From Cytophagales bacterium (GTDB lineage: Bacteria; Bacteroidota; Bacteroidia; Cytophagales; Bernardetiaceae), in the NCBI GenBank assembly GCA_013299045.1, contig JAAFJX010000016.1, positions 1 to 64,000 of the forward strand: a stretch of DNA of 64,000 nt. Direction: 5' to 3'. How positions within the stretch are numbered: the stretch's first letter is position 1; every line of letters begins with the position of its first letter. Made by a program: the position numbers and the translations under genes. The notes beneath the pieces were generated by a model. That model searched no databases and was not told where the DNA came from. It saw only the letters and a list, made by a program, of their open reading frames with translations. Of this stretch, positions 1-64,000 are shown piece after piece.

Positions 1-95
1 TGTGCTAATTTGCGATAAAAATTATCTTTGGCAACCAAGTCATTAAGACAAACTTGGTAAAAGATTTTTTGACTAATGTTTTTTCTTCCTTGCAT
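1..95 (-). pseudogene. transposase N-terminus (IS1182/DUF772 type), partial
   Basis: Reading the minus strand from an ATG at 95 gives a protein start with the segments ISQKIFYQVCLNDLV and DNFYRKLA. These match the opening of IS1182-family DDE transposases, where this region precedes the DUF772 domain. The frame is still open at the window edge, so it is entered as partial and not as proven broken. The two sister copies lose the frame soon after the same region. Assignment rests on recognising the motif, not on a database search. Confidence 0.55.
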
Positions 96-219
96 AAGCC
101 AAAAATATGCAATTTTAAGCGTATAAACAAATAAAAATCAAGATAATATGTCATATTTTTTGGCATTTTTTTGCAGAATGAAATTAGTTTTGTATTTTTG
201 AAAAGCAAGTTGTGCAACA
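1..219 (-). mobile_element. IS1182-like element, right-end copy 1, cut by window edge
   Basis: This is the terminal part of a repeat also present at 3342-3768 and 7477-7755. Its outer end at 208-219 carries the terminal inverted repeat AGTTGTGCAACA. The interior up to the window edge is nearly identical to copy 2. It encodes the start of a transposase on the minus strand. Because the element runs off the left edge, this copy could be full length, whereas the other two are internally deleted. Confidence 0.7.
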
Positions 220-227
220 AGCACATG

Positions 228-350
228 GGCTTGGCGCAAGTGGGGCTAAAGTGCTAAATTTGGGCTTTTGAATGTATATTGGGGCAATGTACTGAATTTG
301 GGCTTTTGTGCTGGTTTGCCCCACCTGCGCCAAGCCTTTTCCGTTAGCGG
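228..350. repeat. attC-like inverted repeat, cassette boundary 1
   Basis: The left arm at 228-246 (GGCTTGGCGCAAGTGGGGC) and the right arm at 318-336 (GCCCCACCTGCGCCAAGCC) are complementary over 19 bases with one mismatch. They enclose a 71-base spacer. The right arm is followed by CCGTTAGCGG at 341-350, and the same right half recurs at 1205-1297. The layout resembles an integron attC hairpin, but the core sites do not fit RYYYAAC/GTTRRRY. It sits directly beside IS copy 1 and 27 bases before the methyltransferase start. Confidence 0.7.
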
Positions 351-377
351 TCATTGTAGAACGACAGTTACAACACT

Positions 378-1148
378 ATGGAAAATTTAAAAAAGAAAGA
401 GTTTCAAAATTCGCTTGACCTGACAAGTGACGAAGTTGAAAGATATATTCCTGAATTACTTAAAGGACTTTGGGAACTTGGCAGTGTTCCCGAATATATT
501 ATTGAACTCATTACCAGAAATGACTTGGGGAAAAACAAGAGTATTATTGACCTTGGTTGTGGTAAAGGTGCTGTTTTGGTAAAACTCGCCCAACAGTTTG
601 ATATAGAAGCCATTGGTGTTGACATAATTTCTGACTTTATTGAAGAAGCAAACAAATACGCCAAAAATTATGGTGTTTTTGACAAGATAATTTTTAAAAC
701 AGAAGACATAATTGAAACACTAAATACAACCACTAAACAGGACATTGTCATTTACGGATATGATTCTGACCTTTTAGGAGATTTGGATAGCACATTAAAA
801 CAACTGAAGAACTGTATCAAGGAAGAAGGTTACATTTTAATTGAATTTATGTTTGCAGAACAATTGACCGAAGGGATGGTAAACAATAAAGAAATGACAA
901 ACATTATAGAGCAAGCAGGCTATCGTATATTAGACAGAATTGATTGGAACAGAGAAACCTTAAAACAGACTAATAGACAAAACACAGGAGTTATTCAAGA
1001 AAATGTGAAACAATTAATCTCTCTATATCCTGACAAGGAAGAAATTTTCAATGAATACTTGCAAAATCAAATTGACGAGTGTGAAGAGCTAGAAAATGAA
1101 TATATGTGCACGACACTTTTACTTAGACAAAAGAACTACTGTGTATAA
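378..1148 (+). CDS. class I SAM-dependent methyltransferase
   Basis: This 256-residue cytoplasmic protein carries the SAM-binding motif I IIDLGCGKGAV near residues 55-65 and a following acidic strand end GVDI, as expected for a Rossmann-fold methyltransferase. The substrate cannot be read from the sequence. The C-terminal third, rich in Glu, Gln and Asn, has no motif I recognise. It stands alone between two cassette-type inverted repeats (228-350 and 1153-1297), so it behaves like a single-gene cassette. The start ATG at 378 lies just after the repeat, which leaves little room for a promoter of its own. Base composition is clearly A+T-rich compared with genes after 8.2 kb, suggesting transfer. 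Confidence 0.8.
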   Translation: MENLKKKEFQNSLDLTSDEVERYIPELLKGLWELGSVPEYIIELITRNDLGKNKSIIDLGCGKGAVLVKLAQQFDIEAIGVDIISDFIEEANKYAKNYGVFDKIIFKTEDIIETLNTTTKQDIVIYGYDSDLLGDLDSTLKQLKNCIKEEGYILIEFMFAEQLTEGMVNNKEMTNIIEQAGYRILDRIDWNRETLKQTNRQNTGVIQENVKQLISLYPDKEEIFNEYLQNQIDECEELENEYMCTTLLLRQKNYCV

Positions 1149-1152
1149 CGTA

Positions 1153-1297
1153 GGATTGACACAAGAGAGGCAAATGTGTTAAATTGAATCGCAACGGCGA
1201 ACCGTTTTGAATGTATATTGGGGCAATGTGCTAAATTTGGGCTTTTGTGCTGGGTTGCCCCGCCTTCGCCAAGCCTTGTCCGTTAGCGGTCATTGTA
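1153..1297. repeat. attC-like inverted repeat, cassette boundary 2
   Basis: The right half (1205-1297) is almost identical to that of boundary 1, including the right arm GCCCCGCCTTCGCCAAGCC at 1257-1275 and CCGTTAGCGG. The left arm at 1153-1171 (GGATTGACACAAGAGAGGC) is a diverged relative of the left arm of boundary 1 and pairs only partly, about 12 of 19 positions. It lies between the methyltransferase and the membrane-protein gene. Confidence 0.65.
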
Positions 1298-1330
1298 AAA
1301 GACGAATATGAAAAAACACCATTCAACTTT

Positions 1331-2170
1331 ATGACAACAATATTATTAGTTCAGTTATTGGTTTCCTTTTTGGTGGGAGGTGCATTGATTACAATACTTT
1401 CTTTAATTGCAGAAAATACAAATCAGCATATTTCAGGCATAATTTTGATGTTTCCAACAACTTTGGTATTAGGTTTTTTCTTTTTGGGTTGGACAACAGA
1501 TGCAAATAAAGTTTCAAATGTTATTCCTGCAACTTTTATTCCTCTTGGTATTGTTATATTTTCCTCAGTAATTTATATTTATTGTTCAATATTTTTTGAA
1601 AAGTATGTAAAAAATAAAATATTGCAAATAGCATACTCGTTATTAAGCAGTTCTATTATTTGGTTTTTATTAGTTTTTCCGTTTGCTTTGTATAGATTTT
1701 CTAATATTTCAGTTGGCATTACTGGCTTTTTCATAATCATAATAGTAACACATTTTATATTAAAAAATAAAAATTATGATTTAAACCTAACTAAACCTAT
1801 TTATACAAAAAATCAAATATTGATTAGAGCCATTTTTACAGGAAGTATTATTGCAACAGTCGTTTTTTTAGGTAAAATATTAAATCCTTTTTGGGGTGCT
1901 ATTTTCACAATGTTTCCTGCTGCAACTTTTGCAACATTGATAATATTGCATTTTTATTATACACCTAAACAACTTTTTTATTTTATGAAAAATGCTCCAA
2001 TAGGCTCTATTTCATTGTTTTTGTATTCTATTTCAGTTATGTTTTTATTCCCTAAATTCGGTATATGGATAGGAACATTATTTTCTTATTTTATATCTTT
2101 GGCTTTTGGTTTATTCCTAACCACATACAAACTTAGACAAAACATAATTTTTAAAATCAATCAAAAGTAA
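1331..2170 (+). CDS. multi-pass inner-membrane protein, DUF3147-like
   Basis: The 279-residue product is almost entirely hydrophobic, with about eight to nine predicted membrane spans and short polar loops such as the one around KNKNYDLNLTKPIYTKNQ. The two halves look alike: each has a span ending in an MFP(T/A) motif (LMFPTTLVLGF and TMFPAATFATL), which suggests an internal duplication. This resembles DUF3147-type membrane proteins, but I assign it only tentatively and no substrate is known. The ATG at 1331 is preferred to a TTG at 1247, which would start inside the cassette repeat. It is followed after one base by the PaiB-like gene, so the three genes 1331-3301 form an operon. Confidence 0.6.
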   Translation: MTTILLVQLLVSFLVGGALITILSLIAENTNQHISGIILMFPTTLVLGFFFLGWTTDANKVSNVIPATFIPLGIVIFSSVIYIYCSIFFEKYVKNKILQIAYSLLSSSIIWFLLVFPFALYRFSNISVGITGFFIIIIVTHFILKNKNYDLNLTKPIYTKNQILIRAIFTGSIIATVVFLGKILNPFWGAIFTMFPAATFATLIILHFYYTPKQLFYFMKNAPIGSISLFLYSISVMFLFPKFGIWIGTLFSYFISLAFGLFLTTYKLRQNIIFKINQK

Positions 2171-2171
2171 T

Positions 2172-2840
2172 ATGTATAATTTTTCGTATTTTAAAGAAAA
2201 AGATAAGCAAACAATTTTGGATTTCATAGAAGAAAATCCGTTTGCTTTTATGACAGGCAGTTATTTATCTGGCGGACAAGTTGCCACTCAAATACCAATG
2301 CTACTTGAAGAAAGAAATGGTGAACTGTTTTTGCAGGGACACTATATGCGAAACACAGACCACCACAAAGCATTTGTTGAAAATCCAAATGCGTTACTTG
2401 TATTTACGGGACCAAGTTGCTATGTGAGTGCTTCTTGGTACAGCAATCCGCAAATTGGCTCTACTTGGAACTATATGAGTGTGCATATAGGTGGACAAAT
2501 CAACTTTATGTCAGATGACGAGTTGATAAAGTTTATGAGAAAATTGACTTTAAAATTTGAAAAAGGGAATACAAAATCTCTAACATTTTATGACAATCTT
2601 CCTGAAAAATTTCTGAGCAAGATGATGCCTGCTATTGTCGGTTTTGAAATCAAGGCAGAAAAAATTGAAAATGTTTTCAAATTGAGCCAAAACAGAGATG
2701 AAAAAAGTTATCTCAATATCATTTCAAAACTTCAAGAAATAGGTGGAAGCAGTGCTTTAATAGCAACCGAATTGATAAAAAGAAAAGCCTCACTTTTTCC
2801 AGAAGGTGTTGAGTGGGACGGTTCACGTTTTGACTCTTAA
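2172..2840 (+). CDS. FMN-binding PaiB-family protein
   Basis: This 222-residue protein matches the PaiB/FMN-binding split-barrel family. Visible hallmarks are the N-terminal segment with FAFMTG, the QIPMLLE strand, the HYMRNTDHHKAF motif, the VFTGPSCYVSASWY core and the TWNYMSVHIGG segment. PaiB of Bacillus was described as a negative regulator of sporulation and protease genes; in most bacteria the role is unclear and may be flavin- or haem-related. It starts one base after the membrane-protein gene and is 17 bases ahead of an acetyltransferase. PaiA, the classical partner of PaiB, is also a GNAT acetyltransferase, so the pairing of functions echoes the pai operon. Confidence 0.85.
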   Translation: MYNFSYFKEKDKQTILDFIEENPFAFMTGSYLSGGQVATQIPMLLEERNGELFLQGHYMRNTDHHKAFVENPNALLVFTGPSCYVSASWYSNPQIGSTWNYMSVHIGGQINFMSDDELIKFMRKLTLKFEKGNTKSLTFYDNLPEKFLSKMMPAIVGFEIKAEKIENVFKLSQNRDEKSYLNIISKLQEIGGSSALIATELIKRKASLFPEGVEWDGSRFDS

Positions 2841-2857
2841 AAAGAATAGAAACGAAA

Positions 2858-3301
2858 ATGGATATAATAAAACTCAATTCGGATAGTTTAACAGACTTTA
2901 AAGCCTTGATTGAAATTTTCAAAGAGGTTTTTGAAAATGACGAGCCTGTTGCTAATGATGTGCAGTTGGGAAAATTGCTCTCTAATCCTGACTTTTTAGT
3001 GTTTGTCGTAATGTCAAATAGTAAAGTTGTAGGTGGACTGACAATTTATGTATTGCATAGATACTTTGGCACAAAACCCATTGCATATATTTATGACGTG
3101 GGAGTTAGTCCTGACTTACAAGGACAAGGTTTAGGCAAAGCACTCATAGCAGAAGTATGCAATTTCTGTAAACAGAACAACTTTGAAGATGCCTATGTAG
3201 AAGCAGAAAGTGACGACATTGACGCAGTAAGTTTTTACAGAAAGACAAAATTTAGTTCTGAACTTAGTGCAATACATTTTACTTATGACCTTTCAGATTA
3301 G
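2858..3301 (+). CDS. GNAT acetyltransferase, AAC(3)-I-like
   Basis: The 147-residue protein has the GNAT acetyl-CoA loop LQGQGLGKAL near residues 88-97. It shares a run of landmarks with aminoglycoside 3-N-acetyltransferases of class I: VVGGLTIYVL, an IAYIYDVGVS strand, an acidic VEAESDD segment in the place of VQADYGDD, and a C-terminal HFTYDL. Those enzymes acetylate gentamicin-type aminoglycosides and are often integron-cassette genes. Whether this one uses aminoglycosides cannot be decided from sequence; many family members in environmental bacteria are uncharacterised. It is last in the 1331-3301 operon and its stop lies just before a cassette-type repeat half and IS copy 2. Confidence 0.75.
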   Translation: MDIIKLNSDSLTDFKALIEIFKEVFENDEPVANDVQLGKLLSNPDFLVFVVMSNSKVVGGLTIYVLHRYFGTKPIAYIYDVGVSPDLQGQGLGKALIAEVCNFCKQNNFEDAYVEAESDDIDAVSFYRKTKFSSELSAIHFTYDLSD

Positions 3302-3324
3302 CATTAACGACAAAAAACAACGAA

Positions 3325-3341
3325 CCGCTAACACGGGTAAC
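3325..3341. repeat. cassette-repeat half site cut by IS copy 2
   Basis: CCGCTAACACGGG is the reverse-complement style partner of the CCGTTAGCGG that ends boundaries 1 and 2 (CGCTAAC against GTTAGCG). It marks the left end of a cassette repeat whose remainder is replaced by the IS fragment starting at 3342. No matching right arm is seen beyond the IS. Confidence 0.45.
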
Positions 3342-3768
3342 TGTTGCACAACTACGACAAAAATTCAAAAACTAAGAATTTCAAAAAATTTCGGTTTGCA
3401 TAAAACCATTCTGAGCGAGGCTAAAAATATTGAGGGCATTAAATTGTTGTTTTGCTGAAAAAACAAACACAACAGGGTCAATAGATTCTTGACCTTCTGT
3501 TCCGTAATAATGAGCAGTTTTTCTATAAATAAACTGTAAATCAAGCACTTGTGATAATTTGCGATAAAAATTATCTTTGCCAACCAAGTCATTAAGACAA
3601 ACTTGGTAAAAGATTTTTTGACTAATGTTTTTTCTTCCTTGCATAAGCCAAAAATATGCAATTTTAAGCGTATAAACAAATAAAAACCAAGATAATATGT
3701 CATATTTTTTGGCATTTTTTTGCAGAATGAAATTAGTTTTGTATTTTTGAAAAGCAAGTTGTGCAACA
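3342..3768 (-). mobile_element. internally deleted IS1182-like element, copy 2
   Basis: This 427-bp element is bounded by a 12-bp perfect terminal inverted repeat, TGTTGCACAACT at 3342-3353 and AGTTGTGCAACA at 3757-3768. It carries only the first part of a transposase gene on the minus strand, joined directly to the distal end of the element, so it cannot transpose alone. It would count as a MITE-like derivative of a longer IS. It separates the acetyltransferase operon from the convergent oxidoreductase gene. Confidence 0.75.
3381..3644 (-). pseudogene. truncated IS1182-type transposase
   Basis: From an ATG at 3644 the minus strand encodes the N-terminal segment with ISQKIFYQVCLNDLV, DNFYRKLSQVLDLQFIYR and a GTEGQESIDPVV block. 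This is the beginning of the DUF772 region of IS1182-family transposases. After SIDPVV the frame enters unrelated sequence (VFSAKQQFNALNIF) and stops. The DDE catalytic core is entirely absent. The open frame therefore is a deletion fusion, not a working gene. Confidence 0.65.
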
Positions 3769-3805
3769 AGCCCCTGTCTATAAGCCAGCAACCATGCTAA
3801 CCCAA

Positions 3806-4417
3806 CTATCTGCGAACAACTTTAAATGCCATATCACGACCGTAACCTTGCATAATAGCCAAATTTATCCACGATAAAGCAAATTTTTCTAACAATTCAA
3901 CTTTGTCGGACTTCCCAAAATCAATGCAAGAACCAAAGCCACAATCTAAGGCAAGTTGCTTGGCAACAGATTTTGCATTTTCACTATTACCTGCCATAAA
4001 CATATCAATTCCTTCGCCTTTATAGACAGGGTTCAACATATTTTCAAAACCTGTGGTATTGAAACATTTTACAATTTCTGCTTTCGTTTTATCAGCCAAA
4101 CAATGATAAACTGTTTTGTACGGTTCTGGGCTTTTCATCACTGCATTTGTGGCATCAATAATTGTTTTGCCTGAAACATCGTCCAGTTGTTCCAAAATTT
4201 CAAAAATGGCGGTTGGCGGTGTGGCTATCAAAATGACTTCTGATTTTGCAACAGCTTCATTGATTGAATACACACTCGTATTTTCATTTTTCAAAAGGTC
4301 TTGCCCTTTGAATTTGTTTACATCTTGCACACCTAAATTTATGGTATGTCCTTTTTGGGACCAGTTGGTCGCTAATGCACCGCCTACATTTCCAGTGCCA
4401 ATAATTGCTATGTTCAT
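3806..4417 (-). CDS. NADPH-dependent F420-reductase-like oxidoreductase
   Basis: The 203-residue protein opens with the dinucleotide-binding motif IAIIGTGNVGGALA (residues 3-16) and contains ILIATPP and IIDATNA, the pattern of the NADP oxidoreductase/coenzyme F420-dependent family (COG2085). Members bind NADPH; the second substrate is usually unknown in bacteria without F420. It is the last gene of the minus-strand operon 6976 to 3806, 21 bases after the bestrophin gene. The end of the gene lies next to IS copy 2, and the last residues, DMAFKVVRR, may be the native terminus or slightly shortened. Confidence 0.8.
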   Translation of the reverse strand: MNIAIIGTGNVGGALATNWSQKGHTINLGVQDVNKFKGQDLLKNENTSVYSINEAVAKSEVILIATPPTAIFEILEQLDDVSGKTIIDATNAVMKSPEPYKTVYHCLADKTKAEIVKCFNTTGFENMLNPVYKGEGIDMFMAGNSENAKSVAKQLALDCGFGSCIDFGKSDKVELLEKFALSWINLAIMQGYGRDMAFKVVRR

Positions 4418-4438
4418 TTGTTATTTATTTTTAAGTTG

Positions 4439-5371
4439 TTAATACAAATATCCGTTTTTAGGTTCTATTTTTTCAGGCAAATTTTCACCCAACATTTCTT
4501 TCAAATCTCGTTCAATCGTATTGCAAAGTGCTGTCATGGGAATATCTGAAATTTGATTTTCAAACGGATTTTCGTTGATTTCTCCTACTCTATTCATCAC
4601 AGCAAACACAAAACAAATGATGAAACTGACAGGAATTATCATAAAACCCATATTATTTTTCGAAAAATCACCAATCAAACAAATGGGAAATCCAAATATA
4701 AAAACATATAAAAACAGTTTGGTAAAATACTGATAATTCATAGGTAATGGAGTTTGTTTAATTCTTTCGCAAGCACTTTGCCAGTTGCTAAATGTTGCCA
4801 AACTGGGTTCCATACTGATATTATCAAAAGCACCAAGCATTTCCTTTTGCATTGCTTCTTTAATTCTTACACCTTGTTTGAGCAACAGCATATTAGGGCT
4901 ATTTTGCTTTTGCTTAACTACTTCAAATTCGGTTTCAGAAAGCAAATGTTGCAATTCTTCAAAGTTATTTTGCTTTCGCAAATGCAAACGTAAGCAATGA
5001 GCAAAAGCAATTTGCCGGTCAATCATTTCTTTTTTATAAAGGTCTGCATCAGTTTTAGAAGATTTACCAACGGTTACAGCATTGTCCACATTGGCAATAA
5101 TTTGCCTTGCAAAAATGCGACTATTATTGATAATTCCGCCCCAAATAGTGCGTGCTTCCCACCAACGAGCATAACTGCTTTGATTTCTAAATGCAATAAA
5201 AATGGCTAATGCTGAACCCAAAATTCCTGCAATAGAAAAAGGTAAAGCAATGCTTGTTACTTTGTTTTCGTGCAACACGAAAATAGTTGTTGCTACCAAA
5301 AGCGTAGTGAAGGTTTCAAAACGAATGTTCCAAAACACTTTTCGCAAATCAAAATTTCTTCTTATTATCAT
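4439..5371 (-). CDS. bestrophin-family ion channel
   Basis: The 310-residue membrane protein belongs to the bestrophin/YneE family of pentameric anion or cation channels. Features seen are the N-terminal FWNIRFETFTTLLVATTIFV helix, the FRNQSSYARWWEARTIWGG block near residues 61-79, which is the most conserved stretch of bacterial bestrophins, and a second pair of hydrophobic helices around LFLYVFIFGFPICLIGD and MGFMIIPVSFIICFVFAVM. It starts three bases after the barrel gene's stop and is followed by the oxidoreductase, so all are co-transcribed. What ion it passes is not evident. Confidence 0.88.
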   Translation of the reverse strand: MIIRRNFDLRKVFWNIRFETFTTLLVATTIFVLHENKVTSIALPFSIAGILGSALAIFIAFRNQSSYARWWEARTIWGGIINNSRIFARQIIANVDNAVTVGKSSKTDADLYKKEMIDRQIAFAHCLRLHLRKQNNFEELQHLLSETEFEVVKQKQNSPNMLLLKQGVRIKEAMQKEMLGAFDNISMEPSLATFSNWQSACERIKQTPLPMNYQYFTKLFLYVFIFGFPICLIGDFSKNNMGFMIIPVSFIICFVFAVMNRVGEINENPFENQISDIPMTALCNTIERDLKEMLGENLPEKIEPKNGYLY

Positions 5372-5374
5372 AGT

Positions 5375-6034
5375 TTAAAATTCATAACGTAAAAACCCAC
5401 CAAAATTTTCGGTTTTGGTAAAATCATTTCTACCTAATTGCGACATATCTAAACCAGCCCCAAATTGAAATTCTTTTATTTGCAAACCCAAACGAAAACG
5501 TTGTGTAAAAGAAAATTGGTTCTGCATTACGGTTGGAAAAGCATTTACACTTTCCGCTTGTGTAAACAAGTTTAGTTTATCAGTTAGTTTTGGAGTGTAG
5601 CGTAACAACAGAAAATAATCTAAGTCAGGTTCTGCAAGGGTTTCACAAACAAGCCAAGTAAAAACAACGAAATTGTGCTTTATTTTTGCAAACTGAATAC
5701 CTGCTTTGGGTAAAACTCCTCTGGTTAAAACTTGCACAACGGCAACAGGGGCAAAACCTTTCAGTTTTTCGTGATTATAACTAAATGCCTCTGTAAAACC
5801 GAACTGTGGTAAGCTAGTGGTTGTAGTCATTTCATAATCAATACTTGCTCTGTTACGGTTAAAAAACAAGAATTTAGAATTATGTCCTTCTTTGTTTTTA
5901 AAAAACTTAAAAAACATAATATCCACAGTTGCTTTTTTATCTCCTCCAAAAACTTCCACAGGAATTTGGGCTTTTACAATTGAAAATTGAAAAGACAAGA
6001 CCAATAGCATTAATACTATTTTTTCTAATTTCAT
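5375..6034 (-). CDS. predicted outer-membrane beta-barrel protein
   Basis: The 219-residue product has a signal peptide (about residues 1-22, ending IVKA) and then alternating hydrophobic strands ending in an aromatic residue (GGFLRYEF), the signature of an outer-membrane barrel. The polarity pattern and strands such as SIDYEMTTTTSLPQFGF and QFSFTQRFRLGLQIKEF fit eight to ten strands. I do not recognise a named family with confidence. It sits between the DJ-1-like gene and the bestrophin gene in one operon, suggesting an envelope-related function for the set. Confidence 0.6.
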   Translation of the reverse strand: MKLEKIVLMLLVLSFQFSIVKAQIPVEVFGGDKKATVDIMFFKFFKNKEGHNSKFLFFNRNRASIDYEMTTTTSLPQFGFTEAFSYNHEKLKGFAPVAVVQVLTRGVLPKAGIQFAKIKHNFVVFTWLVCETLAEPDLDYFLLLRYTPKLTDKLNLFTQAESVNAFPTVMQNQFSFTQRFRLGLQIKEFQFGAGLDMSQLGRNDFTKTENFGGFLRYEF

Positions 6035-6118
6035 TTTAGAAATAATTAAGAGAGTTGAAAAGTAAACACAAAGTTGAGAGCTTAGACTTATAAAGTTCTC
6101 AACTTCGTGTGCTGATTT

Positions 6119-6976
6119 TTATTTGTTCAAAGCTTTTACCAGTAATTCAGCAGCAGCAGCACCCGAATTTTGTTGCTGTCCCGTAATTAGATTCCCATCT
6201 TGAATGGCATAAGAACTGAAAGGTGCTGCAACTTTAAAAGTTGTTCCTGAAATTTTCTTAGCTTCTGTTTCAATTCGGTAGGGTTGAATTTTCATACCAA
6301 CAGCTTTGTCTGCAAATTCTTCTTCTGCATCAGCAAAGCCTGTCCAAGTTTTACCTTTTACCAACAGTTCGCCATTTGATTTTTTGGCTTCTAACAATAA
6401 GGTGGTAGAATGACAAACGGCTGAACTTGGCTTGCCTGATTCATAAAATGCAACAAATAATTTTTCCAAATCTTTATTGCCTTTGAATGTGTACATAGGG
6501 CCTTGACCACCTACTAAAAAGATAGCATCATAGCTTTTAACATCTACTTCTGTCAATTTTTTGGTATTCGCCAACATATCGTTAAACGATTTTTGTTGCA
6601 TATAACCCAAAGAAATTACATCGTGAGCCGAATAGCCACTTGCATCAGTTGGATTGGAATAACCGTCCATTTCCAATTTTCCGCCTTCGGTAGAAACCAA
6701 TTCTACCTCATAACCAGCCTCTTGAAAAACTCTCAAAGGGTGTGTTAATTCAGCAGCCCAAAAACCAATAGGCCATTGCGTTTGTTTGCTTACACTTGGC
6801 GAGCTTGCCACCATTAAAATTTTGCCTTTGGCAGGTGCACCGTGAAAATGCACGTAACTGTTTACTTCTGTTAGCATTTTTTTTGAATTTAAATTGTAAG
6901 ACGATTGTTTTGTTTGTGCCATCAATCCCATCGTTGCAAGGAATAAAAGCGACATTGTGAAAATTGGTTTGACCAT
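6119..6976 (-). CDS. secreted DJ-1/PfpI-family protein
   Basis: The 285-residue protein has an N-terminal signal (MVKPIFTMSLLFLATMGLMA) and a DJ-1/PfpI glutamine-amidotransferase-like domain. The nucleophile elbow is the Cys in SSAVCHSTTLLL, with the preceding FLVGGQGPMYTF strand and AELTHPLRVF near the N-terminus, all typical of the type 1 GATase-like/Hsp31 group. Members act as glyoxalases or deglycases or have stress roles; a signal peptide implies a periplasmic location here. The ATG at 6976 is preferred to a longer start at 7018 because it places the signal at the terminus. It is first in a four-gene operon transcribed away from the HxlR gene. Confidence 0.82.
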   Translation of the reverse strand: MVKPIFTMSLLFLATMGLMAQTKQSSYNLNSKKMLTEVNSYVHFHGAPAKGKILMVASSPSVSKQTQWPIGFWAAELTHPLRVFQEAGYEVELVSTEGGKLEMDGYSNPTDASGYSAHDVISLGYMQQKSFNDMLANTKKLTEVDVKSYDAIFLVGGQGPMYTFKGNKDLEKLFVAFYESGKPSSAVCHSTTLLLEAKKSNGELLVKGKTWTGFADAEEEFADKAVGMKIQPYRIETEAKKISGTTFKVAAPFSSYAIQDGNLITGQQQNSGAAAAELLVKALNK

Positions 6977-7034
6977 TTTGTTAAAGGTTTCAAAATTTGA
7001 TAAATTATTATGCTGCAAACATCAAAACTATATC

Positions 7035-7088
7035 TATCTTTGCCAATAGTTTAACCCAAAAGTGCGATTCATACTTTTTGGTAAGTAT
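7035..7088 (+). promoter_or_regulatory. promoter motif and candidate HxlR operator
   Basis: TATCTTTG at 7035-7042 fits the Bacteroidota -7 element for the HxlR gene. At 7071-7088 ATACTT and AAGTAT form an inverted repeat separated by six bases, just before the HxlR start and inside the divergent intergenic region. HxlR proteins are dimeric winged-helix regulators that bind short inverted repeats beside their own gene, so this is a reasonable operator candidate. Confidence 0.4.
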
Positions 7089-7112
7089 TAACAAAATCAA
7101 TCATTTAAGCCA

Positions 7113-7475
7113 ATGCCAGATTTTAAATACAACGGAAAAATTTATTATAACCCGGTTCAATTGGTTATGGAACAGATAGGCGGAACGTGGAAAGCCCCAA
7201 TTTTGTGGCGACTGCAAGACCAAACTATGCGATATGGCGAATTGCGAAAAGACATTCCACACATATCCGACAAAATGCTGACAACACAACTAAGAGAATT
7301 AGAGCAAGACGGTTACATCAACCGAAAAGTCTATGCAGTGGTGCCACCAAAGACGGAATACAGCCTCACCAAACAAGGCATAGAAATAATAGGGTTAATC
7401 ACTACAATTAGAAATTACGGACTAAAAATGATAGAACAATATGAGCAGAAAAATAACAGCACCCAACATGGGTAA
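7113..7475 (+). CDS. HxlR-family transcriptional regulator
   Basis: The 120-residue winged-helix protein shows the HxlR hallmarks: the GGTWKAPILWRL recognition region near residues 23-34, MRYGELRKDIPHISDKMLTT, the LRELEQDGYINRKVY wing and PPKTEYSLTKQG. The usual Cys near the N-terminus of redox-sensing YodB/HypR types is absent, so a redox-Cys mechanism is not supported. It is transcribed divergently from the DJ-1/barrel/bestrophin/oxidoreductase operon across 136 bases and probably regulates it; HxlR regulators commonly act on neighbouring oxidoreductase genes in response to electrophiles. Its last codons run into the cassette-repeat remnant (AACATGGG) and IS copy 3. Confidence 0.9.
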   Translation: MPDFKYNGKIYYNPVQLVMEQIGGTWKAPILWRLQDQTMRYGELRKDIPHISDKMLTTQLRELEQDGYINRKVYAVVPPKTEYSLTKQGIEIIGLITTIRNYGLKMIEQYEQKNNSTQHG

Positions 7476-7476
7476 C

Positions 7477-7755
7477 CGTTGCACAACTACGATAAAAATT
7501 CAAAGACCAAGAATTTCAAAAAATTTCGAGGGCTTAATATTGCGCTCTTGAGGGCATTAAATTGTTGTTTTGCTGAAAAAAACAAGCACAACAGGGTCAA
7601 TAGATTCCTGACCTTCTGTTCCGTAATAATGAGCAGTTTCTCTGTAAATAAACTGTAAATCAAGCACTTGTGCTAATTTGCGATAAAAATTATCTTTGGC
7701 ATTTTTTTGCAGAATGAAATTAGTTTTGTATTTTTGAAAAGCAAGTTGTGCAACA
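7477..7755 (-). mobile_element. twice-deleted IS1182-like element, copy 3
   Basis: This 279-bp derivative has the ends CGTTGCACAACT (7477-7488) and AGTTGTGCAACA (7744-7755). Compared with copies 1 and 2 it lacks about 133 bp; the junction at about 7690-7700 reads CTTTGGCATTTTTTT and lies exactly at a TTTGGC/TTTTGGC microhomology present at both sides in the longer copies. The deletion removes the transposase start codon while keeping the DNFYRKLAQVLDLQFIYR segment. Flanking ACAT occurs on both sides and may be a short target duplication. Confidence 0.72.
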
Positions 7756-7869
7756 AGCACATCGTATTGGCAATAGCGGGGCTGACGTGGTAAATTGAAC
7801 ATTTGTGCTTCTATCAACATTTGTGGTAAAAATCCCCACCTTCGCCAAGCCTTTTCCGTTGTAGGCAAT
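7756..7869. repeat. attC-like repeat, cassette boundary 3 (degraded)
   Basis: After IS copy 3 the sequence ATTGGCAATAGCGGGGC is a diverged left arm, and CCCCACCTTCGCCAAGCC followed by TTTTCCGTTGTAGGCAAT at 7834-7869 is the right half. The organisation matches boundaries 1 and 2. The left arm starts the same few bases from the IS end as in boundary 1 (AGCACAT precedes both). Confidence 0.55.
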
Positions 7870-7967
7870 CCATCATATACCGCAGCATTCACTTTTTGGG
7901 CTAACGGTTTCGTATTCCATTGAAACAGATTTTTAGTATTTTTAAGCACGCTTTGCAAGGCCGATTT

Positions 7968-8175
7968 TTAAACTATTGCTCCTTCGGGAAGCACGGGCGC
8001 AATCCTGGTTGAGATGTTTGTCATTATTTCAGTGGAGGTATAGTCTTCATAAGAGATATAAGCCCGTTCAGAATATTTACTGCCAAAAGCACCTCTCCAA
8101 AGCTATTTAGTCCCTTATTCCAAACGTTGTATCTATCGGTAAAGCCACGTAAAAGAAAACAAGTTGGATTCAATA
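7968..8175 (-). pseudogene. possible gene remnant between island and AIM24 gene
   Basis: The 400 bases between the last cassette repeat and the AIM24-like gene contain no complete gene. On the minus strand one frame gives WRGAFGSKYSERAYISYEDY and continues to a stop at 7968-7970, while an overlapping frame gives CFLLRGFTDRYNVWNKG and continues about 25 codons. Both look protein-like, as if a frameshifted fragment, but I recognise neither. The island's right edge probably lies here. Confidence is low. Confidence 0.22.
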
Positions 8176-8266
8176 TCTATAATTTTTTATTGGCAAAATA
8201 CTTGCTGTTTCTTTTTTTATTACTTTGCGGGGTTTCCTTCTCTTCTTAATCAAAAAAAACAAGACT

Positions 8267-9049
8267 ATGTCTCAAGTTAAATTAGTTAAAAGGCTTCTTT
8301 CTAGTACCGAGAGTGCAAGTGCTAAAGCAGAAATTTATCAAATTCTCAGCATCAATATTGCCTATGACGTTGAAGGTAAAGAAATAAGTTCTGCTATGGG
8401 CAATATGAACGCTCCTTCGGTGTCTGTTGTGGAATTTACTATTAACAACAGTGGACTCATTCTAGAGCCAGGCGCTTTGCACTATATGCACGGCAAACTT
8501 GAAATTTCTACCATGTCGGCGGCCAGTGGCGGTGGTGGCATCAGCGGAATGTTTAAGCGGGCAGCAGCAGGCGAAAGCTCTACGCTTACACACGTCAAAG
8601 GTAGTGGTCGTGTTTTTCTTGAGCCAACAGGCAAAGGAAAATACTTTTTTTGCCTGAATATGAACAATGAAACCATGGTCGCGGATAAAGGCTTATTTTT
8701 TGCTGGCCAGGACAGCCTGCAAGTATCTGCTGAGATGCAGTCCAATGTTTCCTCTGCTATTTTTGGTGGAGAGGGGCTTTTTCAAACCAAAGTGAGCGGC
8801 TCAGGAGTGGTTGTGTTTGAAAGCCCAGTACCTCACCATGAAATTGTGTGCGTGGACTTAAACAATGAAAAACTATTTGTGGACGGAACGTTTGCGGTTC
8901 TGCGAACTGGTGGCGTACAGTTTGCTGTTGAAAAATCAAGCAAATCGCTTCTATCATCTGCCAAAAGCGGTGAAGGACTTTTGCAGACCTTTACGGGTAC
9001 TGGTCGCGTTTGGATTGTTCCAACCCAAGATATTCATGCACGTATGTAA
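8267..9049 (+). CDS. AIM24 family protein
   Basis: The 260-residue protein belongs to the AIM24/TIGR00266-like family of beta-rich proteins with no clear enzymatic activity. Seen are the repeated Gly-rich strands typical of the fold: EPGALHYMHGKLEIST, GSGRVFLEPTGKGKYF, GEGLFQTKVSGSGVVVFE and GEGLLQTFTGTGRVWI. The family is named from a yeast mitochondrial protein; bacterial members are uncharacterised. I chose the ATG at 8267 (MSQVKLVK) over an upstream TTG at 8225 that would add a basic, unlikely leader. It is monocistronic, with a strong hairpin terminator 36 bases downstream. Composition returns here to that of the chromosome. Confidence 0.88.
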   Translation: MSQVKLVKRLLSSTESASAKAEIYQILSINIAYDVEGKEISSAMGNMNAPSVSVVEFTINNSGLILEPGALHYMHGKLEISTMSAASGGGGISGMFKRAAAGESSTLTHVKGSGRVFLEPTGKGKYFFCLNMNNETMVADKGLFFAGQDSLQVSAEMQSNVSSAIFGGEGLFQTKVSGSGVVVFESPVPHHEIVCVDLNNEKLFVDGTFAVLRTGGVQFAVEKSSKSLLSSAKSGEGLLQTFTGTGRVWIVPTQDIHARM

Positions 9050-9085
9050 TCCTTGATAAAAAAAATGATTCTGCCAATTTTGCAC

Positions 9086-9137
9086 AAAAAAGACTTCCCT
9101 TTTTCCTTAATAAAAAAGTAACAAGGAGAGTCTTTTT
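9086..9137 (+). terminator. intrinsic terminator after AIM24 gene
   Basis: AAAAAGACT (9086-9094) pairs with AGTCTTTTT (9129-9137), supported by an inner CCTT/AAGG pair. The T-run lies inside the right arm, so it is a plausible Rho-independent terminator. Confidence 0.6.
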
Positions 9138-9153
9138 TGGTGTGATAGCTAAT

Positions 9154-9205
9154 TAGTCGTCCATTAAAAGGCATTTGTTATCAATGAATTATTATTTAAT
9201 TTTGA
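9154..9205 (+). repeat. fragment of MITE left end
   Basis: TAGTCGTCCATTAAAA matches the terminal repeat of the MITE family seen at 15641, 20565, 30800 and 61515 with one change. The next 30 bases resemble the family only weakly. It looks like a decayed left end in the gap before the first GLPGLI gene. Confidence 0.4.
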
Positions 9206-9252
9206 ATCTGAAAAACAAAATGGGTGGGGTTATTAGTAAAACGTTATAAATC

Positions 9253-10143
9253 ATGAAACACAAGTCTTTAATTCTGCTCCTATTCTCTGTTTTTCAAGCC
9301 CAACTGGCCTTTGGCCAAAGCCCCAACATTGCGGTAGATTACTTTGTAACAGTTAATAAACCTTTTGGGGCTGACAACACCAAACAGATATATACCTTGA
9401 ATCTCGTCAATAATGAATCTCTTTATTTTAGTAATGGACAAGATGATAGCCTCAGCCAGTTCATCAATAGTGGGAACAATGCCGAAAGAGTTGAGCTAAG
9501 CGGACAAACTATGGCTAAACTGAGTGATAACCATTTTGCCTCTCTCGCTATTGACAAATTCTATAAAAACTATTTGCGAGATACGCTAATTTTTAATGAC
9601 CTATTGGGCTCTGAACCTCTTGTAGTAGGAGAAAAAATATCAATTTTTAACTGGAATGTATTGCCCAACAAAGACACTACGATATTGGGTTATCCATGCC
9701 AATCAGCCACTACGAATTTCCGCGGCAGAGAGTATCTTGCCTATTTTAGCCCTAAACTCAATAATTTTGGCGGCCCTTGGAAATTTGACGGCTTGCCTGG
9801 CCTCATCTTACAGGTTCAGAGCGCCGATAACTTTTTTATCATTGAGCCGCTCAAGGTGGCCTTGAATACCCATCTTGCGCCCATACAAAATCCGTACAAG
9901 GCGATTAAGAAAAAAAACGCAATTTCTAGCTGGGAGCAGTTTGTTGATATTTATACTGAGCAGTTGCTTGCTAGGTATAGATATGCCATGTCAAAAGCAA
10001 CCCGAAGCACAACATTTTTTTCGATTGATATCAAAACCAATAGAATTGAAGATTTAGGTATTGGCATCGTTGATAAAACAACCGTGAAAGTGCTTGATAG
10101 CAAACTTAAAGCGAAAAAAGATGCTCAAAAAAAGAAGAAGTAA
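9253..10143 (+). CDS. GLPGLI family protein, paralogue 1
   Basis: This 296-residue secreted protein has a signal peptide ending AFG-Q and the family-defining segment FGGPWKFDGLPGLI near residues 172-185. It also shows LGYPCQSATTNFRGR and AYFSPKLNNFGGPW, shared with the paralogues at 11480 and 16314. GLPGLI proteins (TIGR01200) are a Bacteroidota family of unknown function, commonly encoded beside TonB-type receptors. The C-terminus is a lysine-rich tail (KKDAQKKKK). It begins a run of secreted-protein genes that leads to the receptor at 12980. It is followed 118 bases later by a small secreted protein gene. Confidence 0.9.
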   Translation: MKHKSLILLLFSVFQAQLAFGQSPNIAVDYFVTVNKPFGADNTKQIYTLNLVNNESLYFSNGQDDSLSQFINSGNNAERVELSGQTMAKLSDNHFASLAIDKFYKNYLRDTLIFNDLLGSEPLVVGEKISIFNWNVLPNKDTTILGYPCQSATTNFRGREYLAYFSPKLNNFGGPWKFDGLPGLILQVQSADNFFIIEPLKVALNTHLAPIQNPYKAIKKKNAISSWEQFVDIYTEQLLARYRYAMSKATRSTTFFSIDIKTNRIEDLGIGIVDKTTVKVLDSKLKAKKDAQKKKK

Positions 10144-10261
10144 TCTCTTGTGCAGATGTGCCTTGAAAGCCTACTACGGCACAAAAAACATCTTCTGGGC
10201 TTTTGCCCAATTCACCCTTGATAAAATACAGAATTCCGTTAATCCCCCCAAAAAAGCTCTT

Positions 10262-10759
10262 ATGAAAGCCTATTGTGTCTCCATTTTGCTATTCGCAACC
10301 GTTTTTTTTGCCAATGCCAAAGAGGCTGCTGAAAAAATAAAATTTGAAGACATGGTGTCAGGAAATCCACCAACTGAACTTTGTTTACAAGACTCAGGGC
10401 TTAGAACATGGTCAGTTTCTATTAAAAAGGATAAAAGGACTTACTCTTACACCATAACAGCCAGCCCTGATTTCAGATTAAGTGGGAGTAATGGTGAAGA
10501 AATTATGGCTGCCTTCAAGGAAGCCGTTGAGAAAGTTTATAAAAAGAAGCTTGAAAAAGTAGATGGCAATTACCCAGTGAGAGCAAAGGCTGAAGGCTTT
10601 ATAACCATAAAAACTGAAGACCCCAAAAATCCAATAACAATGACCATGCGCGTTACAGATACCAATACGAGCAATGAAGCATTGAACAATGAAGTTCTTA
10701 AAACGCAAGGCATACTAAGAGAAATCCTTAAAAAAAAGGAGGAAAAGAAAAAACAATAA
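10262..10759 (+). CDS. small secreted protein, GLPGLI-locus family, paralogue 1
   Basis: The 165-residue product starts with a signal peptide (MKAYCVSILLFATVFFANA). It shares with the products of 12411-12911 and 17327-17821 a sequence pattern: an aromatic (R/K)TY(S/T)YT strand, then about 20 residues later FKEA(V/I)..(V/A)(Y/N)KK, then a Lys/Glu-rich C-terminus. I know no named family. An upstream start at 10094 would overlap the GLPGLI gene and hide the signal peptide, so the ATG at 10262 is chosen. One such gene follows each GLPGLI gene, suggesting that the two proteins work together at the outer membrane. Confidence 0.7.
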   Translation: MKAYCVSILLFATVFFANAKEAAEKIKFEDMVSGNPPTELCLQDSGLRTWSVSIKKDKRTYSYTITASPDFRLSGSNGEEIMAAFKEAVEKVYKKKLEKVDGNYPVRAKAEGFITIKTEDPKNPITMTMRVTDTNTSNEALNNEVLKTQGILREILKKKEEKKKQ

Positions 10760-11033
10760 CGACTGCCCCGCAAGAAATAGCCATGAGTTGAGCTGTGAGC
10801 CATTTCTTTAAGGGGGGGAATCTACAAAAGAATAAAAAACTGCTGTAGTTCTCTGGGTTTGTGATAAAAAAGTAAATAATTTTCTAAAAAAAAATTGCCT
10901 GAAATTTGGAGGAGTTAATTTTTTTTTTTTTTGTGCGTCAAAAGTGTAAGGCGTATTACAAACCCTGTATTCTCGTATTGCATAATTTGACATACTTAAA
11001 ACAATGTTCAAATTTTAATTTTACTTTAAAAAC

Positions 11034-11282
11034 ATGAAAAAGTATGTTTTGTTGGCTTGCTTATTAGCGAGCGCCACATTTGCCAGCGCAAAAAGTGCTG
11101 AAGAAGATAAAAAAGTTGTTGCTGTAGCGGCAGAAGCTAAAAAAGTAGTAGCTCCACCAACAGTAGTAAGGGTTCCATGTTTCACGATAGTAGGCGACGA
11201 TATATATGCTACTACTGGCTCTGGCGCAACTTATGAAGAAGCATTGAAGAATTGTAAGCTTGGACTTGGAACAATGCTATAG
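11034..11282 (+). CDS. small secreted two-cysteine protein
   Basis: The 82-residue product has a signal peptide (MKKYVLLACLLASATFASA), a Lys/Ala/Val-rich linker and a C-terminal domain with two Cys (VPCFTIVGDDIYATT and EEALKNCKLGLG) that could form a disulphide. It may be a short relative of the other small proteins of the locus, since TYEEALKNC resembles their EEAFKAAF helix. A run of 14 T lies at 10919-10932 about 100 bases upstream. A hairpin with arms AACCCTTG/CAAGGGTT at 11333-11360 follows but lacks a T-tract. No function can be assigned. Confidence 0.6.
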   Translation: MKKYVLLACLLASATFASAKSAEEDKKVVAVAAEAKKVVAPPTVVRVPCFTIVGDDIYATTGSGATYEEALKNCKLGLGTML

Positions 11283-11479
11283 AGGAAGCCCTGAATAGCA
11301 AACGTCTTTAACAAGTAGTAGAATTCAAAAGTAACCCTTGTTCTACTAAAAGCAAGGGTTGCTTGTATGGAGCAATCTTAAAACATATATATTTCTGATA
11401 TTTTTGTCCATTTCCCCCTGCTTTTTAAATTTTAAATCATAACACTAAGGATAATCAAATGCTTTAATTGTTAAAAATC

Positions 11480-12367
11480 ATGAAAACGAAGTTGCTATTT
11501 CTATCATTTCTTCTTACTTTGCAAATGCCTTTTGCCTTTGCCCAAAGCCAGCGTATTGCAATAGACTATATGGTAACGGTCAATACTAATTTTGCGATTG
11601 CGAGTACAAGAAGCACCCATCATTTGTACATACTGAACCATGAATCCATATATTTCAAGGATTCAAAAGATAGCATCAATCAATTCATTAATAGAGACCC
11701 CAACAACACCAACACTGTACAGCTAGGTTCAAGGACTCTGTTCAAGCTAAGTGATAACCATTATGCGTCTTTTGATATGATTCAGCTCTATAAAAATTAC
11801 GAGCAGGACAAACTCTTACTTCAAGAAGACTTATCTGGTAAATCAGTAGTATTGCAAGAAGATTTGACTATTTTTAATTGGACTATCTTACCCAATCAAG
11901 ATACTTTAATATTGGGTTATCCATGCAAAACAGCAACTACAGACTTTAGAGGTAGAAAATATAAGGCTTATTTTAGCCCTAAACTCAATAATTTTGGCGG
12001 CCCTTGGAAGTTTGAGGGCTTACCAGGCCTCATTTTGCAGGTTCAGAGCGAGGACAATTATTTTGTCATTGAGCCAATTAAAATTGCACTTAATGCGCAA
12101 TTAGAGCCTATTCAAAACCCTTACAAAGACACCAAAGAGGAAATTATTGTAGGCTGGGAAGCATTTAGAGAGGCTAAAATCAATCGATTATTGACCAAAT
12201 ATAGGGCTGCGGTAGCTAAAACAGGAGACTTAAATTTTTCTATAAATCCCAATGGCGATAGAATAGAAAATATTGAGATAGGTATTGTAGATGCGAAAAC
12301 CATCAAAGCGATGGAAAAAGCCCAAAAGGCGAAAAAAAAGAAGAAAAAAAATAGTACCACTTTCTAA
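11480..12367 (+). CDS. GLPGLI family protein, paralogue 2
   Basis: The 295-residue secreted protein carries a signal peptide ending FAFA-Q and the signature FGGPWKFEGLPGLI. The block LGYPCKTATTDFRGRKYKAY is close to the other two paralogues, and it is more like paralogue 3 than paralogue 1 in the N-terminal TRSTHHLYIL region. The C-terminal tail has a run of six Lys from an A-rich stretch (KKKKKKNSTTF). ATG 11480 is chosen over a TTG at 11468. The next gene, a small secreted protein, begins 43 bases later and then the receptor gene follows, giving the order GLPGLI, small protein, receptor that is repeated at 16314-20546. Confidence 0.9.
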   Translation: MKTKLLFLSFLLTLQMPFAFAQSQRIAIDYMVTVNTNFAIASTRSTHHLYILNHESIYFKDSKDSINQFINRDPNNTNTVQLGSRTLFKLSDNHYASFDMIQLYKNYEQDKLLLQEDLSGKSVVLQEDLTIFNWTILPNQDTLILGYPCKTATTDFRGRKYKAYFSPKLNNFGGPWKFEGLPGLILQVQSEDNYFVIEPIKIALNAQLEPIQNPYKDTKEEIIVGWEAFREAKINRLLTKYRAAVAKTGDLNFSINPNGDRIENIEIGIVDAKTIKAMEKAQKAKKKKKKNSTTF

Positions 12368-12410
12368 CTTGGGTATTGCATTTAATCATTAACCATCAAA
12401 TCTTTTACTT

Positions 12411-12911
12411 ATGAAAAAGTATCTAATAATAGCTTGTCTATTGGCATTCCCCATAGCCGCTAATGGACAAAGCACTGATAACCAAGATAAAAAAAATATA
12501 GCGGATTCGTTAGGGTCTCTCGCCTACACCATGACTGAGTTGTATGGTGAAAAAAGCTACACTTATACTATAAAAGTAACATCAAAAAATCCTGAAGAGC
12601 ATATTTATTCTGGATTCTCAAAAGAAAAGTTACAAGAGGCGTTTAAAAAGGCGGTTACTAAAGTCAATAAAACTAAGATTAAAAAACTAGAAGATGGCAC
12701 AGAAAAAAAAGCATTGGGTAGAGGTGTTTTCTCTGTTGGGTCAGGAACAGGGCCAGACCAGGGCTTTTTTAATGGGGTTAAGACATCAGAAAGTTTAGAA
12801 GTTACAGAAAAAAATGCCAGCGATGCAGATTTGTGCATTGAAGCAAAGGCAACTTTTAGAGAGTTCATGATTATTCAGCTTGATATGCTTAAAAAAAAGG
12901 AGGACAGATAG
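12411..12911 (+). CDS. small secreted protein, GLPGLI-locus family, paralogue 2
   Basis: The 166-residue protein has a signal peptide (MKKYLIIACLLAFPIAANG) and the family pattern KSYTYTIKVTSKNPEEHIY, then LQEAFKKAVTKVNKTK. It is closest to the product of 17327-17821, with which it shares spacing of the aromatic strand, the NPE motif and the amphipathic helix. There is no Cys pair and no domain I recognise. It lies between GLPGLI paralogue 2 and receptor 1, in the same orientation and probably the same transcript. Confidence 0.7.
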   Translation: MKKYLIIACLLAFPIAANGQSTDNQDKKNIADSLGSLAYTMTELYGEKSYTYTIKVTSKNPEEHIYSGFSKEKLQEAFKKAVTKVNKTKIKKLEDGTEKKALGRGVFSVGSGTGPDQGFFNGVKTSESLEVTEKNASDADLCIEAKATFREFMIIQLDMLKKKEDR

Positions 12912-12979
12912 TTTGGTCTGTGGTCGCTAGGCTCTGCTTAGTAGCAGTTTAGTTTTCTATATAAAACCCAAAATCGGTA

Positions 12980-15622
12980 ATGCGCTTTTTTTTCGTTTTT
13001 AGCCTCTTGCTTTTCACTTCCTCCGCGCTCCGCGCTCAAGCCCTCACAGGCACTGTTACAGACAAAGAGGGCACGCCAATAGGCATGGCTAGCATACTCA
13101 TCAAAGAGGCTGGGCAGTCCCAGAATATCCTTGAGTTCGTGCAGGCCAAGGGAGGCAAGTATAGCCTCAAATTAACCAGAACCTACCAGCGGCTGTGCGT
13201 AGAGGCTACCGCCTTTAGCCATACGCCCGACTCCGTCATCATAGAAAACCCACAGAAAGACAGTACTTATACACTCAATTTCAAGCTCTTACTCGTGGTG
13301 CAAGACCTCAAGGAAGTGGTGGTCATTGGCAAGAGAAAGCCCTATGAGGTGAAGGAAGACACCGTGTCTTACAACGTAAGCGCTTACCGAGATGGCACAG
13401 AACGCAAAATTGAAGACATTATCAAAAAACTGCCCGGCATCAAGGTTAATGAAAATACAGGACAAATTGAGTACAAGGGCAAGCCTGTAGAAGCAGTAAC
13501 GCTTGAAGGCGACGACCTTTTTGGACAGAACTACACCATAGGCACTAAGAATATCAACGTGGATATGGTGGAGCAGGTGCAAGCCATAGACAATTACACG
13601 GCCAATCCTCTGCTCAAAGGCATAGAAGAAGGCGGCAAGGTGAGCCTCAACCTCAAGCTAAAAAAAGGGAAGTTTGATTTTTCGGGGAGTATTTCGGCAG
13701 GTGTTGGCCTAGCCTCAGGCGAGAAGTTTATGCGGAGTGCCCATAGCTCACTTTTGGGCATTAGCCGCAACTACAAATCCTTTGGCTCATTCTCTCACAA
13801 CAATATGGGTATTAACAACTCTCCTTTTGACTATTTTGGGGGCACAGGCAGTATAGAGCGCCTCATGGCCGAAGACAACTACTATGCCGATAAGGTCATT
13901 CCCGAGAGTTCTTTCGGGACGCTGCTCGGCAACGACCGCGCCAATATCAACAATCAAGTGTCGGGCAGCCACCACCTTTTTTTCAGAGTGGGCAAGCGCA
14001 AACGCCTCAGTGTTAAGAACAATCTTTACTTTTTGACTGATGATATTTTTGCTTACCAGCTCTCTACGAACCAGAATACGATTGGCGGGCAAACCTTCAT
14101 GACCTCTGATGAACGCAGTACCCACAAAAGACCCTTGCAGTACCGAGGCGACTTAGAAATGAAATACAATACGTCTAAAACATCTTTGTTGGAATATACT
14201 TTTAGAGTCAGCCAAGAAAGTATCCAAACCCCTATGCAAACACGCATGAACGGCACCGAAGTTTTTGATTCGCGGCTCTCGTCCCGTGATTTTTATTTGA
14301 GGCAAAAGATGCTTTTTACCAAAAAATTGGGTTCTAAACGTGCTTTGCAGCTCAATGCCTTGCAAACCACGAACCGTGTGCCGCAGGTACTCACTTTTGC
14401 GCCCTCAGTTTTGAATCCCGATAGCGCCAAAACCGACCGACAAGAAAGCAGAGCACAAAAAGATTTTTTGGAAGCAAAAGCAACCCTGCTCGGCGCTGTT
14501 GGGCCAGCCAAATACACGCTTTCTGCTGGCTTTATTCAGAACAAAAACCCATATAAATCTCTACTAACCAGTATTTTTTCGGTTAGTAATGACCTGACTT
14601 ATTTGCAACAAAGTGCCTATCAGCGCGCTTCCTACCTGCACAGCTACCGCAAATGGCAAATGAAAGTGGCTTATGAAGCCAGTTATCTTTATCAAGAAAT
14701 TACTGGCCTAAAAGAAAACCAAAAACAAGGAAGAATAGTACGAGAACCTTCTTTGGGCTTGAGTTACAAAGCCTCGAAATGGTCTAAAATCAATGGACAA
14801 GTCAGCTACAATCAAAACCCCTTAACAGAGAATAATCTATTTGAAAATGAGGTGCTTATCAATAACCGAAGCCTCATCACAAACGCACCAAATTTGCAGC
14901 TACAAAACCAAACAGTCTACAGCCTAAACTACTTGCATCATAATATGGATAAGTTTTTTAGGCTGACTGCCATAATCATGTATCAGGAATCGGTGGGTGG
15001 CTTCTTTTCAAACCTAACCGTTAAAGAACGCACTACCCAGACCAATAGCTTTTTCTTACCTGTTGGCACGGACAACCTGAGTTTTAATTTTATGACAGGC
15101 AAATACTTTACTGGGCTCGGGATAGACATGACATTGAACGGCAGCTATATGGTGTCAAACTATAAAAACATACTCAATGATTCTGATTTGCGCACCAACC
15201 AAATGCGTAGTTTGACTACAAGTATGGATTTAGGTACGTCTTTTCTGATTCCGGTCAATTTTAAAAATTCGGTGAGCTATAACCGCAATGAGTCCAGCAA
15301 CGCAGAGAGCGGCACTTTCAGAAACGATTTTTTGTCCAACTCTTCCAAAATCATTTTTGCGCCAAATAAGGCATTGAATGTATCGCTTATCTCGGATTAT
15401 TACGTGCCGAGCCTGCAAAAAATGAAAGAAAATTATTGGTTTTTAGATTTTTATGTCAGCTACAATCCTCAAAAGAGCAAGTTTAGTTGGGCTTTTTCTG
15501 CCAATAATCTTTTGAACAAAACAGTCTTTAAGCAAGTTCAAACGAGTGATTTTGCAACGACCACCTTTGAGAGCAATCTTTTACCGCGCTACTTCATGGC
15601 CTACATTGAGTATAGGTTTTAG
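12980..15622 (+). CDS. TonB-dependent-type outer-membrane receptor 1
   Basis: The 880-residue protein has a signal peptide ending RAQ, a carboxypeptidase-regulatory-like domain (about residues 20-105), a plug domain (about 115-235) with GTERKIEDIIKKLPGIKV and KGKPVEAVTLEGDDLFGQ, and a long barrel ending YMAYIEYRF with the expected terminal Phe. This is the group of Bacteroidota receptors often next to GLPGLI genes; the ligand is unknown. Residues about 35-270, several shorter blocks and the last 40 residues are nearly identical to receptor 2 at 17907, while the rest of the barrel is diverged. A MITE begins 19 bases after the stop. Confidence 0.88.
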   Translation: MRFFFVFSLLLFTSSALRAQALTGTVTDKEGTPIGMASILIKEAGQSQNILEFVQAKGGKYSLKLTRTYQRLCVEATAFSHTPDSVIIENPQKDSTYTLNFKLLLVVQDLKEVVVIGKRKPYEVKEDTVSYNVSAYRDGTERKIEDIIKKLPGIKVNENTGQIEYKGKPVEAVTLEGDDLFGQNYTIGTKNINVDMVEQVQAIDNYTANPLLKGIEEGGKVSLNLKLKKGKFDFSGSISAGVGLASGEKFMRSAHSSLLGISRNYKSFGSFSHNNMGINNSPFDYFGGTGSIERLMAEDNYYADKVIPESSFGTLLGNDRANINNQVSGSHHLFFRVGKRKRLSVKNNLYFLTDDIFAYQLSTNQNTIGGQTFMTSDERSTHKRPLQYRGDLEMKYNTSKTSLLEYTFRVSQESIQTPMQTRMNGTEVFDSRLSSRDFYLRQKMLFTKKLGSKRALQLNALQTTNRVPQVLTFAPSVLNPDSAKTDRQESRAQKDFLEAKATLLGAVGPAKYTLSAGFIQNKNPYKSLLTSIFSVSNDLTYLQQSAYQRASYLHSYRKWQMKVAYEASYLYQEITGLKENQKQGRIVREPSLGLSYKASKWSKINGQVSYNQNPLTENNLFENEVLINNRSLITNAPNLQLQNQTVYSLNYLHHNMDKFFRLTAIIMYQESVGGFFSNLTVKERTTQTNSFFLPVGTDNLSFNFMTGKYFTGLGIDMTLNGSYMVSNYKNILNDSDLRTNQMRSLTTSMDLGTSFLIPVNFKNSVSYNRNESSNAESGTFRNDFLSNSSKIIFAPNKALNVSLISDYYVPSLQKMKENYWFLDFYVSYNPQKSKFSWAFSANNLLNKTVFKQVQTSDFATTTFESNLLPRYFMAYIEYRF

Positions 15623-15640
15623 CCCAAATGCAGTTTTAAA

Positions 15641-16109
15641 TAGTTGTCCCTTAAAAAATATATAAGGTGTTTATTGTCAGTAAATTAAACAAGAACTTCA
15701 TCTTTTAAATATCTTATTCTTTAGCCTATTTTGTCAAATAACTGGCAAGGTCTCAAGTGCTTCTTACGGCCTGCCACGCCTCGCATCAGACAAAAGCGAA
15801 TGGCTCAAAGGTCAGAGGATTAGATTTTCTGTGCAACTCTGTTTTGTAAGAGAGTGAATCAAAGAAAAAGCCATTCGCTGGGTTAGATGAAAAAAGCCTG
15901 TTTTTTTCATCTAAATTGGCCTTTTGCGAGGCTTGATTTTTTGCTATGCCCTACGGTCGGAACTTTCAGCTCGCGCTTCAGTTCTGCATCAAGGCAAAAA
16001 GTAGAGAAGAGAAGTCTATCAAAAGCCGTTAAAGTGCTCCCAAAATAGGCAAGCTATCCTCCTCAAATTTAGCTTACATTTATTGAATGTACTTTTTAAG
16101 GGACGACTA
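15641..16109 (+). mobile_element. TA-flanked MITE-like element, full-length copy M1
   Basis: A 469-bp element with ends TAGTTGTCCCTTAAAAA and TTTTTAAGGGACGACTA, each bounded by TA, consistent with the TA target duplication of IS630/Tc1/mariner-type elements. It has no long ORF. Inside are a hairpin with arms TTAGATGAAAAAA and TTTTTTCATCTAA (15883-15914) and an inverted pair AGCGAATGGCT/AGCCATTCGCT (15795-15805, 15869-15879). A full-length copy lies in opposite orientation at 61515-61990. Together with 16110-16252, where I see nothing else, this fills the gap between receptor 1 and the next GLPGLI gene. Confidence 0.75.
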
Positions 16110-16252
16110 CTTATTTTTCACGAAAATCTTGGACAACACTAAAGATATGAATTTATAGGTATAGATAAAAGTTAAGCCTAAATATACAAGTATTTTTGAT
16201 GCGGAAAACCTAAATCAAAAAACCATTATTTTTTTTTAGACTATTACATCTA

Positions 16253-16295
16253 TTATCTTTGCGAATGCTTTTGTAAAGAGCATTCGCAAAGATAA
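16253..16295 (+). promoter_or_regulatory. perfect 17-bp palindrome overlapping promoter motif
   Basis: TTATCTTTGCGAATGCT (16253-16269) is exactly complementary to AGCATTCGCAAAGATAA (16279-16295), with a nine-base loop. The left arm contains TATCTTTG, a Bacteroidota -7 element. By symmetry the right arm carries the same element on the minus strand. It ends 18 bases before the ATG of GLPGLI paralogue 3, so it could be an operator, a bidirectional promoter or a 5-prime hairpin. Confidence 0.6.
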
Positions 16296-16313
16296 ATAAA
16301 AACAACGATTGAT

Positions 16314-17234
16314 ATGAAAAATAAAAAAATTTATATATGCTTGCTTTTTATGTTGCAAATGCCTTTTGCCTTTGCTCAAACGCCCAGTATTGCTGTTGAA
16401 TACTTGGTAACAGTCAATACAAAAAACGTTGTAACGAGTACAAGGAGCACAAATTTTTTGCATATCCTCAAGGACGAATCTATCTATTTCAAAGACCCCA
16501 AAGATAGTTTGAAGCAGTTTATACACGGCGACCCCAATAATATGAGTATTCTATCGCGTGAGGGTAGAGTCTCTCAGGTCAAACTGAGCGACAATAGCTA
16601 TGCGCCTATGGATATGATTCGGCTCTATAAAAATTATACTCGTGATACACTCATTCTCAATGAAATAATGGTTAATCGTACAGTAGTTTTTGGCGAAAGC
16701 TTGTCTATTTTTAATTGGACTATTTTACAAGATAAGGACACTACGATATTGGGTTATCCATGCCAAATGGCCACTACAGACTTCCGCGGCAGACGATACA
16801 AGGCTTATTTTAGCCCCAAAATCAATAATTTTGGCGGCCCTTGGAAGTTTGAGGGCTTGCCTGGCCTTATCTTGCAAGTAGAAAGTATGGATAACTATTT
16901 AACTATTGAACCACAAAAAATTGTATTGAACGCCACATTTGAGCCTGTTAAAAACCCTTACACCGATGCCAAAGAGCCAATTCTTTCGGGCTGGGAGTCC
17001 TTTAGAGAAGCCCAAATTGATAAACTAATAAAGAATTACAAGTTTATGATGGCCTCCATGCCTAAAACGTCTGGTTCTTCAGTAAGTGTATCCATAGATA
17101 CGAGTGGCGGGACTATAGAGGATTTGGGAATAGGGGTAATAGATGCAGCAACAATACGTGCCATGGAAAACACCCAAAAAGAGAAAGAAACGACCAAAAA
17201 GAAAAAGAAGAAAGAGAAGAAAAATAAAAAATGA
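16314..17234 (+). CDS. GLPGLI family protein, paralogue 3
   Basis: The 306-residue secreted protein has a signal peptide ending FAFA-Q and the signature FGGPWKFEGLPGLI. The LGYPCQMATTDFRGRRYKAY block matches paralogues 1 and 2, and the N-terminal half is closest to paralogue 2 (TSTRSTNFLHIL). Its C-terminal 20 residues are almost all Lys, Glu and Asn, the longest basic tail of the three. It is preceded by the perfect palindrome at 16253-16295, which the other two lack. It begins the second GLPGLI/small protein/receptor module. Confidence 0.9.
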   Translation: MKNKKIYICLLFMLQMPFAFAQTPSIAVEYLVTVNTKNVVTSTRSTNFLHILKDESIYFKDPKDSLKQFIHGDPNNMSILSREGRVSQVKLSDNSYAPMDMIRLYKNYTRDTLILNEIMVNRTVVFGESLSIFNWTILQDKDTTILGYPCQMATTDFRGRRYKAYFSPKINNFGGPWKFEGLPGLILQVESMDNYLTIEPQKIVLNATFEPVKNPYTDAKEPILSGWESFREAQIDKLIKNYKFMMASMPKTSGSSVSVSIDTSGGTIEDLGIGVIDAATIRAMENTQKEKETTKKKKKKEKKNKK

Positions 17235-17326
17235 TTGTTGCGGTTTGACCATTGACGGTCAACAGTAGTCCTTTTTATTTAAATTCAGCTTAAAATAAAC
17301 TTTTAATCAGTCAAAACTTAGTTATT

Positions 17327-17821
17327 ATGAAACTTTTTGTTTTAATGACTTGCTTGGCAGTGAGCGCCACCCTTGCCAATGCCAAAAGCATAACACTGTC
17401 CAAAGCACAAGCCTTTGCTATTGCCACCTCAGACTCCGCGCTACAAACCAGGACTTTTGTTATGACCGAGAAAATGAGCGAAAGGACTTACACTTATACC
17501 ACAACAGCTAAGGCAAAAAATCCTGAACAATGGATTTACTATGGCCTTACCGAAGAAGCGTTCAAAGCTGCTTTCAAAGAGGCTATTGTCAAAGCCAATA
17601 AAAAGATACCGAAGGAATTTAAAAATGAGCCTGCTCAAAAAACTGAGGGCAAAGGTTTAGTATTCTTTGAAACAAACACAGAAAATAGTGAAACGACAAT
17701 AGCCCTTAGTGTTACAGGGAAAAATGTAAGTGATAGAGCTTTGCATCTTGTCGCTTCGATGACTTACGTAGAGTTTAATAACATAATAAAAGAAAAGCGT
17801 AAAAAACTTAAAATTAAATAG
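17327..17821 (+). CDS. small secreted protein, GLPGLI-locus family, paralogue 3
   Basis: The 164-residue protein begins with a signal peptide (MKLFVLMTCLAVSATLANA). It has the family pattern RTYTYTTTAKAKNPEQWIYY, EEAFKAAFKEAIVKANKK and a basic terminus (KEKRKKLKIK). The first gene in this family (10262) is more distant. It is encoded between GLPGLI paralogue 3 and receptor 2, mirroring 12411-12911 in module 1. The conserved position argues for a role linked to the receptor or to the GLPGLI protein, for example as a periplasmic or surface partner, but this is inference. Confidence 0.7.
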   Translation: MKLFVLMTCLAVSATLANAKSITLSKAQAFAIATSDSALQTRTFVMTEKMSERTYTYTTTAKAKNPEQWIYYGLTEEAFKAAFKEAIVKANKKIPKEFKNEPAQKTEGKGLVFFETNTENSETTIALSVTGKNVSDRALHLVASMTYVEFNNIIKEKRKKLKIK

Positions 17822-17906
17822 CCCTCAAAATGATAGTCCATGCCATGAATTATGGGCTATAAAGTTTATTGGTAATCATTTTCAAAAGAGGGGGCAAGAA
17901 AAAAAA

Positions 17907-20546
17907 ATGCGTTTTGTTTTACTTCTTTGCTTAGTACTGTTGGCCTTATCCACGCTTCAAGCCCAGACTCTCATCGGTACTGTTACCAATAGCGACGGTT
18001 CTCCTATCAGCATGGCTAGCATACTCGTCAAAGAGGCTGGGCAGTCCCAGAATATCCTTGAGTTCGTGCAGGCCAAGGGAGGCAAGTACAGCCTCAAATT
18101 GACCAGAACCTACCAGCGGCTGTGCGTAGAGGCCACTGCCTTTAGCCATGCGCCCGACTCCGTCATCATAGAAAACCCACAGAAAGACAGTACTTATACG
18201 CTCAATTTCAAGCTCTTATTTGTGGCGCAGGAGCTAGAGGAGGTGGTGGTGGTAGGCAAAAAAAAGCCCTATGAGGTAAAAGGCGATACTGTTTCCTACA
18301 ACGTAAGTGCCTACCGAGATGGCACAGAACGCAAAATTGAGGACATTATCAAAAAACTGCCCGGCATCAAGGTTAATGAAAATACAGGACAAATTGAGTA
18401 CAAGGGCAAGCCTGTAGAAGCAGTAACGCTTGAAGGCGACGACCTTTTTGGGCAGAACTACACCATAGGCACTAAGAATATCAACGTGGATATGGTGGAG
18501 CAGGTGCAAGCCATAGACAATTACACGGCCAATCCTCTGCTTAAAGGCATAGAAGAAGGCGGCAAGGTGAGCCTCAACCTCAAGCTAAAAAAAGGGAAGT
18601 TTGATTTTTCGGGGAGTATTTCGGCAGGTGTTGGCCTAGCCTCAGGCGAGAAGTTTATGCGGAGTGCCCATAGCTCACTTTTGGGCATTAGCCGCAACTA
18701 CAAATCCTTTGGCTCACTCTCACATAACAACATAGGGCAAAACAGGGCACCCTTCGACTATTTTAGCGGAACATTGAATATTGAGCAGCTCATGGCAGAG
18801 GAAAACTACTACGCTTCAAAAGTACTGACAGAGAGTATTTTTTCTTCTATACTGGGCAATCAACGCGCCAATATCAATAAGCAATTATTTGGCAACCACC
18901 ATCTTTTTTTCAGGGTAGGCAAGCGCAAACGCCTCAGCATTAAAAATAACTTATATTTTCTGAAAGACGATATTTTTGCTTACCAGCTTTCAAAAAGCCT
19001 CAACACGATTGCTAGCCAGACCTTCACCACCTCAGATGAACGCAGCACGCACAAAAGACCCATACAGTGCCGAGGCGACTTAGAAATGAAATACAATACG
19101 TCTAAAACGTCTTTGCTGGAATACACTTTTAGAATCAGCCAAGAAAGTATCCAAACACCCATGCAAACGCGCATGAACGGCACCGAAGTTTTTGATTCGC
19201 GGCTCTCGTCCCGTGATTTTTATTTGAAACAGAGCCTACTCTTTACTAAAAAAATAGGCTCTAAGCGCGCTTTGCAGCTCAATGCCTTGCAAACCACGAA
19301 CCGTGTGCCGCAGGTGCTCACCTTCACGCCATCGGTTTTGAACCCTGACTCAGCTTTGAGCGACCAGCAGAAAAGTCGTTTCCAGAAAGATTTTTTAGAG
19401 GCTAAAGGGACGTTATTGGGCGCTATTGGGCGAGGCAAATACGCCCTCACGGTTGGCCTTGTGCAGGATAAAACACCTTATAGCTCAGCGCTAAACAGCA
19501 GTTTTTCCATAACAAATCAGCTAACCTACCTAATTCAGAAAGCCTATCAGCGTTCTTCTTACACACACCAATATCGCAAATGGCGAATGAGAGTAGCCTA
19601 TGAAGCCAGCTATCTTTATCAGGAGCTAATAAGCCAAGAGACACAAAATAAAGGGCGCTTTGTCATAGAACCTTCATTGGTTATAAATTATGAAATGTCG
19701 AAGTGGTCTCAGCTTACTGGAGGGGTTAGTTATAACCAAAACCCGCTTACAGAAAATTATCTATTTGAAAATGAGGTATTGATTAACAACCGAGCTAGCC
19801 GCACCAATACACCAAGTTTGAAATTACAAAACCAAACCTCCTACAGATTGCAATACAACCAAAACAATATGGATAATTTTTTTAGACTTTCTGCCGGACT
19901 TGTGTACAATGAATCGGTAGGTAGTTTCTTTTCAGATTTTGTCATAATGGAGCGCACCACGCAAATTAATAATTTTTTTCTGCCAGAACACATTGATAAC
20001 CTGAATTTTAATTTCTCAACTGCCAAGTTCTTTGACGGACTGGCCATAGATGCCAGTATAAAAGCTAATTATAATCTTTCCAATTATAAGAATATTCTCA
20101 ACGATTCGGAGTTACGCGATAATAAGATGCGTAGTTTGACTACAAGTATGGATTTAGGTACGTCTTTTCTGATTCCGGTCAATTTTAAAAATTCAGTCAG
20201 CTACCAGCTCAGTGAATCCAGCAATGCAGAGAGCGGTACATTCAGAAATGAGTATCTGTCTCATTCAGCCAGCATTTTTTTTAGCCCAAATAAGATTTGG
20301 CAAATGTCTTTAAGCTCTGATTACTACCTACCCAATTTGCAAAAAATATCCGAAACTTATTGGTTTTTAGATGCAAATCTCAACTACCGCCCAGCCAAGA
20401 GCCAATTTTCTTTTTCTATTTCTGCCAATAATCTTTTGAACAAAACAGTCTTCAAGCAAGTTCAAACGAGTGATTTTGCAACGACCACCTTTGAGAGCAA
20501 TCTTTTACCGCGCTACTTCATGGCCTACATTGAGTATAGGTTTTAG
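17907..20546 (+). CDS. TonB-dependent-type outer-membrane receptor 2
   Basis: The 879-residue paralogue of receptor 1 has the same layout: signal peptide ending QAQ, carboxypeptidase-regulatory-like domain, plug with KLPGIKVNENTGQIEYKG, and a barrel ending YIEYRF. Identity with receptor 1 is close to complete in residues about 35-270, around ERSTHKRP and the following 90 residues, in RSLTTSMDLGTSFLIP, and in the last 40 residues. Between these blocks the barrel strands and loops differ strongly. The shared block continues past the stop codon into the MITE downstream. This pattern suggests duplication followed by gene conversion and loop diversification. Confidence 0.88.
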   Translation: MRFVLLLCLVLLALSTLQAQTLIGTVTNSDGSPISMASILVKEAGQSQNILEFVQAKGGKYSLKLTRTYQRLCVEATAFSHAPDSVIIENPQKDSTYTLNFKLLFVAQELEEVVVVGKKKPYEVKGDTVSYNVSAYRDGTERKIEDIIKKLPGIKVNENTGQIEYKGKPVEAVTLEGDDLFGQNYTIGTKNINVDMVEQVQAIDNYTANPLLKGIEEGGKVSLNLKLKKGKFDFSGSISAGVGLASGEKFMRSAHSSLLGISRNYKSFGSLSHNNIGQNRAPFDYFSGTLNIEQLMAEENYYASKVLTESIFSSILGNQRANINKQLFGNHHLFFRVGKRKRLSIKNNLYFLKDDIFAYQLSKSLNTIASQTFTTSDERSTHKRPIQCRGDLEMKYNTSKTSLLEYTFRISQESIQTPMQTRMNGTEVFDSRLSSRDFYLKQSLLFTKKIGSKRALQLNALQTTNRVPQVLTFTPSVLNPDSALSDQQKSRFQKDFLEAKGTLLGAIGRGKYALTVGLVQDKTPYSSALNSSFSITNQLTYLIQKAYQRSSYTHQYRKWRMRVAYEASYLYQELISQETQNKGRFVIEPSLVINYEMSKWSQLTGGVSYNQNPLTENYLFENEVLINNRASRTNTPSLKLQNQTSYRLQYNQNNMDNFFRLSAGLVYNESVGSFFSDFVIMERTTQINNFFLPEHIDNLNFNFSTAKFFDGLAIDASIKANYNLSNYKNILNDSELRDNKMRSLTTSMDLGTSFLIPVNFKNSVSYQLSESSNAESGTFRNEYLSHSASIFFSPNKIWQMSLSSDYYLPNLQKISETYWFLDANLNYRPAKSQFSFSISANNLLNKTVFKQVQTSDFATTTFESNLLPRYFMAYIEYRF

Positions 20547-20564
20547 CCCAAATGCAGTTTTAAA

Positions 20565-20764
20565 TAGTTGTCCCTTAAAAAATATATAAGGTGTTTATTG
20601 TCAGTAAATTAAACAAGAACTTCATCTTTTAAATATCTTATTCTTTAGCCTATTTTGTCAAATAACTGGCAAGGTCTCAAGTGCTTCTTACGGCCTGCCA
20701 CGCCTCGCATCAGACAAAAGCGAATGGCTCAAAGGTCAGAGGATTAGATTTTAAGGGACGACTA
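20565..20764 (+). mobile_element. internally deleted MITE copy M2
   Basis: This 200-bp copy has the same ends and TA flanks as M1. It is identical to M1 up to GAGGATTAGATTTT and then jumps to AAGGGACGACTA, so about 270 bp are missing across a short T-run shared by both edges. It belongs to the block duplicated with the receptor gene. The remaining 130 bases before the YicC gene show nothing more. Confidence 0.72.
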
Positions 20765-20894
20765 AATAAGCGTTTCCCAAGAAACGGTCATAACAGTTTT
20801 GTCGTGAACTTCGTCGATGGGTATTGAACTGCCTTTGGAAGTGCGCAGTTTTTGCTCTAAATTGCGGCTTGATTCATTTCTATTCTGCCAAGTG

Positions 20895-21794
20895 ATGTTT
20901 AAATCCATGACAGGCTACGGCCTAGCACAGTTAGAGCAAGTGCAATTCAAGCTCTCTGTTGAAATAAAAACACTTAACTCCAAAAGTTTGGATTTGGGTT
21001 TCAAAATGCCTTCAGCTTTTTATACCAAAGAAATTGAACTGCGGCAGCTTTTTGCAGAACGTCTTGAAAGAGGAAAGATTAATGTCTTTGTTCGATTTGA
21101 ACAAAACACAAACACGCAACTTGATGGACGCATTAACCAAGAAGCATTCAAAAGTTATTATAAGAGCCTGTCTGAACTAGCCAAAGAACTTGATGCCTCT
21201 CAGAAAGGACTTTTTACGTCTATCTTGCAGCTGCCTGATGTAATCATGCAAAGCGATAACGAAATGAATTTTGAAGTACTCTGGCAGCAAGCTAAGCCAT
21301 GCTTTCTGAAGGCGATAGCGGACTGCGATGCTTTCAGAGTGCGCGAAGGCAGTACGCTCAAAGTTTATTTGCAGCAATGTTTGCATAATCTGAATGTAGC
21401 TCTAGCGCATGTTGTAGAGCTTGCACCAGCAAGACTCCTACGCATACGCGAACGCTTGCTCAAGCAGCTAGAAGACCTACAGACAACCAGCAGTTTTGAT
21501 AACAACCGCTTAGAGCAGGAGCTCATTTTCTATGTAGAGAAATTAGATATCAGCGAAGAAATTAGCCGCTTAAGAACCCATTTGGCGCTTTTTGAGCAAT
21601 GTATGTTGGGCGATAGCGCTAAGGCCAGCGATAGCAATTCTATAGGCCGAAAGCTAGGTTTTATTGCGCAAGAAATTGGCCGAGAAATTAACACAATAGG
21701 TGCAAAAGCCAATGATGCGGCCATACAGCACGACGTTGTGGGTATGAAAGAAGAGTTAGAAAAAATTAAAGAGCAGCTAGCCAATGTTTTGTAA
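20895..21794 (+). CDS. YicC/YloC-family endoribonuclease
   Basis: The 299-residue protein opens with KSMTGYG, the highly conserved start of YicC proteins, followed by VEIKTLNSKSLDLGFKMP. The C-terminal DUF1732 part is visible as KLGFIAQEIGREINTIGAKAND, with the NTIGAKAND motif near the end. E. coli YicC has been reported as an endoribonuclease acting on small RNA. The ATG at 20895 is chosen because upstream in-frame codons from 20817 have no family match. It is two bases upstream of tsaB, so the two are probably co-transcribed. Confidence 0.93.
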   Translation: MFKSMTGYGLAQLEQVQFKLSVEIKTLNSKSLDLGFKMPSAFYTKEIELRQLFAERLERGKINVFVRFEQNTNTQLDGRINQEAFKSYYKSLSELAKELDASQKGLFTSILQLPDVIMQSDNEMNFEVLWQQAKPCFLKAIADCDAFRVREGSTLKVYLQQCLHNLNVALAHVVELAPARLLRIRERLLKQLEDLQTTSSFDNNRLEQELIFYVEKLDISEEISRLRTHLALFEQCMLGDSAKASDSNSIGRKLGFIAQEIGREINTIGAKANDAAIQHDVVGMKEELEKIKEQLANVL

Positions 21795-21796
21795 GT

Positions 21797-22558
21797 ATGA
21801 AAGCACCAAGAGTTTTGGATAACGAGCAAGCTGAAAGAGTCGTTCTTAGTATGGATACCTCTACCTCCGTTTGTTCCGTGGCATTACACACACTGAATGG
21901 CCTGCTTTTGGCTGAGTCCTCTTTGCATATTTCCAAGACCCATGCGGCTTTCTTGTTGCCAATGATTGCTAGTTTGTATGAATTTACCAACACAAATAGA
22001 GCACAAACAGCAGGCGTAGCGTTAGGACAGGGGCCTGGCTCTTATACAGGCTTACGCATAGCCACTGCAAGCGCTAAAGGGCTTGCTCACGCACTGAATT
22101 GCCCACTTTATCTAATTTGCTCTTTGGCTGCCTTAGCGGACTCTTTTTATAGCAGGCAGCAAAGCTGGCCAACAAATACTTTTTTTGTCCCCATGATAGA
22201 CGCGCGCCGAATGGAAGTTTATGCTAGTGTTTACGACGCACTGGGGCAGGAGCTAGAAAAACCACAAGCCAAGATTCTGGACGAGGCAAGCTATGAAGCA
22301 TACCTTCAGCAAGGACGAGTTTATTTCTTGGGTAATGGTTCTGATAAATATGTAGAGCTGATGCAGAGCCACCCACAGGCTTTTTTTATTAAAGAGTGCT
22401 ATCCAGACGCAAGAAGCGTGGGGCGGCTTGCTCTGAAAAAAATACGCCAACAAGCAACACCTGCTGACCTCGCCTACTCCAAAGCCTTTTATCTCAAAAA
22501 CTTTGCGGCTGGTAAGCCCAAATCGTTAGAAGATTACTTCAAGAAGAAAGCCGATTGA
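21797..22558 (+). CDS. tsaB: tRNA threonylcarbamoyladenosine biosynthesis protein TsaB
   Basis: TsaB joins TsaD and TsaE in forming the t6A modification at position 37 of ANN-decoding tRNAs. The 253-residue protein has the ASKHA-type phosphate-binding start VLSMDTSTSVCSVAL (residues 16-30), SKTHAAFLLPMI and the family motif GQGPGSYTGLRIATASAKGLA (about residues 78-98). The N-terminus up to residue 15 is longer than usual; the ATG at 21797 lies two bases after the YicC stop, while an internal ATG at 21851 would remove part of the first strand. Other t6A genes are outside the window. Confidence 0.93.
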   Translation: MKAPRVLDNEQAERVVLSMDTSTSVCSVALHTLNGLLLAESSLHISKTHAAFLLPMIASLYEFTNTNRAQTAGVALGQGPGSYTGLRIATASAKGLAHALNCPLYLICSLAALADSFYSRQQSWPTNTFFVPMIDARRMEVYASVYDALGQELEKPQAKILDEASYEAYLQQGRVYFLGNGSDKYVELMQSHPQAFFIKECYPDARSVGRLALKKIRQQATPADLAYSKAFYLKNFAAGKPKSLEDYFKKKAD

Positions 22559-22697
22559 GCCAGGCTGCTTTATAAATTCACTGCACTTTTGTTGTGAAAA
22601 CCAAAAAAAGTGTGCTACTTGGCTGCACTTTGCGGGTTCGCTTAATGTTTGCGCAATTTTGTAAAATACGTTTCTAAAAATTAACTAGGGTTATTTT

Positions 22698-23249
22698 ATG
22701 AATGAACACGATATTCGTCTACTTATGGACAATGCAGCTATCAAAGAAGTGGTGGCTGCATTCCGTAAAAATCAAGCGCCACAAGAAGCAGCGCTTATGG
22801 TACTTACTGACAATGACTTACTATCAACCATTATGCTTGGCCCAGTGTTAGGCGTTGCGCTTTCAAATAACCACATTAATTTTTTTGAAAGTGTTTATCT
22901 AACTCATCTTAGCCGTTTGCTTTCAGAGGGCGGATATTACCACCTGAACGACCCCGTCCTGAAGGCTGCACGCGCCCTTACAAAGCACTTTGAGCAACTA
23001 GAAAAACCGCTCTACAAGGCACTCAAAGATATTATCAATGCCTTAGAACACAAATCTGACCTACCTGTTTTAAGCATGATGATAAATATGGGAAATGTGC
23101 AAAAAGATGGACTTTCTGCCACCAAAACCATGAACCAAGGGGCTTATCTAAAAATTATTGAGATAGCCGAGCGCCTAGAAATTACGGTTACTACCCCTTA
23201 TAAGGAGTTCCTAAAAGAATATGCACACTTAGCGCCAAAAGAAGACTAA
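22698..23249 (+). CDS. uncharacterised helical protein
   Basis: The 183-residue product is predicted cytoplasmic and mostly alpha-helical, with no signal peptide or membrane span. It opens with NEHDIRLLMDNAAIKEVVAAF and contains a Leu-rich centre (FFESVYLTHLSRLLSEGGYY). No catalytic motif is visible and I do not recognise the family. It lies 139 bases after tsaB and 47 bases before a GNAT gene in the same direction. The A+T-rich upstream leader looks like an independent promoter region, though no clean -7 element is seen. Confidence 0.7.
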   Translation: MNEHDIRLLMDNAAIKEVVAAFRKNQAPQEAALMVLTDNDLLSTIMLGPVLGVALSNNHINFFESVYLTHLSRLLSEGGYYHLNDPVLKAARALTKHFEQLEKPLYKALKDIINALEHKSDLPVLSMMINMGNVQKDGLSATKTMNQGAYLKIIEIAERLEITVTTPYKEFLKEYAHLAPKED

Positions 23250-23296
23250 TAAGCAGAGTCAGAGATGGGCTATAAAAACTTCTACACCATTTTGTT

Positions 23297-23761
23297 ATGA
23301 AGAACGAAAACAAGGCGCAGATACGCGTCTGGACTCCCGACGACATAGAGGCTGTTCATACTCTTATCGTAGAATTAGCCATTTATGAACGTGAGCCAAA
23401 TGCTGTTATCAACACCCCCGAACTAATGCGCCGCGACGGTTTTGGTACTCACCCACTTTTTGGATGCTTTGTGGCCGAAAAAAACGGACGGATAGTTGGA
23501 ATGGCTATCTATTATATGCGCTATTCAACTTGGAAAGGCCGTTGTTTGTATTTAGAAGATATAGTTATTACTGCCAGCGAACGCCGAACGGGTTTAGGCG
23601 AAGCCCTTTTTGAGGCTGTACGTGCTGAAGCAAAAGTGCGCGAATGTACCATGATGCAATGGGCAGTTTTGGATTGGAATGAACCCGGTGTCAATTTCTA
23701 CAAGAAAATAGATGGTGTTGTCTTTGAACCAGAATGGGTTACTTGCAAACTCTTTTTTTGA
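23297..23761 (+). CDS. GNAT acetyltransferase, SSAT/diamine-acetyltransferase-like
   Basis: The 154-residue enzyme has the acetyl-CoA-binding loop SERRTGLGEALFEAV near residues 93-107. Its order of motifs, LVIELAIYER-type helix (here VELAIYEREPNAV), GCFVAE, GMAIYYMRYSTWKGRCLYLEDI and WAVLDWNEPGVNFYKKI, is that of the spermidine/spermine N1-acetyltransferase-like branch. The natural substrate in bacteria of this branch is often a small amine, thialysine or an amino acid and cannot be fixed here. The gene stands in a run of unrelated plus-strand genes. Confidence 0.87.
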   Translation: MKNENKAQIRVWTPDDIEAVHTLIVELAIYEREPNAVINTPELMRRDGFGTHPLFGCFVAEKNGRIVGMAIYYMRYSTWKGRCLYLEDIVITASERRTGLGEALFEAVRAEAKVRECTMMQWAVLDWNEPGVNFYKKIDGVVFEPEWVTCKLFF

Positions 23762-23900
23762 GCAGGTTTTCAAGAAGTAACTCTGCTGCTTTACGATGCA
23801 ATAGCATTGAGAATGCGGCAGAGATAGCCTATTTTGAATTATGGACTATCCTGATTAAAATTGCTGCCGTAACAACACCTGTTTTCAACAAAATGAGTTT

Positions 23901-25058
23901 ATGAAAAACTATATAAAAATTGTATTATTCTTTGGTTTAGTTCTTCTGAATGCGCGCCTTCTCTGCGCGCAAGACGAGCCTACAAGCGCTCAGACTAATC
24001 CTGACAGCATTAGTGTAGCTTATCGCTATATCACGCAGAGCAAAATAGGTCTGCATATCATCAAGAAAGGACAGCTTTTTGGTACGGTGAATGATACTGG
24101 TCTTGTCGTAACACCCTTTAACTACGAAAGCATAGCCTTTTTTGCAGATGTGGATAGCACCTGCGACCATTGGGAGGGCGTACTCAAAATAAAACGAGGT
24201 AAAAAATATGCGCTTTCTTATCCAGACGGCAAGCCTTTTACAGATATGAATAATGATGACATACAGTTTCTGAAGGGTTCTTGTGGCACAAACACACCAG
24301 CTGCCTATATTGTGGCTGTCAGGCAGAATGGCAAATGGGGCTTAGTAGATGCTAAAGGGGGGCTTTTTATAAAGGCAGCTTATGATGATGCCAAGTTATT
24401 GCTGACCCCCGACACCCTGCCTACAAGCCCTGAGATTCTGTTAGTTAATAAGTTAGGAAAATTTGGTATGATGAACCTAAGAACGCAGGAAGTACTGCCT
24501 TCTCAGTACGAAAGCATTGTATTTCATCAATACATCAAAGAAAAGAATAGCCAGTATGCCTTACTAAAACTCAGAATGAGCGCAAAAGTGGGTATTTATA
24601 ATCTCAAAGATAAGAGCCAAATTTCTAATCTCTATGAAGAAGTAGGTCTCTTTTCTGATGGCCTCGCGCCTGCTTCAAAAAACAGAAAGTTTGGATACAT
24701 AGACCTCAAAGGCACTGAGAAAATCAAGCATCAATTTGAAAATGCGTCTTCTTTTCGTAATGGCTTAGCAGTGGTTACCCAAGGCAACAAAGGCTTCATA
24801 ATAAACAGCAGCGGCAAGCCCAATGGGCAAAAATACGAATCTGCTGTTTGGCTTTGCGCCGAAACCAACAACAGCAGCTTTTATAAAAGTTTGGTATTGA
24901 TAAAGCTAGAGGGTAAGTATGGTATTCATACCGCTGAAGGCAAGGAAATTTGTGCTGCCAAATATGAAAGTATCCAATTCAACGAAAAAGACAACAGTTG
25001 CACTGGTTTTATAGGAAAGGCTGAAGATTCTATTGTTCTGAGAATGCCCAGCAAATAA
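23901..25058 (+). CDS. secreted WG-repeat protein
   Basis: The 385-residue protein has a signal peptide ending LCAQ and at least six WG-type repeats, each with a W/F-G core and a following acidic or small residue: NGKWGLVDAKGGLFI, LGKFGMMNLRTQEVLP, RKFGYIDLKGTEKI, NKGFIINSSGK and EGKYGIHTAEGKEI. WG repeats are beta-rich, of unknown function and common in Bacteroidota. A TxxYE-type strand (YESIVF, YESAVW, YESIQF) precedes each repeat. Nothing suggests an enzyme. The gene ends 50 bases before a strong bidirectional terminator shared with the HtrA gene on the other strand. Confidence 0.88.
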   Translation: MKNYIKIVLFFGLVLLNARLLCAQDEPTSAQTNPDSISVAYRYITQSKIGLHIIKKGQLFGTVNDTGLVVTPFNYESIAFFADVDSTCDHWEGVLKIKRGKKYALSYPDGKPFTDMNNDDIQFLKGSCGTNTPAAYIVAVRQNGKWGLVDAKGGLFIKAAYDDAKLLLTPDTLPTSPEILLVNKLGKFGMMNLRTQEVLPSQYESIVFHQYIKEKNSQYALLKLRMSAKVGIYNLKDKSQISNLYEEVGLFSDGLAPASKNRKFGYIDLKGTEKIKHQFENASSFRNGLAVVTQGNKGFIINSSGKPNGQKYESAVWLCAETNNSSFYKSLVLIKLEGKYGIHTAEGKEICAAKYESIQFNEKDNSCTGFIGKAEDSIVLRMPSK

Positions 25059-25108
25059 AGGAGTTTCCGCAAGCACGCACAAAGTCCTTTTTAGCTTTAT
25101 TTTTATTC

Positions 25109-25140
25109 AAAAAGGGCGAACACCTAAGTTCGCCCTTTTT
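25109..25140. terminator. bidirectional intrinsic terminator
   Basis: AAAAAGGGCGAAC (25109-25121) pairs perfectly with GTTCGCCCTTTTT (25128-25140) around a six-base loop. The A- and T-runs allow termination of both the WG-repeat gene (+) and the HtrA gene (-), which converge here. Confidence 0.85.
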
Positions 25141-25150
25141 ATATGTACTG

Positions 25151-26569
25151 TTATCTCTGTGTGAATGAATAAACGCCTTCCTGACCCGCCAAGTTGTAGC
25201 CTCTAATAATTAGGCGGCCTCGGGAATTTTCTAGAAGACCTATCAATTGTTTCGGGTTACTAACAGGCTGGTCGTTGATAGATATGATGATAAACTCTTC
25301 TTCAATGCCTTGTAATTTGCCGCCAGCATTTTCAGAAATGATTACGCCATTTTCTATGTTAAACTTATTTTTAAGGTGTTTGGGTGCGCTTTCAAAAGAA
25401 GCGCCCAGTCGCTCAGAGCGCAGCATATCAGTCTTTACAACATCTGAACCGCCATCAATATTGGTTAGCTTTACTTTAAATTCTTTTGGTTCACCTTTGC
25501 GTTCTATTTTGAAGCGCACCTCCTGTCCTGGTCTGTAATAACTCATTTGTTCGTCATAATCAGACTTTGAATCAATAGCTACTCCATTGATTTCTAAAAT
25601 AATATCGCTTCGGCGCAAACCTGCTTCAGCAGCAGACGCATCTTCTTCGAGAGCAAAAATAGCAACACCACGAATACTTTTTAAGTCTAGGCGTTCCGCA
25701 ATTTCTTCAGTAACTTCCACTACATCAGCCCCAATAAAGGCTTTTTGGACGATGCCATAGTTCTTGAGGTCAGCCACAATTTTAGCTACCATGTCCGAAG
25801 GAACAGCAAAACCATAGCCCATATAAGAACCATTTTTAGAATAGATAGCCGTATTAATACCCACCAACTCGCCGCGGTCGTTCACCAACGCACCACCACT
25901 ATTACCCGGATTGATGGCAGCGTCTGTTTGAATGAAGGATTCCATCGGAAACTGACCATTACCGTCCAGTTTGCGGCCTTTGGCACTTACAATTCCGGCA
26001 GTTACTGTAGAATTGAGGTTAAAAGGATTACCCACGGCCAAAACCCATTCGCCTACCTTTAAGTTTTGGGAAGAGGCAAAACGAACGGCAGGAAGTTTTT
26101 CTGCTTCAATCTTGAGGAGAGCAATATCTGTTGCGGGGTCTGTACCCACTACTTTAGCTTCATAGTTGCGTTTGTTGTGGACAACCGTAATGCTCTTGGC
26201 TCTTTTGATAACGTGATTATTGGTTACAATGTAGCCATCAGGCGAGATGATAACACCAGAGCCAGTCCCGAGCACTTCATAATTCTGCTCATGCCCGCCA
26301 AAGAACATATCCATCCATGTAACTTGCTGAACACCAGTAGAAATTGTTTTAATGAATACAACTGTGGGAGCGCTAATGGCAGACGCTTCTTTGAGGTCTG
26401 GGAGGGTCTTAATGCTGCTGAAATCTGCATTTTGGAAAATTTCCGCATCTTTGGTGCTGCTGGCTTGCTCAAAATTAGGGCTGTTATTGTAAATGACTAA
26501 GTAAAAAAGAATTGCGCCCAGAAGCCCTGAAAAAAATCCGATAGCAGCTGTTTTTAATGTGTGTTGCAT
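25151..26569 (-). CDS. HtrA/DegP-family periplasmic serine protease
   Basis: This envelope protease and chaperone has 472 residues. An N-terminal hydrophobic segment (residues 8-27) acts as signal or anchor. The trypsin-like domain carries the catalytic triad His119 (TNNHVIKRAKS), Asp148 (DPATDIALLKI) and Ser224 (NPGNSGGALV). Two PDZ domains follow, the first around GLRRSDIILEINGVAIDS and the second shorter and degenerate at the C-terminus. HtrA proteins degrade misfolded envelope proteins. It is monocistronic; the 311 bases upstream hold only a lone IS end. The family assignment is secure, but DegP, DegQ and DegS cannot be separated by sequence alone. Confidence 0.95.
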   Translation of the reverse strand: MQHTLKTAAIGFFSGLLGAILFYLVIYNNSPNFEQASSTKDAEIFQNADFSSIKTLPDLKEASAISAPTVVFIKTISTGVQQVTWMDMFFGGHEQNYEVLGTGSGVIISPDGYIVTNNHVIKRAKSITVVHNKRNYEAKVVGTDPATDIALLKIEAEKLPAVRFASSQNLKVGEWVLAVGNPFNLNSTVTAGIVSAKGRKLDGNGQFPMESFIQTDAAINPGNSGGALVNDRGELVGINTAIYSKNGSYMGYGFAVPSDMVAKIVADLKNYGIVQKAFIGADVVEVTEEIAERLDLKSIRGVAIFALEEDASAAEAGLRRSDIILEINGVAIDSKSDYDEQMSYYRPGQEVRFKIERKGEPKEFKVKLTNIDGGSDVVKTDMLRSERLGASFESAPKHLKNKFNIENGVIISENAGGKLQGIEEEFIIISINDQPVSNPKQLIGLLENSRGRLIIRGYNLAGQEGVYSFTQR

Positions 26570-26728
26570 ATTTGCTTATTGTTTGAACGGGTATATGAGT
26601 ATTTAAGTTCAAAATTAGTATTTGTGTGCTTGAATCAACCAACAATACAATCCTAAAACGACAAAACTATATTTGTAGTTTATTAAAGACTCTTAAAAAA
26701 ACTTAAATTTTGGATATGTAACAGTGGT

Positions 26729-26744
26729 GCTTGTTGCACAACTT
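26729..26744. repeat. solitary IS1182-like terminal repeat
   Basis: GCTTGTTGCACAACTT equals the outer 16 bases of the IS element copies in the first 8 kb, read inwards. The sequence beyond diverges and no partner end is seen in the 26570-26880 gap. It is most likely a decayed remnant of the same IS family. The rest of this gap shows no gene. Confidence 0.45.
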
Positions 26745-26880
26745 CGCCAATGATTTTAAAAGCGAAAATCAAATCAGTAAAAATTTATGCAATTTTAATT
26801 CACTTTTCATTTTATTTGCCTAGTCGTGATAATTCGCTTTGCAGCGGGCTTGGTCAAACAAACCCAACGCATAATGTATT

Positions 26881-27762
26881 TTAAAACGCATTTTGTAGAA
26901 GAGCAGCCTGCATCTTTTCTTGCAGTTGTGTAGAGGCGCTTACAAGCGGCAGACGTACCTCAGCCGAACATATCTGCAAGAGAGATAACATTTGCTTGAT
27001 ACCCACGGGGTTTCCTTCTGCAAACATAAGGACGTTTGCGTCTAGTAGTTCAAACATTCGCTGTTTGGCGCGTTCAAAATTACCTTCTAGGGCATAGTCA
27101 GTCATCTCTGTAAATGTTTTTGGAAAGGCATTGGCCATCACAGCAATCACACCAATAGCGCCCAGCGCAATGAGTGGCACTGTCAGGGCATCATCACCCG
27201 CAAACAATTCAAAACCAGGCGGTTTGTCTCGTATAATTTGCATACACTGGGCAATGTCTCCGGAGGCTTCCTTGATACCTATGATGTTGGGGTGAGAAGC
27301 AAGACGCAAGGTTGTTTGCGCCGAGATATTTGAGCCAGTTCTTGCTGGTACGTTATAAAGAATAATAGGCTTGGGGCTAGCGTCCGCAAAAGCCATATAA
27401 TGCCTATAAATGCCTTCCTGAGTAGGTTTGTTATAGTACGGAGACACCGACAAAAAAGCGTCAATACCCTCCGTATTAAGCTCGTTCAAAAACTCAAGGA
27501 TTTGTATGGTGGAGTTGCCGCCTAAGCCATAAATAAGAGGTAAACGATTGGTATTGTTCGCTTTAATGAAATCTACAACAGCTTGTTTCTCGCGACGGTT
27601 AGTGGTAACGGACTCACCAGTAGTGCCATGAACTACCCAAAAGTCCACGTAGTCTTGGGTGTGTTTGAGCAAGCGGCCTAATCCTGCGTAGTCTATCTCT
27701 TTTTGCTCGTTGAAGGGTGTTACGAGTGCCACACCCGTCCCTTTAAGATTCAAATTCGTCAT
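26881..27762 (-). CDS. dapA: 4-hydroxy-tetrahydrodipicolinate synthase DapA
   Basis: DapA condenses pyruvate with aspartate semialdehyde, the first step of the lysine and diaminopimelate branch. The 293-residue TIM-barrel protein shows the Schiff-base Lys164 (IIGIKEASGD), Tyr136 (IILYNVPARTGSN), the TTGES motif at residues 47-51 and the usual GTGVALVTPF start. The ATG at 27762 is chosen; the longer frame begins with TTG at 27777. It is a single gene, divergent from the ECF sigma gene across 271 bases in which I see no clear operator. Confidence 0.95.
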   Translation of the reverse strand: MTNLNLKGTGVALVTPFNEQKEIDYAGLGRLLKHTQDYVDFWVVHGTTGESVTTNRREKQAVVDFIKANNTNRLPLIYGLGGNSTIQILEFLNELNTEGIDAFLSVSPYYNKPTQEGIYRHYMAFADASPKPIILYNVPARTGSNISAQTTLRLASHPNIIGIKEASGDIAQCMQIIRDKPPGFELFAGDDALTVPLIALGAIGVIAVMANAFPKTFTEMTDYALEGNFERAKQRMFELLDANVLMFAEGNPVGIKQMLSLLQICSAEVRLPLVSASTQLQEKMQAALLQNAF

Positions 27763-28033
27763 ATTGCTTAAAGTCAAATAATTAACTTAAAATTTACAAG
27801 GTCGCAAAGTAAATTTCATTCTGGATGCCGCAAAGTTCCTAAAATACTTTCAAAAAGTATCTAAATATGCCTTTAAAAAAAGCACAAACTCTTTAAATTT
27901 TAAACCAGCGTAGAAAGGAATCAACTCATAAAACTGGGTATATAACAACCACTTTTATTTTTTTTATTTTTTTATAACAAGTATGCAACCTAAATAGTTT
28001 CTCTCGCATCTAGTCATTGTAACACGCTAAAAT

Positions 28034-28618
28034 ATGCGCTTCTTCTCAAAAATAGACACCGAACAAGACCTCATAGCAGCCTGCCAAAAGGGAAAGACAT
28101 CTGCCCAGCGCCTGCTCTATGACAAACATTCAAAAAAAATGTTTGGCATCTGTTTGCGCTATATGGGTAATGCTTTTGAGGCTGAAGATGTGCTTGTAAT
28201 GGCTTTTACGCGCATATTTGAGCACATTGGCAGCTACAAGCATGAAGGCAGCTTTGAGGGCTGGATACGCAAAATTGTTGTAAATGAAGCACTGGGGCAG
28301 CTGCGTAAAAAAGGACGTGTTCATTTTGAAGAGCTAGAAACGGCTGACTATAACGGACACTTTGATGTACAAACAGACCGCCTTGGCGCAGATGAACTTA
28401 TGCAACTCATTAAAAAATTGCCCGATGGCTACCGAACAGTTTTTTCTATGTATGCCATTGAAGGCTACTCACATCAAGAGATAGCGGATAAACTTGGCAT
28501 TTCTGAAGGCACCTCAAAATCGCAGCTCAACAGGGCACGCGCTCAGCTCAAAGAAGCCATAGAAGCTCTTGAAAACCGCGACCAACTTTTTTTCAGTACA
28601 TCAACCAACAGCCACTAA
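28034..28618 (+). CDS. ECF-type RNA polymerase sigma factor
   Basis: The 194-residue sigma-70-family protein has region 2 (about residues 20-85), with YMGNAFEAEDVLVMAFTRIF and the -10 reader GSFEGWIRKIVVNEAL, and region 4 (about 130-180), with LPDGYRTVFSMYAIEGYSH and the helix-turn-helix IADKLGISEGTSKSQLNRAR. No extra domain is present. It is followed after 19 bases by a gene for a single-span membrane protein and then an outer-membrane protein, the usual layout for a sigma factor with a membrane-bound regulator and an envelope target. No anti-sigma zinc motif is visible in the partner. Confidence 0.93.
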   Translation: MRFFSKIDTEQDLIAACQKGKTSAQRLLYDKHSKKMFGICLRYMGNAFEAEDVLVMAFTRIFEHIGSYKHEGSFEGWIRKIVVNEALGQLRKKGRVHFEELETADYNGHFDVQTDRLGADELMQLIKKLPDGYRTVFSMYAIEGYSHQEIADKLGISEGTSKSQLNRARAQLKEAIEALENRDQLFFSTSTNSH

Positions 28619-28637
28619 GCAATTAATTCTTTTTCCT

Positions 28638-29411
28638 ATGACAAAGCAAAACATTCATATAGATAGGCTTTTTAAAGACAAACTCAGCCACCACGAAGTT
28701 GCGCCTTCCTCAAAGGCATGGGAGCGCATACAAGGTTCTAAAACCTCAAGAGGTTGGCTGTGGTGGTTGCTGCCTCTGCTGTTGTTAGGCGGCTTTGTAG
28801 GCTACCGCTCGATGGTACTGGTCAGCCATAGCCCAATGGACAAGGCAGCGGTCTTGGCGCATGAGCCAAAAGGTTGGGGTACTCAGGCGACTAACGTCAT
28901 TGCAGAGCCTAAGGATACTGAAGTAAGAACAAATACATCTAAGGTATTTGAAGATAATCACTTAAATCCAATGAATACGCCTAAAGAAAAAGCACAAAGC
29001 ACAAGCGAAGCGAATGTTAAAAGCATACAAAGCAAGAATACCAAACAGTTTGCTAAGCGCCGTTCGCAATCAAAAAGTAAAGCAGCAAATGCGTCTATAC
29101 TGGCTGATGCTTCATTAGATATGATAGGCTCTGTCGCGGTATCTGAGCCAATTAGCAGCCCTATTGATAGTGCTGTAGGTTTATCAGAAAAAACGAATGC
29201 TGGGTCAGCGATTCGGTTTGCAGATGAGAATAGCGAAACCAGCAATGCGCCACGATTTAAAGTGTCCGTTAATTTAGGGCAAGCAGGTAGCGCCGAAGAG
29301 AGCGCTGAGAGGCTGCCCATTGACCCAAAGTACATGAAAGAAGCTCCTAAAAATCCATTTGTGCGTGCTTTCCAAAAAGTAAGTGAGTGGGTTAAAAATT
29401 GGCGCAAATAA
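28638..29411 (+). CDS. single-span membrane protein, possible anti-sigma partner
   Basis: The 257-residue protein has about 40 cytoplasmic residues (DRLFKDKLSHHEVAPSSKAW), one transmembrane segment near residues 45-63 (GWLWWLLPLLLLGGFVGY) and a long, low-complexity periplasmic part rich in Ser, Ala, Lys and Glu. The N-terminal pattern (lF+.KL..h...P...AW..I) is common in Bacteroidota proteins encoded just after ECF sigma genes. Anti-sigma activity is inferred only from this position. The ATG at 28638 is chosen over an upstream frame start at 28569 that overlaps the sigma gene. Confidence 0.65.
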   Translation: MTKQNIHIDRLFKDKLSHHEVAPSSKAWERIQGSKTSRGWLWWLLPLLLLGGFVGYRSMVLVSHSPMDKAAVLAHEPKGWGTQATNVIAEPKDTEVRTNTSKVFEDNHLNPMNTPKEKAQSTSEANVKSIQSKNTKQFAKRRSQSKSKAANASILADASLDMIGSVAVSEPISSPIDSAVGLSEKTNAGSAIRFADENSETSNAPRFKVSVNLGQAGSAEESAERLPIDPKYMKEAPKNPFVRAFQKVSEWVKNWRK

Positions 29412-29481
29412 CAATACCAAAACCCCAACTGTTTATCACCATTCTCATTCTTCAAACACAACCCATTATCAAGAACACACC

Positions 29482-30657
29482 ATGAAAACTAGTAACTTTT
29501 TTGACCGCATGAATGCCCACGTTTTGAAACTGGCCTGCCTACTTATCTTTGCAATAGGCTTCACGAATGCCAGCAAAGCGACTGCCTTAACATCACGCAA
29601 TAGCCCAGATACCATCGTTATCTCGTTCGGCGATAGCAAAATGTATTTTGTAGTTAAGAATACCCAAGACCGAGAAATGCTTCGCGAAATGGACTTGAAT
29701 GCTATTGTTCAAAAGACTATCAGCGTTATGGATTCTGCTCAAAAAACAGGCTCTACCATTGTAGTCAAGGACGACTTGGGCAACAACGTTACAGTGAATG
29801 GCGCATCTACACCCACCGAACTTTCTATTGCCAGTGGCCAAAATACAGTAGCACGTGTGCGCATACAAGATAAGGACGGTTGTTATGTGTACAAAGAGCG
29901 TAAGAACGATGCCAAAGCATCAGGGCAGGGCAGTTCTCATAATTATAGTTATAGTTATGACTACGATTATGACTATGACTACGATTATGACAACGATTGC
30001 GAAGATAGGCGCTATCACCTCTTGGAAAGCGGTTTGCGTATGGAATTAGGTTTTAATAATTTCATTCAAAACAGCAAACTCGTATCTGATAAGCCTTATG
30101 ATTTAAACCCACTTGGTTCACGTTACTTTGCGCTTTACAGCAGCACAAATTTAGCCTTGGGGCATCGCCAACATACACCATTGAGCTTAGATTTTGGCTT
30201 GGGTTTGGTTTGGAACAATTTTATGTTTCAGGACAATGTAGAAATAGCTAAAGGCAGCAGCAGCGTTGAGTTTGTTAGCTCGGACAAAGACCTCAAAAAA
30301 TCTAAACTCACAGCTCTCTACCTTTCCGTGCCAGTTCTTCTAAAATATAATTTTGGCAAAAAGCATTCTAGCAGCGTCCGAGACGGGTTTTATATAGGAG
30401 TAGGTGGCTACGTGAGCTACCGCCTGAACAGTTACTCAAAACTGATGTACTTTGACGGCGACGGCAAGCAAAAAGATCACTTAGGCTCAGATTTTTATCT
30501 GAACGATATTCGCTACGGCCTTATGGGCGAAGTAGGCTTGGGAAGCCGTTACGGTACAAATGCCGCCATATTTGCCTCTTATGACCTAACGCCTGCCTTT
30601 GCCACCAATAAAGGCCCTAAAGTGAACGTAGTCAATTTTGGAATCCGCATTTTTTAA
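29482..30657 (+). CDS. outer-membrane beta-barrel protein with Tyr-Asp repeat
   Basis: The 391-residue protein has a signal peptide (ending NASKA), an N-terminal domain of about 130 residues, then a Tyr/Asp repeat (residues about 155-172, YDYDYDYDYD) encoded by TAYGAY hexanucleotide repeats at 29947-29994, and a C-terminal barrel ending NFGIRIF with terminal Phe. The barrel part looks like the PF13568-type outer-membrane barrel common in Bacteroidota. The start ATG at 29482 gives a proper signal; the frame opens earlier at 29383. It is third in the sigma-factor cluster and may be the regulated envelope target. Confidence 0.75.
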   Translation: MKTSNFFDRMNAHVLKLACLLIFAIGFTNASKATALTSRNSPDTIVISFGDSKMYFVVKNTQDREMLREMDLNAIVQKTISVMDSAQKTGSTIVVKDDLGNNVTVNGASTPTELSIASGQNTVARVRIQDKDGCYVYKERKNDAKASGQGSSHNYSYSYDYDYDYDYDYDNDCEDRRYHLLESGLRMELGFNNFIQNSKLVSDKPYDLNPLGSRYFALYSSTNLALGHRQHTPLSLDFGLGLVWNNFMFQDNVEIAKGSSSVEFVSSDKDLKKSKLTALYLSVPVLLKYNFGKKHSSSVRDGFYIGVGGYVSYRLNSYSKLMYFDGDGKQKDHLGSDFYLNDIRYGLMGEVGLGSRYGTNAAIFASYDLTPAFATNKGPKVNVVNFGIRIF

Positions 30658-30734
30658 ACTACAAACAATAGTGAGTGGATAAAAAGGCATTTAAAGACAC
30701 TCAATAATTTAGCCCCAATTCAATTTGAATATCA

Positions 30735-30773
30735 CCACAAAAGCGGCAGTTATTTTAACTGCCGTCTTTGTGG
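30735..30773 (+). terminator. hairpin terminator after sigma cluster
   Basis: CCACAAAAGCGGCAGTT pairs with AACTGCCGTCTTTGTGG with one mismatch. The loop is a short T-rich stretch. It closes the sigma-factor cluster 78 bases after the barrel gene. Confidence 0.6.
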
Positions 30774-30799
30774 TAAACAATCATTCTTGAGAATATATC

Positions 30800-30960
30800 T
30801 AGTCGTCCTTTAAAATACATCTAAAAGATTTTTTATCAGTGAGTTAAACAAGCATTTCATCTTCAAAATTTCTTAGTTTTTAACCTATTTTGTCAAAAAA
30901 CTGGCAAAATCTAAAGGGCTTTTTAAGTCCTGCACTGCCTCGCATCAGACAAAAAAGCAG
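30800..30960 (+). mobile_element. degenerate MITE copy M4
   Basis: The left end TAGTCGTCCTTTAAAA and about 140 following bases match the MITE family, including TTTTGTCAAA..ACTGGCAA and GCCTCGCATCAGACAAAA. It is clearly more diverged than M1-M3. No right end is recognised; the sequence to 31101 holds nothing else I can name. Confidence 0.55.
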
Positions 30961-31101
30961 AAAATAAACTGAATTGGTTCGGTCGTTTCAGGATAGCTTG
31001 CAGGGCCTCTGAACAGCTATATTTTTAAGTTGAATTCAACTTGAATTTATCAGAGAAGAATAGTGTTCATAAAACAATATTTTTTTAATTTTTTTAAATA
31101 T

Positions 31102-31132
31102 TTTGTACGTATAAAAATTTCTTGTAATTTTG
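31102..31132 (+). promoter_or_regulatory. Bacteroidota-type promoter
   Basis: TTTG at 31102-31105 and TAATTTTG at 31125-31132 are separated by exactly 19 bases, matching the TTTG-N19-TAnnTTTG consensus. It lies 110 bases upstream of the 31243 gene. Confidence 0.65.
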
Positions 31133-31242
31133 CACAAAAATATTCTGATACGGAACACATACACTCTTCTGTGGCTCTTTGCGCAGAATTTAATTCCACA
31201 TACACTCTTGTTAAGTATTTTTAAAAGTAAAAAGTCTAAAAA

Positions 31243-32736
31243 ATGGCTAAGCTCAAACAAGTTATAAAGCAATTATCCGATGCGGATTTCCGAGTTATAC
31301 ACACCGAACTCTTAGGGAGTAGTGCGGACAAATCTGCTTATTTATTGACCGCATTGCGTAACGGTCAGGCCAATGACGCACGTATAATGGAAGAGCTAGA
31401 TGTCAATACAAATGCCTATTACACGCTCCGCTCACGCCTGAATCAAAAAATTGAGGAGTACCTGCTTCAGCAAATGGAAGCGCCAAGAACCGATTTACTC
31501 AAGAAAATCTTGAATATTTCAGATATTATTTTCACTAAGCCGCGTGCCATTGCATCTGCCTCCTTGCGTAAGTTAGAAAAGGAACTCATAGAGTATGACT
31601 TGTCGGGTGAGTTAATAATGGTGTATAAAAATCTAAAAAAATTGCATATAAACTCGTCTGATTATTACACCTATTCGCAACTTTACAATAAGCACGTCGC
31701 ATTTACGCTAGCCGTGGACAAGGCTGAAGATATTTTGTCCGAATACTTCAAGCGTTTCGGTTTATACAGCCTCTCTAACGACCCTGAAGACCGTTCCGCG
31801 CTTTGCTTGTTGTCTGATGAAATGACCAATGTGGCCAAACTCTATGATTCGCACCGTTTGTATGTGTATAACAGTCTCTTAACAGTCTTTCATCGTCTTT
31901 TTGTTATTGGCGACGAAAACGCACCTAGGTCTAGTGAGCCTATTGAAGACATTTTGGCTAAAACAGCTAAGATATTGCAAAGTTTTCCGCTAGACCCCGT
32001 CTATCATCACCTTAAGCTCCCGCTCGAATACCTAAAAATGGAGTATTACAACCACTATGGTATTTACAGAAAAGCAGATAGAAGTTATGAAGAAATAAGC
32101 GAATCTTATCCGTATTTGCTTTCTAATTTTTCGGGCTATACATTCCCCTCACGTGTTCTTTTTACACGCTTAGAGCGCGCTATACGCTTACAAATGACTG
32201 AAAGCTTGGAAGCAGAGAATGAGGTTATCTTCCAAGACTTAGATATTCCATTTGAAGATGTCCCTTTTGTAACCAATTATTACGTGTATCGTTCGCTTTG
32301 CTGCCACTTTGCAGGTGAGCACGAAAAAGCAGCTAAATGGTTAAACGATTTGCTTTCAGAGGTTTCTCTCAAAAAATATCCGCTTCTTTATATGGAGCTA
32401 AAGGCTCTCTTAGCTTTAGAATATTGTTTGGCCAATGACAATGAACTTTATACGCAAGTGGTTGGCAGTGCGCAGCGCCAGATACGAATTTATGGCAAAA
32501 ACGATTGCGAAAGCGTTGCTACATTTGTAAAGATTCTAAAAATACTCACAAGTGAGTCCAAAAAGGATAAAGATGCAAAAATATTGTTGATGACTCAAAA
32601 GAGCAGCTATAAAAACAGCAATATCTTTAATCCAATGCGTTATATCGTTTTTGATGAGCGTATTATAGGGCTAGGCTCTAAAACCCGTCTCACGTACGTT
32701 GACCCAGATGATGACATGGATAACGAAGATGCTTAG
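31243..32736 (+). CDS. uncharacterised helical-repeat protein
   Basis: The 497-residue protein has no signal peptide or membrane span and is predicted almost wholly alpha-helical, with a repeat-like spacing of Leu/Tyr pairs that could be TPR- or HEAT-like. The N-terminal 80 residues (KQLSDADFRVIHTELLGSS, then LRNGQANDARIMEELDV and YTLRSRLNQKIEEYLL) look like a small DNA-binding or interaction domain, but that is a guess. I recognise no family. It has its own good promoter (31102-31132) and is followed 61 bases later by a zinc-ribbon protein gene. Confidence 0.72.
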   Translation: MAKLKQVIKQLSDADFRVIHTELLGSSADKSAYLLTALRNGQANDARIMEELDVNTNAYYTLRSRLNQKIEEYLLQQMEAPRTDLLKKILNISDIIFTKPRAIASASLRKLEKELIEYDLSGELIMVYKNLKKLHINSSDYYTYSQLYNKHVAFTLAVDKAEDILSEYFKRFGLYSLSNDPEDRSALCLLSDEMTNVAKLYDSHRLYVYNSLLTVFHRLFVIGDENAPRSSEPIEDILAKTAKILQSFPLDPVYHHLKLPLEYLKMEYYNHYGIYRKADRSYEEISESYPYLLSNFSGYTFPSRVLFTRLERAIRLQMTESLEAENEVIFQDLDIPFEDVPFVTNYYVYRSLCCHFAGEHEKAAKWLNDLLSEVSLKKYPLLYMELKALLALEYCLANDNELYTQVVGSAQRQIRIYGKNDCESVATFVKILKILTSESKKDKDAKILLMTQKSSYKNSNIFNPMRYIVFDERIIGLGSKTRLTYVDPDDDMDNEDA

Positions 32737-32797
32737 TTTTCTTGGTCTTGTACTTACAAAATATTGGTTTTCAGGAAACCTTGAAATTCGTTCATAG

Positions 32798-33793
32798 ATG
32801 GCCTTTACTTATTTTGACTTTGACTTTAGGTACGTGGGTGCAGACGGCAAGCCATACGGACGAACGCAACGCGGCAATATTAAAGATGATGGTTTAACGC
32901 TCGGTGAAGACGTGCTCTATTTCCATTACATCTTTGATACTGCCAAGGATTATGACGACTTAGTCTTAGTCTTGTTTCCGGCCATAGCCGCTGCCAGCAG
33001 TATTACGGATAGAGTCTTGAAGGGCACAAACGCTCTCGTTTTAAGACTAGAACCAGATAATCTGCTGGCTGTAAAAAGTCAGATAGACAGAAAATACACA
33101 GCGCTACAGGCCAAGCTCAAACGCGAAAAAATGGGCTACCAAAAAAATCTGCACAATTTCCGTATCACGCCTTGTCCTGTTTGTGATGCTACCATAGACC
33201 TCTCTCAAAGGCCAGACACGCCCTACATTTATTGCCGATACTGCGAAACCATTTTTAATAAACACCGACATTTTTTTACGGGGGCTGATAAATACGCACT
33301 CTGCTATGAATGTGGTTATTACAGCCAAGTAAAACATTATAGTGGATTAGGAACAAAGGACTCCAAAGAGTTTTGCATTAACTGTGCGGAGTCCCATATC
33401 GGTAAGGACTGGACACTCGTTTTTAAGCGCCCTTTGCACTTTTTTGCAAAAATACAAACCCAGCAAGAAGCAAATCCTCACTTCACGGATTTGGACAGAG
33501 CCAATAAACTAGGCCGAAAAGGTGAACTTAGCAAGGCAGAAGTCTTTTACAACAACATGCTGCTGCACGTAAAAAGTTATCCCGCCATTCATTATAACTT
33601 TGGCAAAGCCATTTTGGATATAGCTCATCATATTCTGGCCAACCCGCAATCCGCAGAAGATTTGGCACAGGTTAATGACCTCCTGACTCGTTCTGCTGCA
33701 CAGTTTGAGATGTCTTTAAAGGCTTGTTGTAACTACCAACCTACTTTAGAGATACTCAAAAAATTCAGCGACCTCCCCTACGTGAAGCGTTAA
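32798..33793 (+). CDS. uncharacterised protein with two CxxC zinc sites
   Basis: The 331-residue protein has an N-terminal beta-rich domain (residues 1-110), a central zinc-ribbon-like part with CPVCDATI and YIYCRYCETIF (residues about 126-150) and a second set CYECGYYS and FCINCAES (about 168-200), and a C-terminal helical part with a TPR-like stretch (KLGRKGELSKAEVFYNNML). Eight Cys in four CxxC pairs suggest two zinc ions. No catalytic motif is recognised. Its position after 31243 suggests a functional link. Confidence 0.72.
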   Translation: MAFTYFDFDFRYVGADGKPYGRTQRGNIKDDGLTLGEDVLYFHYIFDTAKDYDDLVLVLFPAIAAASSITDRVLKGTNALVLRLEPDNLLAVKSQIDRKYTALQAKLKREKMGYQKNLHNFRITPCPVCDATIDLSQRPDTPYIYCRYCETIFNKHRHFFTGADKYALCYECGYYSQVKHYSGLGTKDSKEFCINCAESHIGKDWTLVFKRPLHFFAKIQTQQEANPHFTDLDRANKLGRKGELSKAEVFYNNMLLHVKSYPAIHYNFGKAILDIAHHILANPQSAEDLAQVNDLLTRSAAQFEMSLKACCNYQPTLEILKKFSDLPYVKR

Positions 33794-33872
33794 GAACTGA
33801 CACTCGCTAAAACTGAGCAGTCAAACGCTGGAGCATATAAAATTCCAGCACTAAATTAAAAAAAACAAGCGC

Positions 33873-33906
33873 TTTGCTTTTTTTTAGCAGCAAGTCCTTA
33901 TATTTG
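33873..33906 (+). promoter_or_regulatory. Bacteroidota-type promoter of ettA
   Basis: TTTG at 33873-33876 and TATATTTG at 33899-33906, 22 bases apart, lie just before the EttA start at 33931. The -7 element matches well; the spacing is slightly long. Confidence 0.5.
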
Positions 33907-33930
33907 CCTCAAACAACTCAAATAAAAGCA

Positions 33931-35610
33931 ATGAGCGAAAAAATTATATTTTCTATGGCAGGGGTGAATAAGATTTACCCACCCCAGAAGCAAGTTCTTA
34001 AAAACATTTACCTATCCTTTTTTTATGGCGCAAAAATAGGTGTTATCGGCCTAAACGGTTCTGGTAAATCCTCTTTGTTGCGTATCATTGCTGGTATAGA
34101 CAAAGAGTATCAGGGTGAAGTAGTCTTTTCACCTGGCTATACCGTGGGCCTACTTGAACAAGACCCCAAGCTAGACCCTCAAAGAACTGTCCGCGACATC
34201 GTTGAAGAGGGCGTACAAGAAACCATGAATTTGCTCAAAGAATACGAAGACTTGAACGCTAAACTAGGCGACCCTGATGTATATTCTGACGCTGACAAAA
34301 TGGATAAAGTGCTGGCAAGGCAGGCCGAAGTACAAGAAAAAATTGATGCCACAGATGCCTGGGAAATAGACAGCAAGCTCCAACGCGCTATGGACGCACT
34401 GCGATGCCCACCCGAAGACAGTATTATTGGCACCCTTTCGGGAGGTGAAAAACGCCGCGTGGCTCTCTGTCGTCTTTTGCTCAAAGAACCTGATGTACTC
34501 CTTCTTGATGAACCTACCAACCACTTGGACGCTGAGTCGGTGCATTGGTTAGAACACCACCTGCGCGGCTATAAAGGAACTGTTATCCTCATCACACACG
34601 ACCGCTACTTCTTGGATAACGTAACAAGCTGGATACTTGAACTAGACCGCGGAGAGGGTATTCCTTGGAAAGGCAACTATTCCTCGTGGCTAGACCAGAA
34701 ACAAAAACGACTAGCTGGCGAAGAAAAGACCGTTTCTAAGCGCCAAAAAGCCCTAGAGCGAGAACTTGAGTGGGTACGCATGAACCCTAAAGGTCGTCAA
34801 GCAAAACAGAAAGCACGTTTGACTGCCTACGATAATTTGCTGAACGAAGAAGGCAAACAGCAAGAGCAGAAATTAGAAATATTTATCCCCTCTGGCCAAC
34901 GCTTAGGCGACAAGGTTATGGAGGCCAAGAACCTTTCAAAAGCTTATGGCGACAAGCTGCTCTTTGATGACCTGACGTTTTCTCTGCCAAAAGGTGGTAT
35001 TGTGGGTGTTATTGGCCCTAACGGAGCAGGCAAAACCACGCTTTTCAACATTATTACGGGCAAAGAAAAACCCGATGGAGGCACCTTTGAACTCGGCAGT
35101 ACTGTTCAAATCTCTTATGTTGATCAAGAACACAACTTTCTTGACCCTACCAAATCCGTTTGGGAGGTTGTTTCAGGCGGTAACGAAATTCTAGACTTAG
35201 GCGGCAAAGAAGTTAATTCTAGGGCTTATGTGAGCCGATTTAACTTTAGTGGTGGAGACCAACAGAAAAAAATTAAAGAACTTTCGGGCGGTGAGCGTAA
35301 CCGTGTCCATTTGGCCATGATGCTCAAGCAGGGCGCTAACCTGCTCATGCTTGATGAACCTACCAATGACCTTGATGTCAATACCTTACGTGCATTAGAA
35401 GAAGCTGTTGAGAGTTTTGCAGGCTGCGCTGTTATTATTTCGCACGACCGCTGGTTCTTAGACAGAGTGGCGACACACATTTTAGCCTTTGAGGGAGACT
35501 CTCAAGTTCGTTACTTTGAGGGTAACTTTAGTGCTTATCAGGAAGACCGTCAGAAGCGCCTAGGCGACGAAATTCCACAGCGCATCAAATATAAAAAACT
35601 AGTGAAGTAA
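33931..35610 (+). CDS. ettA: ABC-F translation factor EttA
   Basis: EttA is an ABC-F ATPase that binds the ribosomal E site and regulates the first steps of elongation according to energy status. The 559-residue protein has two ABC domains with Walker A motifs GLNGSGKSS and GPNGAGKTT, signatures TLSGGEKRR and LSGGERNR, and Walker B DVLLLDEPTNHLD and NLLMLDEPTNDLD. The inter-domain linker (about residues 240-310) is charged and helical as usual. The ATG at 33931 (MSEKIIFSMAGVNKIYPP) matches the family start; the frame is open further upstream. It is monocistronic. Confidence 0.95.
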   Translation: MSEKIIFSMAGVNKIYPPQKQVLKNIYLSFFYGAKIGVIGLNGSGKSSLLRIIAGIDKEYQGEVVFSPGYTVGLLEQDPKLDPQRTVRDIVEEGVQETMNLLKEYEDLNAKLGDPDVYSDADKMDKVLARQAEVQEKIDATDAWEIDSKLQRAMDALRCPPEDSIIGTLSGGEKRRVALCRLLLKEPDVLLLDEPTNHLDAESVHWLEHHLRGYKGTVILITHDRYFLDNVTSWILELDRGEGIPWKGNYSSWLDQKQKRLAGEEKTVSKRQKALERELEWVRMNPKGRQAKQKARLTAYDNLLNEEGKQQEQKLEIFIPSGQRLGDKVMEAKNLSKAYGDKLLFDDLTFSLPKGGIVGVIGPNGAGKTTLFNIITGKEKPDGGTFELGSTVQISYVDQEHNFLDPTKSVWEVVSGGNEILDLGGKEVNSRAYVSRFNFSGGDQQKKIKELSGGERNRVHLAMMLKQGANLLMLDEPTNDLDVNTLRALEEAVESFAGCAVIISHDRWFLDRVATHILAFEGDSQVRYFEGNFSAYQEDRQKRLGDEIPQRIKYKKLVK

Positions 35611-35690
35611 AGCGGCTAAAAGCTAAGACAGCTAGCCTGATATCGATAAATAGCTTAAAAAAAGTCATTATTTAGGTATCATTTTTTTTG

Positions 35691-35779
35691 TACATTTGCT
35701 ATTCTCAAATTCATTGAGACCTGCACAACACTCAAAACTTAACCATAAAGAGGAGCCAGCTAATCTGTAACTCCTCTTT
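35691..35779 (+). promoter_or_regulatory. promoter motif and leader hairpin before BtuG-like gene
   Basis: TACATTTG at 35691-35698 is a -7 element with a poor upstream box. About 50 bases later AAAGAGGAG (35747-35755) pairs perfectly with CTCCTCTTT (35771-35779) around a 15-base loop and is followed by a T. This could be the terminator of ettA or, given the promoter upstream, an attenuator in the 58 bases ahead of the lipoprotein gene. Confidence 0.4.
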
Positions 35780-35836
35780 TGGTAGCGTCGTGTCGGTTTT
35801 ATAGTAAACAGATGAACGTTTTGTCTTTTTTATAAC

Positions 35837-36916
35837 ATGAAAACCTATCTTAATACCCTTTTTGTCCTTTTTGTTTTGCTCTGTATAAGCAGCGCTTGCA
35901 ACAAAGAAACTACTGCACCGGTTAGCAAAAATATTGAAAAAGGGCTGCCCGAGTTTTTCAAAGAAGGCTTTTTTGTGTTGAATGAGGGTAACTTTGGGTG
36001 GGGCTTAGCCACCATAGACTTTTATTCTTTAAAAGAGCAAAAAATGTATAATGATGTTTTTGCCAAAGCAAACCCCAAGGGGTTATTAGGAAATGTTTTG
36101 CAATCAATGGCCGCTGACAATGATTACTTTTACTTAGTTGTCAATAATTCTCAAAAGATAGAAGTTCTCAGCAAACAAAATTTTGAGGTAAAAAAAACCA
36201 TAAGGGGGTTTAACTCGCCACGTTACCTAGCATTTGACAAAAGCATTTTACCCAAAAAGGCTTATGTAACAGAGCTTTATAGTAATATTATTCAAGAATT
36301 TAACCTTAGTAGCAATACTATCACGAACAGGATAAACACCAATGCCAGAACTGAAAAAATAGTAGCACATCAAGGGGTACTTTTGGTAGCTTGTGGCGAT
36401 TTAGATTCTAAAAAAGGGCAACTGCTTGTTCTAGACCCTCAGCTAAGCCAAATTACGAAAAGCATTCCGCTATCGAGTATGCCGCAGGATATTATCATGG
36501 ACGGGAGCAACAAAATTTGGCTGCTTCTGGGCGGCAACAAAGAGGAAAAAGCAGCGCTTGTATGCTTGAACAATGATTATGAGCAAGAAAAACAGATGGA
36601 TTTTGCTAGTTTAGAGGATAAACCCAGAAAACTTTGCTATGATGCAGAAAAAAAACTTTTTTATTATCTCAATAAAAATTCTGTTTTTCGTGTGGAAGCG
36701 GAGGCTTCTGCATTGCCCACTAAACCGCTTATACAGAACATTGGCCGACTAATTTACGGTATGGCACTAGCCCCAAATGGTGAAACGCTCTATCTTACCG
36801 ATGCCATTGACTATCTGCAAAAAGGCAAAATCTTTTTTATGAATGCTGGAACTGGTCAGCAACAGGCTGTATATGAAACAGGGGTTATTCCGAACGAAAT
36901 ATTTTTTGTGCAATAG
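35837..36916 (+). CDS. BtuG-like DUF5074 beta-propeller lipoprotein
   Basis: The 359-residue protein has a lipoprotein signal with lipobox ISSAC (Cys21), placing it on the outer membrane. The rest is a YncE/DUF5074-type seven-bladed propeller: FVLNEGNFGWG, FYSLKEQKMYNDVF, VVNNSQKIEVL and SPRYLAFD are shared with BtuG of Bacteroides, which captures vitamin B12 at the surface next to BtuB. Here no btuB lies nearby, so B12 capture is only an inference; DUF5074 proteins also accompany other receptors. A convergent terminator separates it from phaC. Confidence 0.75.
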   Translation: MKTYLNTLFVLFVLLCISSACNKETTAPVSKNIEKGLPEFFKEGFFVLNEGNFGWGLATIDFYSLKEQKMYNDVFAKANPKGLLGNVLQSMAADNDYFYLVVNNSQKIEVLSKQNFEVKKTIRGFNSPRYLAFDKSILPKKAYVTELYSNIIQEFNLSSNTITNRINTNARTEKIVAHQGVLLVACGDLDSKKGQLLVLDPQLSQITKSIPLSSMPQDIIMDGSNKIWLLLGGNKEEKAALVCLNNDYEQEKQMDFASLEDKPRKLCYDAEKKLFYYLNKNSVFRVEAEASALPTKPLIQNIGRLIYGMALAPNGETLYLTDAIDYLQKGKIFFMNAGTGQQQAVYETGVIPNEIFFVQ

Positions 36917-36928
36917 AGGCCAACGCAA

Positions 36929-36970
36929 AAAAGGGCTGCTTAGATGTTTGAATATCCCAACAGCCCTTTT
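36929..36970. terminator. bidirectional intrinsic terminator
   Basis: AAAAGGGCTG (36929-36938) pairs with CAGCCCTTTT (36961-36970) across a 22-base loop. It separates the convergent BtuG-like (+) and phaC (-) genes. Confidence 0.7.
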
Positions 36971-36991
36971 AAATAATTTATTACCAATAGA

Positions 36992-38044
36992 TTAGCTGCG
37001 GTCTTTAATAAACGTAGAGACCTTTGGTGCTAGCTCTTTCTGTGAACGATTGCCCACAAAAACACCAATGTGGCCACCAGGGAACTCATATAGTTCTTTG
37101 TCCTTTGTGCCAACGTGGTCGTTGAGCGGACGTGTTGCGGAGGGTGGTACGAGGTGGTCGTCGGAGGCATAAATGGTCAAAACTGGCATGGTGATATTTT
37201 TGAGATTAACCTTCATGCCATCAATGACCAAATCACCCTTTATAAGCTTATTTTGCTGATACAAGTCCTTGATAAACTGACGGTAACATTCGCCTGCCTG
37301 GGCTGGGCTATCAGCAACCCACTTTTCCATGCGCAAGAAGTTCATCAGTTTGCCCTTATCAGCCATCATATCAGGCAGTGAGTTAAATTTTTTAACTTTG
37401 CTAAGCGGTTTAAGCAAATCAAAGCCATAGTTCAAGAACTCGCCCGGCACGAGACCGTCATTGCCATCAACCACCTTATCCACGTCCAAATCGCGCGACC
37501 ATTTGAACAACAAACCGTCTTCGGTATTGAAGTCAAAAGGAGCAACAAGCGTGGTGAGAGTCTGTACCTTGTTGGGGTGTAGAGCAGAAAATATTGTAGA
37601 GAAAGTGCCACCTTGACAAATGCCTAACAAATTGACTTTGGGTATCTTATGCGTTTTACGAATGTGGTCAACGCAATCGCCAATATAGCCATTGATGTAG
37701 TCGTTCATGGTAAGGTAGCGGTCTTGCTTGGTAGGGTAGCCCCAGTCAATAACGTACACGTCTATCCCCAAACTGAGCATATTGCGCACAAAACTGCGGT
37801 CTGGCTGAAGGTCTAGCATCTCAAAGCGGTTTACAAGCGCATAAACCATCAACAAAGGCACTTTGCAAGTGCGTTTGTCTGACGCATAACGGAAAAGACG
37901 CAACTTATCTACCTGAAAAACAAGTTCTTTTTCGGCAGTAGCAATATCCACGTCGTTAATTTCAGAAAGCATTTGGTAGCCTTTCCAGAGTTTTTCGGAA
38001 GTTTCTACCATTTCTTTTGTCATTTTTTCAATATTCTCTTGCAT
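36992..38044 (-). CDS. phaC: class III poly(3-hydroxyalkanoate) synthase subunit PhaC
   Basis: PhaC polymerises 3-hydroxyacyl-CoA into storage polyester. The 350-residue length and the lipase-box-like GICQGG with catalytic Cys143 are those of class III, which needs a PhaE partner. Also visible are YVIDWGYP (about residues 97-104), the Asp in YASDDHLVPP and the His in FPGGHIGVFVG. No phaE, phaA, phaB or phasin gene is in the window, so the partner must be elsewhere. The gene stands alone between terminators. Confidence 0.92.
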   Translation of the reverse strand: MQENIEKMTKEMVETSEKLWKGYQMLSEINDVDIATAEKELVFQVDKLRLFRYASDKRTCKVPLLMVYALVNRFEMLDLQPDRSFVRNMLSLGIDVYVIDWGYPTKQDRYLTMNDYINGYIGDCVDHIRKTHKIPKVNLLGICQGGTFSTIFSALHPNKVQTLTTLVAPFDFNTEDGLLFKWSRDLDVDKVVDGNDGLVPGEFLNYGFDLLKPLSKVKKFNSLPDMMADKGKLMNFLRMEKWVADSPAQAGECYRQFIKDLYQQNKLIKGDLVIDGMKVNLKNITMPVLTIYASDDHLVPPSATRPLNDHVGTKDKELYEFPGGHIGVFVGNRSQKELAPKVSTFIKDRS

Positions 38045-38184
38045 GACCAGAGGCTAAATTTTGAGGCTTTAAAAGCATTAAACCAAGAAATGAAACAAGG
38101 CGCTATAAACAGCCTGATTTCAATCGTAAATATAGGTGTTAAACTAATATTATCCAAATTTTTGTAGGTCTCCCTTATTTTTTT

Positions 38185-38340
38185 ATGAAGAGGCACAAGT
38201 TCAATACCAACACAATGGCAGTATATCAGGACATTTTTACTCTATTCACGTTATGGAAAAGATGCGGCTTTATAGGGTGGACAGAACTAGAAAGATTATG
38301 CCTTGAATCTAAGACGAAAGGCGTAAGAATCAGAAGATAA
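38185..38340 (+). CDS. possible small ORF in the phaC-alkB gap
   Basis: In the 375-base gap between phaC and the AlkB-like gene, an ATG at 38185 opens 51 codons (MKRHKFNTNTMAVYQ, then FTLFTLWKRCGFIGWTELE). The protein would be basic with a short hydrophobic patch. There is no recognised family and no strong start signal. It is entered as the only candidate in an otherwise empty stretch and may be chance. Confidence 0.2.
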   Translation: MKRHKFNTNTMAVYQDIFTLFTLWKRCGFIGWTELERLCLESKTKGVRIRR

Positions 38341-38419
38341 GAAAACAGTTGTGCAGGGTGCAGGAAATGGCTATTTCGCCGTTGGGTTACTAAAAAAATA
38401 AGTTCTTCAGTAACGTGCC

Positions 38420-39025
38420 CTAAACTGGCTTTATGTATCTGAATGTAAGATTGATACGCTCTTTGGTAAGGGTCTTTGTTTTCGGCACTTCATGCAGCCA
38501 ATTTTTTTGAGTGTCGCCGCCCATCACTAACAAACTTCCGTGTTCTAAGCATATCTTAAGGCTTGGTTCTTTTTTTTGTTTGTGTACAAATCGAAAAAAA
38601 CGATTCTGTCCAAAACTTAGTGAGGCAATGAGTGGTTTGTCGCCTAGTTCTGGCTCATCGTCGGAGTGTAAGCCCATGCTATCTTGTCCTTGGCGATAAT
38701 AGTTTGCAAGTACGCAGTTGAACTTTGCTTGTAGTCGCTCTTCCAACAGACAGCGAAGTTGGCTTAGTGTAGCACGCCAGGGTAAGGGTTCATTGCGTAC
38801 ACCTGAATAGCGATATTGACAATGTTCATCACCATACCAAGCGACAAGGCGCGGCTCAGGAATGAATTTGCCGAATAGTTTGACACTTTTTTGATGCCAT
38901 TCAAGGTCTTCTTTTAGTTCATGGAACAACAAAAAAGCCTCCTTTTTCTTAAAAAAAGCAGGAAAATAGCTAACTTCTGCACCTTTTAAAGCCAAAGTAT
39001 AATTCTGAAGTGGCTCAAATAACAT
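38420..39025 (-). CDS. AlkB-like 2-oxoglutarate/Fe(II) dioxygenase
   Basis: The 201-residue enzyme belongs to the AlkB family, which removes alkyl groups from nucleic-acid bases by oxidative demethylation. The Fe(II) ligands are the His and Asp in MGLHSDDEPELG and the His in NWLHEVPK. The 2-oxoglutarate-binding Arg is in RINLTFRYI. The motif YRQGQDSMGLHSDDE and PRLVAWYG are typical of the ALKBH2/3-type subgroup. It has no operon partner. It is a likely DNA-alkylation repair protein, though the substrate is inferred from the family. Confidence 0.9.
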   Translation of the reverse strand: MLFEPLQNYTLALKGAEVSYFPAFFKKKEAFLLFHELKEDLEWHQKSVKLFGKFIPEPRLVAWYGDEHCQYRYSGVRNEPLPWRATLSQLRCLLEERLQAKFNCVLANYYRQGQDSMGLHSDDEPELGDKPLIASLSFGQNRFFRFVHKQKKEPSLKICLEHGSLLVMGGDTQKNWLHEVPKTKTLTKERINLTFRYIKPV

Positions 39026-39094
39026 GACAAAAGGGTTCTCTCTGATATAATTTTGAGCAAATAAGAATAATTTTTCATTAAAAACGCCAAAGAA

Positions 39095-39120
39095 AAAGGC
39101 TTTTCCGTAAAAAAGCCTTT
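39095..39120 (-). terminator. terminator after small lipoprotein gene
   Basis: AAAGGCTTTT and AAAAAAGCCTTT form a hairpin 35 bases after the stop of the 39155-39292 gene on the minus strand. Downstream on that strand is a T-rich run. Confidence 0.55.
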
Positions 39121-39154
39121 CTTGATGTTATTTTGGTGAGTCAAATCTTAGTCA

Positions 39155-39292
39155 TTAGTCATCAAACTCGTCCTCGTCTTCATCGTCTTCCATTTGCTCC
39201 CCGTCGCCCATTTGGACTGTGCAAGACGAGAAGGAAGCAGTTGCCGTACAGAACGCAAACGCTATGAAAAATCTTAAAAATATTTTTTTCAT
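39155..39292 (-). CDS. 45-residue acidic lipoprotein
   Basis: On the minus strand an ATG at 39292 encodes a hydrophobic leader MKKIFLRFFIAFAFCTATAS, a lipobox FSSC with the lipidated Cys at residue 24, and a very acidic tail ending in repeated Asp/Glu (EDDEDEDEFDD). The mature lipoprotein would be only 22 residues with about 12 acidic ones. It is too short for most gene finders. A good terminator follows at 39095-39120, which supports a real transcript. Function is unknown; a short acidic surface peptide could bind cations, but that is speculation. Confidence 0.6.
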   Translation of the reverse strand: MKKIFLRFFIAFAFCTATASFSSCTVQMGDGEQMEDDEDEDEFDD

Positions 39293-39498
39293 TTGAGTTG
39301 TCTTTATTTGTGAAACAAATTTTGAGTAAAATACAATGACATATTACTTAGCAAAATCTTTGCCATTTTTAGAAAATTATGGCCTACTGTTATCAACGCT
39401 TTTGCGGTTATGCTAACAGAATCGTGTTTGCTAATTGGGCAAAAAAGCCCCCCTTTGTAGTTTGTTTTTATCTTAAAACACCAAAAAAGAAGAAAAAA

Positions 39499-40677
39499 TT
39501 ATTCTGACTTCCCGTTCTTTTGAAAAAAACGACTAGCCCACAATATCATGCAGGCTGCAAGGGAGCAGAATGCACATATCTGCATCGGCAAAGACAGGGT
39601 AGCTAAAGTGTTCTTAAAAAGATAGCCGCTTATCAATGCTCCAAGCCCTATGCCTATCTCCAAAGCAACATATACCGTGGCCATGGCACGCCCACGATGT
39701 TCAGTATGGCTTAAATCTATTGCCCACGCAGTCAGAGTAGGCGAAAAAACCCCATAAGCAAGCCCCATAAAAGCTGCTCCCACCAAAAGTTCCATTAAAT
39801 TCGTAACATGGCTAATGCCGAGGAGGGTTACAAACTGGACAAAAGTAGAAACCATTAATAAATTCACTCGCCCGTAACGGTCTGAAATGCTGCCAGACAG
39901 TAAACGAGATATGATGGAAGTCATTGTAGAAACGGTAAGAAAAAGACCTTTATTCTTTTCGCCAAGCAACATGAGCCAGTCGGGAGTAAGCGTGAGCATA
40001 GTGCCAAAAGAATAACTGCCAAAGATGATAATCACTGAGGGCAAGAGAACCCTTGGCTCAAAAACCTCCGACCAGCGCAGTGAGATTTCACGCCACCGAA
40101 AGGGCTGAGGTTCAGGCAAGGTTTCGTGCATGGCACGTACACTCAAAAGAGAAATCAAGGCAAAAAGCGCACAAATATTACAAAGCCAAAACATACTGAT
40201 ATATTGGCTTAGATAACCGCCCAGACCCGGGCCAAGCGCCATACCTACACTGGCCGTCATGCTCAGAATGCCTACACCTTGCCCGCGTTTGTCGGCTGGA
40301 ATTATATCAGCAGAAAGCGCAAAAAGGCCTGTGGGGTGCATACCAACTGCTAAACCGTGAATAGAACGCAACAGCAAAAAAAGAAAGACCGTTTGGAAAT
40401 GTGGATAACTCACAAAGCAAATAAAACTCACGGCCGCTCCAAAGTACATGACGGGTAACCTGCCTATTCGGTCAGCCAAGCGCCCACCCAAGGGGCGGCT
40501 AAGTGCAGCAACGGCTGTGAAAAGCCCTATGATATAGCCCTTGTGTTCTGCACCACCCAAACGACTCAGCCAGTTTGGAAACTCTGGAAGCGCCATATTC
40601 AATGCAGTAAAGAATAGCAGCGCGTTCAAGCATAAGAACCAAAATTGATAGGAATAACCCGCTAGTTGCTTTTGCAT
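39499..40677 (-). CDS. MFS transporter
   Basis: The 392-residue protein has twelve predicted membrane helices and the major-facilitator signature between helices 2 and 3 (GGRLADRIGRLPVMYFG, residues about 63-79). A second copy lies between helices 8 and 9 (GSISDRYGRVNLLMV). A GP.LGGYL motif in helix 5 (GMALGPGLGGYL) suggests the drug/H+ antiporter (DHA1) or sugar-efflux branch. The substrate cannot be told. It is divergent from the AdoMetDC-like gene. The 375-base gap to that gene contains an inverted repeat TAGGTAGC/GCTACCTA (40792-40852) and the promoter at 40928. Confidence 0.9.
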   Translation of the reverse strand: MQKQLAGYSYQFWFLCLNALLFFTALNMALPEFPNWLSRLGGAEHKGYIIGLFTAVAALSRPLGGRLADRIGRLPVMYFGAAVSFICFVSYPHFQTVFLFLLLRSIHGLAVGMHPTGLFALSADIIPADKRGQGVGILSMTASVGMALGPGLGGYLSQYISMFWLCNICALFALISLLSVRAMHETLPEPQPFRWREISLRWSEVFEPRVLLPSVIIIFGSYSFGTMLTLTPDWLMLLGEKNKGLFLTVSTMTSIISRLLSGSISDRYGRVNLLMVSTFVQFVTLLGISHVTNLMELLVGAAFMGLAYGVFSPTLTAWAIDLSHTEHRGRAMATVYVALEIGIGLGALISGYLFKNTLATLSLPMQICAFCSLAACMILWASRFFQKNGKSE

Positions 40678-40927
40678 GAACTTAGAGATAGGCTAAAAAA
40701 GAGCGCAAAGATAGACAAAAAAAATCTTATTTACCAAATAAACCTGAAAGCAGCATGGCATCTGTCATCAAGATGTTTGCTTTGTTAAAAGTAGGTAGCA
40801 ATCCTTGAAGTACAGTTAATTTATTTATAATCAGCGAATTAAAAGCTACCTAAACGGCTTACTTCTAGAAAACTAAGTCATAAACAACAGTTCTTGATGC
40901 GGAAGCCCTACAAAAAAATAGTTAAAC

Positions 40928-40958
40928 TTTGTGCAATGCCTAAATTCTATTATTTTTG
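40928..40958 (+). promoter_or_regulatory. Bacteroidota-type promoter of AdoMetDC-like/mutL unit
   Basis: TTTG at 40928-40931 and TATTTTTG at 40951-40958 are separated by 19 bases, a consensus-like match. The first start codon follows 94 bases later. Confidence 0.6.
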
Positions 40959-41052
40959 TGGCATATTACTCTTACGACCTATGCAGACCCAAGTATAGCA
41001 AGGGGCGCTTAGTTCTTCTAAAATAATATCTACAAAAAGAATTGACAAACAA

Positions 41053-41463
41053 ATGATTGTTGCGCTTTCAGAACTCCCTTCGGTAGAGGTTTTACATGAA
41101 AAATTTAACCAAGACAAATCATGGGGGCTTTCTACATTGCTAAATCTTTCAGGCTGCGATGGCTTCAAAATATCCGATAAGACCAGCATTGAACAATATT
41201 TGATAGAACTCTGCCAACTTCTGCAAGTAACGCGCTACGGCGAAGCGCAAGTGATTCATTTCGGCAAAGACCCACGAATTGCTGGGTATTCGGCTTTTCA
41301 GCTGATTGAAACCTCTGCCATTTCGGGGCACTTTGTGGACGAAAATAACACCGCATATATTGATATTTTCAGCTGTAGATTCTATGATTATAACGTAGCG
41401 GCTAATTTTACCAAAACTTTCTTTGGGGCTGAGCGCTGCGAAGTGAGTGTTTATTTGCGCTAA
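41053..41463 (+). CDS. S-adenosylmethionine-decarboxylase-like (SpeD family) protein
   Basis: The 136-residue protein fits the prokaryotic AdoMetDC fold, a self-cleaving pyruvoyl enzyme. Aligning its IETSAISGHFVDENN with the usual SESH..HTWPE region places Ser88 at the cleavage/pyruvoyl position, His93 at the processing His and, 15 residues on, Cys108 (DIFSC) at the catalytic Cys. All three are kept at the standard spacing. However the ESH motif reads TSA, so the His directly after the Ser is lost. Some SpeD homologues have changed to ornithine or arginine decarboxylation, so the substrate is open. It lies 21 bases before mutL and probably shares its promoter. Confidence 0.7.
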   Translation: MIVALSELPSVEVLHEKFNQDKSWGLSTLLNLSGCDGFKISDKTSIEQYLIELCQLLQVTRYGEAQVIHFGKDPRIAGYSAFQLIETSAISGHFVDENNTAYIDIFSCRFYDYNVAANFTKTFFGAERCEVSVYLR

Positions 41464-41484
41464 AATGTTCAGTGCCTTTATTCT

Positions 41485-43362
41485 ATGAGCGATGTCATTA
41501 GGCTTCTACCAGATTCCCTTGCTAACCAAATTGCTGCTGGTGAGGTGGTGCAGCGCCCTGCATCTGCTCTAAAAGAACTTCTTGAAAATGCTATCGATGC
41601 GGGCGCTCAGAGCATTACAGTCCTTATCAAAGACGCGGGCAAGGTTTTGATACAGGTCATTGACGATGGTGTGGGAATGTCTGATACAGATGCGCGTCTG
41701 TGTTTTGAGCGCCATGCTACCTCAAAAATTAGGCAGCCAGACGACCTTTTCGCTATCAAGACTTTCGGTTTTAGAGGCGAAGCTCTGCCCTCCATTGCTG
41801 CCGTAGCGCAAGTAGAACTCATTACACGCCGCATACAAGACGAAGTAGGCGTTAAAATACATATAGAGGCATCTGAACTAAAAAAACAGGATTATACTGC
41901 CGCACCAACAGGGACATCTATAGCCGTCAAAAACCTGTTTTTTAATGTTCCGGCACGCCGCAAGTTCCTTAAAGGCAACAATGTAGAGTTTAAGCACCTT
42001 TTGGAAGAGTTTCAGCGAGCGGCCCTTGCTTATCCACACATCTCATTCAGATTCATCAGTAACGACCAAGAACTCTATAACCTCAGTGGTGGTCTATTGG
42101 CCAAACGCATCGTGGGCATTTTAGGCAAAACCTACCAACAAAACCTTGTGAGCTGTGAAGAAGAAGTACAAGACTATGCACTGACTGGCTTCGTAGGCAA
42201 GCCTGAAGTATCAAAAAAAACACGCGGTGAGCAGTTTTTTTTTGTTAATAACCGCTTTGTGAAGCACCCAAGCCTACACCACGCGGTCATGTCGGCCTAT
42301 AAAGGCTTGCTGCCTGATGAGAATTTTCCTTTTTATGCCCTTTTCATAAGCCTGCCCTACGATAAGATTGATGTGAACGTTCACCCAACTAAAACAGAAG
42401 TAAAATTTGAAGATGAGCGCTTGTTATACGCCTTGCTTTTGGCAGCGGTTAGGCGTGCCTTAGGTGTTTATGCCCACGTACCAAGTTTGGAGTTTAAACC
42501 AGACGTACTGGACACCACCAATTTCAAAACGAGCGCTTCTAAAAGCCAAACAGGCAAGAATGAAAGTTTTAATAGCGCAAACTCACCACAAGAACGCCTC
42601 AGTAAAATAAATACGCATAATTGGGAAAAGCTCTACAAAGACTTGGAAACAGAGCGCCTAGCCGATGCCAGTGAAGAGTTTTCTTTCGTTTTTCAGCAAG
42701 ACAGCAGCGAAGAGGCCGATTTGAGCACCAATAATTGGCGTGTGGCGAGTAGAGCCAACGAAAGCGGTAATAGCCAAAGCAATGATACAAAAAGTGAGCT
42801 TATTTTTCAGTTACACAACGCCTATATTGCAAGCAGATTGCCGAGCAGCCTGTTGCTCATAGACCAGCAAGCAGCTCATTTCCGAATACTCTACGAGCGG
42901 TTTATGCGACAGCATCTTAGCCAAAGTCCTATTTCGCAACGCTTGTTGTTTGACCAAGAACTAGCATTGCCGCCCAGCGATGTGGCGCTTTTGCTAGAAA
43001 ACATCGATTTGTTTAGAAACTTAGGATTTGATTTGCTACTAGAAGCCGACGGCACTCTGCAAGTCCGTTCAGTACCACCTGAGTGTGTACAACAAAGCCA
43101 ACTGTCAGAGATTATTGCTCAACTCATTGAGCAACTGAGAGCTACTTATAACGATGGCAGCGCTCCAAATTACGTTCATCAGGCCGCTATCACTTTGGCC
43201 AAGCGCCAGAGTAAAAAGCGTGGAGAGAAGCTGCTTACAGCCGAAATGGCAAAAATTATTGATGAGCTTTACGCCTGCGAGCAACCCAACTACACACCTG
43301 ACGGCCAAAAAATACACCTTCTTCTTGATGTTGAAATGCTGGACGGATTGTTTGGTATTTGA
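41485..43362 (+). CDS. mutL: DNA mismatch repair protein MutL
   Basis: MutL couples mismatch recognition by MutS to strand incision and excision. The 625-residue protein has the GHKL ATPase N-terminus with AAGEVVQRPASALKELLENA, IDDGVGM and FGFRGEALPSI, a central transducer domain, a low-complexity linker (about residues 345-440), and the C-terminal dimerisation domain. The metal-binding DQHA(X)2E(X)4E motif of endonuclease-type MutL appears as DQQAAHFRILYE, lacking the His and the first Glu, so nicking activity is doubtful. It follows the AdoMetDC-like gene by 21 bases. Confidence 0.95.
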   Translation: MSDVIRLLPDSLANQIAAGEVVQRPASALKELLENAIDAGAQSITVLIKDAGKVLIQVIDDGVGMSDTDARLCFERHATSKIRQPDDLFAIKTFGFRGEALPSIAAVAQVELITRRIQDEVGVKIHIEASELKKQDYTAAPTGTSIAVKNLFFNVPARRKFLKGNNVEFKHLLEEFQRAALAYPHISFRFISNDQELYNLSGGLLAKRIVGILGKTYQQNLVSCEEEVQDYALTGFVGKPEVSKKTRGEQFFFVNNRFVKHPSLHHAVMSAYKGLLPDENFPFYALFISLPYDKIDVNVHPTKTEVKFEDERLLYALLLAAVRRALGVYAHVPSLEFKPDVLDTTNFKTSASKSQTGKNESFNSANSPQERLSKINTHNWEKLYKDLETERLADASEEFSFVFQQDSSEEADLSTNNWRVASRANESGNSQSNDTKSELIFQLHNAYIASRLPSSLLLIDQQAAHFRILYERFMRQHLSQSPISQRLLFDQELALPPSDVALLLENIDLFRNLGFDLLLEADGTLQVRSVPPECVQQSQLSEIIAQLIEQLRATYNDGSAPNYVHQAAITLAKRQSKKRGEKLLTAEMAKIIDELYACEQPNYTPDGQKIHLLLDVEMLDGLFGI

Positions 43363-43541
43363 ATTTGAGTCTTGCGCCTTATCTATGCTTTTCAAAGTCT
43401 AAGGCATCTCTATTCAGTACCAGCAGAAAAGATGCTTTTGTTGATTTTGGTTGAGTAGTCTGGCTCCTCTTTTTTTATAAAAAGCAGCACGTTTATTCCC
43501 AAACGCACTGCCTTTTTAAGGCGCTTAACTAAACAGTCGTT

Positions 43542-44510
43542 TTAGTTAGACTTAATAACGCTTGGTGGCGGATTGTCAAAAGTACTGACTTTCCTGACGT
43601 TATTGGCGCAATCGCCGCGTGTATTTTGGCCTAATGTATATTCCACGTAGTCGCCCTCTTGCAAGTCATTAAAATCGCCGTCCAGTACATCTTCATAGCT
43701 AAAATAGAGATTGTTCGGCGGCAAAGAAATAAAGCCATACCCATTGCGTAGATTCTTGATAGTGCTTATCTGGGCAGTACCACGCACTGCAGCCACGTTA
43801 TTCGTTACTGTTGCAAACTGCTTAGAATAATTTTGCATGGTATCTTGCGATACAAACAGGCTGTTAATGAGGGGGTCATTTTTGGCTATTCGGTTGTCTA
43901 TTAACTCGTGCATGGCCAGTGGGTAGGTAACTTCTTCAAGCAACTCCTGCGAGGTTCTCGTTTCGCGTTCCTGGTCGCGCTCGTCTGTATATTTAAAGTC
44001 CCAGCTCAATAACATAACCCTTGTTCCGAGTGTGTTCAGCTTACGAATAAGCGGGACGTAGTCGCCGTCGCAAGCAATAAGAACTACTACGCTAAAGCGT
44101 TTATAGAGAGTGAGTTCGTAGGCTTCCAGAGCAAGCGATACATCAATGCCTTTTTCTTCTTTTTTTCCATTGCGTGAGCGGAGCGGCAGATAGTGCGTGA
44201 TAACATTCTCGTTCATAAGAATATCATCAAAAATGCGGTCAGTGTAGAGCTTGCTTTTCTGATAGGCTTCGTAGGCATTTAATCGGCCTCTAAAATAATG
44301 AGAATCAACAATATGACACATACGCATATCAACGTTTTCTTCGCGAGCTACTTGTTTTCGGATAAATTCATGCAAGCCTTCAATACTGATGCGTGTTCGG
44401 CGTGGGTGCTCGTAGTTATAATAGTTGCTTACTTTCAAGAAATAGTTGCCGTCATAAAAAACACCAATTCGCGTAAGTTTGTTAGCGGAATCATTCAAAT
44501 TAGGGAACAT
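43542..44510 (-). CDS. NYN-domain nuclease fused to cold-shock-like domain
   Basis: The 322-residue protein has an N-terminal NYN/LabA-like PIN-fold domain with acidic residues in GVFYDGNYF (about residue 19), KGIDVSLALEAYEL and LIACDGDYVPLI, the expected metal site. A linker follows, and the last 60 residues form an OB-fold, cold-shock-like domain (IKNLRNGYGFISLPPN, then LYFSYEDVLDG). The combination suggests an RNA-binding ribonuclease acting on structured or damaged RNA. NYN plus cold-shock fusions are known in Bacteroidota but not well studied. It is a single gene converging on mutL with a 180-base gap. Confidence 0.85.
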   Translation of the reverse strand: MFPNLNDSANKLTRIGVFYDGNYFLKVSNYYNYEHPRRTRISIEGLHEFIRKQVAREENVDMRMCHIVDSHYFRGRLNAYEAYQKSKLYTDRIFDDILMNENVITHYLPLRSRNGKKEEKGIDVSLALEAYELTLYKRFSVVVLIACDGDYVPLIRKLNTLGTRVMLLSWDFKYTDERDQERETRTSQELLEEVTYPLAMHELIDNRIAKNDPLINSLFVSQDTMQNYSKQFATVTNNVAAVRGTAQISTIKNLRNGYGFISLPPNNLYFSYEDVLDGDFNDLQEGDYVEYTLGQNTRGDCANNVRKVSTFDNPPPSVIKSN

Positions 44511-44795
44511 CTTTGTTTAAATTTTTGGGGGGTAATCTGAATATTTAAAGAACTTGGTTTGTTTTACAAAAGTGAGTTGTAACTAGTTTTTAGTCAAACT
44601 ATTCTGCTTTATTTACTATTCGTTTTTAAATTTATTTTGTACAGTAAAGATAATTCTTTGAATTATGATGGGCGCAAAATATATGAAAAGCACACAGAAA
44701 GCAATAGCTGGCCTGTTTTTTTGTAAAATTTATTGAAACAGCAAAGCCCCACTAGCATTTGCCTATTCAGCTCACTGGTTTATGGAGCCAGGCTA

Positions 44796-45446
44796 TTATC
44801 TTGCGCGAACAACTTGTGCTAGAAATGCCAAAAAAAAGGCGATGGCAAGCATCAGAACAGCGTTTAAGTGTGCTGCTTCGTAGTTCATTTGCTCTACTTG
44901 TTCATAGATGCTAATTGAAAATACACGAGTTTTTGCAGGAATAGAGCCGCCCAGCATCATAACTAAACCAAATTCGCCTAAACAATGCGCAAAGCACATA
45001 CATAAACAAACGCGCCAAGTTGGCAATAAATGTGGCCACACCACGCAGTAGAAAGCCTTAAAGCGACTTTGGTTGAGCAATAAAACAGCCTCTTTGATAG
45101 CCAGTGGTTGCATTTTTACAGCCTCCAGCAAAGGCGAAAATACAAAAGGGACATTGACAACAATACTCGCTACTAGCAGACCAGAGAAGGTAAAAGCCAG
45201 CCCATTTTCAAAAAAACAGCCAATAAAACCCTCTGCGCTCAAAAGTAGCAAGGCATAAAAACCTAAAACACTTGGGGGCAGGGCCAAACTCATGAAGGAA
45301 AAAACAGAGAGCAGTGTTTGGTAGCGCTGCGCCAAGAACGAGGCTTGCCACGCCAAAAAGGGCATGGTTAAAGCCAAAAATAGCGTAGTAAGCGCTGCTA
45401 GTTTGAGGCTCAAGGCTAGCGCCACCCAATCAATCTGTGCAAACAC
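44796..45446 (-). CDS. modB: molybdate ABC transporter permease ModB
   Basis: ModB is the membrane component of the ModABC molybdate importer. The 216-residue protein has five to six membrane spans and the permease EAA loop, here KEAVLLLNQSRFKAFYCVVWPHLLP with the conserved EA and P. The segment CLGEFGLVMMLGGSIPAKTRV is characteristic of ModB. It starts with GTG at 45446, 11 bases after the DUF6702 gene, and no modA or modC lies in the window. An orphan permease could share components encoded elsewhere, or the rest of the operon may have been lost. Confidence 0.82.
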   Translation of the reverse strand: MFAQIDWVALALSLKLAALTTLFLALTMPFLAWQASFLAQRYQTLLSVFSFMSLALPPSVLGFYALLLLSAEGFIGCFFENGLAFTFSGLLVASIVVNVPFVFSPLLEAVKMQPLAIKEAVLLLNQSRFKAFYCVVWPHLLPTWRVCLCMCFAHCLGEFGLVMMLGGSIPAKTRVFSISIYEQVEQMNYEAAHLNAVLMLAIAFFLAFLAQVVRAR

Positions 45447-45457
45447 CGCAGCAGGAG

Positions 45458-45973
45458 TTAAAAGGATAACAAGTGCTCAGATTTCTGCTTGTTGCAGCGC
45501 ACAGATTTTTTGCTACTACCTATACGCACATGGTTTAGATTACTCTGGTCAGAAAAAATATCAAAAAGCAGTGTATTTTTAACGGTCAGGTTTTGCACTT
45601 TATCCACATTTTCTACTTCAAAGTACAAATAGACGGCATCTTGGCCTACTTCTTTGCCCATGAAGTCGCAACGAGCCGAAGCGGCATTGATTTTCAGGTC
45701 AAAATTTTGGGCAAAATAGTGTTTTATATTGGCATCGGTGTCGGGGTGTTCGTTTGGCAAGCCTACATTGTAAAGTCCTTTGTAGTTGCGAGTAAGTAGT
45801 TTCTCTAGGTCGTCCGTAAAGATTTTATGCGTAACCTCTATATTATTGAACTGCTCACTATGCACAATGTCGGTCGTCATAATGTGTATAGGGTGTGTGG
45901 GCGCAAGGAACGAGGCACATACAGCCAGAATAACTGAAAGACTCAAAAGGCGCTTACAAGGATTAGAGAACAT
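45458..45973 (-). CDS. DUF6702 family secreted protein
   Basis: The 171-residue product has a signal peptide (MFSNPCKRLLSLSVILAVCASFLA) and then the DUF6702 pattern: IHIMTTDIVHSEQFNNIEVT-type strand, KIFTDDLEKLL (about residues 48-58) and a QDAVYLYFEVENV strand. The family is widespread in Bacteroidota and resembles the extracellular part of some metal-related envelope proteins, but has no proven role. ATG 45973 is preferred to a TTG at 46012 that overlaps the upstream gene. It lies 13 bases after the channel-like gene and 11 bases before modB. Confidence 0.72.
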   Translation of the reverse strand: MFSNPCKRLLSLSVILAVCASFLAPTHPIHIMTTDIVHSEQFNNIEVTHKIFTDDLEKLLTRNYKGLYNVGLPNEHPDTDANIKHYFAQNFDLKINAASARCDFMGKEVGQDAVYLYFEVENVDKVQNLTVKNTLLFDIFSDQSNLNHVRIGSSKKSVRCNKQKSEHLLSF

Positions 45974-45986
45974 CGCGAGAATCAAT

Positions 45987-47414
45987 CTAAAAGAACTGAA
46001 TAATTGTAACAATAAATATCAAAAAAGTAAGGAGCGGAAAGAATGTTACTTTAGGAATATAATTATCCCTATACTCAATCAAATACCAATCCAATCCTTT
46101 CTTCTGAAAAAGGATATAGTTCACCGTTACGGCAAAGAGCAAGAAGTAAATAACGAAGTAGTAATACTCAATATAAAGCACCGTATCCGTTGTCAGATTG
46201 CTTCTGAGGTCTATTTGTGCCAGAATGACTACAAAAATTAATGTGCCTATGATACCCGCAATATCCATAACACTAAACTTAAAAAAGTCTGTTTCGGTAC
46301 TTTCATCATGCGACACATAAACCGTGATGAACAAAAGCACCACCACCATAATAACTGGGGTAAGGTCAGAGAAAAACACGCTCAGGAAGTCCCTTTGCAC
46401 AAAGACGTTGAAGTAGAGTTCGGGAAATCTCTCTAGCCCAACGTAATCGTCTATGCCAAAATTAGTGGTATAATTATTCTCGCGATAGCCAAAATAACTG
46501 CCCTGTATGCCCCAGCCAGGCAATACCATATCTTCTTCCAAGCCTACTTTTTTAAATGGATTGTAATTGGGATAAGAAGGGAGGTCAGGAATTAGAATCA
46601 AATTTTTATCAAAGTCTTTGTGCCAGAAGCGCATCCAAAGGTTCTGGTGGTCAAAAGGATATAACCTAAAGTTAAATATTTCGCGTATGGTGGCTTGCAC
46701 GTTCCAGCCAATGGTCATAACGCTTGAATCCGCATTAAACTTGCGGTAGGCCTCTTCTGTATTATAGCTTTGGGCTTCGGGCAAGTCAAAGCCCATGCTT
46801 ACCTCGCTGGTGTCCTTGACGTTATAGCGTTGCCAAATCTTGAACGTAACAAGACAGTTGTATGAAGAAGTAAATTCTATGGATTGCATGAATACGCCAG
46901 TAGGCACAAAAAAAGGCTCTGGCTCATTATTTTTAACCGATATAGCGCGACGTTCGGCAATAAATTTATCCAAATCCCCCTGATTATCAATGATGATGTC
47001 CATGTCGTCATTATGAACAAAAAAGGTGGTAAAATAAGCCAGAAAAGCCGTCAATATAACAAAAGCGAGAGAAAAAAGCGTAGACTCTGGCCAAGCGTTA
47101 TCGCCCGCAAAGATGAGTTTGTGCAAACGATAACAAGCAAAAAAGAAAACAGAGCTTCCCAGCGCACCAATCAAATAGAACAAACGCTGCTTTATCAAAT
47201 AACTGTTCCGCAACAAATCCTCAAAGTTATTAATAGCCTCATTATTCTCTACATCAAAAAAACCCGCCAAACCACTATTCCATATCTTCACCACATCAGG
47301 AAAATCCAATACAAAAATTATTGCCGTAACCATCAGGCTGATATATGTGAGTATTAGCAAAAAATTAGATTGGAAGCGAAACTTGATGGGTAAGTTTTTA
47401 ATATGATGAAGCAT
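45987..47414 (-). CDS. pentameric ligand-gated ion channel-like protein with extra N-terminal helices
   Basis: The 475-residue protein has three N-terminal membrane helices (about residues 18-38, 76-97 and 110-132), a 210-residue extracytoplasmic beta domain, and four C-terminal helices. The beta domain carries FRLYPFDHQNLWMRFW (about residues 253-268), matching the Cys-loop region motif YPFDxQ of Cys-loop receptors, and a strand-10 region FNVFVQRDFLSVFF leading into a first helix with a Pro (DLTPVIMVVVLLF). The helix 2-3 block (GTLIFVVILAQIDLRSNL) resembles GLIC of Gloeobacter. It is first in a three-gene unit with DUF6702 and modB. Ligand and ion are unknown. Confidence 0.65.
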   Translation of the reverse strand: MLHHIKNLPIKFRFQSNFLLILTYISLMVTAIIFVLDFPDVVKIWNSGLAGFFDVENNEAINNFEDLLRNSYLIKQRLFYLIGALGSSVFFFACYRLHKLIFAGDNAWPESTLFSLAFVILTAFLAYFTTFFVHNDDMDIIIDNQGDLDKFIAERRAISVKNNEPEPFFVPTGVFMQSIEFTSSYNCLVTFKIWQRYNVKDTSEVSMGFDLPEAQSYNTEEAYRKFNADSSVMTIGWNVQATIREIFNFRLYPFDHQNLWMRFWHKDFDKNLILIPDLPSYPNYNPFKKVGLEEDMVLPGWGIQGSYFGYRENNYTTNFGIDDYVGLERFPELYFNVFVQRDFLSVFFSDLTPVIMVVVLLFITVYVSHDESTETDFFKFSVMDIAGIIGTLIFVVILAQIDLRSNLTTDTVLYIEYYYFVIYFLLFAVTVNYILFQKKGLDWYLIEYRDNYIPKVTFFPLLTFLIFIVTIIQFF

Positions 47415-47538
47415 GATAAAATACAGGATATTGGTATAGGATTGATTTCAATTTCCCAAAAGTGCCTTTAAAATTCAAAAAAAGCAAATTATACGTCATT
47501 TTTTTGTATATGTAAGGACAATAGAATCAATACACTCT

Positions 47539-48720
47539 CTAACGGCTCTTAGAAAGGGCTTTTTCAATATCAGCAAGAATATCGGAAATATGCTCTAAAC
47601 CTACTGAAACTCTGATGGTACCGTTTTCAATGCCTACAGCCCTGCGTTCAGCTTCTGTTAGCTTGGAATGTGTAGTGGAAGCAGGGTGCGCCACAATACT
47701 GCGTGTATCCCCCAAATTGGCCGTAAAGGACATCATTTCTACATGGCTCAGAAACCTTTGAGCACGCTCAAGGCCACCTTTAAGTTCAAAGGTTACCAAG
47801 CCGCCGCCAGTACGCATTTGCCGCTTAGCAAGCGCATATTGTGGGTGTGAGGGCAGGTGCGGATACTTCACATTAAGAACATCAGCAGTCTGTTTATCAA
47901 TAAATTGTGCTAGTTCTAGTGCGTTTTCGGAGTGTCTTTCCATACGCAAGGAAAACGTTTCCAGGCTTTTAGAAAGCGTCCAAGAGTTAAATGGCGAAAG
48001 CGCTGGGCCTGTATGCCGCGCAAAATAACGCACCTCTTTGATAAGCTCCTTAGAACCAAGCACTACGCCAGCAATAACACGCCCCTGCCCGTCCAGAAAT
48101 TTGGTAGCAGAGTGTGTTACCAAATGCGCGCCCATGAGAGCGGGGTTTTGTACGTGAGGTGTTGCGAAGCAATTATCTACGTTCAGCAAAAGGTTGTGTT
48201 TTTGGGCAAGAGCCGCCAGAAGTTCTATATCAATCAAGTCCATACTGGGGTTTGAGGGCGTTTCTACAAAAATCATTTTTGTATTTGGCCGTATGTTTTT
48301 TTCAAACTCTTCGGGCTTATCAATATCCACATAGGTATGCGAAATACCCCAGCGCGGGAATATCTTGGTAATAATTTGGTGTGTAGAACCAAACAAAGAC
48401 CTTGAGGCCAGAAGATGGTCGCCAGCACTCAAGAAAGCCGCCATGCTGCAAAACATAGCCGCCATGCCCGAAGCAAGTGCCATACCGTCCTCCGTATGTT
48501 CCAAAATACACAATTTTTTGATGAGTTCGTCGTGATTCGGATTAGAAAAGCGCGTGTAAATATTGCCGTCTTGCTCGTCTGCAAACAAGGCGCGTGCCTG
48601 TTCTGCGTCCTCAAACACGAAACTCGAGGTCATAAAAATTGGGCTTGAGTGCTCGCGGTACTGCGTTCTTTGCATTTGGGCGCGTATAGCCTCTGTTTCG
48701 GGGTGTTGGTTTTTTTTCAT
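47539..48720 (-). CDS. metZ: O-succinylhomoserine sulfhydrylase MetZ-type enzyme
   Basis: This PLP-dependent Cys/Met metabolism enzyme (393 residues from the chosen start) converts an activated homoserine to homocysteine with sulphide. The PLP-binding Lys is in THSATKFLDGQGRVIAG, and GNIYTRFSNPN, FVETPSNP and the C-terminal SVGLEHISDIL complete the family pattern. The block EHSSPIFMTSSFVFEDAEQA is typical of MetZ rather than cystathionine gamma-synthase. ATG 48720 is preferred to 48759, which would overlap the OsmC gene and add non-conserved residues. It follows the OsmC gene by 19 bases. Confidence 0.88.
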   Translation of the reverse strand: MKKNQHPETEAIRAQMQRTQYREHSSPIFMTSSFVFEDAEQARALFADEQDGNIYTRFSNPNHDELIKKLCILEHTEDGMALASGMAAMFCSMAAFLSAGDHLLASRSLFGSTHQIITKIFPRWGISHTYVDIDKPEEFEKNIRPNTKMIFVETPSNPSMDLIDIELLAALAQKHNLLLNVDNCFATPHVQNPALMGAHLVTHSATKFLDGQGRVIAGVVLGSKELIKEVRYFARHTGPALSPFNSWTLSKSLETFSLRMERHSENALELAQFIDKQTADVLNVKYPHLPSHPQYALAKRQMRTGGGLVTFELKGGLERAQRFLSHVEMMSFTANLGDTRSIVAHPASTTHSKLTEAERRAVGIENGTIRVSVGLEHISDILADIEKALSKSR

Positions 48721-48739
48721 ATCCAGTCTTGCTACCTTC

Positions 48740-49165
48740 TTAGGCTTTGATGATTTCAAATGAATGGCTAATTTCTATCTTCTCAGAAAGCGATTTGGCC
48801 ACTGAGCAATATTTTTCTACGCTCAACTGTACGGTCTGCTCAGCCGCATTGTGGTCTATATCCCCAAAAAGTTTGTAATGCAAATGTATGCGTTCAAAGG
48901 GTTTCACTTGTCCTTCAGCGCGGCGTTGGCCATCTGCTACCACCTGCACGTCCAACAAATTCTGCCGTTTTTTTTGTAAAATAAGCACCACATCAAAGAC
49001 TGTACAGCCTGCCAAAGAGGCCAATAGTCCTTGCATGGGGCTTGGTGCTAAGCCCTCGCCCAGGCCCCCATCGCTAGGTAGCGCGTCAAACTGAAGTTTT
49101 GCACCATTTTCATTTTCGGCCTCAAAATGAAGCCCTTTGTTCAATCTTTTCAGAATTATCTGCAT
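48740..49165 (-). CDS. OsmC/Ohr-family peroxidase-like protein
   Basis: The 141-residue protein has the two redox Cys of the OsmC fold, in LLASLAGCTVFDVVLIL (about residue 53) and VEKYCSVAKSL (about residue 119). OsmC proteins reduce organic hydroperoxides or have related roles. The SPMQGLLASLAGC motif places it in the OsmC subgroup rather than Ohr. The ATG at 49165 is chosen; upstream codons from 49240 have no conservation pattern. It is transcribed just ahead of metZ, consistent with a sulphur and redox link. Confidence 0.85.
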   Translation of the reverse strand: MQIILKRLNKGLHFEAENENGAKLQFDALPSDGGLGEGLAPSPMQGLLASLAGCTVFDVVLILQKKRQNLLDVQVVADGQRRAEGQVKPFERIHLHYKLFGDIDHNAAEQTVQLSVEKYCSVAKSLSEKIEISHSFEIIKA

Positions 49166-49264
49166 GGTTTTGGTTTGAATTAGTAAGTACAACCTATGAG
49201 GCAGTGAATCCTCCGTAAAGTGGCGCTCACAAGAGAACAACCAGTCTATATCAGAAACCCACCC

Positions 49265-50578
49265 CTACTTTTTTTCTACGGCATACACCATGACGGAATT
49301 TCCCCCCCCCGCAGATTTGCCCTGTGCCGTAACCACAACGAGCTTGCTATCAGGCGAAACCGCTAAACCAACAGGGAAAGAATCTGCTGCTATGGAGGCA
49401 ATCACGCTCATGTCCGAAGTCCGTATAACTGCTATCTTACTTTCATTATTTACCGCCGCAAAAATGTATTCGGCATCAGGGGAGCTATCTATAGTGCGTA
49501 TCCCATTGCCAGCAAAGCAGCCTTCCCATACAAGATTAATATCTTTGCCCGTTTGTGCCACTTTTGCATCAAGCAGGGTTTTAAGTGGTAATTTATGAAC
49601 ATAACCGCTGCTATTCGTGCTGACGAGTACGTCTGAACCGCGTATAATCAAATGGCGAACGCTGCCCTTCATGCCCGTAACGAGGCCAATGTAGGTCCAA
49701 TGCTGCATATCAAAAACCGCTATCCCTCCGGTGGTCATACGCCCTACAAGCAGATACTTGCTATCTGGCGTAAAAGTTGTCCCGCGTAGGCAATAACCAC
49801 ATTCTTTGTCACGGTCAATTTTTTCGGTATCGCTAAAGTCCATGCTCAAGCGCTTGCCCACCACAAAGTGTTTCACATATTTAAAATCTTTGGGTGTGGC
49901 CGTGCTCACGTCAATCAGGCCTACGGTGTTGTCGCCCCAATGCGTAACTGCTACATAGCGGCCATCGGGCGATGCTGCCACCATCTTGGGCAGAGGGCCT
50001 GTAGGCATAACGCGCACAATTTCATCGGTTTGTGTGTCAATAATAGCCACTGCCGAGGGGTCTTGCGCATTCATGTCATAACTGCGGCGGTAGTAAGTAA
50101 CCCATAAGTACCGCCCATTGTGAGAGAGGCAACTCTCGACTGGCTTTCCTTGGAAGTAGTTTTGGTCTTTGGTACGCTTTTTAAATGCGTAATCAAACGC
50201 CGTTGTTTCGCCGTTTAGGAACAGGCTCTGATTGCTGCTATTGAATGTATGACTGATAATTTTGGTGCGCTTGAGTGTTGTGGCATCATAAACAAGCGTA
50301 GAAAATCCTTCTAAGCTATTGATATAAAATTTTTTGCCATCTGGTGTAAAAATAGCAGATTTTGGAGAATAAATGCCTTCGTCAAAGTGGTCGTTGGGGT
50401 CGGCCGTATTGGCTGTTAGGTGCTGAAAACGCGCCTTGAGCTTCATCTGCACTTCTGCACTTGCAGGCTCTGAAGCTACGCCTATTTTAACGCGCTTGAC
50501 CTGCGCCAAGGTACTGGTATGAACAAACAGCGCGCTGAGAAGGCTCAAAAGCACTGAGGCAGATAATTTCAAAAGCAT
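49265..50578 (-). CDS. secreted YVTN/WD-like beta-propeller protein
   Basis: The 437-residue protein has a signal peptide ending LAQ and repeated propeller blades with the pattern SPDG(R/K).. and (A/V)IID..T: KMVAASPDGRYVAVTH, TFTPDSKYLLVGRM, SSPDAEYIFAAVNNES and AVSPDSKLVVVTAQGK. YVTN-type proteins are surface or periplasmic and bind ligands or partners. Two Cys in KECGYCLRG could form a disulphide or bind a cofactor. A run of nine G on the coding strand (49302-49310) lies about 12 codons before the stop. It stands alone, between the sdh terminator and the OsmC gene. Confidence 0.78.
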   Translation of the reverse strand: MLLKLSASVLLSLLSALFVHTSTLAQVKRVKIGVASEPASAEVQMKLKARFQHLTANTADPNDHFDEGIYSPKSAIFTPDGKKFYINSLEGFSTLVYDATTLKRTKIISHTFNSSNQSLFLNGETTAFDYAFKKRTKDQNYFQGKPVESCLSHNGRYLWVTYYRRSYDMNAQDPSAVAIIDTQTDEIVRVMPTGPLPKMVAASPDGRYVAVTHWGDNTVGLIDVSTATPKDFKYVKHFVVGKRLSMDFSDTEKIDRDKECGYCLRGTTFTPDSKYLLVGRMTTGGIAVFDMQHWTYIGLVTGMKGSVRHLIIRGSDVLVSTNSSGYVHKLPLKTLLDAKVAQTGKDINLVWEGCFAGNGIRTIDSSPDAEYIFAAVNNESKIAVIRTSDMSVIASIAADSFPVGLAVSPDSKLVVVTAQGKSAGGGNSVMVYAVEKK

Positions 50579-50738
50579 GGGTTTTTATAATTGGTTAGCT
50601 AAAAACAGTTGTTCCTCTAAAACGAGTGCAAAATTATATCTTTTAATGAAAGGAGGCCTCATCAAAGACATCTAAATTTTTGTAGTGTATGTCTTTTTTA
50701 ATAAGCCCCATACACACCAGTTTGGTCATTAGGCTCAC

Positions 50739-50771
50739 AAAAAAAGGCCGTTCGTTTTACAGAACAGCCTT
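50739..50771 (-). terminator. intrinsic terminator of sdhCA
   Basis: AAGGCCGTTC and GAACAGCCTT form a ten-pair stem with one mismatch; on the minus strand it is followed by seven T. It lies 27 bases after the sdhA stop, so the unit ends with sdhA. Confidence 0.82.
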
Positions 50772-50797
50772 CCATTGGTTCTATGCCTGTATCAGAA

Positions 50798-52729
50798 TTA
50801 CTTGTAGCTGCGCTGAGTCAGTTTAACGTTCTCAAATACAAGTTCTTCTTTATGAAGCTCTTGTATCTGCTTGTCGCCTTTGTGCTCCCACGCCGACACA
50901 TAACAAAAATCCTCATCGTTACGCAGCGCTTCGCCGTCTGGGGTTTGGTACTCTTCGCGGAAGTGGCCACCACAGGATTCATTGCGTGTGAAAGCATCAT
51001 GCACCATGAGTTCACCGAGTTCAATAAAGTCTGCAACACGCGCTGCTTTTTCTAGCGTAATATTGTATTCTTCGTTGAGCCCAGTCATTTTGAGGTCGTT
51101 CCAGAACAGTTCCTTAATTTTAGCAATCTCAGTTTTGGCCGCCAAAAGCCCTTCGGCAGTACGCGACATACCGCACTGGTCCCACATAATTCTGCCCAAC
51201 TTTTTATGTAAATCATCAGGCGTTTGCGAGCCTTTCATTTTTACCAAAATCTCTACGCGGTTTTTAACTTCCTGTACAGCATCTTTGAACTCTGGTCGGT
51301 CTGTAGAATGTTTTTCGTAAGGCATGGTAGCCAAATAATCGCCGATGGTGTAAGGCAAAACGAAATAGCCATCTGCCAAGCCCTGCATCAACGCACTTGC
51401 TCCTAGTCTGTTAGCGCCATGGTCAGAGAAATTGGCTTCGCCAAGTGCATAAAGGCCGGGCACGGTTGTCATCAGGTTATAATCTACCCAAAGCCCACCC
51501 ATGGTGTAGTGTGGTGCAGGATAAATCATCATAGGCTCTTTGTATGGGCTTTTGCCTGTAATGCGCTCGTACATATCAAACAAGTTGCCGTATTTGTCTG
51601 AAATAATTTTTTCGCCATCGCGTTTAATCGCATCGCGGAAATCCAAGAAAACAGCACGACCTGTATTGCTAACGCCTTTGCTGTCGTCGCACATATATTT
51701 GGCATTGCGCGAAGCCACATCGCGGGGCACAAGGTTTCCGAAAGTTGGGTAACGACGTTCTAAGAAATAGTCGCGCTCGTTTTCAGAAATGTCGTTGGGG
51801 TGGCGTTTATCATTGGCTTTGGCCGGAACCCACACACGGCCGTCATTGCGCAAGGACTCTGACATCAGGGTGAGCTTGGACTGATGGTCGCCCGACACGG
51901 GAATACAAGTTGGGTGAATCTGCGTATAGCATGGATTAGCGAAAAAAGCACCTTTTTTATGTGCGCGCCAAGCTGCTGTTACGTTTGACCCCATAGCATT
52001 TGTAGAAAGGAAAAAGACATTGGAGTAGCCACCCGTACAGAGCAACACGGCGTGTGCAGAATGCGACTCAATAGCACCAGTAACGAGGTCGCGGGTTACG
52101 ATACCACGCGCTACACCATTAACAAGCACTACGTCCATCATTTCGTGGCGTGTGTACATTTTTACCTTACCAGCGTTCACTTGACGCTCCAGAGCGCTAT
52201 AAGCACCCAGAAGCAACTGCTGGCCAGTTTGGCCACGTGCATAAAACGTGCGAGATACGAGCGCACCACCAAAAGAACGATTGTCTAGCATTCCACCATA
52301 CTCACGCGCAAAAGGGACACCCTGCGCCACGCATTGGTCAATGATATTGACGCTGACTTCTGCCAAACGGTGTACGTTGGCTTCCCGAGCACGGTAATCG
52401 CCTCCTTTGACGGTGTCATAAAAAAGTCTATAGATACTATCACCGTCATTTTTATAGTTTTTGGCGGCATTAATACCCCCTTGTGCGGCTATGCTGTGCG
52501 CACGGCGTGGGCTATCCTGAAAACAAAATGCCTTCACGTTATAGCCAAGCTCGCCTAATGTGGCTGCTGCTGCCGCGCCTGCAAGCCCAGTACCTACCAC
52601 AATCACGTCGTATTTCCGCTTGTTGGCAGGGTTTACCAGCTTCATGCCAAACTTATGGCGAGACCATTTCTCATCAATAGGGCCGGCAGGGATTTTGGAG
52701 TCCAATCGGCTTGAAAATGTATTGCTCAT
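50798..52729 (-). CDS. sdhA: succinate dehydrogenase/fumarate reductase flavoprotein SdhA
   Basis: SdhA holds the covalent FAD and the dicarboxylate site of complex II. The 643-residue protein has the FAD-binding [20 protein letters not shown] (about residues 41-60), the flavin-linked His in [17 protein letters not shown], the catalytic region [20 protein letters not shown] and [18 protein letters not shown]. The C-terminal helical domain is intact. It follows sdhC by 32 bases. A strong terminator follows directly and sdhB is not present, which is unusual for Bacteroidota, where sdhC-sdhA-sdhB is the common order. Confidence 0.96.
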
Positions 52730-52761
52730 AACTTTCTGACTGACAATTATTAAAATTTATA

Positions 52762-53439
52762 CTAACTCAAACTTTTAACAAACATAAGCAGCGGAATAGC
52801 CGCATAACCCATGCAAATACCGATAGAAAAAATAACACCTACAGTTTGAATTATAGGCGTGTATTTTTTGTGGTTGATGCCCAACGTTTGGAAGGCGCTC
52901 TGAAAACCGTGCAACAAGTGGAAAGCCAAAACAGCCATAGAAAGGACATAGAAGGCTACATACCACCACTGCGAAAATGCAATTTTGGTTACAGTAAACA
53001 AATCGCGGTTGCCTTGCGCATCTGTTCCAATCTCGCCCCAGTGCATTTCGTACCAAAAGTTTTTCATGTGAACCACAATGAAAAGCAAGATGAGAGAGCC
53101 TAGCAAACCCATGTTACGCGATGCCCACGAGCTATTAGCTGCACCATCGGCCATTTTATAGCCTACAGGACGTGCTTTGCGGTTGGCCATAACCAGCATA
53201 ATGCCGTAAATCGCATGAAATAGAATAGTGGCATACAGGCCATAAGAAATAAATTTGACAAGCGGAAAACTTGTCATGAACTTGGCGTAGGCGTTGAACT
53301 GCAAGCCACCGTCGTCATTGAGCATCTGAAAGTTGCCGCTCAAATGCACTATTAAAAATGAACATAAGAATAGACCAGTTAATGCCATCAATAACTTGCG
53401 GCCTATGCTACTAGATAATGTTTTAGTAATCCAACTCAT
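52762..53439 (-). CDS. sdhC: succinate dehydrogenase cytochrome b558 subunit SdhC
   Basis: This 225-residue membrane anchor carries haem b and passes electrons to menaquinone. It has five hydrophobic helices and belongs to the single-subunit, two-haem b558 type found in Bacteroidota and Firmicutes. Candidate haem ligands are His in FLIVHLSGNFQML, ATILFHAIYGIML, IVVHMKNFWYE and LAFHLLHGFQSAF. The start SWITKTLSSSIGRKLLMALTG is typical of the family. It is first in the sdhCA unit. Confidence 0.93.
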   Translation of the reverse strand: MSWITKTLSSSIGRKLLMALTGLFLCSFLIVHLSGNFQMLNDDGGLQFNAYAKFMTSFPLVKFISYGLYATILFHAIYGIMLVMANRKARPVGYKMADGAANSSWASRNMGLLGSLILLFIVVHMKNFWYEMHWGEIGTDAQGNRDLFTVTKIAFSQWWYVAFYVLSMAVLAFHLLHGFQSAFQTLGINHKKYTPIIQTVGVIFSIGICMGYAAIPLLMFVKSLS

Positions 53440-53662
53440 GGTAAAGAATCATTTTGTTCAAATGCCTTTTAAAGCATTTAGGGTTAAAATTTGCAGCCAA
53501 AGGTAAGCAGTTAGCGGATTTGCACAAAATTTTAAGCCTCTGTTTTCAAAAAAACATTTGTTTTATAGCAAATGTTTGCAAAAAGTAGAGATTAAATTGC
53601 TTTTTTTGAATCCAAATGGGATTGATTAATAAATAGTAAAGCTCATGGATTATAAAACAAAA

Positions 53663-54445
53663 CTACCAAGTCATTCTAAGAGCAATTTGTGGCGCATGTA
53701 CACTCAAATGTTGATTGACGTGTAAGTAATACTCTAATCCTACTTTGAGCCAGTTTTTTTGGCGTAAGTCTTCTTTTTTATAGTAGGGCACCCAGAACAA
53801 ACGGGGTTGCGCATTAGCGTCTAACTTCCAATAATTTAGATAGGCGCAGTCTGCCACGCCTTCTATGCTCCAGTGGCTGCGACCAATTCGGAAAGGATAA
53901 GTGTAAACTACTGTATTGTGTATGGTTTTGTTGCCAAAGTTATCGCGGCGATGGTAAATGAATAGGTCTGTCAGTGCGCCTTTTGGCATTTTGAACGATA
54001 CACCGCCACCTATGAACTGTCCAAAAAAGCTAGAATAGCTGCTAAGACTCAACTGAGCGCCTATATATACATCTCTGACAATTCCTAAACGTAAACTTTT
54101 GCGTTTAAGCAGTTTGCATAGGCTCAAATTTGGGGCACACTCTGTATAAATTCTTGATTTTTCTTTTGTGAGGCTGTCGTTGAAGTCCAAAAAATTACCG
54201 TTAAGATAGGCCACCATGAAAAAGTTTGTGCCATAGCGCCAAGCCAAAAAATTTTCAAAAAGAACAGTACTCATGCCAGTATTTTTGGTATTGTAGCCAT
54301 ACATTTTATCCTTGAAACCGCGCCCATAGTTGAGTTGTAAGGAACTTGTAGAAAACTGCCCACCTTGTGCATGACATAGGTTACTGTTTCCCCCAAAGTA
54401 GTAAGTAAGAACAAAAAATAGTAAAACTATATAGCACTTTATCAT
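53663..54445 (-). CDS. Tsx/DUF5020-like outer-membrane protein
   Basis: The 260-residue product has a signal peptide (ending CHAQ) and a predicted 12-strand barrel. The segments SSLQLNYGRGFKDK, TVLFENFLAWRYGTNFFMVAYLNG and the terminal QIALRMTW resemble the Tsx/DUF5020 group, where a similar FEHF..WKYGDNFF motif is conserved. Tsx of E. coli is a nucleoside channel; Bacteroidota relatives have unknown substrates. It ends with Trp rather than Phe. It is a single gene, divergent from the oxidoreductase at 54776. Confidence 0.65.
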   Translation of the reverse strand: MIKCYIVLLFFVLTYYFGGNSNLCHAQGGQFSTSSLQLNYGRGFKDKMYGYNTKNTGMSTVLFENFLAWRYGTNFFMVAYLNGNFLDFNDSLTKEKSRIYTECAPNLSLCKLLKRKSLRLGIVRDVYIGAQLSLSSYSSFFGQFIGGGVSFKMPKGALTDLFIYHRRDNFGNKTIHNTVVYTYPFRIGRSHWSIEGVADCAYLNYWKLDANAQPRLFWVPYYKKEDLRQKNWLKVGLEYYLHVNQHLSVHAPQIALRMTW

Positions 54446-54775
54446 GGTCAGTTGGTGGGGAAAGATGGTAACAAAAAGTCTGCTGTTTGAACGCCCGAAT
54501 TTTACGAAAAAATTACTCAGTAATGGTGTGCTTTGGCTTAAATTTTTGGCTAATGCTTCAAAATATAAGGCGGCTTATAAGGGTATTTAAATTATTCTTG
54601 AAGCAGAAATAAGAAAAAACCGTGCTGCCTAATTTTTGAAAAGAGAAAAAAATCTTGTTTTAGCAGTTAAGACCTATTTACAGGTCATAAAATTTGGAAT
54701 TTCAATCTTTTGGCTATTGTTTTGTGCTTCCTTCTATCTGTTACTTAGTTCTGAAAAATACAAACTGCCCTTTTT
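54446..54775. other. divergent intergenic region, no gene seen
   Basis: These 330 A+T-rich bases separate two divergent genes. I find no coding frame with a credible start, no hairpin with a T-tract and no copy of the repeats of this window. It must hold both promoters, but no clean TAnnTTTG pair is visible. Confidence 0.5.
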
Positions 54776-55843
54776 ATGTTCAACTTCTTGAAAGTCAAAG
54801 ATATAAGACGTGAAACAGCTCATTGTGTATCCGTTGCATTTGAGATACCCGATGCACTTAAAGAGGCTTACAGTTATAAAGCTGGGCAGTACCTGACGCT
54901 CAAAGTTAGGATTAATGGCGTAGAGTATCGTCGCTCTTATTCGCTCAGCAGCAGTCCACAAAGCGAAACAGAATGGCGAATTGCAGTCAAAAAGCTGGAA
55001 GGCGGTAAGGTTTCTACCTACATGAACGAGCACCTGAAAGTGGGCGAAGAGTTGGAGGTTATGCCCCCCATGGGTAATTTTACACCTCAAATTGATGCAG
55101 CAAATAATAAAAACTATGTACTTTTTGCGGCTGGCAGTGGTATTACACCCATCTTTGGCATTCTGAAATCTGTCCTAAAAGTGGAGTCTCAGAGCCAAGT
55201 TACGCTCTTTTACGGCAATGCTTCGCCGCAGGAAATTATTTATGGCAAAGAGATTGACGCACTGGCACAGCAATTTGCGGAACGCTTCAAGCTATATTAC
55301 GTTTTTAGTCGTTCTGGTGCTTCCGATAGGCTTTTTGAAGGGCGTATAGACCTTGACAAGTGCCGCTTATTGATGAGTAAATACGTCAGTAATAAAAGTG
55401 ATAACCTCTATTACGTTTGCGGCCCCGAAAGCATGATTAAAAATGTGGCCGATACGCTCATCAGTATGCAAGTACCCAAAGGGCAAGTGCATTACGAGCT
55501 GTTTACTGCCCCAGCAGAAACCCCGAGCAGCAATGGCAAAGCAAAACATAACCACCCCATGGTACACGCTCACGTACTGGTCATAACAAATGGAGAGGAA
55601 ACCGATTTTTCATTGGAAACAGACGGCGACCCTATCCTTGATGCGGCTATGATAGCAGGAGCGGACGTGCCTTTCGCCTGCAAGGGTGGAGTTTGTTGCA
55701 CCTGTCGCGCCAAGTTGCTCAAAGGAAATGCCTTTATGGACAATAACTACGCGCTTTCGGAAGAAGAAGTGGCGCAAGGTTATGTACTGGCTTGCCAAGC
55801 ACACCCCACCACCTCGGAAGTGGTTTTGGATTTTGATGTTTAG
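54776..55843 (+). CDS. PaaE-like ferredoxin-NAD(P)H reductase with 2Fe-2S domain
   Basis: The 355-residue flavoprotein has an FAD domain (RRSYSLSSSP, about residues 57-66), a NAD(P)-binding domain (LFAAGSGITPIFGILKS and YYVCGPESMI) and a C-terminal plant-type 2Fe-2S ferredoxin with CKGGVCCTCRAKL and a fourth Cys in LACQAHP. This is the arrangement of PaaE, the reductase of phenylacetyl-CoA epoxidase, and of other oxygenase reductases. No paaABCD genes are present, so the partner oxygenase is unknown; a desaturase or hydroxylase is possible. It converges on a methyltransferase gene with only four bases between stop codons. Confidence 0.88.
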   Translation: MFNFLKVKDIRRETAHCVSVAFEIPDALKEAYSYKAGQYLTLKVRINGVEYRRSYSLSSSPQSETEWRIAVKKLEGGKVSTYMNEHLKVGEELEVMPPMGNFTPQIDAANNKNYVLFAAGSGITPIFGILKSVLKVESQSQVTLFYGNASPQEIIYGKEIDALAQQFAERFKLYYVFSRSGASDRLFEGRIDLDKCRLLMSKYVSNKSDNLYYVCGPESMIKNVADTLISMQVPKGQVHYELFTAPAETPSSNGKAKHNHPMVHAHVLVITNGEETDFSLETDGDPILDAAMIAGADVPFACKGGVCCTCRAKLLKGNAFMDNNYALSEEEVAQGYVLACQAHPTTSEVVLDFDV

Positions 55844-55847
55844 GGCA

Positions 55848-56657
55848 TCAAGACTGCAAACGCGCCACCGCATAGACGTTCCATGTGTTTTCAGATGGTG
55901 TTTTCTGGCTCATAAACTCAGCAACTTCTAACAGTGCGAAGCCATTTAGTTTGAGTATAAGTTCTATCTCTGGCACAGAAAAGTAACGCATTGGGTGCTC
56001 TTCTGAAAAACGCCTGACGCTTTGGCTGTTTTTATCAAAGATTTCAAAATCATAGCATACGCGCACGCGGTTGTGCGCAGGTTCGTGTATAGGGGTGGCG
56101 TGCCTACGAACTTTGAGGTCTTTGTTTTCTACTTCCAAAACTCTTTTTTCTGGTTTTTGTGCCAAAACAGCCTCTGCTAGCCAAAAGTCAATGTAGAGTA
56201 AACCATTTGGTCGCATATGCAAGGTAGCACTTTTCAAAAATTCCAGTATGGCCACATTGCTCACTTGGTAGCTAAAAACATGAAATGGGGCAGCTATGGC
56301 ATCAAACTTCGCTTGCGGGTGTAGAGAGGTAGCCGACTCATTGAAGACGTTTGAACCTATTGGGTTTTGGCGCAAATTTAGCGTTCGCATATCTGCATGG
56401 ATAAATGATAGGTTGCCATTCGTATTTTTTAGAGCTGCTTTGAGCATATCGGCGCTCTGGTCTATGCCTAAAACCTGCCAGTTTTGTTCCTCAAAATAGC
56501 GGCTATGCCTACCACTCCCACAACCTACCTCCAAAAGGCTCTGGGCATCTTCGCGATAAAAGCGCAGTCTGTGGCTTATAAAAAACGCTTCTGCTTTATA
56601 ATCCTTGACGGCGTAAATGAGGTCGTAAACCTGAGCATAATGTTCAAAAACAGTCAT
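55848..56657 (-). CDS. class I SAM-dependent methyltransferase
   Basis: The 269-residue protein has the SAM motif SLLEVGCGSGRHSRYF (about residues 38-53) and the acidic strand end LGIDQS. Later motifs include IHADMRTLNL and a FDAIAAPFHVFSYQ strand. The N-terminal FEHYAQVYDLIYAVKDYKAEA resembles small-molecule or sugar methyltransferases found in nucleotide-sugar and lipid gene clusters, though no such cluster is nearby. The substrate is not deducible. It is a single gene, divergent from the lipoprotein gene at 56903. Confidence 0.87.
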   Translation of the reverse strand: MTVFEHYAQVYDLIYAVKDYKAEAFFISHRLRFYREDAQSLLEVGCGSGRHSRYFEEQNWQVLGIDQSADMLKAALKNTNGNLSFIHADMRTLNLRQNPIGSNVFNESATSLHPQAKFDAIAAPFHVFSYQVSNVAILEFLKSATLHMRPNGLLYIDFWLAEAVLAQKPEKRVLEVENKDLKVRRHATPIHEPAHNRVRVCYDFEIFDKNSQSVRRFSEEHPMRYFSVPEIELILKLNGFALLEVAEFMSQKTPSENTWNVYAVARLQS

Positions 56658-56902
56658 TCCTTTTTGTTTTTTTGGAATATGAATTTTATGTAAACAAACA
56701 AGTGCAAAGCAATGAAATTATTGCTTCGTTTTGATAAAACTTCGTGAACTCTGTTTGAACTTTTGGTACTTAACACGCAATTCACATTAGATTAACCGCA
56801 AAGTAAAGCGCCAAGACCACCTTTGCACCGTCTTAAAGCGGACATCATTAAACGCTTTAAAACTCTTTAGGATAAAACCCACTATAAAAAATCAGTACCC
56901 CT

Positions 56903-58282
56903 ATGAAAAAGTCATTTTTGAACCCATTAGCAATAGCAGCACTTGGCGCTGCCATGTTCTTTTCTAGCTGTGATAAAGAGACAGTTGTAGTTCTTCCTAA
57001 CAACTATGTCAAAGGTACAGATGTAGCCACAGGTCGTCCATCTTATGTAGTTACTGGCAATACAGGCACACAAAAATGGACAAAAGACAATGTTTATGTT
57101 CTAGACGGTTTTGTTTTTGTGAGCATGGGCGAAACATTGACGATTGAAGCTGGTACTATCATTAAAGGTAAACCAGGTGTTGGCGAAGAGTCTAGTGCTT
57201 TGATTGTAGCACGCGGCGGTAAAATCATCGCGAATGGTACTGCAAAAGAGCCTATTATCTTTACAGCAGAAAATGATAAAATGGACGGTGGTTTAGGTAA
57301 AAGCCGTGGTCTTTGGGGTGGCTTGATTGTTTTAGGTAATGCACGTTTGAATACTGTGCCTAACACTAAAGGTATTGAGGGTATTCCTACATCTGAACCA
57401 CGCGGCACTTATGGTGGCACTGATGATGCAGATAATTCTGGCATTTTGCGCTATGTTTCTATCCGCCACGGTGGAACTGAAATTGGTGCTGGCAATGAAA
57501 TCAATGGTCTTACGCTCGGCGGTGTAGGTTCTGGTACAACTATAGAAAACGTAGAAGTGTTCGCTAACGAAGATGACGGTATCGAATTTTTTGGCGGGAC
57601 GGTCAATACAAAAAATTTGATTGCAGCTTATTGCGGCGACGACGCTTTTGATTATGACCAAGGCTACCGCGGCATGAATCAGTTTTCTTTTGCTTATCAA
57701 GAAGCAGGCGCAGGCGACCGTGGTGCTGAAAATGACGGCGGCACAGACCCAGAAGATGGCAAGCCTTATGCTACGCCTATGTTCGTCAATGCGACTTTTA
57801 TTGGTAACGGTGCTTCCGACAAACGCGCTGTAACCTTCCGCGACAACGCTGGTGGTGAATATCACAACTCAATTTTCGTAGATTTTGGACGTGGCGTGGA
57901 CATTGAATTGGACGTTAAAGCAGCAGCTTGCTCTTTTGACCGCTTCAAAGAAGGTACTCTTAAATTAGAAAATAACATCTTTAGCAAAGTGGCTGGCGAC
58001 GACAAAGCCAAACTGTTTACGGTAGGTGCCGACAGCCTTGCCAAAGCCTCAGCCCGCTACAAGCCTGCTGTTGAAGATGTAACAAAATACTTTGAGTCTG
58101 CTGGTAATATGGTTGGTGGAGTGAGTGTTACACGCGGCAATATTGTGCCTGCCTCTACTGGTGGTGCTTTGAGCAAGCCTACCAACAGCTTCTTTGTTAC
58201 TGCAAATTACAAAGGCGCATTTGAGCCAGGTAAGGCACCTTGGTTCGCGGGCTGGACTGCCACCGAAAAAATGATTAAATAG
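56903..58282 (+). CDS. beta-helix surface lipoprotein
   Basis: The 459-residue lipoprotein has lipobox FFSSC (Cys23) and then a right-handed parallel beta-helix with regular strands: VSMGETLTIEAGTIIKG, IVARGGKIIANGTAKEPIIF and the IRHGG/NVEVFANEDDGIEFFGG coils. Asp-rich turns (DDADNS, GGTDPEDGKP) may bind calcium. Similar lipoproteins are common in Bacteroidota directly upstream of TonB receptor genes, as here with the receptor at 58476, implying that the pair captures and imports one ligand. A hairpin terminator separates the two genes, so expression may differ. Confidence 0.78.
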   Translation: MKKSFLNPLAIAALGAAMFFSSCDKETVVVLPNNYVKGTDVATGRPSYVVTGNTGTQKWTKDNVYVLDGFVFVSMGETLTIEAGTIIKGKPGVGEESSALIVARGGKIIANGTAKEPIIFTAENDKMDGGLGKSRGLWGGLIVLGNARLNTVPNTKGIEGIPTSEPRGTYGGTDDADNSGILRYVSIRHGGTEIGAGNEINGLTLGGVGSGTTIENVEVFANEDDGIEFFGGTVNTKNLIAAYCGDDAFDYDQGYRGMNQFSFAYQEAGAGDRGAENDGGTDPEDGKPYATPMFVNATFIGNGASDKRAVTFRDNAGGEYHNSIFVDFGRGVDIELDVKAAACSFDRFKEGTLKLENNIFSKVAGDDKAKLFTVGADSLAKASARYKPAVEDVTKYFESAGNMVGGVSVTRGNIVPASTGGALSKPTNSFFVTANYKGAFEPGKAPWFAGWTATEKMIK

Positions 58283-58302
58283 TCAAACACTTAACTATAA
58301 TT

Positions 58303-58335
58303 AAGGCAGGTACTCTCAAAAAGAGTATCTGCCTT
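58303..58335 (+). terminator. intrinsic terminator after lipoprotein gene
   Basis: AAGGCAGGTACTCT pairs with AGAGTATCTGCCTT with one G-T position around a short A-rich loop. It lies 20 bases after the lipoprotein stop. The 140-base gap to the receptor gene follows it. Confidence 0.7.
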
Positions 58336-58475
58336 AAAAACAAACAGGAAGAAAGCCCACCGACACGGTCAGTGCTTTTCTAATAAAAGAAAAATAATCC
58401 TTAATATAAAACCCATTTGCAACTAAATATTTCTTGTCCTATAATACAAATATTTCTTCAATTATTATTCGGTTT

Positions 58476-61385
58476 ATGAAAACTAATTCTATTTACTTAT
58501 TGGCTAGCAGCACAAAAAGCCTTTTTAAAGCAGCTTTTTTGCTTCTTTTTCTATTTTTTATTAGTAGCGATTCATGGGCACAAAAAGGTTTCGTGCGTGG
58601 CCAACTAACCGATGCAGACAATGGGGAAACGCTCATTGGCGGGACAGTCAAAGTGGCAGGGACGGGAACAGGCACTATCACGGACTTAGATGGTAAATAT
58701 TCTTTAGAACTTGCAGAAGGCGTTTATAATCTCGAAATTTCTTATGTTGGCTATGTTACACAGTCTTTCCCAAGTATTAGTGTAAAAAAGGGCGATGTTG
58801 TAGAACTTAATGTTAGCATGGCTGTTTTAGTGAACCCAGACAACGAAGTGGTTGTGGAAGGCAAGCGTGAGCGCAACACCGAAAATGCACTCATCATTGA
58901 GCAGAAAAAGGCGGCTATTATACAAGATGGTATTTCATCACAGCAGTTTTCAAATATAGGTTCAAGCGATGCAGCAGATGCCGCACGGCGCGTTACGAGC
59001 GTTACCCTCGAAGGTGGTAAGTATGTGTATGTGCGTGGCTTGGGCGACCGCTACAGCAAAACGACACTGAATAGTGCCGAAATTCCTGGCCTTGACCCTA
59101 ACCGTAATACGGTGCAAATGGACTTGTTTCCTAGCAACATGATTGACAACTTGGTGGTTTATAAAACGTATTCGCCAGACCTTCCTGCAAGTTTTACGGG
59201 CGGCGCTGTCAATATCACCACCAAAGATTTTCCTACACGCCTCACTTTTCAGCTAAACACCTCATTTGCCTATAACGATATGGCATCAATGAATGAGAAT
59301 TTTCTAACCTATAAAGGAGGTAAAACGGATTGGTGGGGTACTGATGACGGCACGCGCGATATTCCAAACCGTGTTTTACAGGGCTTTCCCACATTCTCAC
59401 AAACAAAGGGCAATCCTGAGCTAGCACGCCAGCTTGATGAGGCTACGCGCGCCTTCAGTTCGGATATGGCCACTACCCGCAAGCGTGCTTTTTTAGACCA
59501 CAGCCATTCAGTTTCATTGGGTAATCAATTTCAGCTTTTTGGCAAAACATTTGGTTATGTAGCAGCGCTTTCCTACCAACGCTCTTTCAATTATTATGAC
59601 AATGGATTCACTGGCCGCTATACGCTCTCTGGTAATGTTAATCAGGCAACAGGGCTCACCCCTCGGTACGAGTTAGGCAACTCCGAGCTCTACACTGGTA
59701 TTAATGAGCGTGGAACTGAAAGCATTTTGCGCGGTGCAATTTTTAATATTTCGGCCAAACTGTCAGCCAGAAGTAAGATTGCATTGAACATCATAAACAA
59801 TCATAGTGGCGACAAAGTAGCCGGTAATTTAGAAGGTGTTTTTGATGATGCTGGCTCAGCCATTGACCCCAATAGCCGCTACCGCACCAGCTTTTTGCAG
59901 TTTACAGAACGTGGCCTTACCTCGGCGCAGCTTAAAGGCAAACACGTTTTGGGTGGCCGTCAAATTGAGTTAGACTGGATTGCCTCCGGAACTATTTCTA
60001 AGCAGAACGAACCAGACTTGCGCTTTTTTAGCAGCGATTATAGCATTATAGGTACTGAAAAGGTACACCGCGTTCAGTCTGCATTGTATCCAGTGCCGTC
60101 CCGCTATTTCCGTGATATGACGGAATCTAACGTTGATGTAAAGGCCAATCTCACGATTCCTTACAAAATGAAAGGATTGGAGTCAAAATTGAAAGTAGGC
60201 ACGTCGTATGTCAATAAAAATCGTGATTTCAATGAAAAACGCTTTGATTACGTTAATTCACGCAACAACACGCAGTTCAGTGGCAATCCGAATGATTATG
60301 TAGCACCTAGTAATTTAGGTATAACTAGTGGCGATAGTATTAATGGCGTTTATCTGCGCGACAACACACAGCGCACCAACAGTTATGTAGGTACGGAAGG
60401 TGTTTTGGGCATTTATGCGATGAGCGATATGCAGTTGCTTCGTAAGCTGCGCGTTTTGGCCGGTGTACGCATGGAGCAGACCAATATTACTGTAACAAGC
60501 GACAACCCTTCACGCCAAAAGGGTATTCTGAACAATATGGACTTCCTGCCTGCATTGAACGCCACTTATCAGCAAAGCGATAAAATAAACTTCCGAGCGG
60601 CTTATGGGCGTACATTGGCGCGCCCAGTATTCAGAGAACTCGCCCCCTTCCCTACTTTTGACTTCATCGGCGACTTTATCTTGGTAGGGAACCCAAGCCT
60701 AAAGCGTACTTTGGTCGATAATTTTGATTTGCGCTGGGAAATGTACCCGCGTCCTTCTGAACTGATAACAGTGAGCGCTTTCTACAAGAATTTCAATAAC
60801 CCAGTGGAGCGTGTTATTAACCCACAAGCTACCAATTTGGAGATGATATTCCGGAATGTAGAGAAGGCAACCGTTTATGGCTTTGAAGTAGAAGTGCGCA
60901 AAAATCTGGATTTTGTTAAACCTCTCGAATACTTTACCGTGAGTGCCAATGCGTCTGTTATTCGTTCTATCATTAACATTGACCCTAACGAATTGGCTGC
61001 CATTCGCGCTATTGACCCAAACAGACCTTCTACACGCGTTATGTATGGCCAGTCGCCTTACATGATAAATGCCTCTATCAATTATGACAACACGGCGGCG
61101 GCTAAAAAATATGTTAGAGGTGTGAATCTTAGCTACAATGTTTTTGGCGAACGTTTGGCTGTAGTGAGCGCAAGCGGTACGCCTAATGTATTTGAAAAGC
61201 CACGCCCTAGCCTAGACTTGAGCGTTTCACAGCGCAAAGGCCGCCTCAAAGCAACATTGCGTGCGCGCAATTTGTTGAACCCCGAATACAAGATGACGCA
61301 GGAGCTGAAAGGAAAAGAGTATGTATTCAATACCTACCGCGTTGGCCGCTCTTTCTCGTTTGGGGTTTCTTACACCATAGAGTAG
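58476..61385 (+). CDS. TonB-dependent receptor 3
   Basis: The 969-residue outer-membrane receptor has a signal peptide (ending SWAQ), a carboxypeptidase-regulatory-like domain (about residues 38-120; GKYSLELAEGVYNLEISYVGY), a plug domain with the LEGGKYVYVRGLGDRYSKT motif and a 22-strand barrel. The plug motif YVRGLGDRYS marks the group paired with beta-helix lipoproteins, different from receptors 1 and 2. The C-terminus is GVSYTIE, ending with Glu rather than an aromatic residue. The ATG at 58476 gives a standard signal; the frame is open from 58434. The ligand is unknown. Confidence 0.92.
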   Translation: MKTNSIYLLASSTKSLFKAAFLLLFLFFISSDSWAQKGFVRGQLTDADNGETLIGGTVKVAGTGTGTITDLDGKYSLELAEGVYNLEISYVGYVTQSFPSISVKKGDVVELNVSMAVLVNPDNEVVVEGKRERNTENALIIEQKKAAIIQDGISSQQFSNIGSSDAADAARRVTSVTLEGGKYVYVRGLGDRYSKTTLNSAEIPGLDPNRNTVQMDLFPSNMIDNLVVYKTYSPDLPASFTGGAVNITTKDFPTRLTFQLNTSFAYNDMASMNENFLTYKGGKTDWWGTDDGTRDIPNRVLQGFPTFSQTKGNPELARQLDEATRAFSSDMATTRKRAFLDHSHSVSLGNQFQLFGKTFGYVAALSYQRSFNYYDNGFTGRYTLSGNVNQATGLTPRYELGNSELYTGINERGTESILRGAIFNISAKLSARSKIALNIINNHSGDKVAGNLEGVFDDAGSAIDPNSRYRTSFLQFTERGLTSAQLKGKHVLGGRQIELDWIASGTISKQNEPDLRFFSSDYSIIGTEKVHRVQSALYPVPSRYFRDMTESNVDVKANLTIPYKMKGLESKLKVGTSYVNKNRDFNEKRFDYVNSRNNTQFSGNPNDYVAPSNLGITSGDSINGVYLRDNTQRTNSYVGTEGVLGIYAMSDMQLLRKLRVLAGVRMEQTNITVTSDNPSRQKGILNNMDFLPALNATYQQSDKINFRAAYGRTLARPVFRELAPFPTFDFIGDFILVGNPSLKRTLVDNFDLRWEMYPRPSELITVSAFYKNFNNPVERVINPQATNLEMIFRNVEKATVYGFEVEVRKNLDFVKPLEYFTVSANASVIRSIINIDPNELAAIRAIDPNRPSTRVMYGQSPYMINASINYDNTAAAKKYVRGVNLSYNVFGERLAVVSASGTPNVFEKPRPSLDLSVSQRKGRLKATLRARNLLNPEYKMTQELKGKEYVFNTYRVGRSFSFGVSYTIE

Positions 61386-61450
61386 TGTAGAATAAAAAGA
61401 CAGTACTTCATTTTCAGAAAATTAATTTTATTCATAACCGAATAGAAGTG

Positions 61451-61483
61451 AAAAAAGACCTTACGTTTCGTAGGGTCTTTTTT
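61451..61483 (+). terminator. intrinsic terminator after receptor 3
   Basis: AAAAAAGACCTTACG pairs with CGTAGGGTCTTTTTT around TTT, with one G-T position. It is 65 bases after the receptor stop. Confidence 0.8.
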
Positions 61484-61514
61484 GTGTTGAGTCGTGAATC
61501 TATCTTACCCTAAC

Positions 61515-61990
61515 TAGTCGTCCCTTAAAAAGCCTGCATAAGAACAAGCACATAAATTGATTTATCTGCTTTAACACCCTCATGATTTTAGGTGGCTTTT
61601 TCTCTCTACTTTTTGCCTTGATACAGCACTGAGACGCGAGCTGAAAGTTCCGACCGTAGGGCATAGCAAAAAAACCAAGCCTCGCAAAAGGCCAATTTAG
61701 ATGAAAAAAGGTCTTTTTTCATCTAAACCAGCGAATGGCTTTTTCTTTGATTCACTCTCTTGCAAAACAGAGTTGCACAGAAAATCTCACCCTCTGACAT
61801 TTGAGCCATTCGCTTTCGTCTGATGCGAGGCATGGCAGGCCGTAAGAAACTCTTGAGGTTTTGCCAGTTATTTGATAAAATAGGTTAAAATCTAAGATAT
61901 TTTAAAGATGAAATACTTGTTTAATTTACTGATAATAAATATCTTAGATGTATTCTAAGAGAAGACTAAATATATCGTAAGGGACGGCTA
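61515..61990 (-). mobile_element. TA-flanked MITE-like element, full-length copy M3
   Basis: A 476-bp element with ends TAGTCGTCCCTTAAAAA and AAGGGACGGCTA, flanked by TA at both sides. Its interior is the reverse complement of M1 over the whole length, including the hairpin with arms TTAGATGAAAAAA/TTTTTTCATCTAA (61697-61727). It ends one base before the stop codon TAG (61992-61994) of the OmpA/PD40 gene. No ORF longer than a few dozen codons is present. Confidence 0.75.
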
Positions 61991-61991
61991 C

Positions 61992-63596
61992 CTAATCTTT
62001 TATCCTTAGAGGCGTGTAAGTGGCAACAATAGTAACCCGTCTGTTTTTTTGCCTGCCTATTTTATCCTTGTTACTTTGTGCTGGTTGCTTCTCGCTTCGT
62101 GCATGGCTCACGACTAACTTTCTAAACTCTGTTCCGATAAAAAATGCTTGCACCGTACTAGCCCGGCATTCGGAGAGCTGCTGATTGTAGGTATCTGAAC
62201 CAAGCGCATCTGTATGAGCGTTTATGCTCAGTTGAGTAGGTGGCTGGCTGCAAAGTTCTTGCAACCATTCTTGCAGCCGTTTTGCTTCCAAAGCGTTCAA
62301 GCGGCAAGAATCAAAGTCAAAATAAAGGGTTATCTCTTTGCTTTGCGGTGTTTTATTAGGTGGCCACTCACTTTCAGGACAAGGTAAATTCAGTTTAAGA
62401 CTAAGCATTGTAGATTCAGATTCTTTGAGTAAGTTAATGGTCTGTGAAACACGGCGCGTCCCTTGCTCTGCAACCAACACGTACTCTCTACCTAAGTAAG
62501 GTAAAACCGCTATGAATTGCCCATCTTCAGCGCTGGATTGTACCTTTGTGATAAGATTTTTATTTAATTTATCATAAAAAAAGAGTGTGGCTTCTATACC
62601 TTTTTGACGGCAATCGTCAATAAGAAACCCATTTATGAGCGCTGTTGGCTTAGATTTCAGTTCAGGATTGGCATATAAAAGATGTGCGTAATGGATATCA
62701 CCCTCTCTTACAAAATAGGCTTCTTCGCCGCTGGGGGTTATCACAAAGTTATAGTCATCTTTATCGGTATTGAAAGGTGCGCCTATGTTAATGATTTCGC
62801 CAAAAGTGCCGTCCGGATTCAAGACCGTTTTGAAAATATCCATACCACCGAAACCACCGTAACCATCTGAAGAGAAATAGAGCGTGCGCGAGTCGCCAGC
62901 TAAAAAAACAGTTCTCTCGTCTTGCTTGGTGCTTATGGGGTGCTTTTGAGGGTATAACCAGCGCCCATTGCTATCCTTTTGGCTCATAAAAATATCCATG
63001 TTATCGTTATAATTGGCAGTGGCAGCTACTAGAAAGTATTGGCCATCAGCAGAAACGCACATACCGTCTGTGGCATAGCCATCATTTTTGGCATATTCGT
63101 TTCGGAAAAACTGAGCGATGCCTTCGCCTATACCGTTCACCTGCTGCCACTCATAACCTCTTAACTGGGCGCTGTAGTAAGGGCCACCGTTGCGCTCCCA
63201 GCCTTCGCGCCAGCTTTGAAAATAAACAAAACGACCATCAGGGCTTAAAACAGGCTCGTCTTCACCGCTTGCTGTATTGATTTTGTCGCTGAGCGGCTGT
63301 GGTTTTTGCCAAATGCCCTTAATTTTCTGAGCCTCCCAGATATCGCCGTCAAAGCGTTTTCTACCTTTGAATGTGCCATAATCTTGCGACCAGCTCATAC
63401 CGCCTCTATCAGACATAAAAAAGATGTGCTGACCGTCTGGCGTTACGCTCAAATTCGTCTCGCGAAAGTTTGAATTAAGTGAACTTAGGCGCTCAACACG
63501 CGCACTATCAGGGTGTTTGAGTATGCGCGGGAAGTCCTGTGCGCTGAGGAGGAGCGGACTTAAAAAGCAAAAGAACAAGAGTTGGGCGTTTTTCAT
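61992..63596 (-). CDS. OmpA-family protein with PD40 beta-propeller
   Basis: The 534-residue protein has a signal peptide (ending LLSAQ), then PD40/TolB-like propeller repeats (TNLSVTPDGQHIFFMSDRGG, PVLSPDGRFVYFQS, YFSSDGYGGFGGMDIF), a carboxypeptidase-like segment, and a C-terminal OmpA domain with ITLYFDFDSCRLN and LSINAHTDALGSDTYNQQLSECRA, which binds peptidoglycan. Such proteins are typical of Bacteroidota envelopes and some are linked to type IX secretion or gliding, but no such gene is near. The start ATG 63596 is used in place of TTG 63599. A MITE abuts the stop codon without changing the frame. Confidence 0.9.
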   Translation of the reverse strand: MKNAQLLFFCFLSPLLLSAQDFPRILKHPDSARVERLSSLNSNFRETNLSVTPDGQHIFFMSDRGGMSWSQDYGTFKGRKRFDGDIWEAQKIKGIWQKPQPLSDKINTASGEDEPVLSPDGRFVYFQSWREGWERNGGPYYSAQLRGYEWQQVNGIGEGIAQFFRNEYAKNDGYATDGMCVSADGQYFLVAATANYNDNMDIFMSQKDSNGRWLYPQKHPISTKQDERTVFLAGDSRTLYFSSDGYGGFGGMDIFKTVLNPDGTFGEIINIGAPFNTDKDDYNFVITPSGEEAYFVREGDIHYAHLLYANPELKSKPTALINGFLIDDCRQKGIEATLFFYDKLNKNLITKVQSSAEDGQFIAVLPYLGREYVLVAEQGTRRVSQTINLLKESESTMLSLKLNLPCPESEWPPNKTPQSKEITLYFDFDSCRLNALEAKRLQEWLQELCSQPPTQLSINAHTDALGSDTYNQQLSECRASTVQAFFIGTEFRKLVVSHARSEKQPAQSNKDKIGRQKNRRVTIVATYTPLRIKD

Positions 63597-63753
63597 CAAG
63601 CAAAAGTTTCGGATTCTTTCTACAGACTAATTACGCAAAGTGAGCAAAAAGTGTCTTGTTTGCAAAAAAAACTTGCGGAAGCATAAGCCCAATGTGCCAT
63701 CAAGAACATTTGCTTATGCGCATAAAAAATTTTATATCTTAAAAATATCTCTT

Positions 63754-63761
63754 TACATTTG
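63754..63761 (+). promoter_or_regulatory. promoter -7 element upstream of sucB
   Basis: TACATTTG matches TAnnTTTG and lies 56 bases before the sucB start; the upstream box at the right spacing reads TTTA, not TTTG. The region 63597-63753 between the divergent genes shows nothing else. Confidence 0.45.
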
Positions 63762-63817
63762 CATATCAGACTTTTGCTGATATACCAAGCTACATTGTTT
63801 CTTCAAATAAAAAGTTT

Positions 63818-64000
63818 ATGGATATCATAGTGCCTGTTCTAGGCGAATCTATCACCGAAGTTACCATTGCCAACTGGCTCAAAAAAGATGGCGAAAGTGT
63901 TAAATTGAACGAAGTGCTTTGCGAAATAGAGTCAGATAAAGCGACCATGGAATTAACTGCCGAGTCCGACGGCGTACTCCGTATTATTGCGCAAGCGGGA
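63818..64000 (+). CDS. sucB: 2-oxoglutarate dehydrogenase E2 (dihydrolipoyl succinyltransferase), partial
   Basis: The first 61 residues of a 2-oxo acid dehydrogenase E2 are visible before the window ends. They form a lipoyl domain with the lipoylated Lys41 in [11 protein letters not shown], and the start [17 protein letters not shown] is typical of SucB (OdhB) rather than of pyruvate dehydrogenase E2. The partner E1 gene sucA usually lies next to it and would be outside the window, either downstream or not linked. The distinction from a branched-chain E2 cannot be made with full certainty from the fragment. Confidence 0.88.

What the first reader, a model, noticed from the sequence alone, without database searches (positions are those of the whole stretch)
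9253..20546. Repeated GLPGLI / small secreted protein / receptor modules
Seen: three GLPGLI paralogues, each followed by a member of one small secreted protein family (10262, 12411, 17327), and two receptors that each follow such a pair. The small family shares an aromatic TYTYT strand, an NPE motif in two members and an amphipathic helix. Known: GLPGLI genes often lie near TonB receptors, with no function assigned. The constant presence of the small protein suggests a third component of the system.
Basis: partly seen in the sequence, partly recalled or inferred. Interest (0 to 1): 0.74.

Follow-up and report, generated by a model that had tools for sequence, protein, structure and literature searches.

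The report
Hypervariable secreted peptides with GLPGLI partners
In many Bacteroidota, genes for the widespread but unexplained GLPGLI proteins come with a tiny exported peptide whose start tends to be conserved while its business end and the neighbouring GLPGLI change together between relatives, which suggests a matched pair such as a weapon and its antidote, or a cargo and its carrier.

Summary
The modules are real: three GLPGLI genes, three small secreted paralogues and two receptors. The ~165-aa family was found only in this cluster: nothing in 10 other family genomes, only weak hits away from GLPGLI in 9 of 290 other order genomes, and it is missing from the four other GLPGLI loci of the same genome. 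A short secreted, usually Cys-containing peptide lies directly upstream of receptor-linked GLPGLI genes in 27 of 76 operons (5 of 154 control genes) and 25 of 63 in a second collection (8 of 91). Its leader tends to be conserved, its mature part is hypervariable. At orthologous loci mature peptide and GLPGLI diverge together while the receptor is far better conserved; core and GLPGLI similarity co-vary after correcting for the receptor (partial r 0.64, p 0.0004; 10 loci). Peptide-less operons show no such acceleration. GLPGLI is predicted to have a LolA/RseB-like fold. Best reading: a cognate peptide-GLPGLI cassette served by an outer-membrane barrel, most likely effector plus immunity/holdase. 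Biochemical function is untested.

The parts
9253..10143 (+). GLPGLI protein 1 (296 aa, Sec-type signal)
   Evidence: TIGR01200 122.8 bits, cut-off 50
10262..10759 (+). ~165-aa small secreted protein 1, after GLPGLI 1; no receptor follows directly
   Evidence: paralogue of 17327, E 9.0e-10; no Pfam or NCBIfam family above cut-off
11034..11282 (+).
   Evidence: leader shared with peptides upstream of the contig 20 and contig 47 GLPGLI genes of the same genome (E 9.6e-6, 2.3e-4); 5'UTR and leader DNA 83% and 82% identical to the contig 20 copy, then 55%; L244, the best GLPGLI match, has an alike peptide in the same place
11480..12367 (+). GLPGLI protein 2 (295 aa)
   Evidence: TIGR01200 128.6 bits; AlphaFold2 pLDDT 90.5, LolA/RseB/PNGase N-domain-like fold
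12411..12911 (+). ~165-aa small secreted protein 2, between GLPGLI 2 and receptor 1
   Evidence: paralogue of 17327, E 4.8e-17
12980..15622 (+). Outer-membrane barrel (TonB-receptor-like) 1: carboxypeptidase-regulatory-like domain, plug-like region, barrel
   Evidence: 78% identical to receptor 2, mosaic: aa 161-240 and 841-880 99% nt identical, several barrel blocks 60-72%; CarboxypepD_reg below cut-off
16314..17234 (+). GLPGLI protein 3 (306 aa)
   Evidence: TIGR01200 125.6 bits
17327..17821 (+). ~165-aa small secreted protein 3
   Evidence: AlphaFold2: block means of pLDDT 77-97 from residue 41 on, two beta-hairpin-helix units (E40-50 E53-63 H76-92 / E107-117 E122-132 H136-160); best VIA Z 4.3
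17907..20546 (+). Outer-membrane barrel (TonB-receptor-like) 2

Best explanation
The locus belongs to a widespread Bacteroidota operon type with three parts: (1) a small Sec-exported peptide with a leader that tends to be conserved, a charged linker and a hypervariable, usually Cys-containing mature core; (2) its cognate GLPGLI protein, a periplasmic protein of predicted LolA/RseB-like bowl fold; (3) a better conserved TonB-receptor-like outer-membrane barrel that can be preceded by one or several peptide-GLPGLI pairs. Shown by computation: operon order, leader/core contrast, co-variation of core and GLPGLI, slower receptor change, predicted GLPGLI fold. Inferred: Sec exports the peptide, GLPGLI binds its own peptide in the periplasm, and the barrel moves the peptide across the outer membrane. 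I commit to the peptide being a diversifying effector used against close relatives, with GLPGLI as its specific immunity/holdase partner, and surplus GLPGLI copies acting like orphan immunity genes. In this window the 82-aa ORF is the standard peptide; the three ~165-aa proteins are a private, enlarged version placed after GLPGLI, and their kinship to the peptides is suggested by leader similarity and position only.
For: Peptide directly upstream: 27 of 76 receptor-linked GLPGLI operons against 5 of 154 other signal-bearing genes and 1 of 76 on the opposite strand of the same stretch (Fisher 1.4e-10, or 4.9e-9 after dropping three doubtful ORFs). Second collection: 25 of 63 against 8 of 91, antisense 1 of 63 (p 6e-6, or 2.5e-4 after dropping four doubtful ORFs). 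Leader against mature identity in one operon: L251 0.77-0.86 against 0.34-0.51, while the GLPGLI signal peptides there are 0.30-0.39 alike. Orthologous locus in two congeners (L143/L162): about 91% nt identity through flank, 5'UTR and leader, then lost (but for short stretches) over the mature peptide and most of the GLPGLI part, then about 92% through the receptor. L128/L277 (the same two loci as L342/L343): receptor 85%, GLPGLI 37%, mature peptide 24%. Ten loci of one genus: GLPGLI identity mean 0.38, highest 0.57, while receptors average 0.62 and reach 0.91; core~GLPGLI r 0.72, partial 0.64 given receptor, permutation p 4e-4. Median GLPGLI/receptor divergence ratio 2.14 in 30 pairs with peptides, 0.88 in 30 peptide-less pairs; non-redundant 12 against 12, p 0.005. 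Three peptide-GLPGLI pairs before one receptor in L251; repeated pairs in L158 and L283. Fold.
Against: No toxin domain or toxicity evidence: the ten peptides scanned match no Pfam or NCBIfam family above cut-off. 49 of 76 and 38 of 63 receptor-linked GLPGLI operons show no upstream peptide under my criteria, so GLPGLI must have a use without it. Leaders are not always conserved: 0.32 in L128/L277, 0.33-0.68 in L283. Core profile similarity across sets is demonstrable only for type I (7 of 34, against 2 of 680 shuffles); type II is weak, and a scan of 295 genomes with the type I profile found one strong hit, a seed. The Cys contrast is weaker in set 2 (24 of 26 against 17 of 25) than in set 1 (27 of 28 against 15 of 30). 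The ~165-aa family shows no sequence homology to the cores or between its own halves. Immunity proteins with a LolA-like fold are not known to me. GLPGLI divergence could also come from carrier-cargo co-evolution. Pair L071/L072 shows no acceleration (ratio 1.02).
Confidence: 0.4

Rival explanations
1. Cargo and carrier: the peptide is a surface-displayed or released product that is not a toxin (adhesin, antigen, metallophore or signal). GLPGLI is its dedicated LolA-like periplasmic carrier and the barrel its outer-membrane exit; variation comes from escape of phages, grazers or rivals.
For: GLPGLI fold closest to PNGase N-terminal domains (Z 14-15) and to VioE, MucB, LolA and RseB (Z about 10); pairing and co-variation fit a carrier as well as an immunity protein.
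Against: A general carrier need not diverge to 37-50% identity while the receptor stays 85-92% identical; surplus GLPGLI genes without peptides fit orphan immunity better.
Confidence: 0.32
2. One reading: the small protein is a fixed accessory subunit (lid or plug) of a nutrient-importing receptor, with GLPGLI as a further subunit.
For: The two window receptors differ mostly in barrel blocks (several 60-72% nt) while part of the plug-like region is 99% identical, as expected if outer parts meet a changing partner.
Against: Peptide core tracks GLPGLI after correction for the receptor (partial r 0.64); receptors 85-92% identical carry very different mature peptides; three peptide-GLPGLI pairs stand before one receptor in L251.
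Confidence: 0.12
3. Self-made ligand that is imported again: the peptide is a secreted scavenger (for example of a metal) taken back through the barrel and handed to GLPGLI.
For: Cys-containing small peptide next to a TonB-receptor-like barrel; peptide presence is clustered on the receptor tree (26 label changes against 40.8 in shuffles, 0 of 500 as low; near-copies add to this).
Against: A conserved receptor with a hypervariable peptide is the reverse of what a receptor-ligand pair should show; TonB dependence itself is unproven.
Confidence: 0.1
4. No functional link: chance signal-bearing ORFs upstream of GLPGLI, and a hypervariable spot that happens to include GLPGLI.
For: Control genes also have such ORFs in 5 of 154 and 8 of 91 cases; three set-1 and four set-2 calls look doubtful and were dropped in the conservative count.
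Against: Two collections, both p below 3e-4 even conservatively; antisense control 2 of 139; shared leaders and repeated pairs.
Confidence: 0.05

Closest known systems
GLPGLI family (TIGR01200 / PF09697 Porph_ging)
   Same: All three proteins are members by NCBIfam score.
   Different: No function is assigned; of three papers in the open library that hold the word, the two read by passage give gene-list or regulon mentions only; the third was seen as a listing.
LolA / RseB-MucB / VioE / PNGase F-II N-terminal domain fold
   Same: AlphaFold2 model aligns at Z 14-15 to the N-terminal parts of PNGF-II and another PNGase and about 10 to VioE, MucB, LolA and RseB; weak profile match to PNGF-II, E 0.0024.
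   Different: No glycosidase domain; LolA carries lipoproteins and RseB binds an anti-sigma factor (recalled), neither tested here.
Polymorphic toxin / immunity cassettes (PMC3482391; search listing and start of abstract seen)
   Same: Constant N-terminal part, exchangeable C-terminal part, co-varying adjacent partner gene, surplus partner genes (features of the known systems recalled).
   Different: Here the constant part is only a Sec-type leader, the whole peptide is mostly 58-130 aa, and no toxin domain is recognised.
Class II bacteriocins and microcins (features recalled)
   Same: Small secreted peptides beside a candidate partner gene.
   Different: Sec-type leader; no Pfam or NCBIfam bacteriocin model above cut-off in ten peptides.
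SusCD / RagAB receptors
   Same: Carboxypeptidase-regulatory-like domain on an outer-membrane barrel.
   Different: TIGR04056 far below cut-off in two of four scanned receptors and absent in the other two; SusD was not searched for.

Membership tests
GLPGLI (TIGR01200) | Score above curated cut-off (50 bits) | tested here: met
   122.8, 128.6 and 125.6 bits
GLPGLI (PF09697) | Score above Pfam gathering cut-off (25 bits) | tested here: not met
   14.7-17.9 bits; the same proteins pass the NCBIfam model
LolA/RseB-like fold | Half-open antiparallel beta bowl | tested here: met
   predicted model only: Foldseek E 1.3e-4 to LolA 2w7q; Z about 10
LolA/RseB-like fold | Carrier or sensor function | not testable with these tools
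   needs biochemistry
TonB-dependent receptor | Plug and beta-barrel domain models | tested here: inconclusive
   CarboxypepD_reg, above its cut-off in one of the nine receptors scanned; Plug E 0.0045 in one of seven relatives; no barrel model
TonB-dependent receptor | TonB-dependent transport | not testable with these tools
   experiment
SusC/RagA (TIGR04056) | Curated score 368 bits | tested here: not met
   19.7 and 25.2 bits in two of four receptors, none in the other two
Polymorphic toxin/immunity system | Constant N-terminus, exchangeable C-terminus | tested here: met
   clear in L251, L143/L162 and the window's own genome; partial elsewhere: mean leader identity 0.49 against mature 0.26 in ten loci, leader 0.32 in L128/L277
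Polymorphic toxin/immunity system | Adjacent partner co-varies with the C-terminus | tested here: met
   (10 of 13 loci)
Polymorphic toxin/immunity system | Recognisable toxin domain | tested here: not met
   10 peptides, Pfam and NCBIfam
Polymorphic toxin/immunity system | Toxicity neutralised by the partner | not testable with these tools
   experiment
Curated bacteriocin / lanthipeptide / NVEALA-type peptides (names recalled) | Match to a curated precursor model | tested here: not met
   no hit above cut-off for 10 peptides
Class II bacteriocin export | Dedicated ABC exporter in the cluster | not tested
   neighbours not surveyed systematically
   0 of 10 other family genomes; 9 of 290 other order genomes with weak hits, E 0.003-0.01, 7 of these 9 starting in the signal peptide, none near a GLPGLI gene

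The most novel reading that the evidence does not exclude
GLPGLI, a large unexplained Bacteroidota family, is a class of periplasmic specificity/immunity proteins with a LolA-like fold. Each matches a hypervariable, conserved-leader, often disulfide-type secreted peptide (a conotoxin-like pattern), and matched peptide-GLPGLI cassettes are exchanged at constant outer-membrane receptor loci in an arms race between close relatives; solitary and arrayed GLPGLI genes are orphan immunity genes.
Probability: 0.35. Interest if true: 0.92.

Novelty: categorically new. Interest (0 to 1): 0.74.

Why it matters
GLPGLI genes occur in 38 of 79 sampled genomes of the window's order (E<=1e-10) and 33 of 148 across the phylum sample (E<=1e-20), with at least 17 in one genome (its scored candidates were capped), and I found no assigned role. 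A co-varying peptide partner turns 'function unknown' into a testable pair: does GLPGLI bind, carry or neutralise its own peptide? If the peptides are weapons, they would be an uncatalogued class of narrow-spectrum peptides in a phylum that dominates guts, soils and seas.

Tried and rejected
The ~165-aa profile finds no convincing family elsewhere; its longest weak hit, a 123-aa frame in L009, is a Lys-rich secreted protein without a GLPGLI gene nearby. Profile comparison of the ~165-aa family with the peptide cores, and of its two halves with each other, gives no homology, so my first idea that it is a doubled peptide core rests on predicted secondary structure and leader similarity only. A 38-position core profile is too short and variable for genome scans (10 of 295 genomes at E<=0.05, one strong hit, G019, whose peptide is a seed). 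Fold search of the ~165-aa model gave no Z above 4.3 (absence of a row excludes nothing). The search for related loci with the three window GLPGLI found nothing; a diverse alignment worked. The first-found upstream gap in L128/L277 is not clean: the 82% upstream match ends about 975 bp before the peptide, apart from a 72-bp piece.

Control problems: the control set scored 2 of 130 (type I) and 5 of 130 (type II) at 6 bits; by locus and position these are GLPGLI-linked peptides read from another start codon (L298, L168; L072, L160 twice, L168, L166), most of them seeds. In one search the window pair was compared within one locus (GLPGLI 1.00; the true value is 0.60) and L086, a degraded GLPGLI frame, was wrongly labelled as a peptide; both work against the result and were left in. 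L213/L214 was mispaired and corrected. Clusters with under 450 bp of upstream room were dropped from the counts (130 clusters became 128; number not printed). Signal peptides were called with a crude hydrophobicity rule of my own, ATG starts only, so the true fractions may be higher or lower. Three of 13 loci (L348, L353, L354) were left out because the peptide frame is broken or incomplete or its start was not called; the receptor match of L343, which was used, has one in-frame stop. L277 and L343 are one sequence, as are L128 and L342, so those two cases count once. In one search the L086 label was set by hand to 'none'.

Papers: searches. GLPGLI appears in 3 papers; passages of two were read. 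No paper describing a peptide partner turned up in these open-library searches; most subscription journals and preprints are not held there.
Full report
OBSERVATION. The window holds GLPGLI genes at 9253, 11480 and 16314 (TIGR01200 at 123-129 bits), small secreted paralogues at 10262, 12411 and 17327, and two outer-membrane barrels of 880 and 879 aa, 78% identical. The receptors are mosaic: residues 161-240 and 841-880 are 99% identical in DNA, several barrel blocks only 60-72%.

THE ~165-AA FAMILY IS PRIVATE. A three-row profile found it in 1 of 11 family genomes, the window's own. In 291 order genomes 10 had a match at E<=0.01: the window's own and 9 others at E 0.003-0.01, 7 of them starting in the signal peptide; none of these weak hits lies within about 1.5 kb of a GLPGLI gene. 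The same genome has four further GLPGLI loci (contigs 20, 42, 47, 73); at contigs 20, 42 and 47 GLPGLI runs into the barrel gene with a gap of 0-1 bp, and at contig 73 a 90-bp gap precedes a 663-aa ORF. So the small protein is not a constant partner. Its structure is predicted well from about residue 41 on, as two beta-hairpin-helix units, without a convincing PDB match.

A WIDER PEPTIDE COMPONENT. Relatives of the operon show a short signal-bearing ORF upstream of GLPGLI. I tested this on 120 regions: the window and 119 stretches fetched around GLPGLI or receptor hits in the own genome, family, order and class. Of 76 receptor-linked GLPGLI operons 27 have a signal-bearing ORF of 40-200 aa ending within 400 bp upstream, against 5 of 154 other signal-bearing genes in the same regions, 30 of 435 control genes of all kinds, and 1 of 76 on the opposite strand; 27 of 28 such ORFs have a Cys beyond residue 25, against 15 of 30 control ORFs. 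GLPGLI not linked to a receptor: 10 of 52. A second collection of 80 named loci gave 25 of 63 against 8 of 91 (23 of 280 for all control genes), antisense 1 of 63, Cys 24 of 26 against 17 of 25; not linked 5 of 22. Dropping doubtful ORFs (three and four) leaves p 5e-9 and 2.5e-4. The hypothesis arose from the first regions, which are part of the first set; the second set was drawn afterwards. On a FastTree tree of 130 receptors the peptide label is clustered (26 changes, shuffled mean 40.8, 0 of 500 as low; near-copies add to this), and the smallest starred set around the window receptors that reaches beyond the own genome has 10 of 11 peptide-bearing. Ten peptides match no Pfam or NCBIfam family above cut-off.

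ANATOMY OF THE PEPTIDE. Leader, charged linker, then a 35-45-aa core. Type I cores mostly carry four Cys in the pattern C-x(n)-C[G]-x(n)-C-x(n)-C (A7); a model from eight first-set cores finds 7 of 34 second-set peptides at 6 bits or more, against 2 of 680 shuffles and 2 of 130 controls, the latter being GLPGLI-linked peptides read from another start. Type II, to which the window ORF belongs, is weaker (4 of 34 at 4 bits against 22 of 680 shuffles). Descriptions such as 'hairpin' and 'helix' for the short peptides would be my reading of the sequence, not a prediction.

LEADER CONSERVED, CORE VARIABLE. In the window's genome the 11034 gene and the contig 20 peptide gene share 83% of the 40 bases before the start and 82% of the leader DNA, then 55%; none of 190 control pairs reached the first two values. 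In L251 (three peptide-GLPGLI pairs, a further GLPGLI, then one receptor) leaders are 0.77-0.86 identical, mature parts 0.34-0.51, while GLPGLI signal peptides of the same operon are only 0.30-0.39. L158 (five peptides, four GLPGLI, contig end before any receptor) has leaders at 0.45-0.82 and mature parts at 0.16-0.33; L283 has 0.33-0.68 and 0.20-0.28. The contrast is thus general but not always sharp.

PEPTIDE CORE AND GLPGLI CHANGE TOGETHER. Between two congeners (L143 with two GLPGLI genes, L162 with one) flank, 5'UTR and leader are 91% identical; homology is lost, apart from short stretches, over the mature peptide and most of the GLPGLI part, and returns at 92% from the last part of GLPGLI through the receptor. 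In L128/L277 the receptor is 85%, GLPGLI 37% and the mature peptide 24% identical; here the leader is only 32%, and the syntenic upstream match (82%) ends about 975 bp before the peptide apart from a 72-bp piece. In L083/L084 a peptide-GLPGLI-GLPGLI block is present in one and absent in the other, with a 95%-identical receptor. A genus-wide search found the receptor in 13 of 81 genomes, among them L342/L343, which are L128/L277 again; 10 of the 13 have a clean peptide and three have broken, incomplete or uncalled frames. Among the 10, GLPGLI identity averages 0.38 although receptors average 0.62 and reach 0.91; leaders average 0.49, mature parts 0.26, GLPGLI signal peptides 0.27. Core similarity (last 40 residues) correlates with GLPGLI similarity (r 0.72; partial 0.64 given receptor; permutation p 4e-4; 45 pairs). 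Over all 68 pairs with at least 60% receptor identity the GLPGLI/receptor divergence ratio has median 2.14 when both have a peptide (30 pairs), 0.88 when neither has (30), 1.33 when one has (8); non-redundant 12 against 12, p 0.005, with two mislabelled pairs left in that work against it. Rapid GLPGLI change is thus tied to the peptide. Whether it comes by recombination or by point change under selection was not resolved.

GLPGLI FOLD. A 60-sequence alignment gave a model at pLDDT 90.5. Foldseek's best hits are PNGF-II and another PNGase (E about 1e-7), then LolA, ependymin-related proteins, VioE and RseB; VIA-align gives Z 14-15 for the PNGases and about 10 for VioE, MucB, LolA and RseB. A bowl that binds hydrophobic ligands or peptides in known relatives (recalled) suits a protein that holds a peptide in the periplasm.

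MECHANISM. Shown by computation: gene order, leader/core contrast, co-variation, slower receptor change, predicted fold. Inferred: Sec export, binding of peptide by its own GLPGLI, passage through the barrel. Effector-immunity explains hypervariability, pairing and surplus GLPGLI genes; carrier-cargo explains the fold and pairing. I rate them 0.40 and 0.32.

WHERE THE WINDOW FITS. The 82-aa ORF plus GLPGLI 2 plus receptor 1 is a standard module. The three ~165-aa proteins are an elaboration found only in this genome among those searched, downstream of each GLPGLI. L075 also has a secreted ORF (110 aa) between GLPGLI and receptor, so this gene order is not unique.

NOVELTY. No curated Pfam or NCBIfam family, no convincing PADLOC model (one weak hit, E 0.013, to 12411) and no paper found in six open-library searches describes it. 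If the effector reading is proved, the generic kind (bacteriocin with immunity) is known, but its components would be new to it; I mark it categorically new on that understanding.

Noticed in passing
window 15641-16109, 20565-20764, 9154-9169, 30800-30815, 61515-61530: Seven copies of TAGTCGTCCCTTAAAA (up to 2 mismatches; 0.03 expected), two pairs of them inverted around about 470 and 200 bp just after each receptor: MITE-like elements or mobile remnants.
   Followed up: partly
window 1-260, 3458-3809, 7577-7796: Repeated blocks of 102-227 bp, 73-98% identical, overlapping small ORFs at 3365-3791 and 7557-7958; looks like a repeated gene or mobile fragment.
   Followed up: no
L281: A GLPGLI locus in a record titled Staphylococcus sp. 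MAG; the other titles are Bacteroidota or an unclassified bacterium, so the record is probably mislabelled.
   Followed up: no
L348, L353, L354: Peptide genes with broken, incomplete or uncalled frames beside open GLPGLI and receptor frames: possible decay of the peptide with the partner kept.
   Followed up: partly
window 12980-15622 and 17907-20546: Part of the plug-like region (aa 161-240) and the last 40 residues 99% identical in DNA against 60-72% in several barrel blocks: looks like gene conversion of these parts or diversification of the barrel.
   Followed up: partly
L207 (196-aa ORF before two GLPGLI genes): A secreted protein with what looks by eye like an internal duplication, upstream of a GLPGLI pair and receptor in another family: perhaps a second, separate enlargement of the small component.
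   Followed up: no
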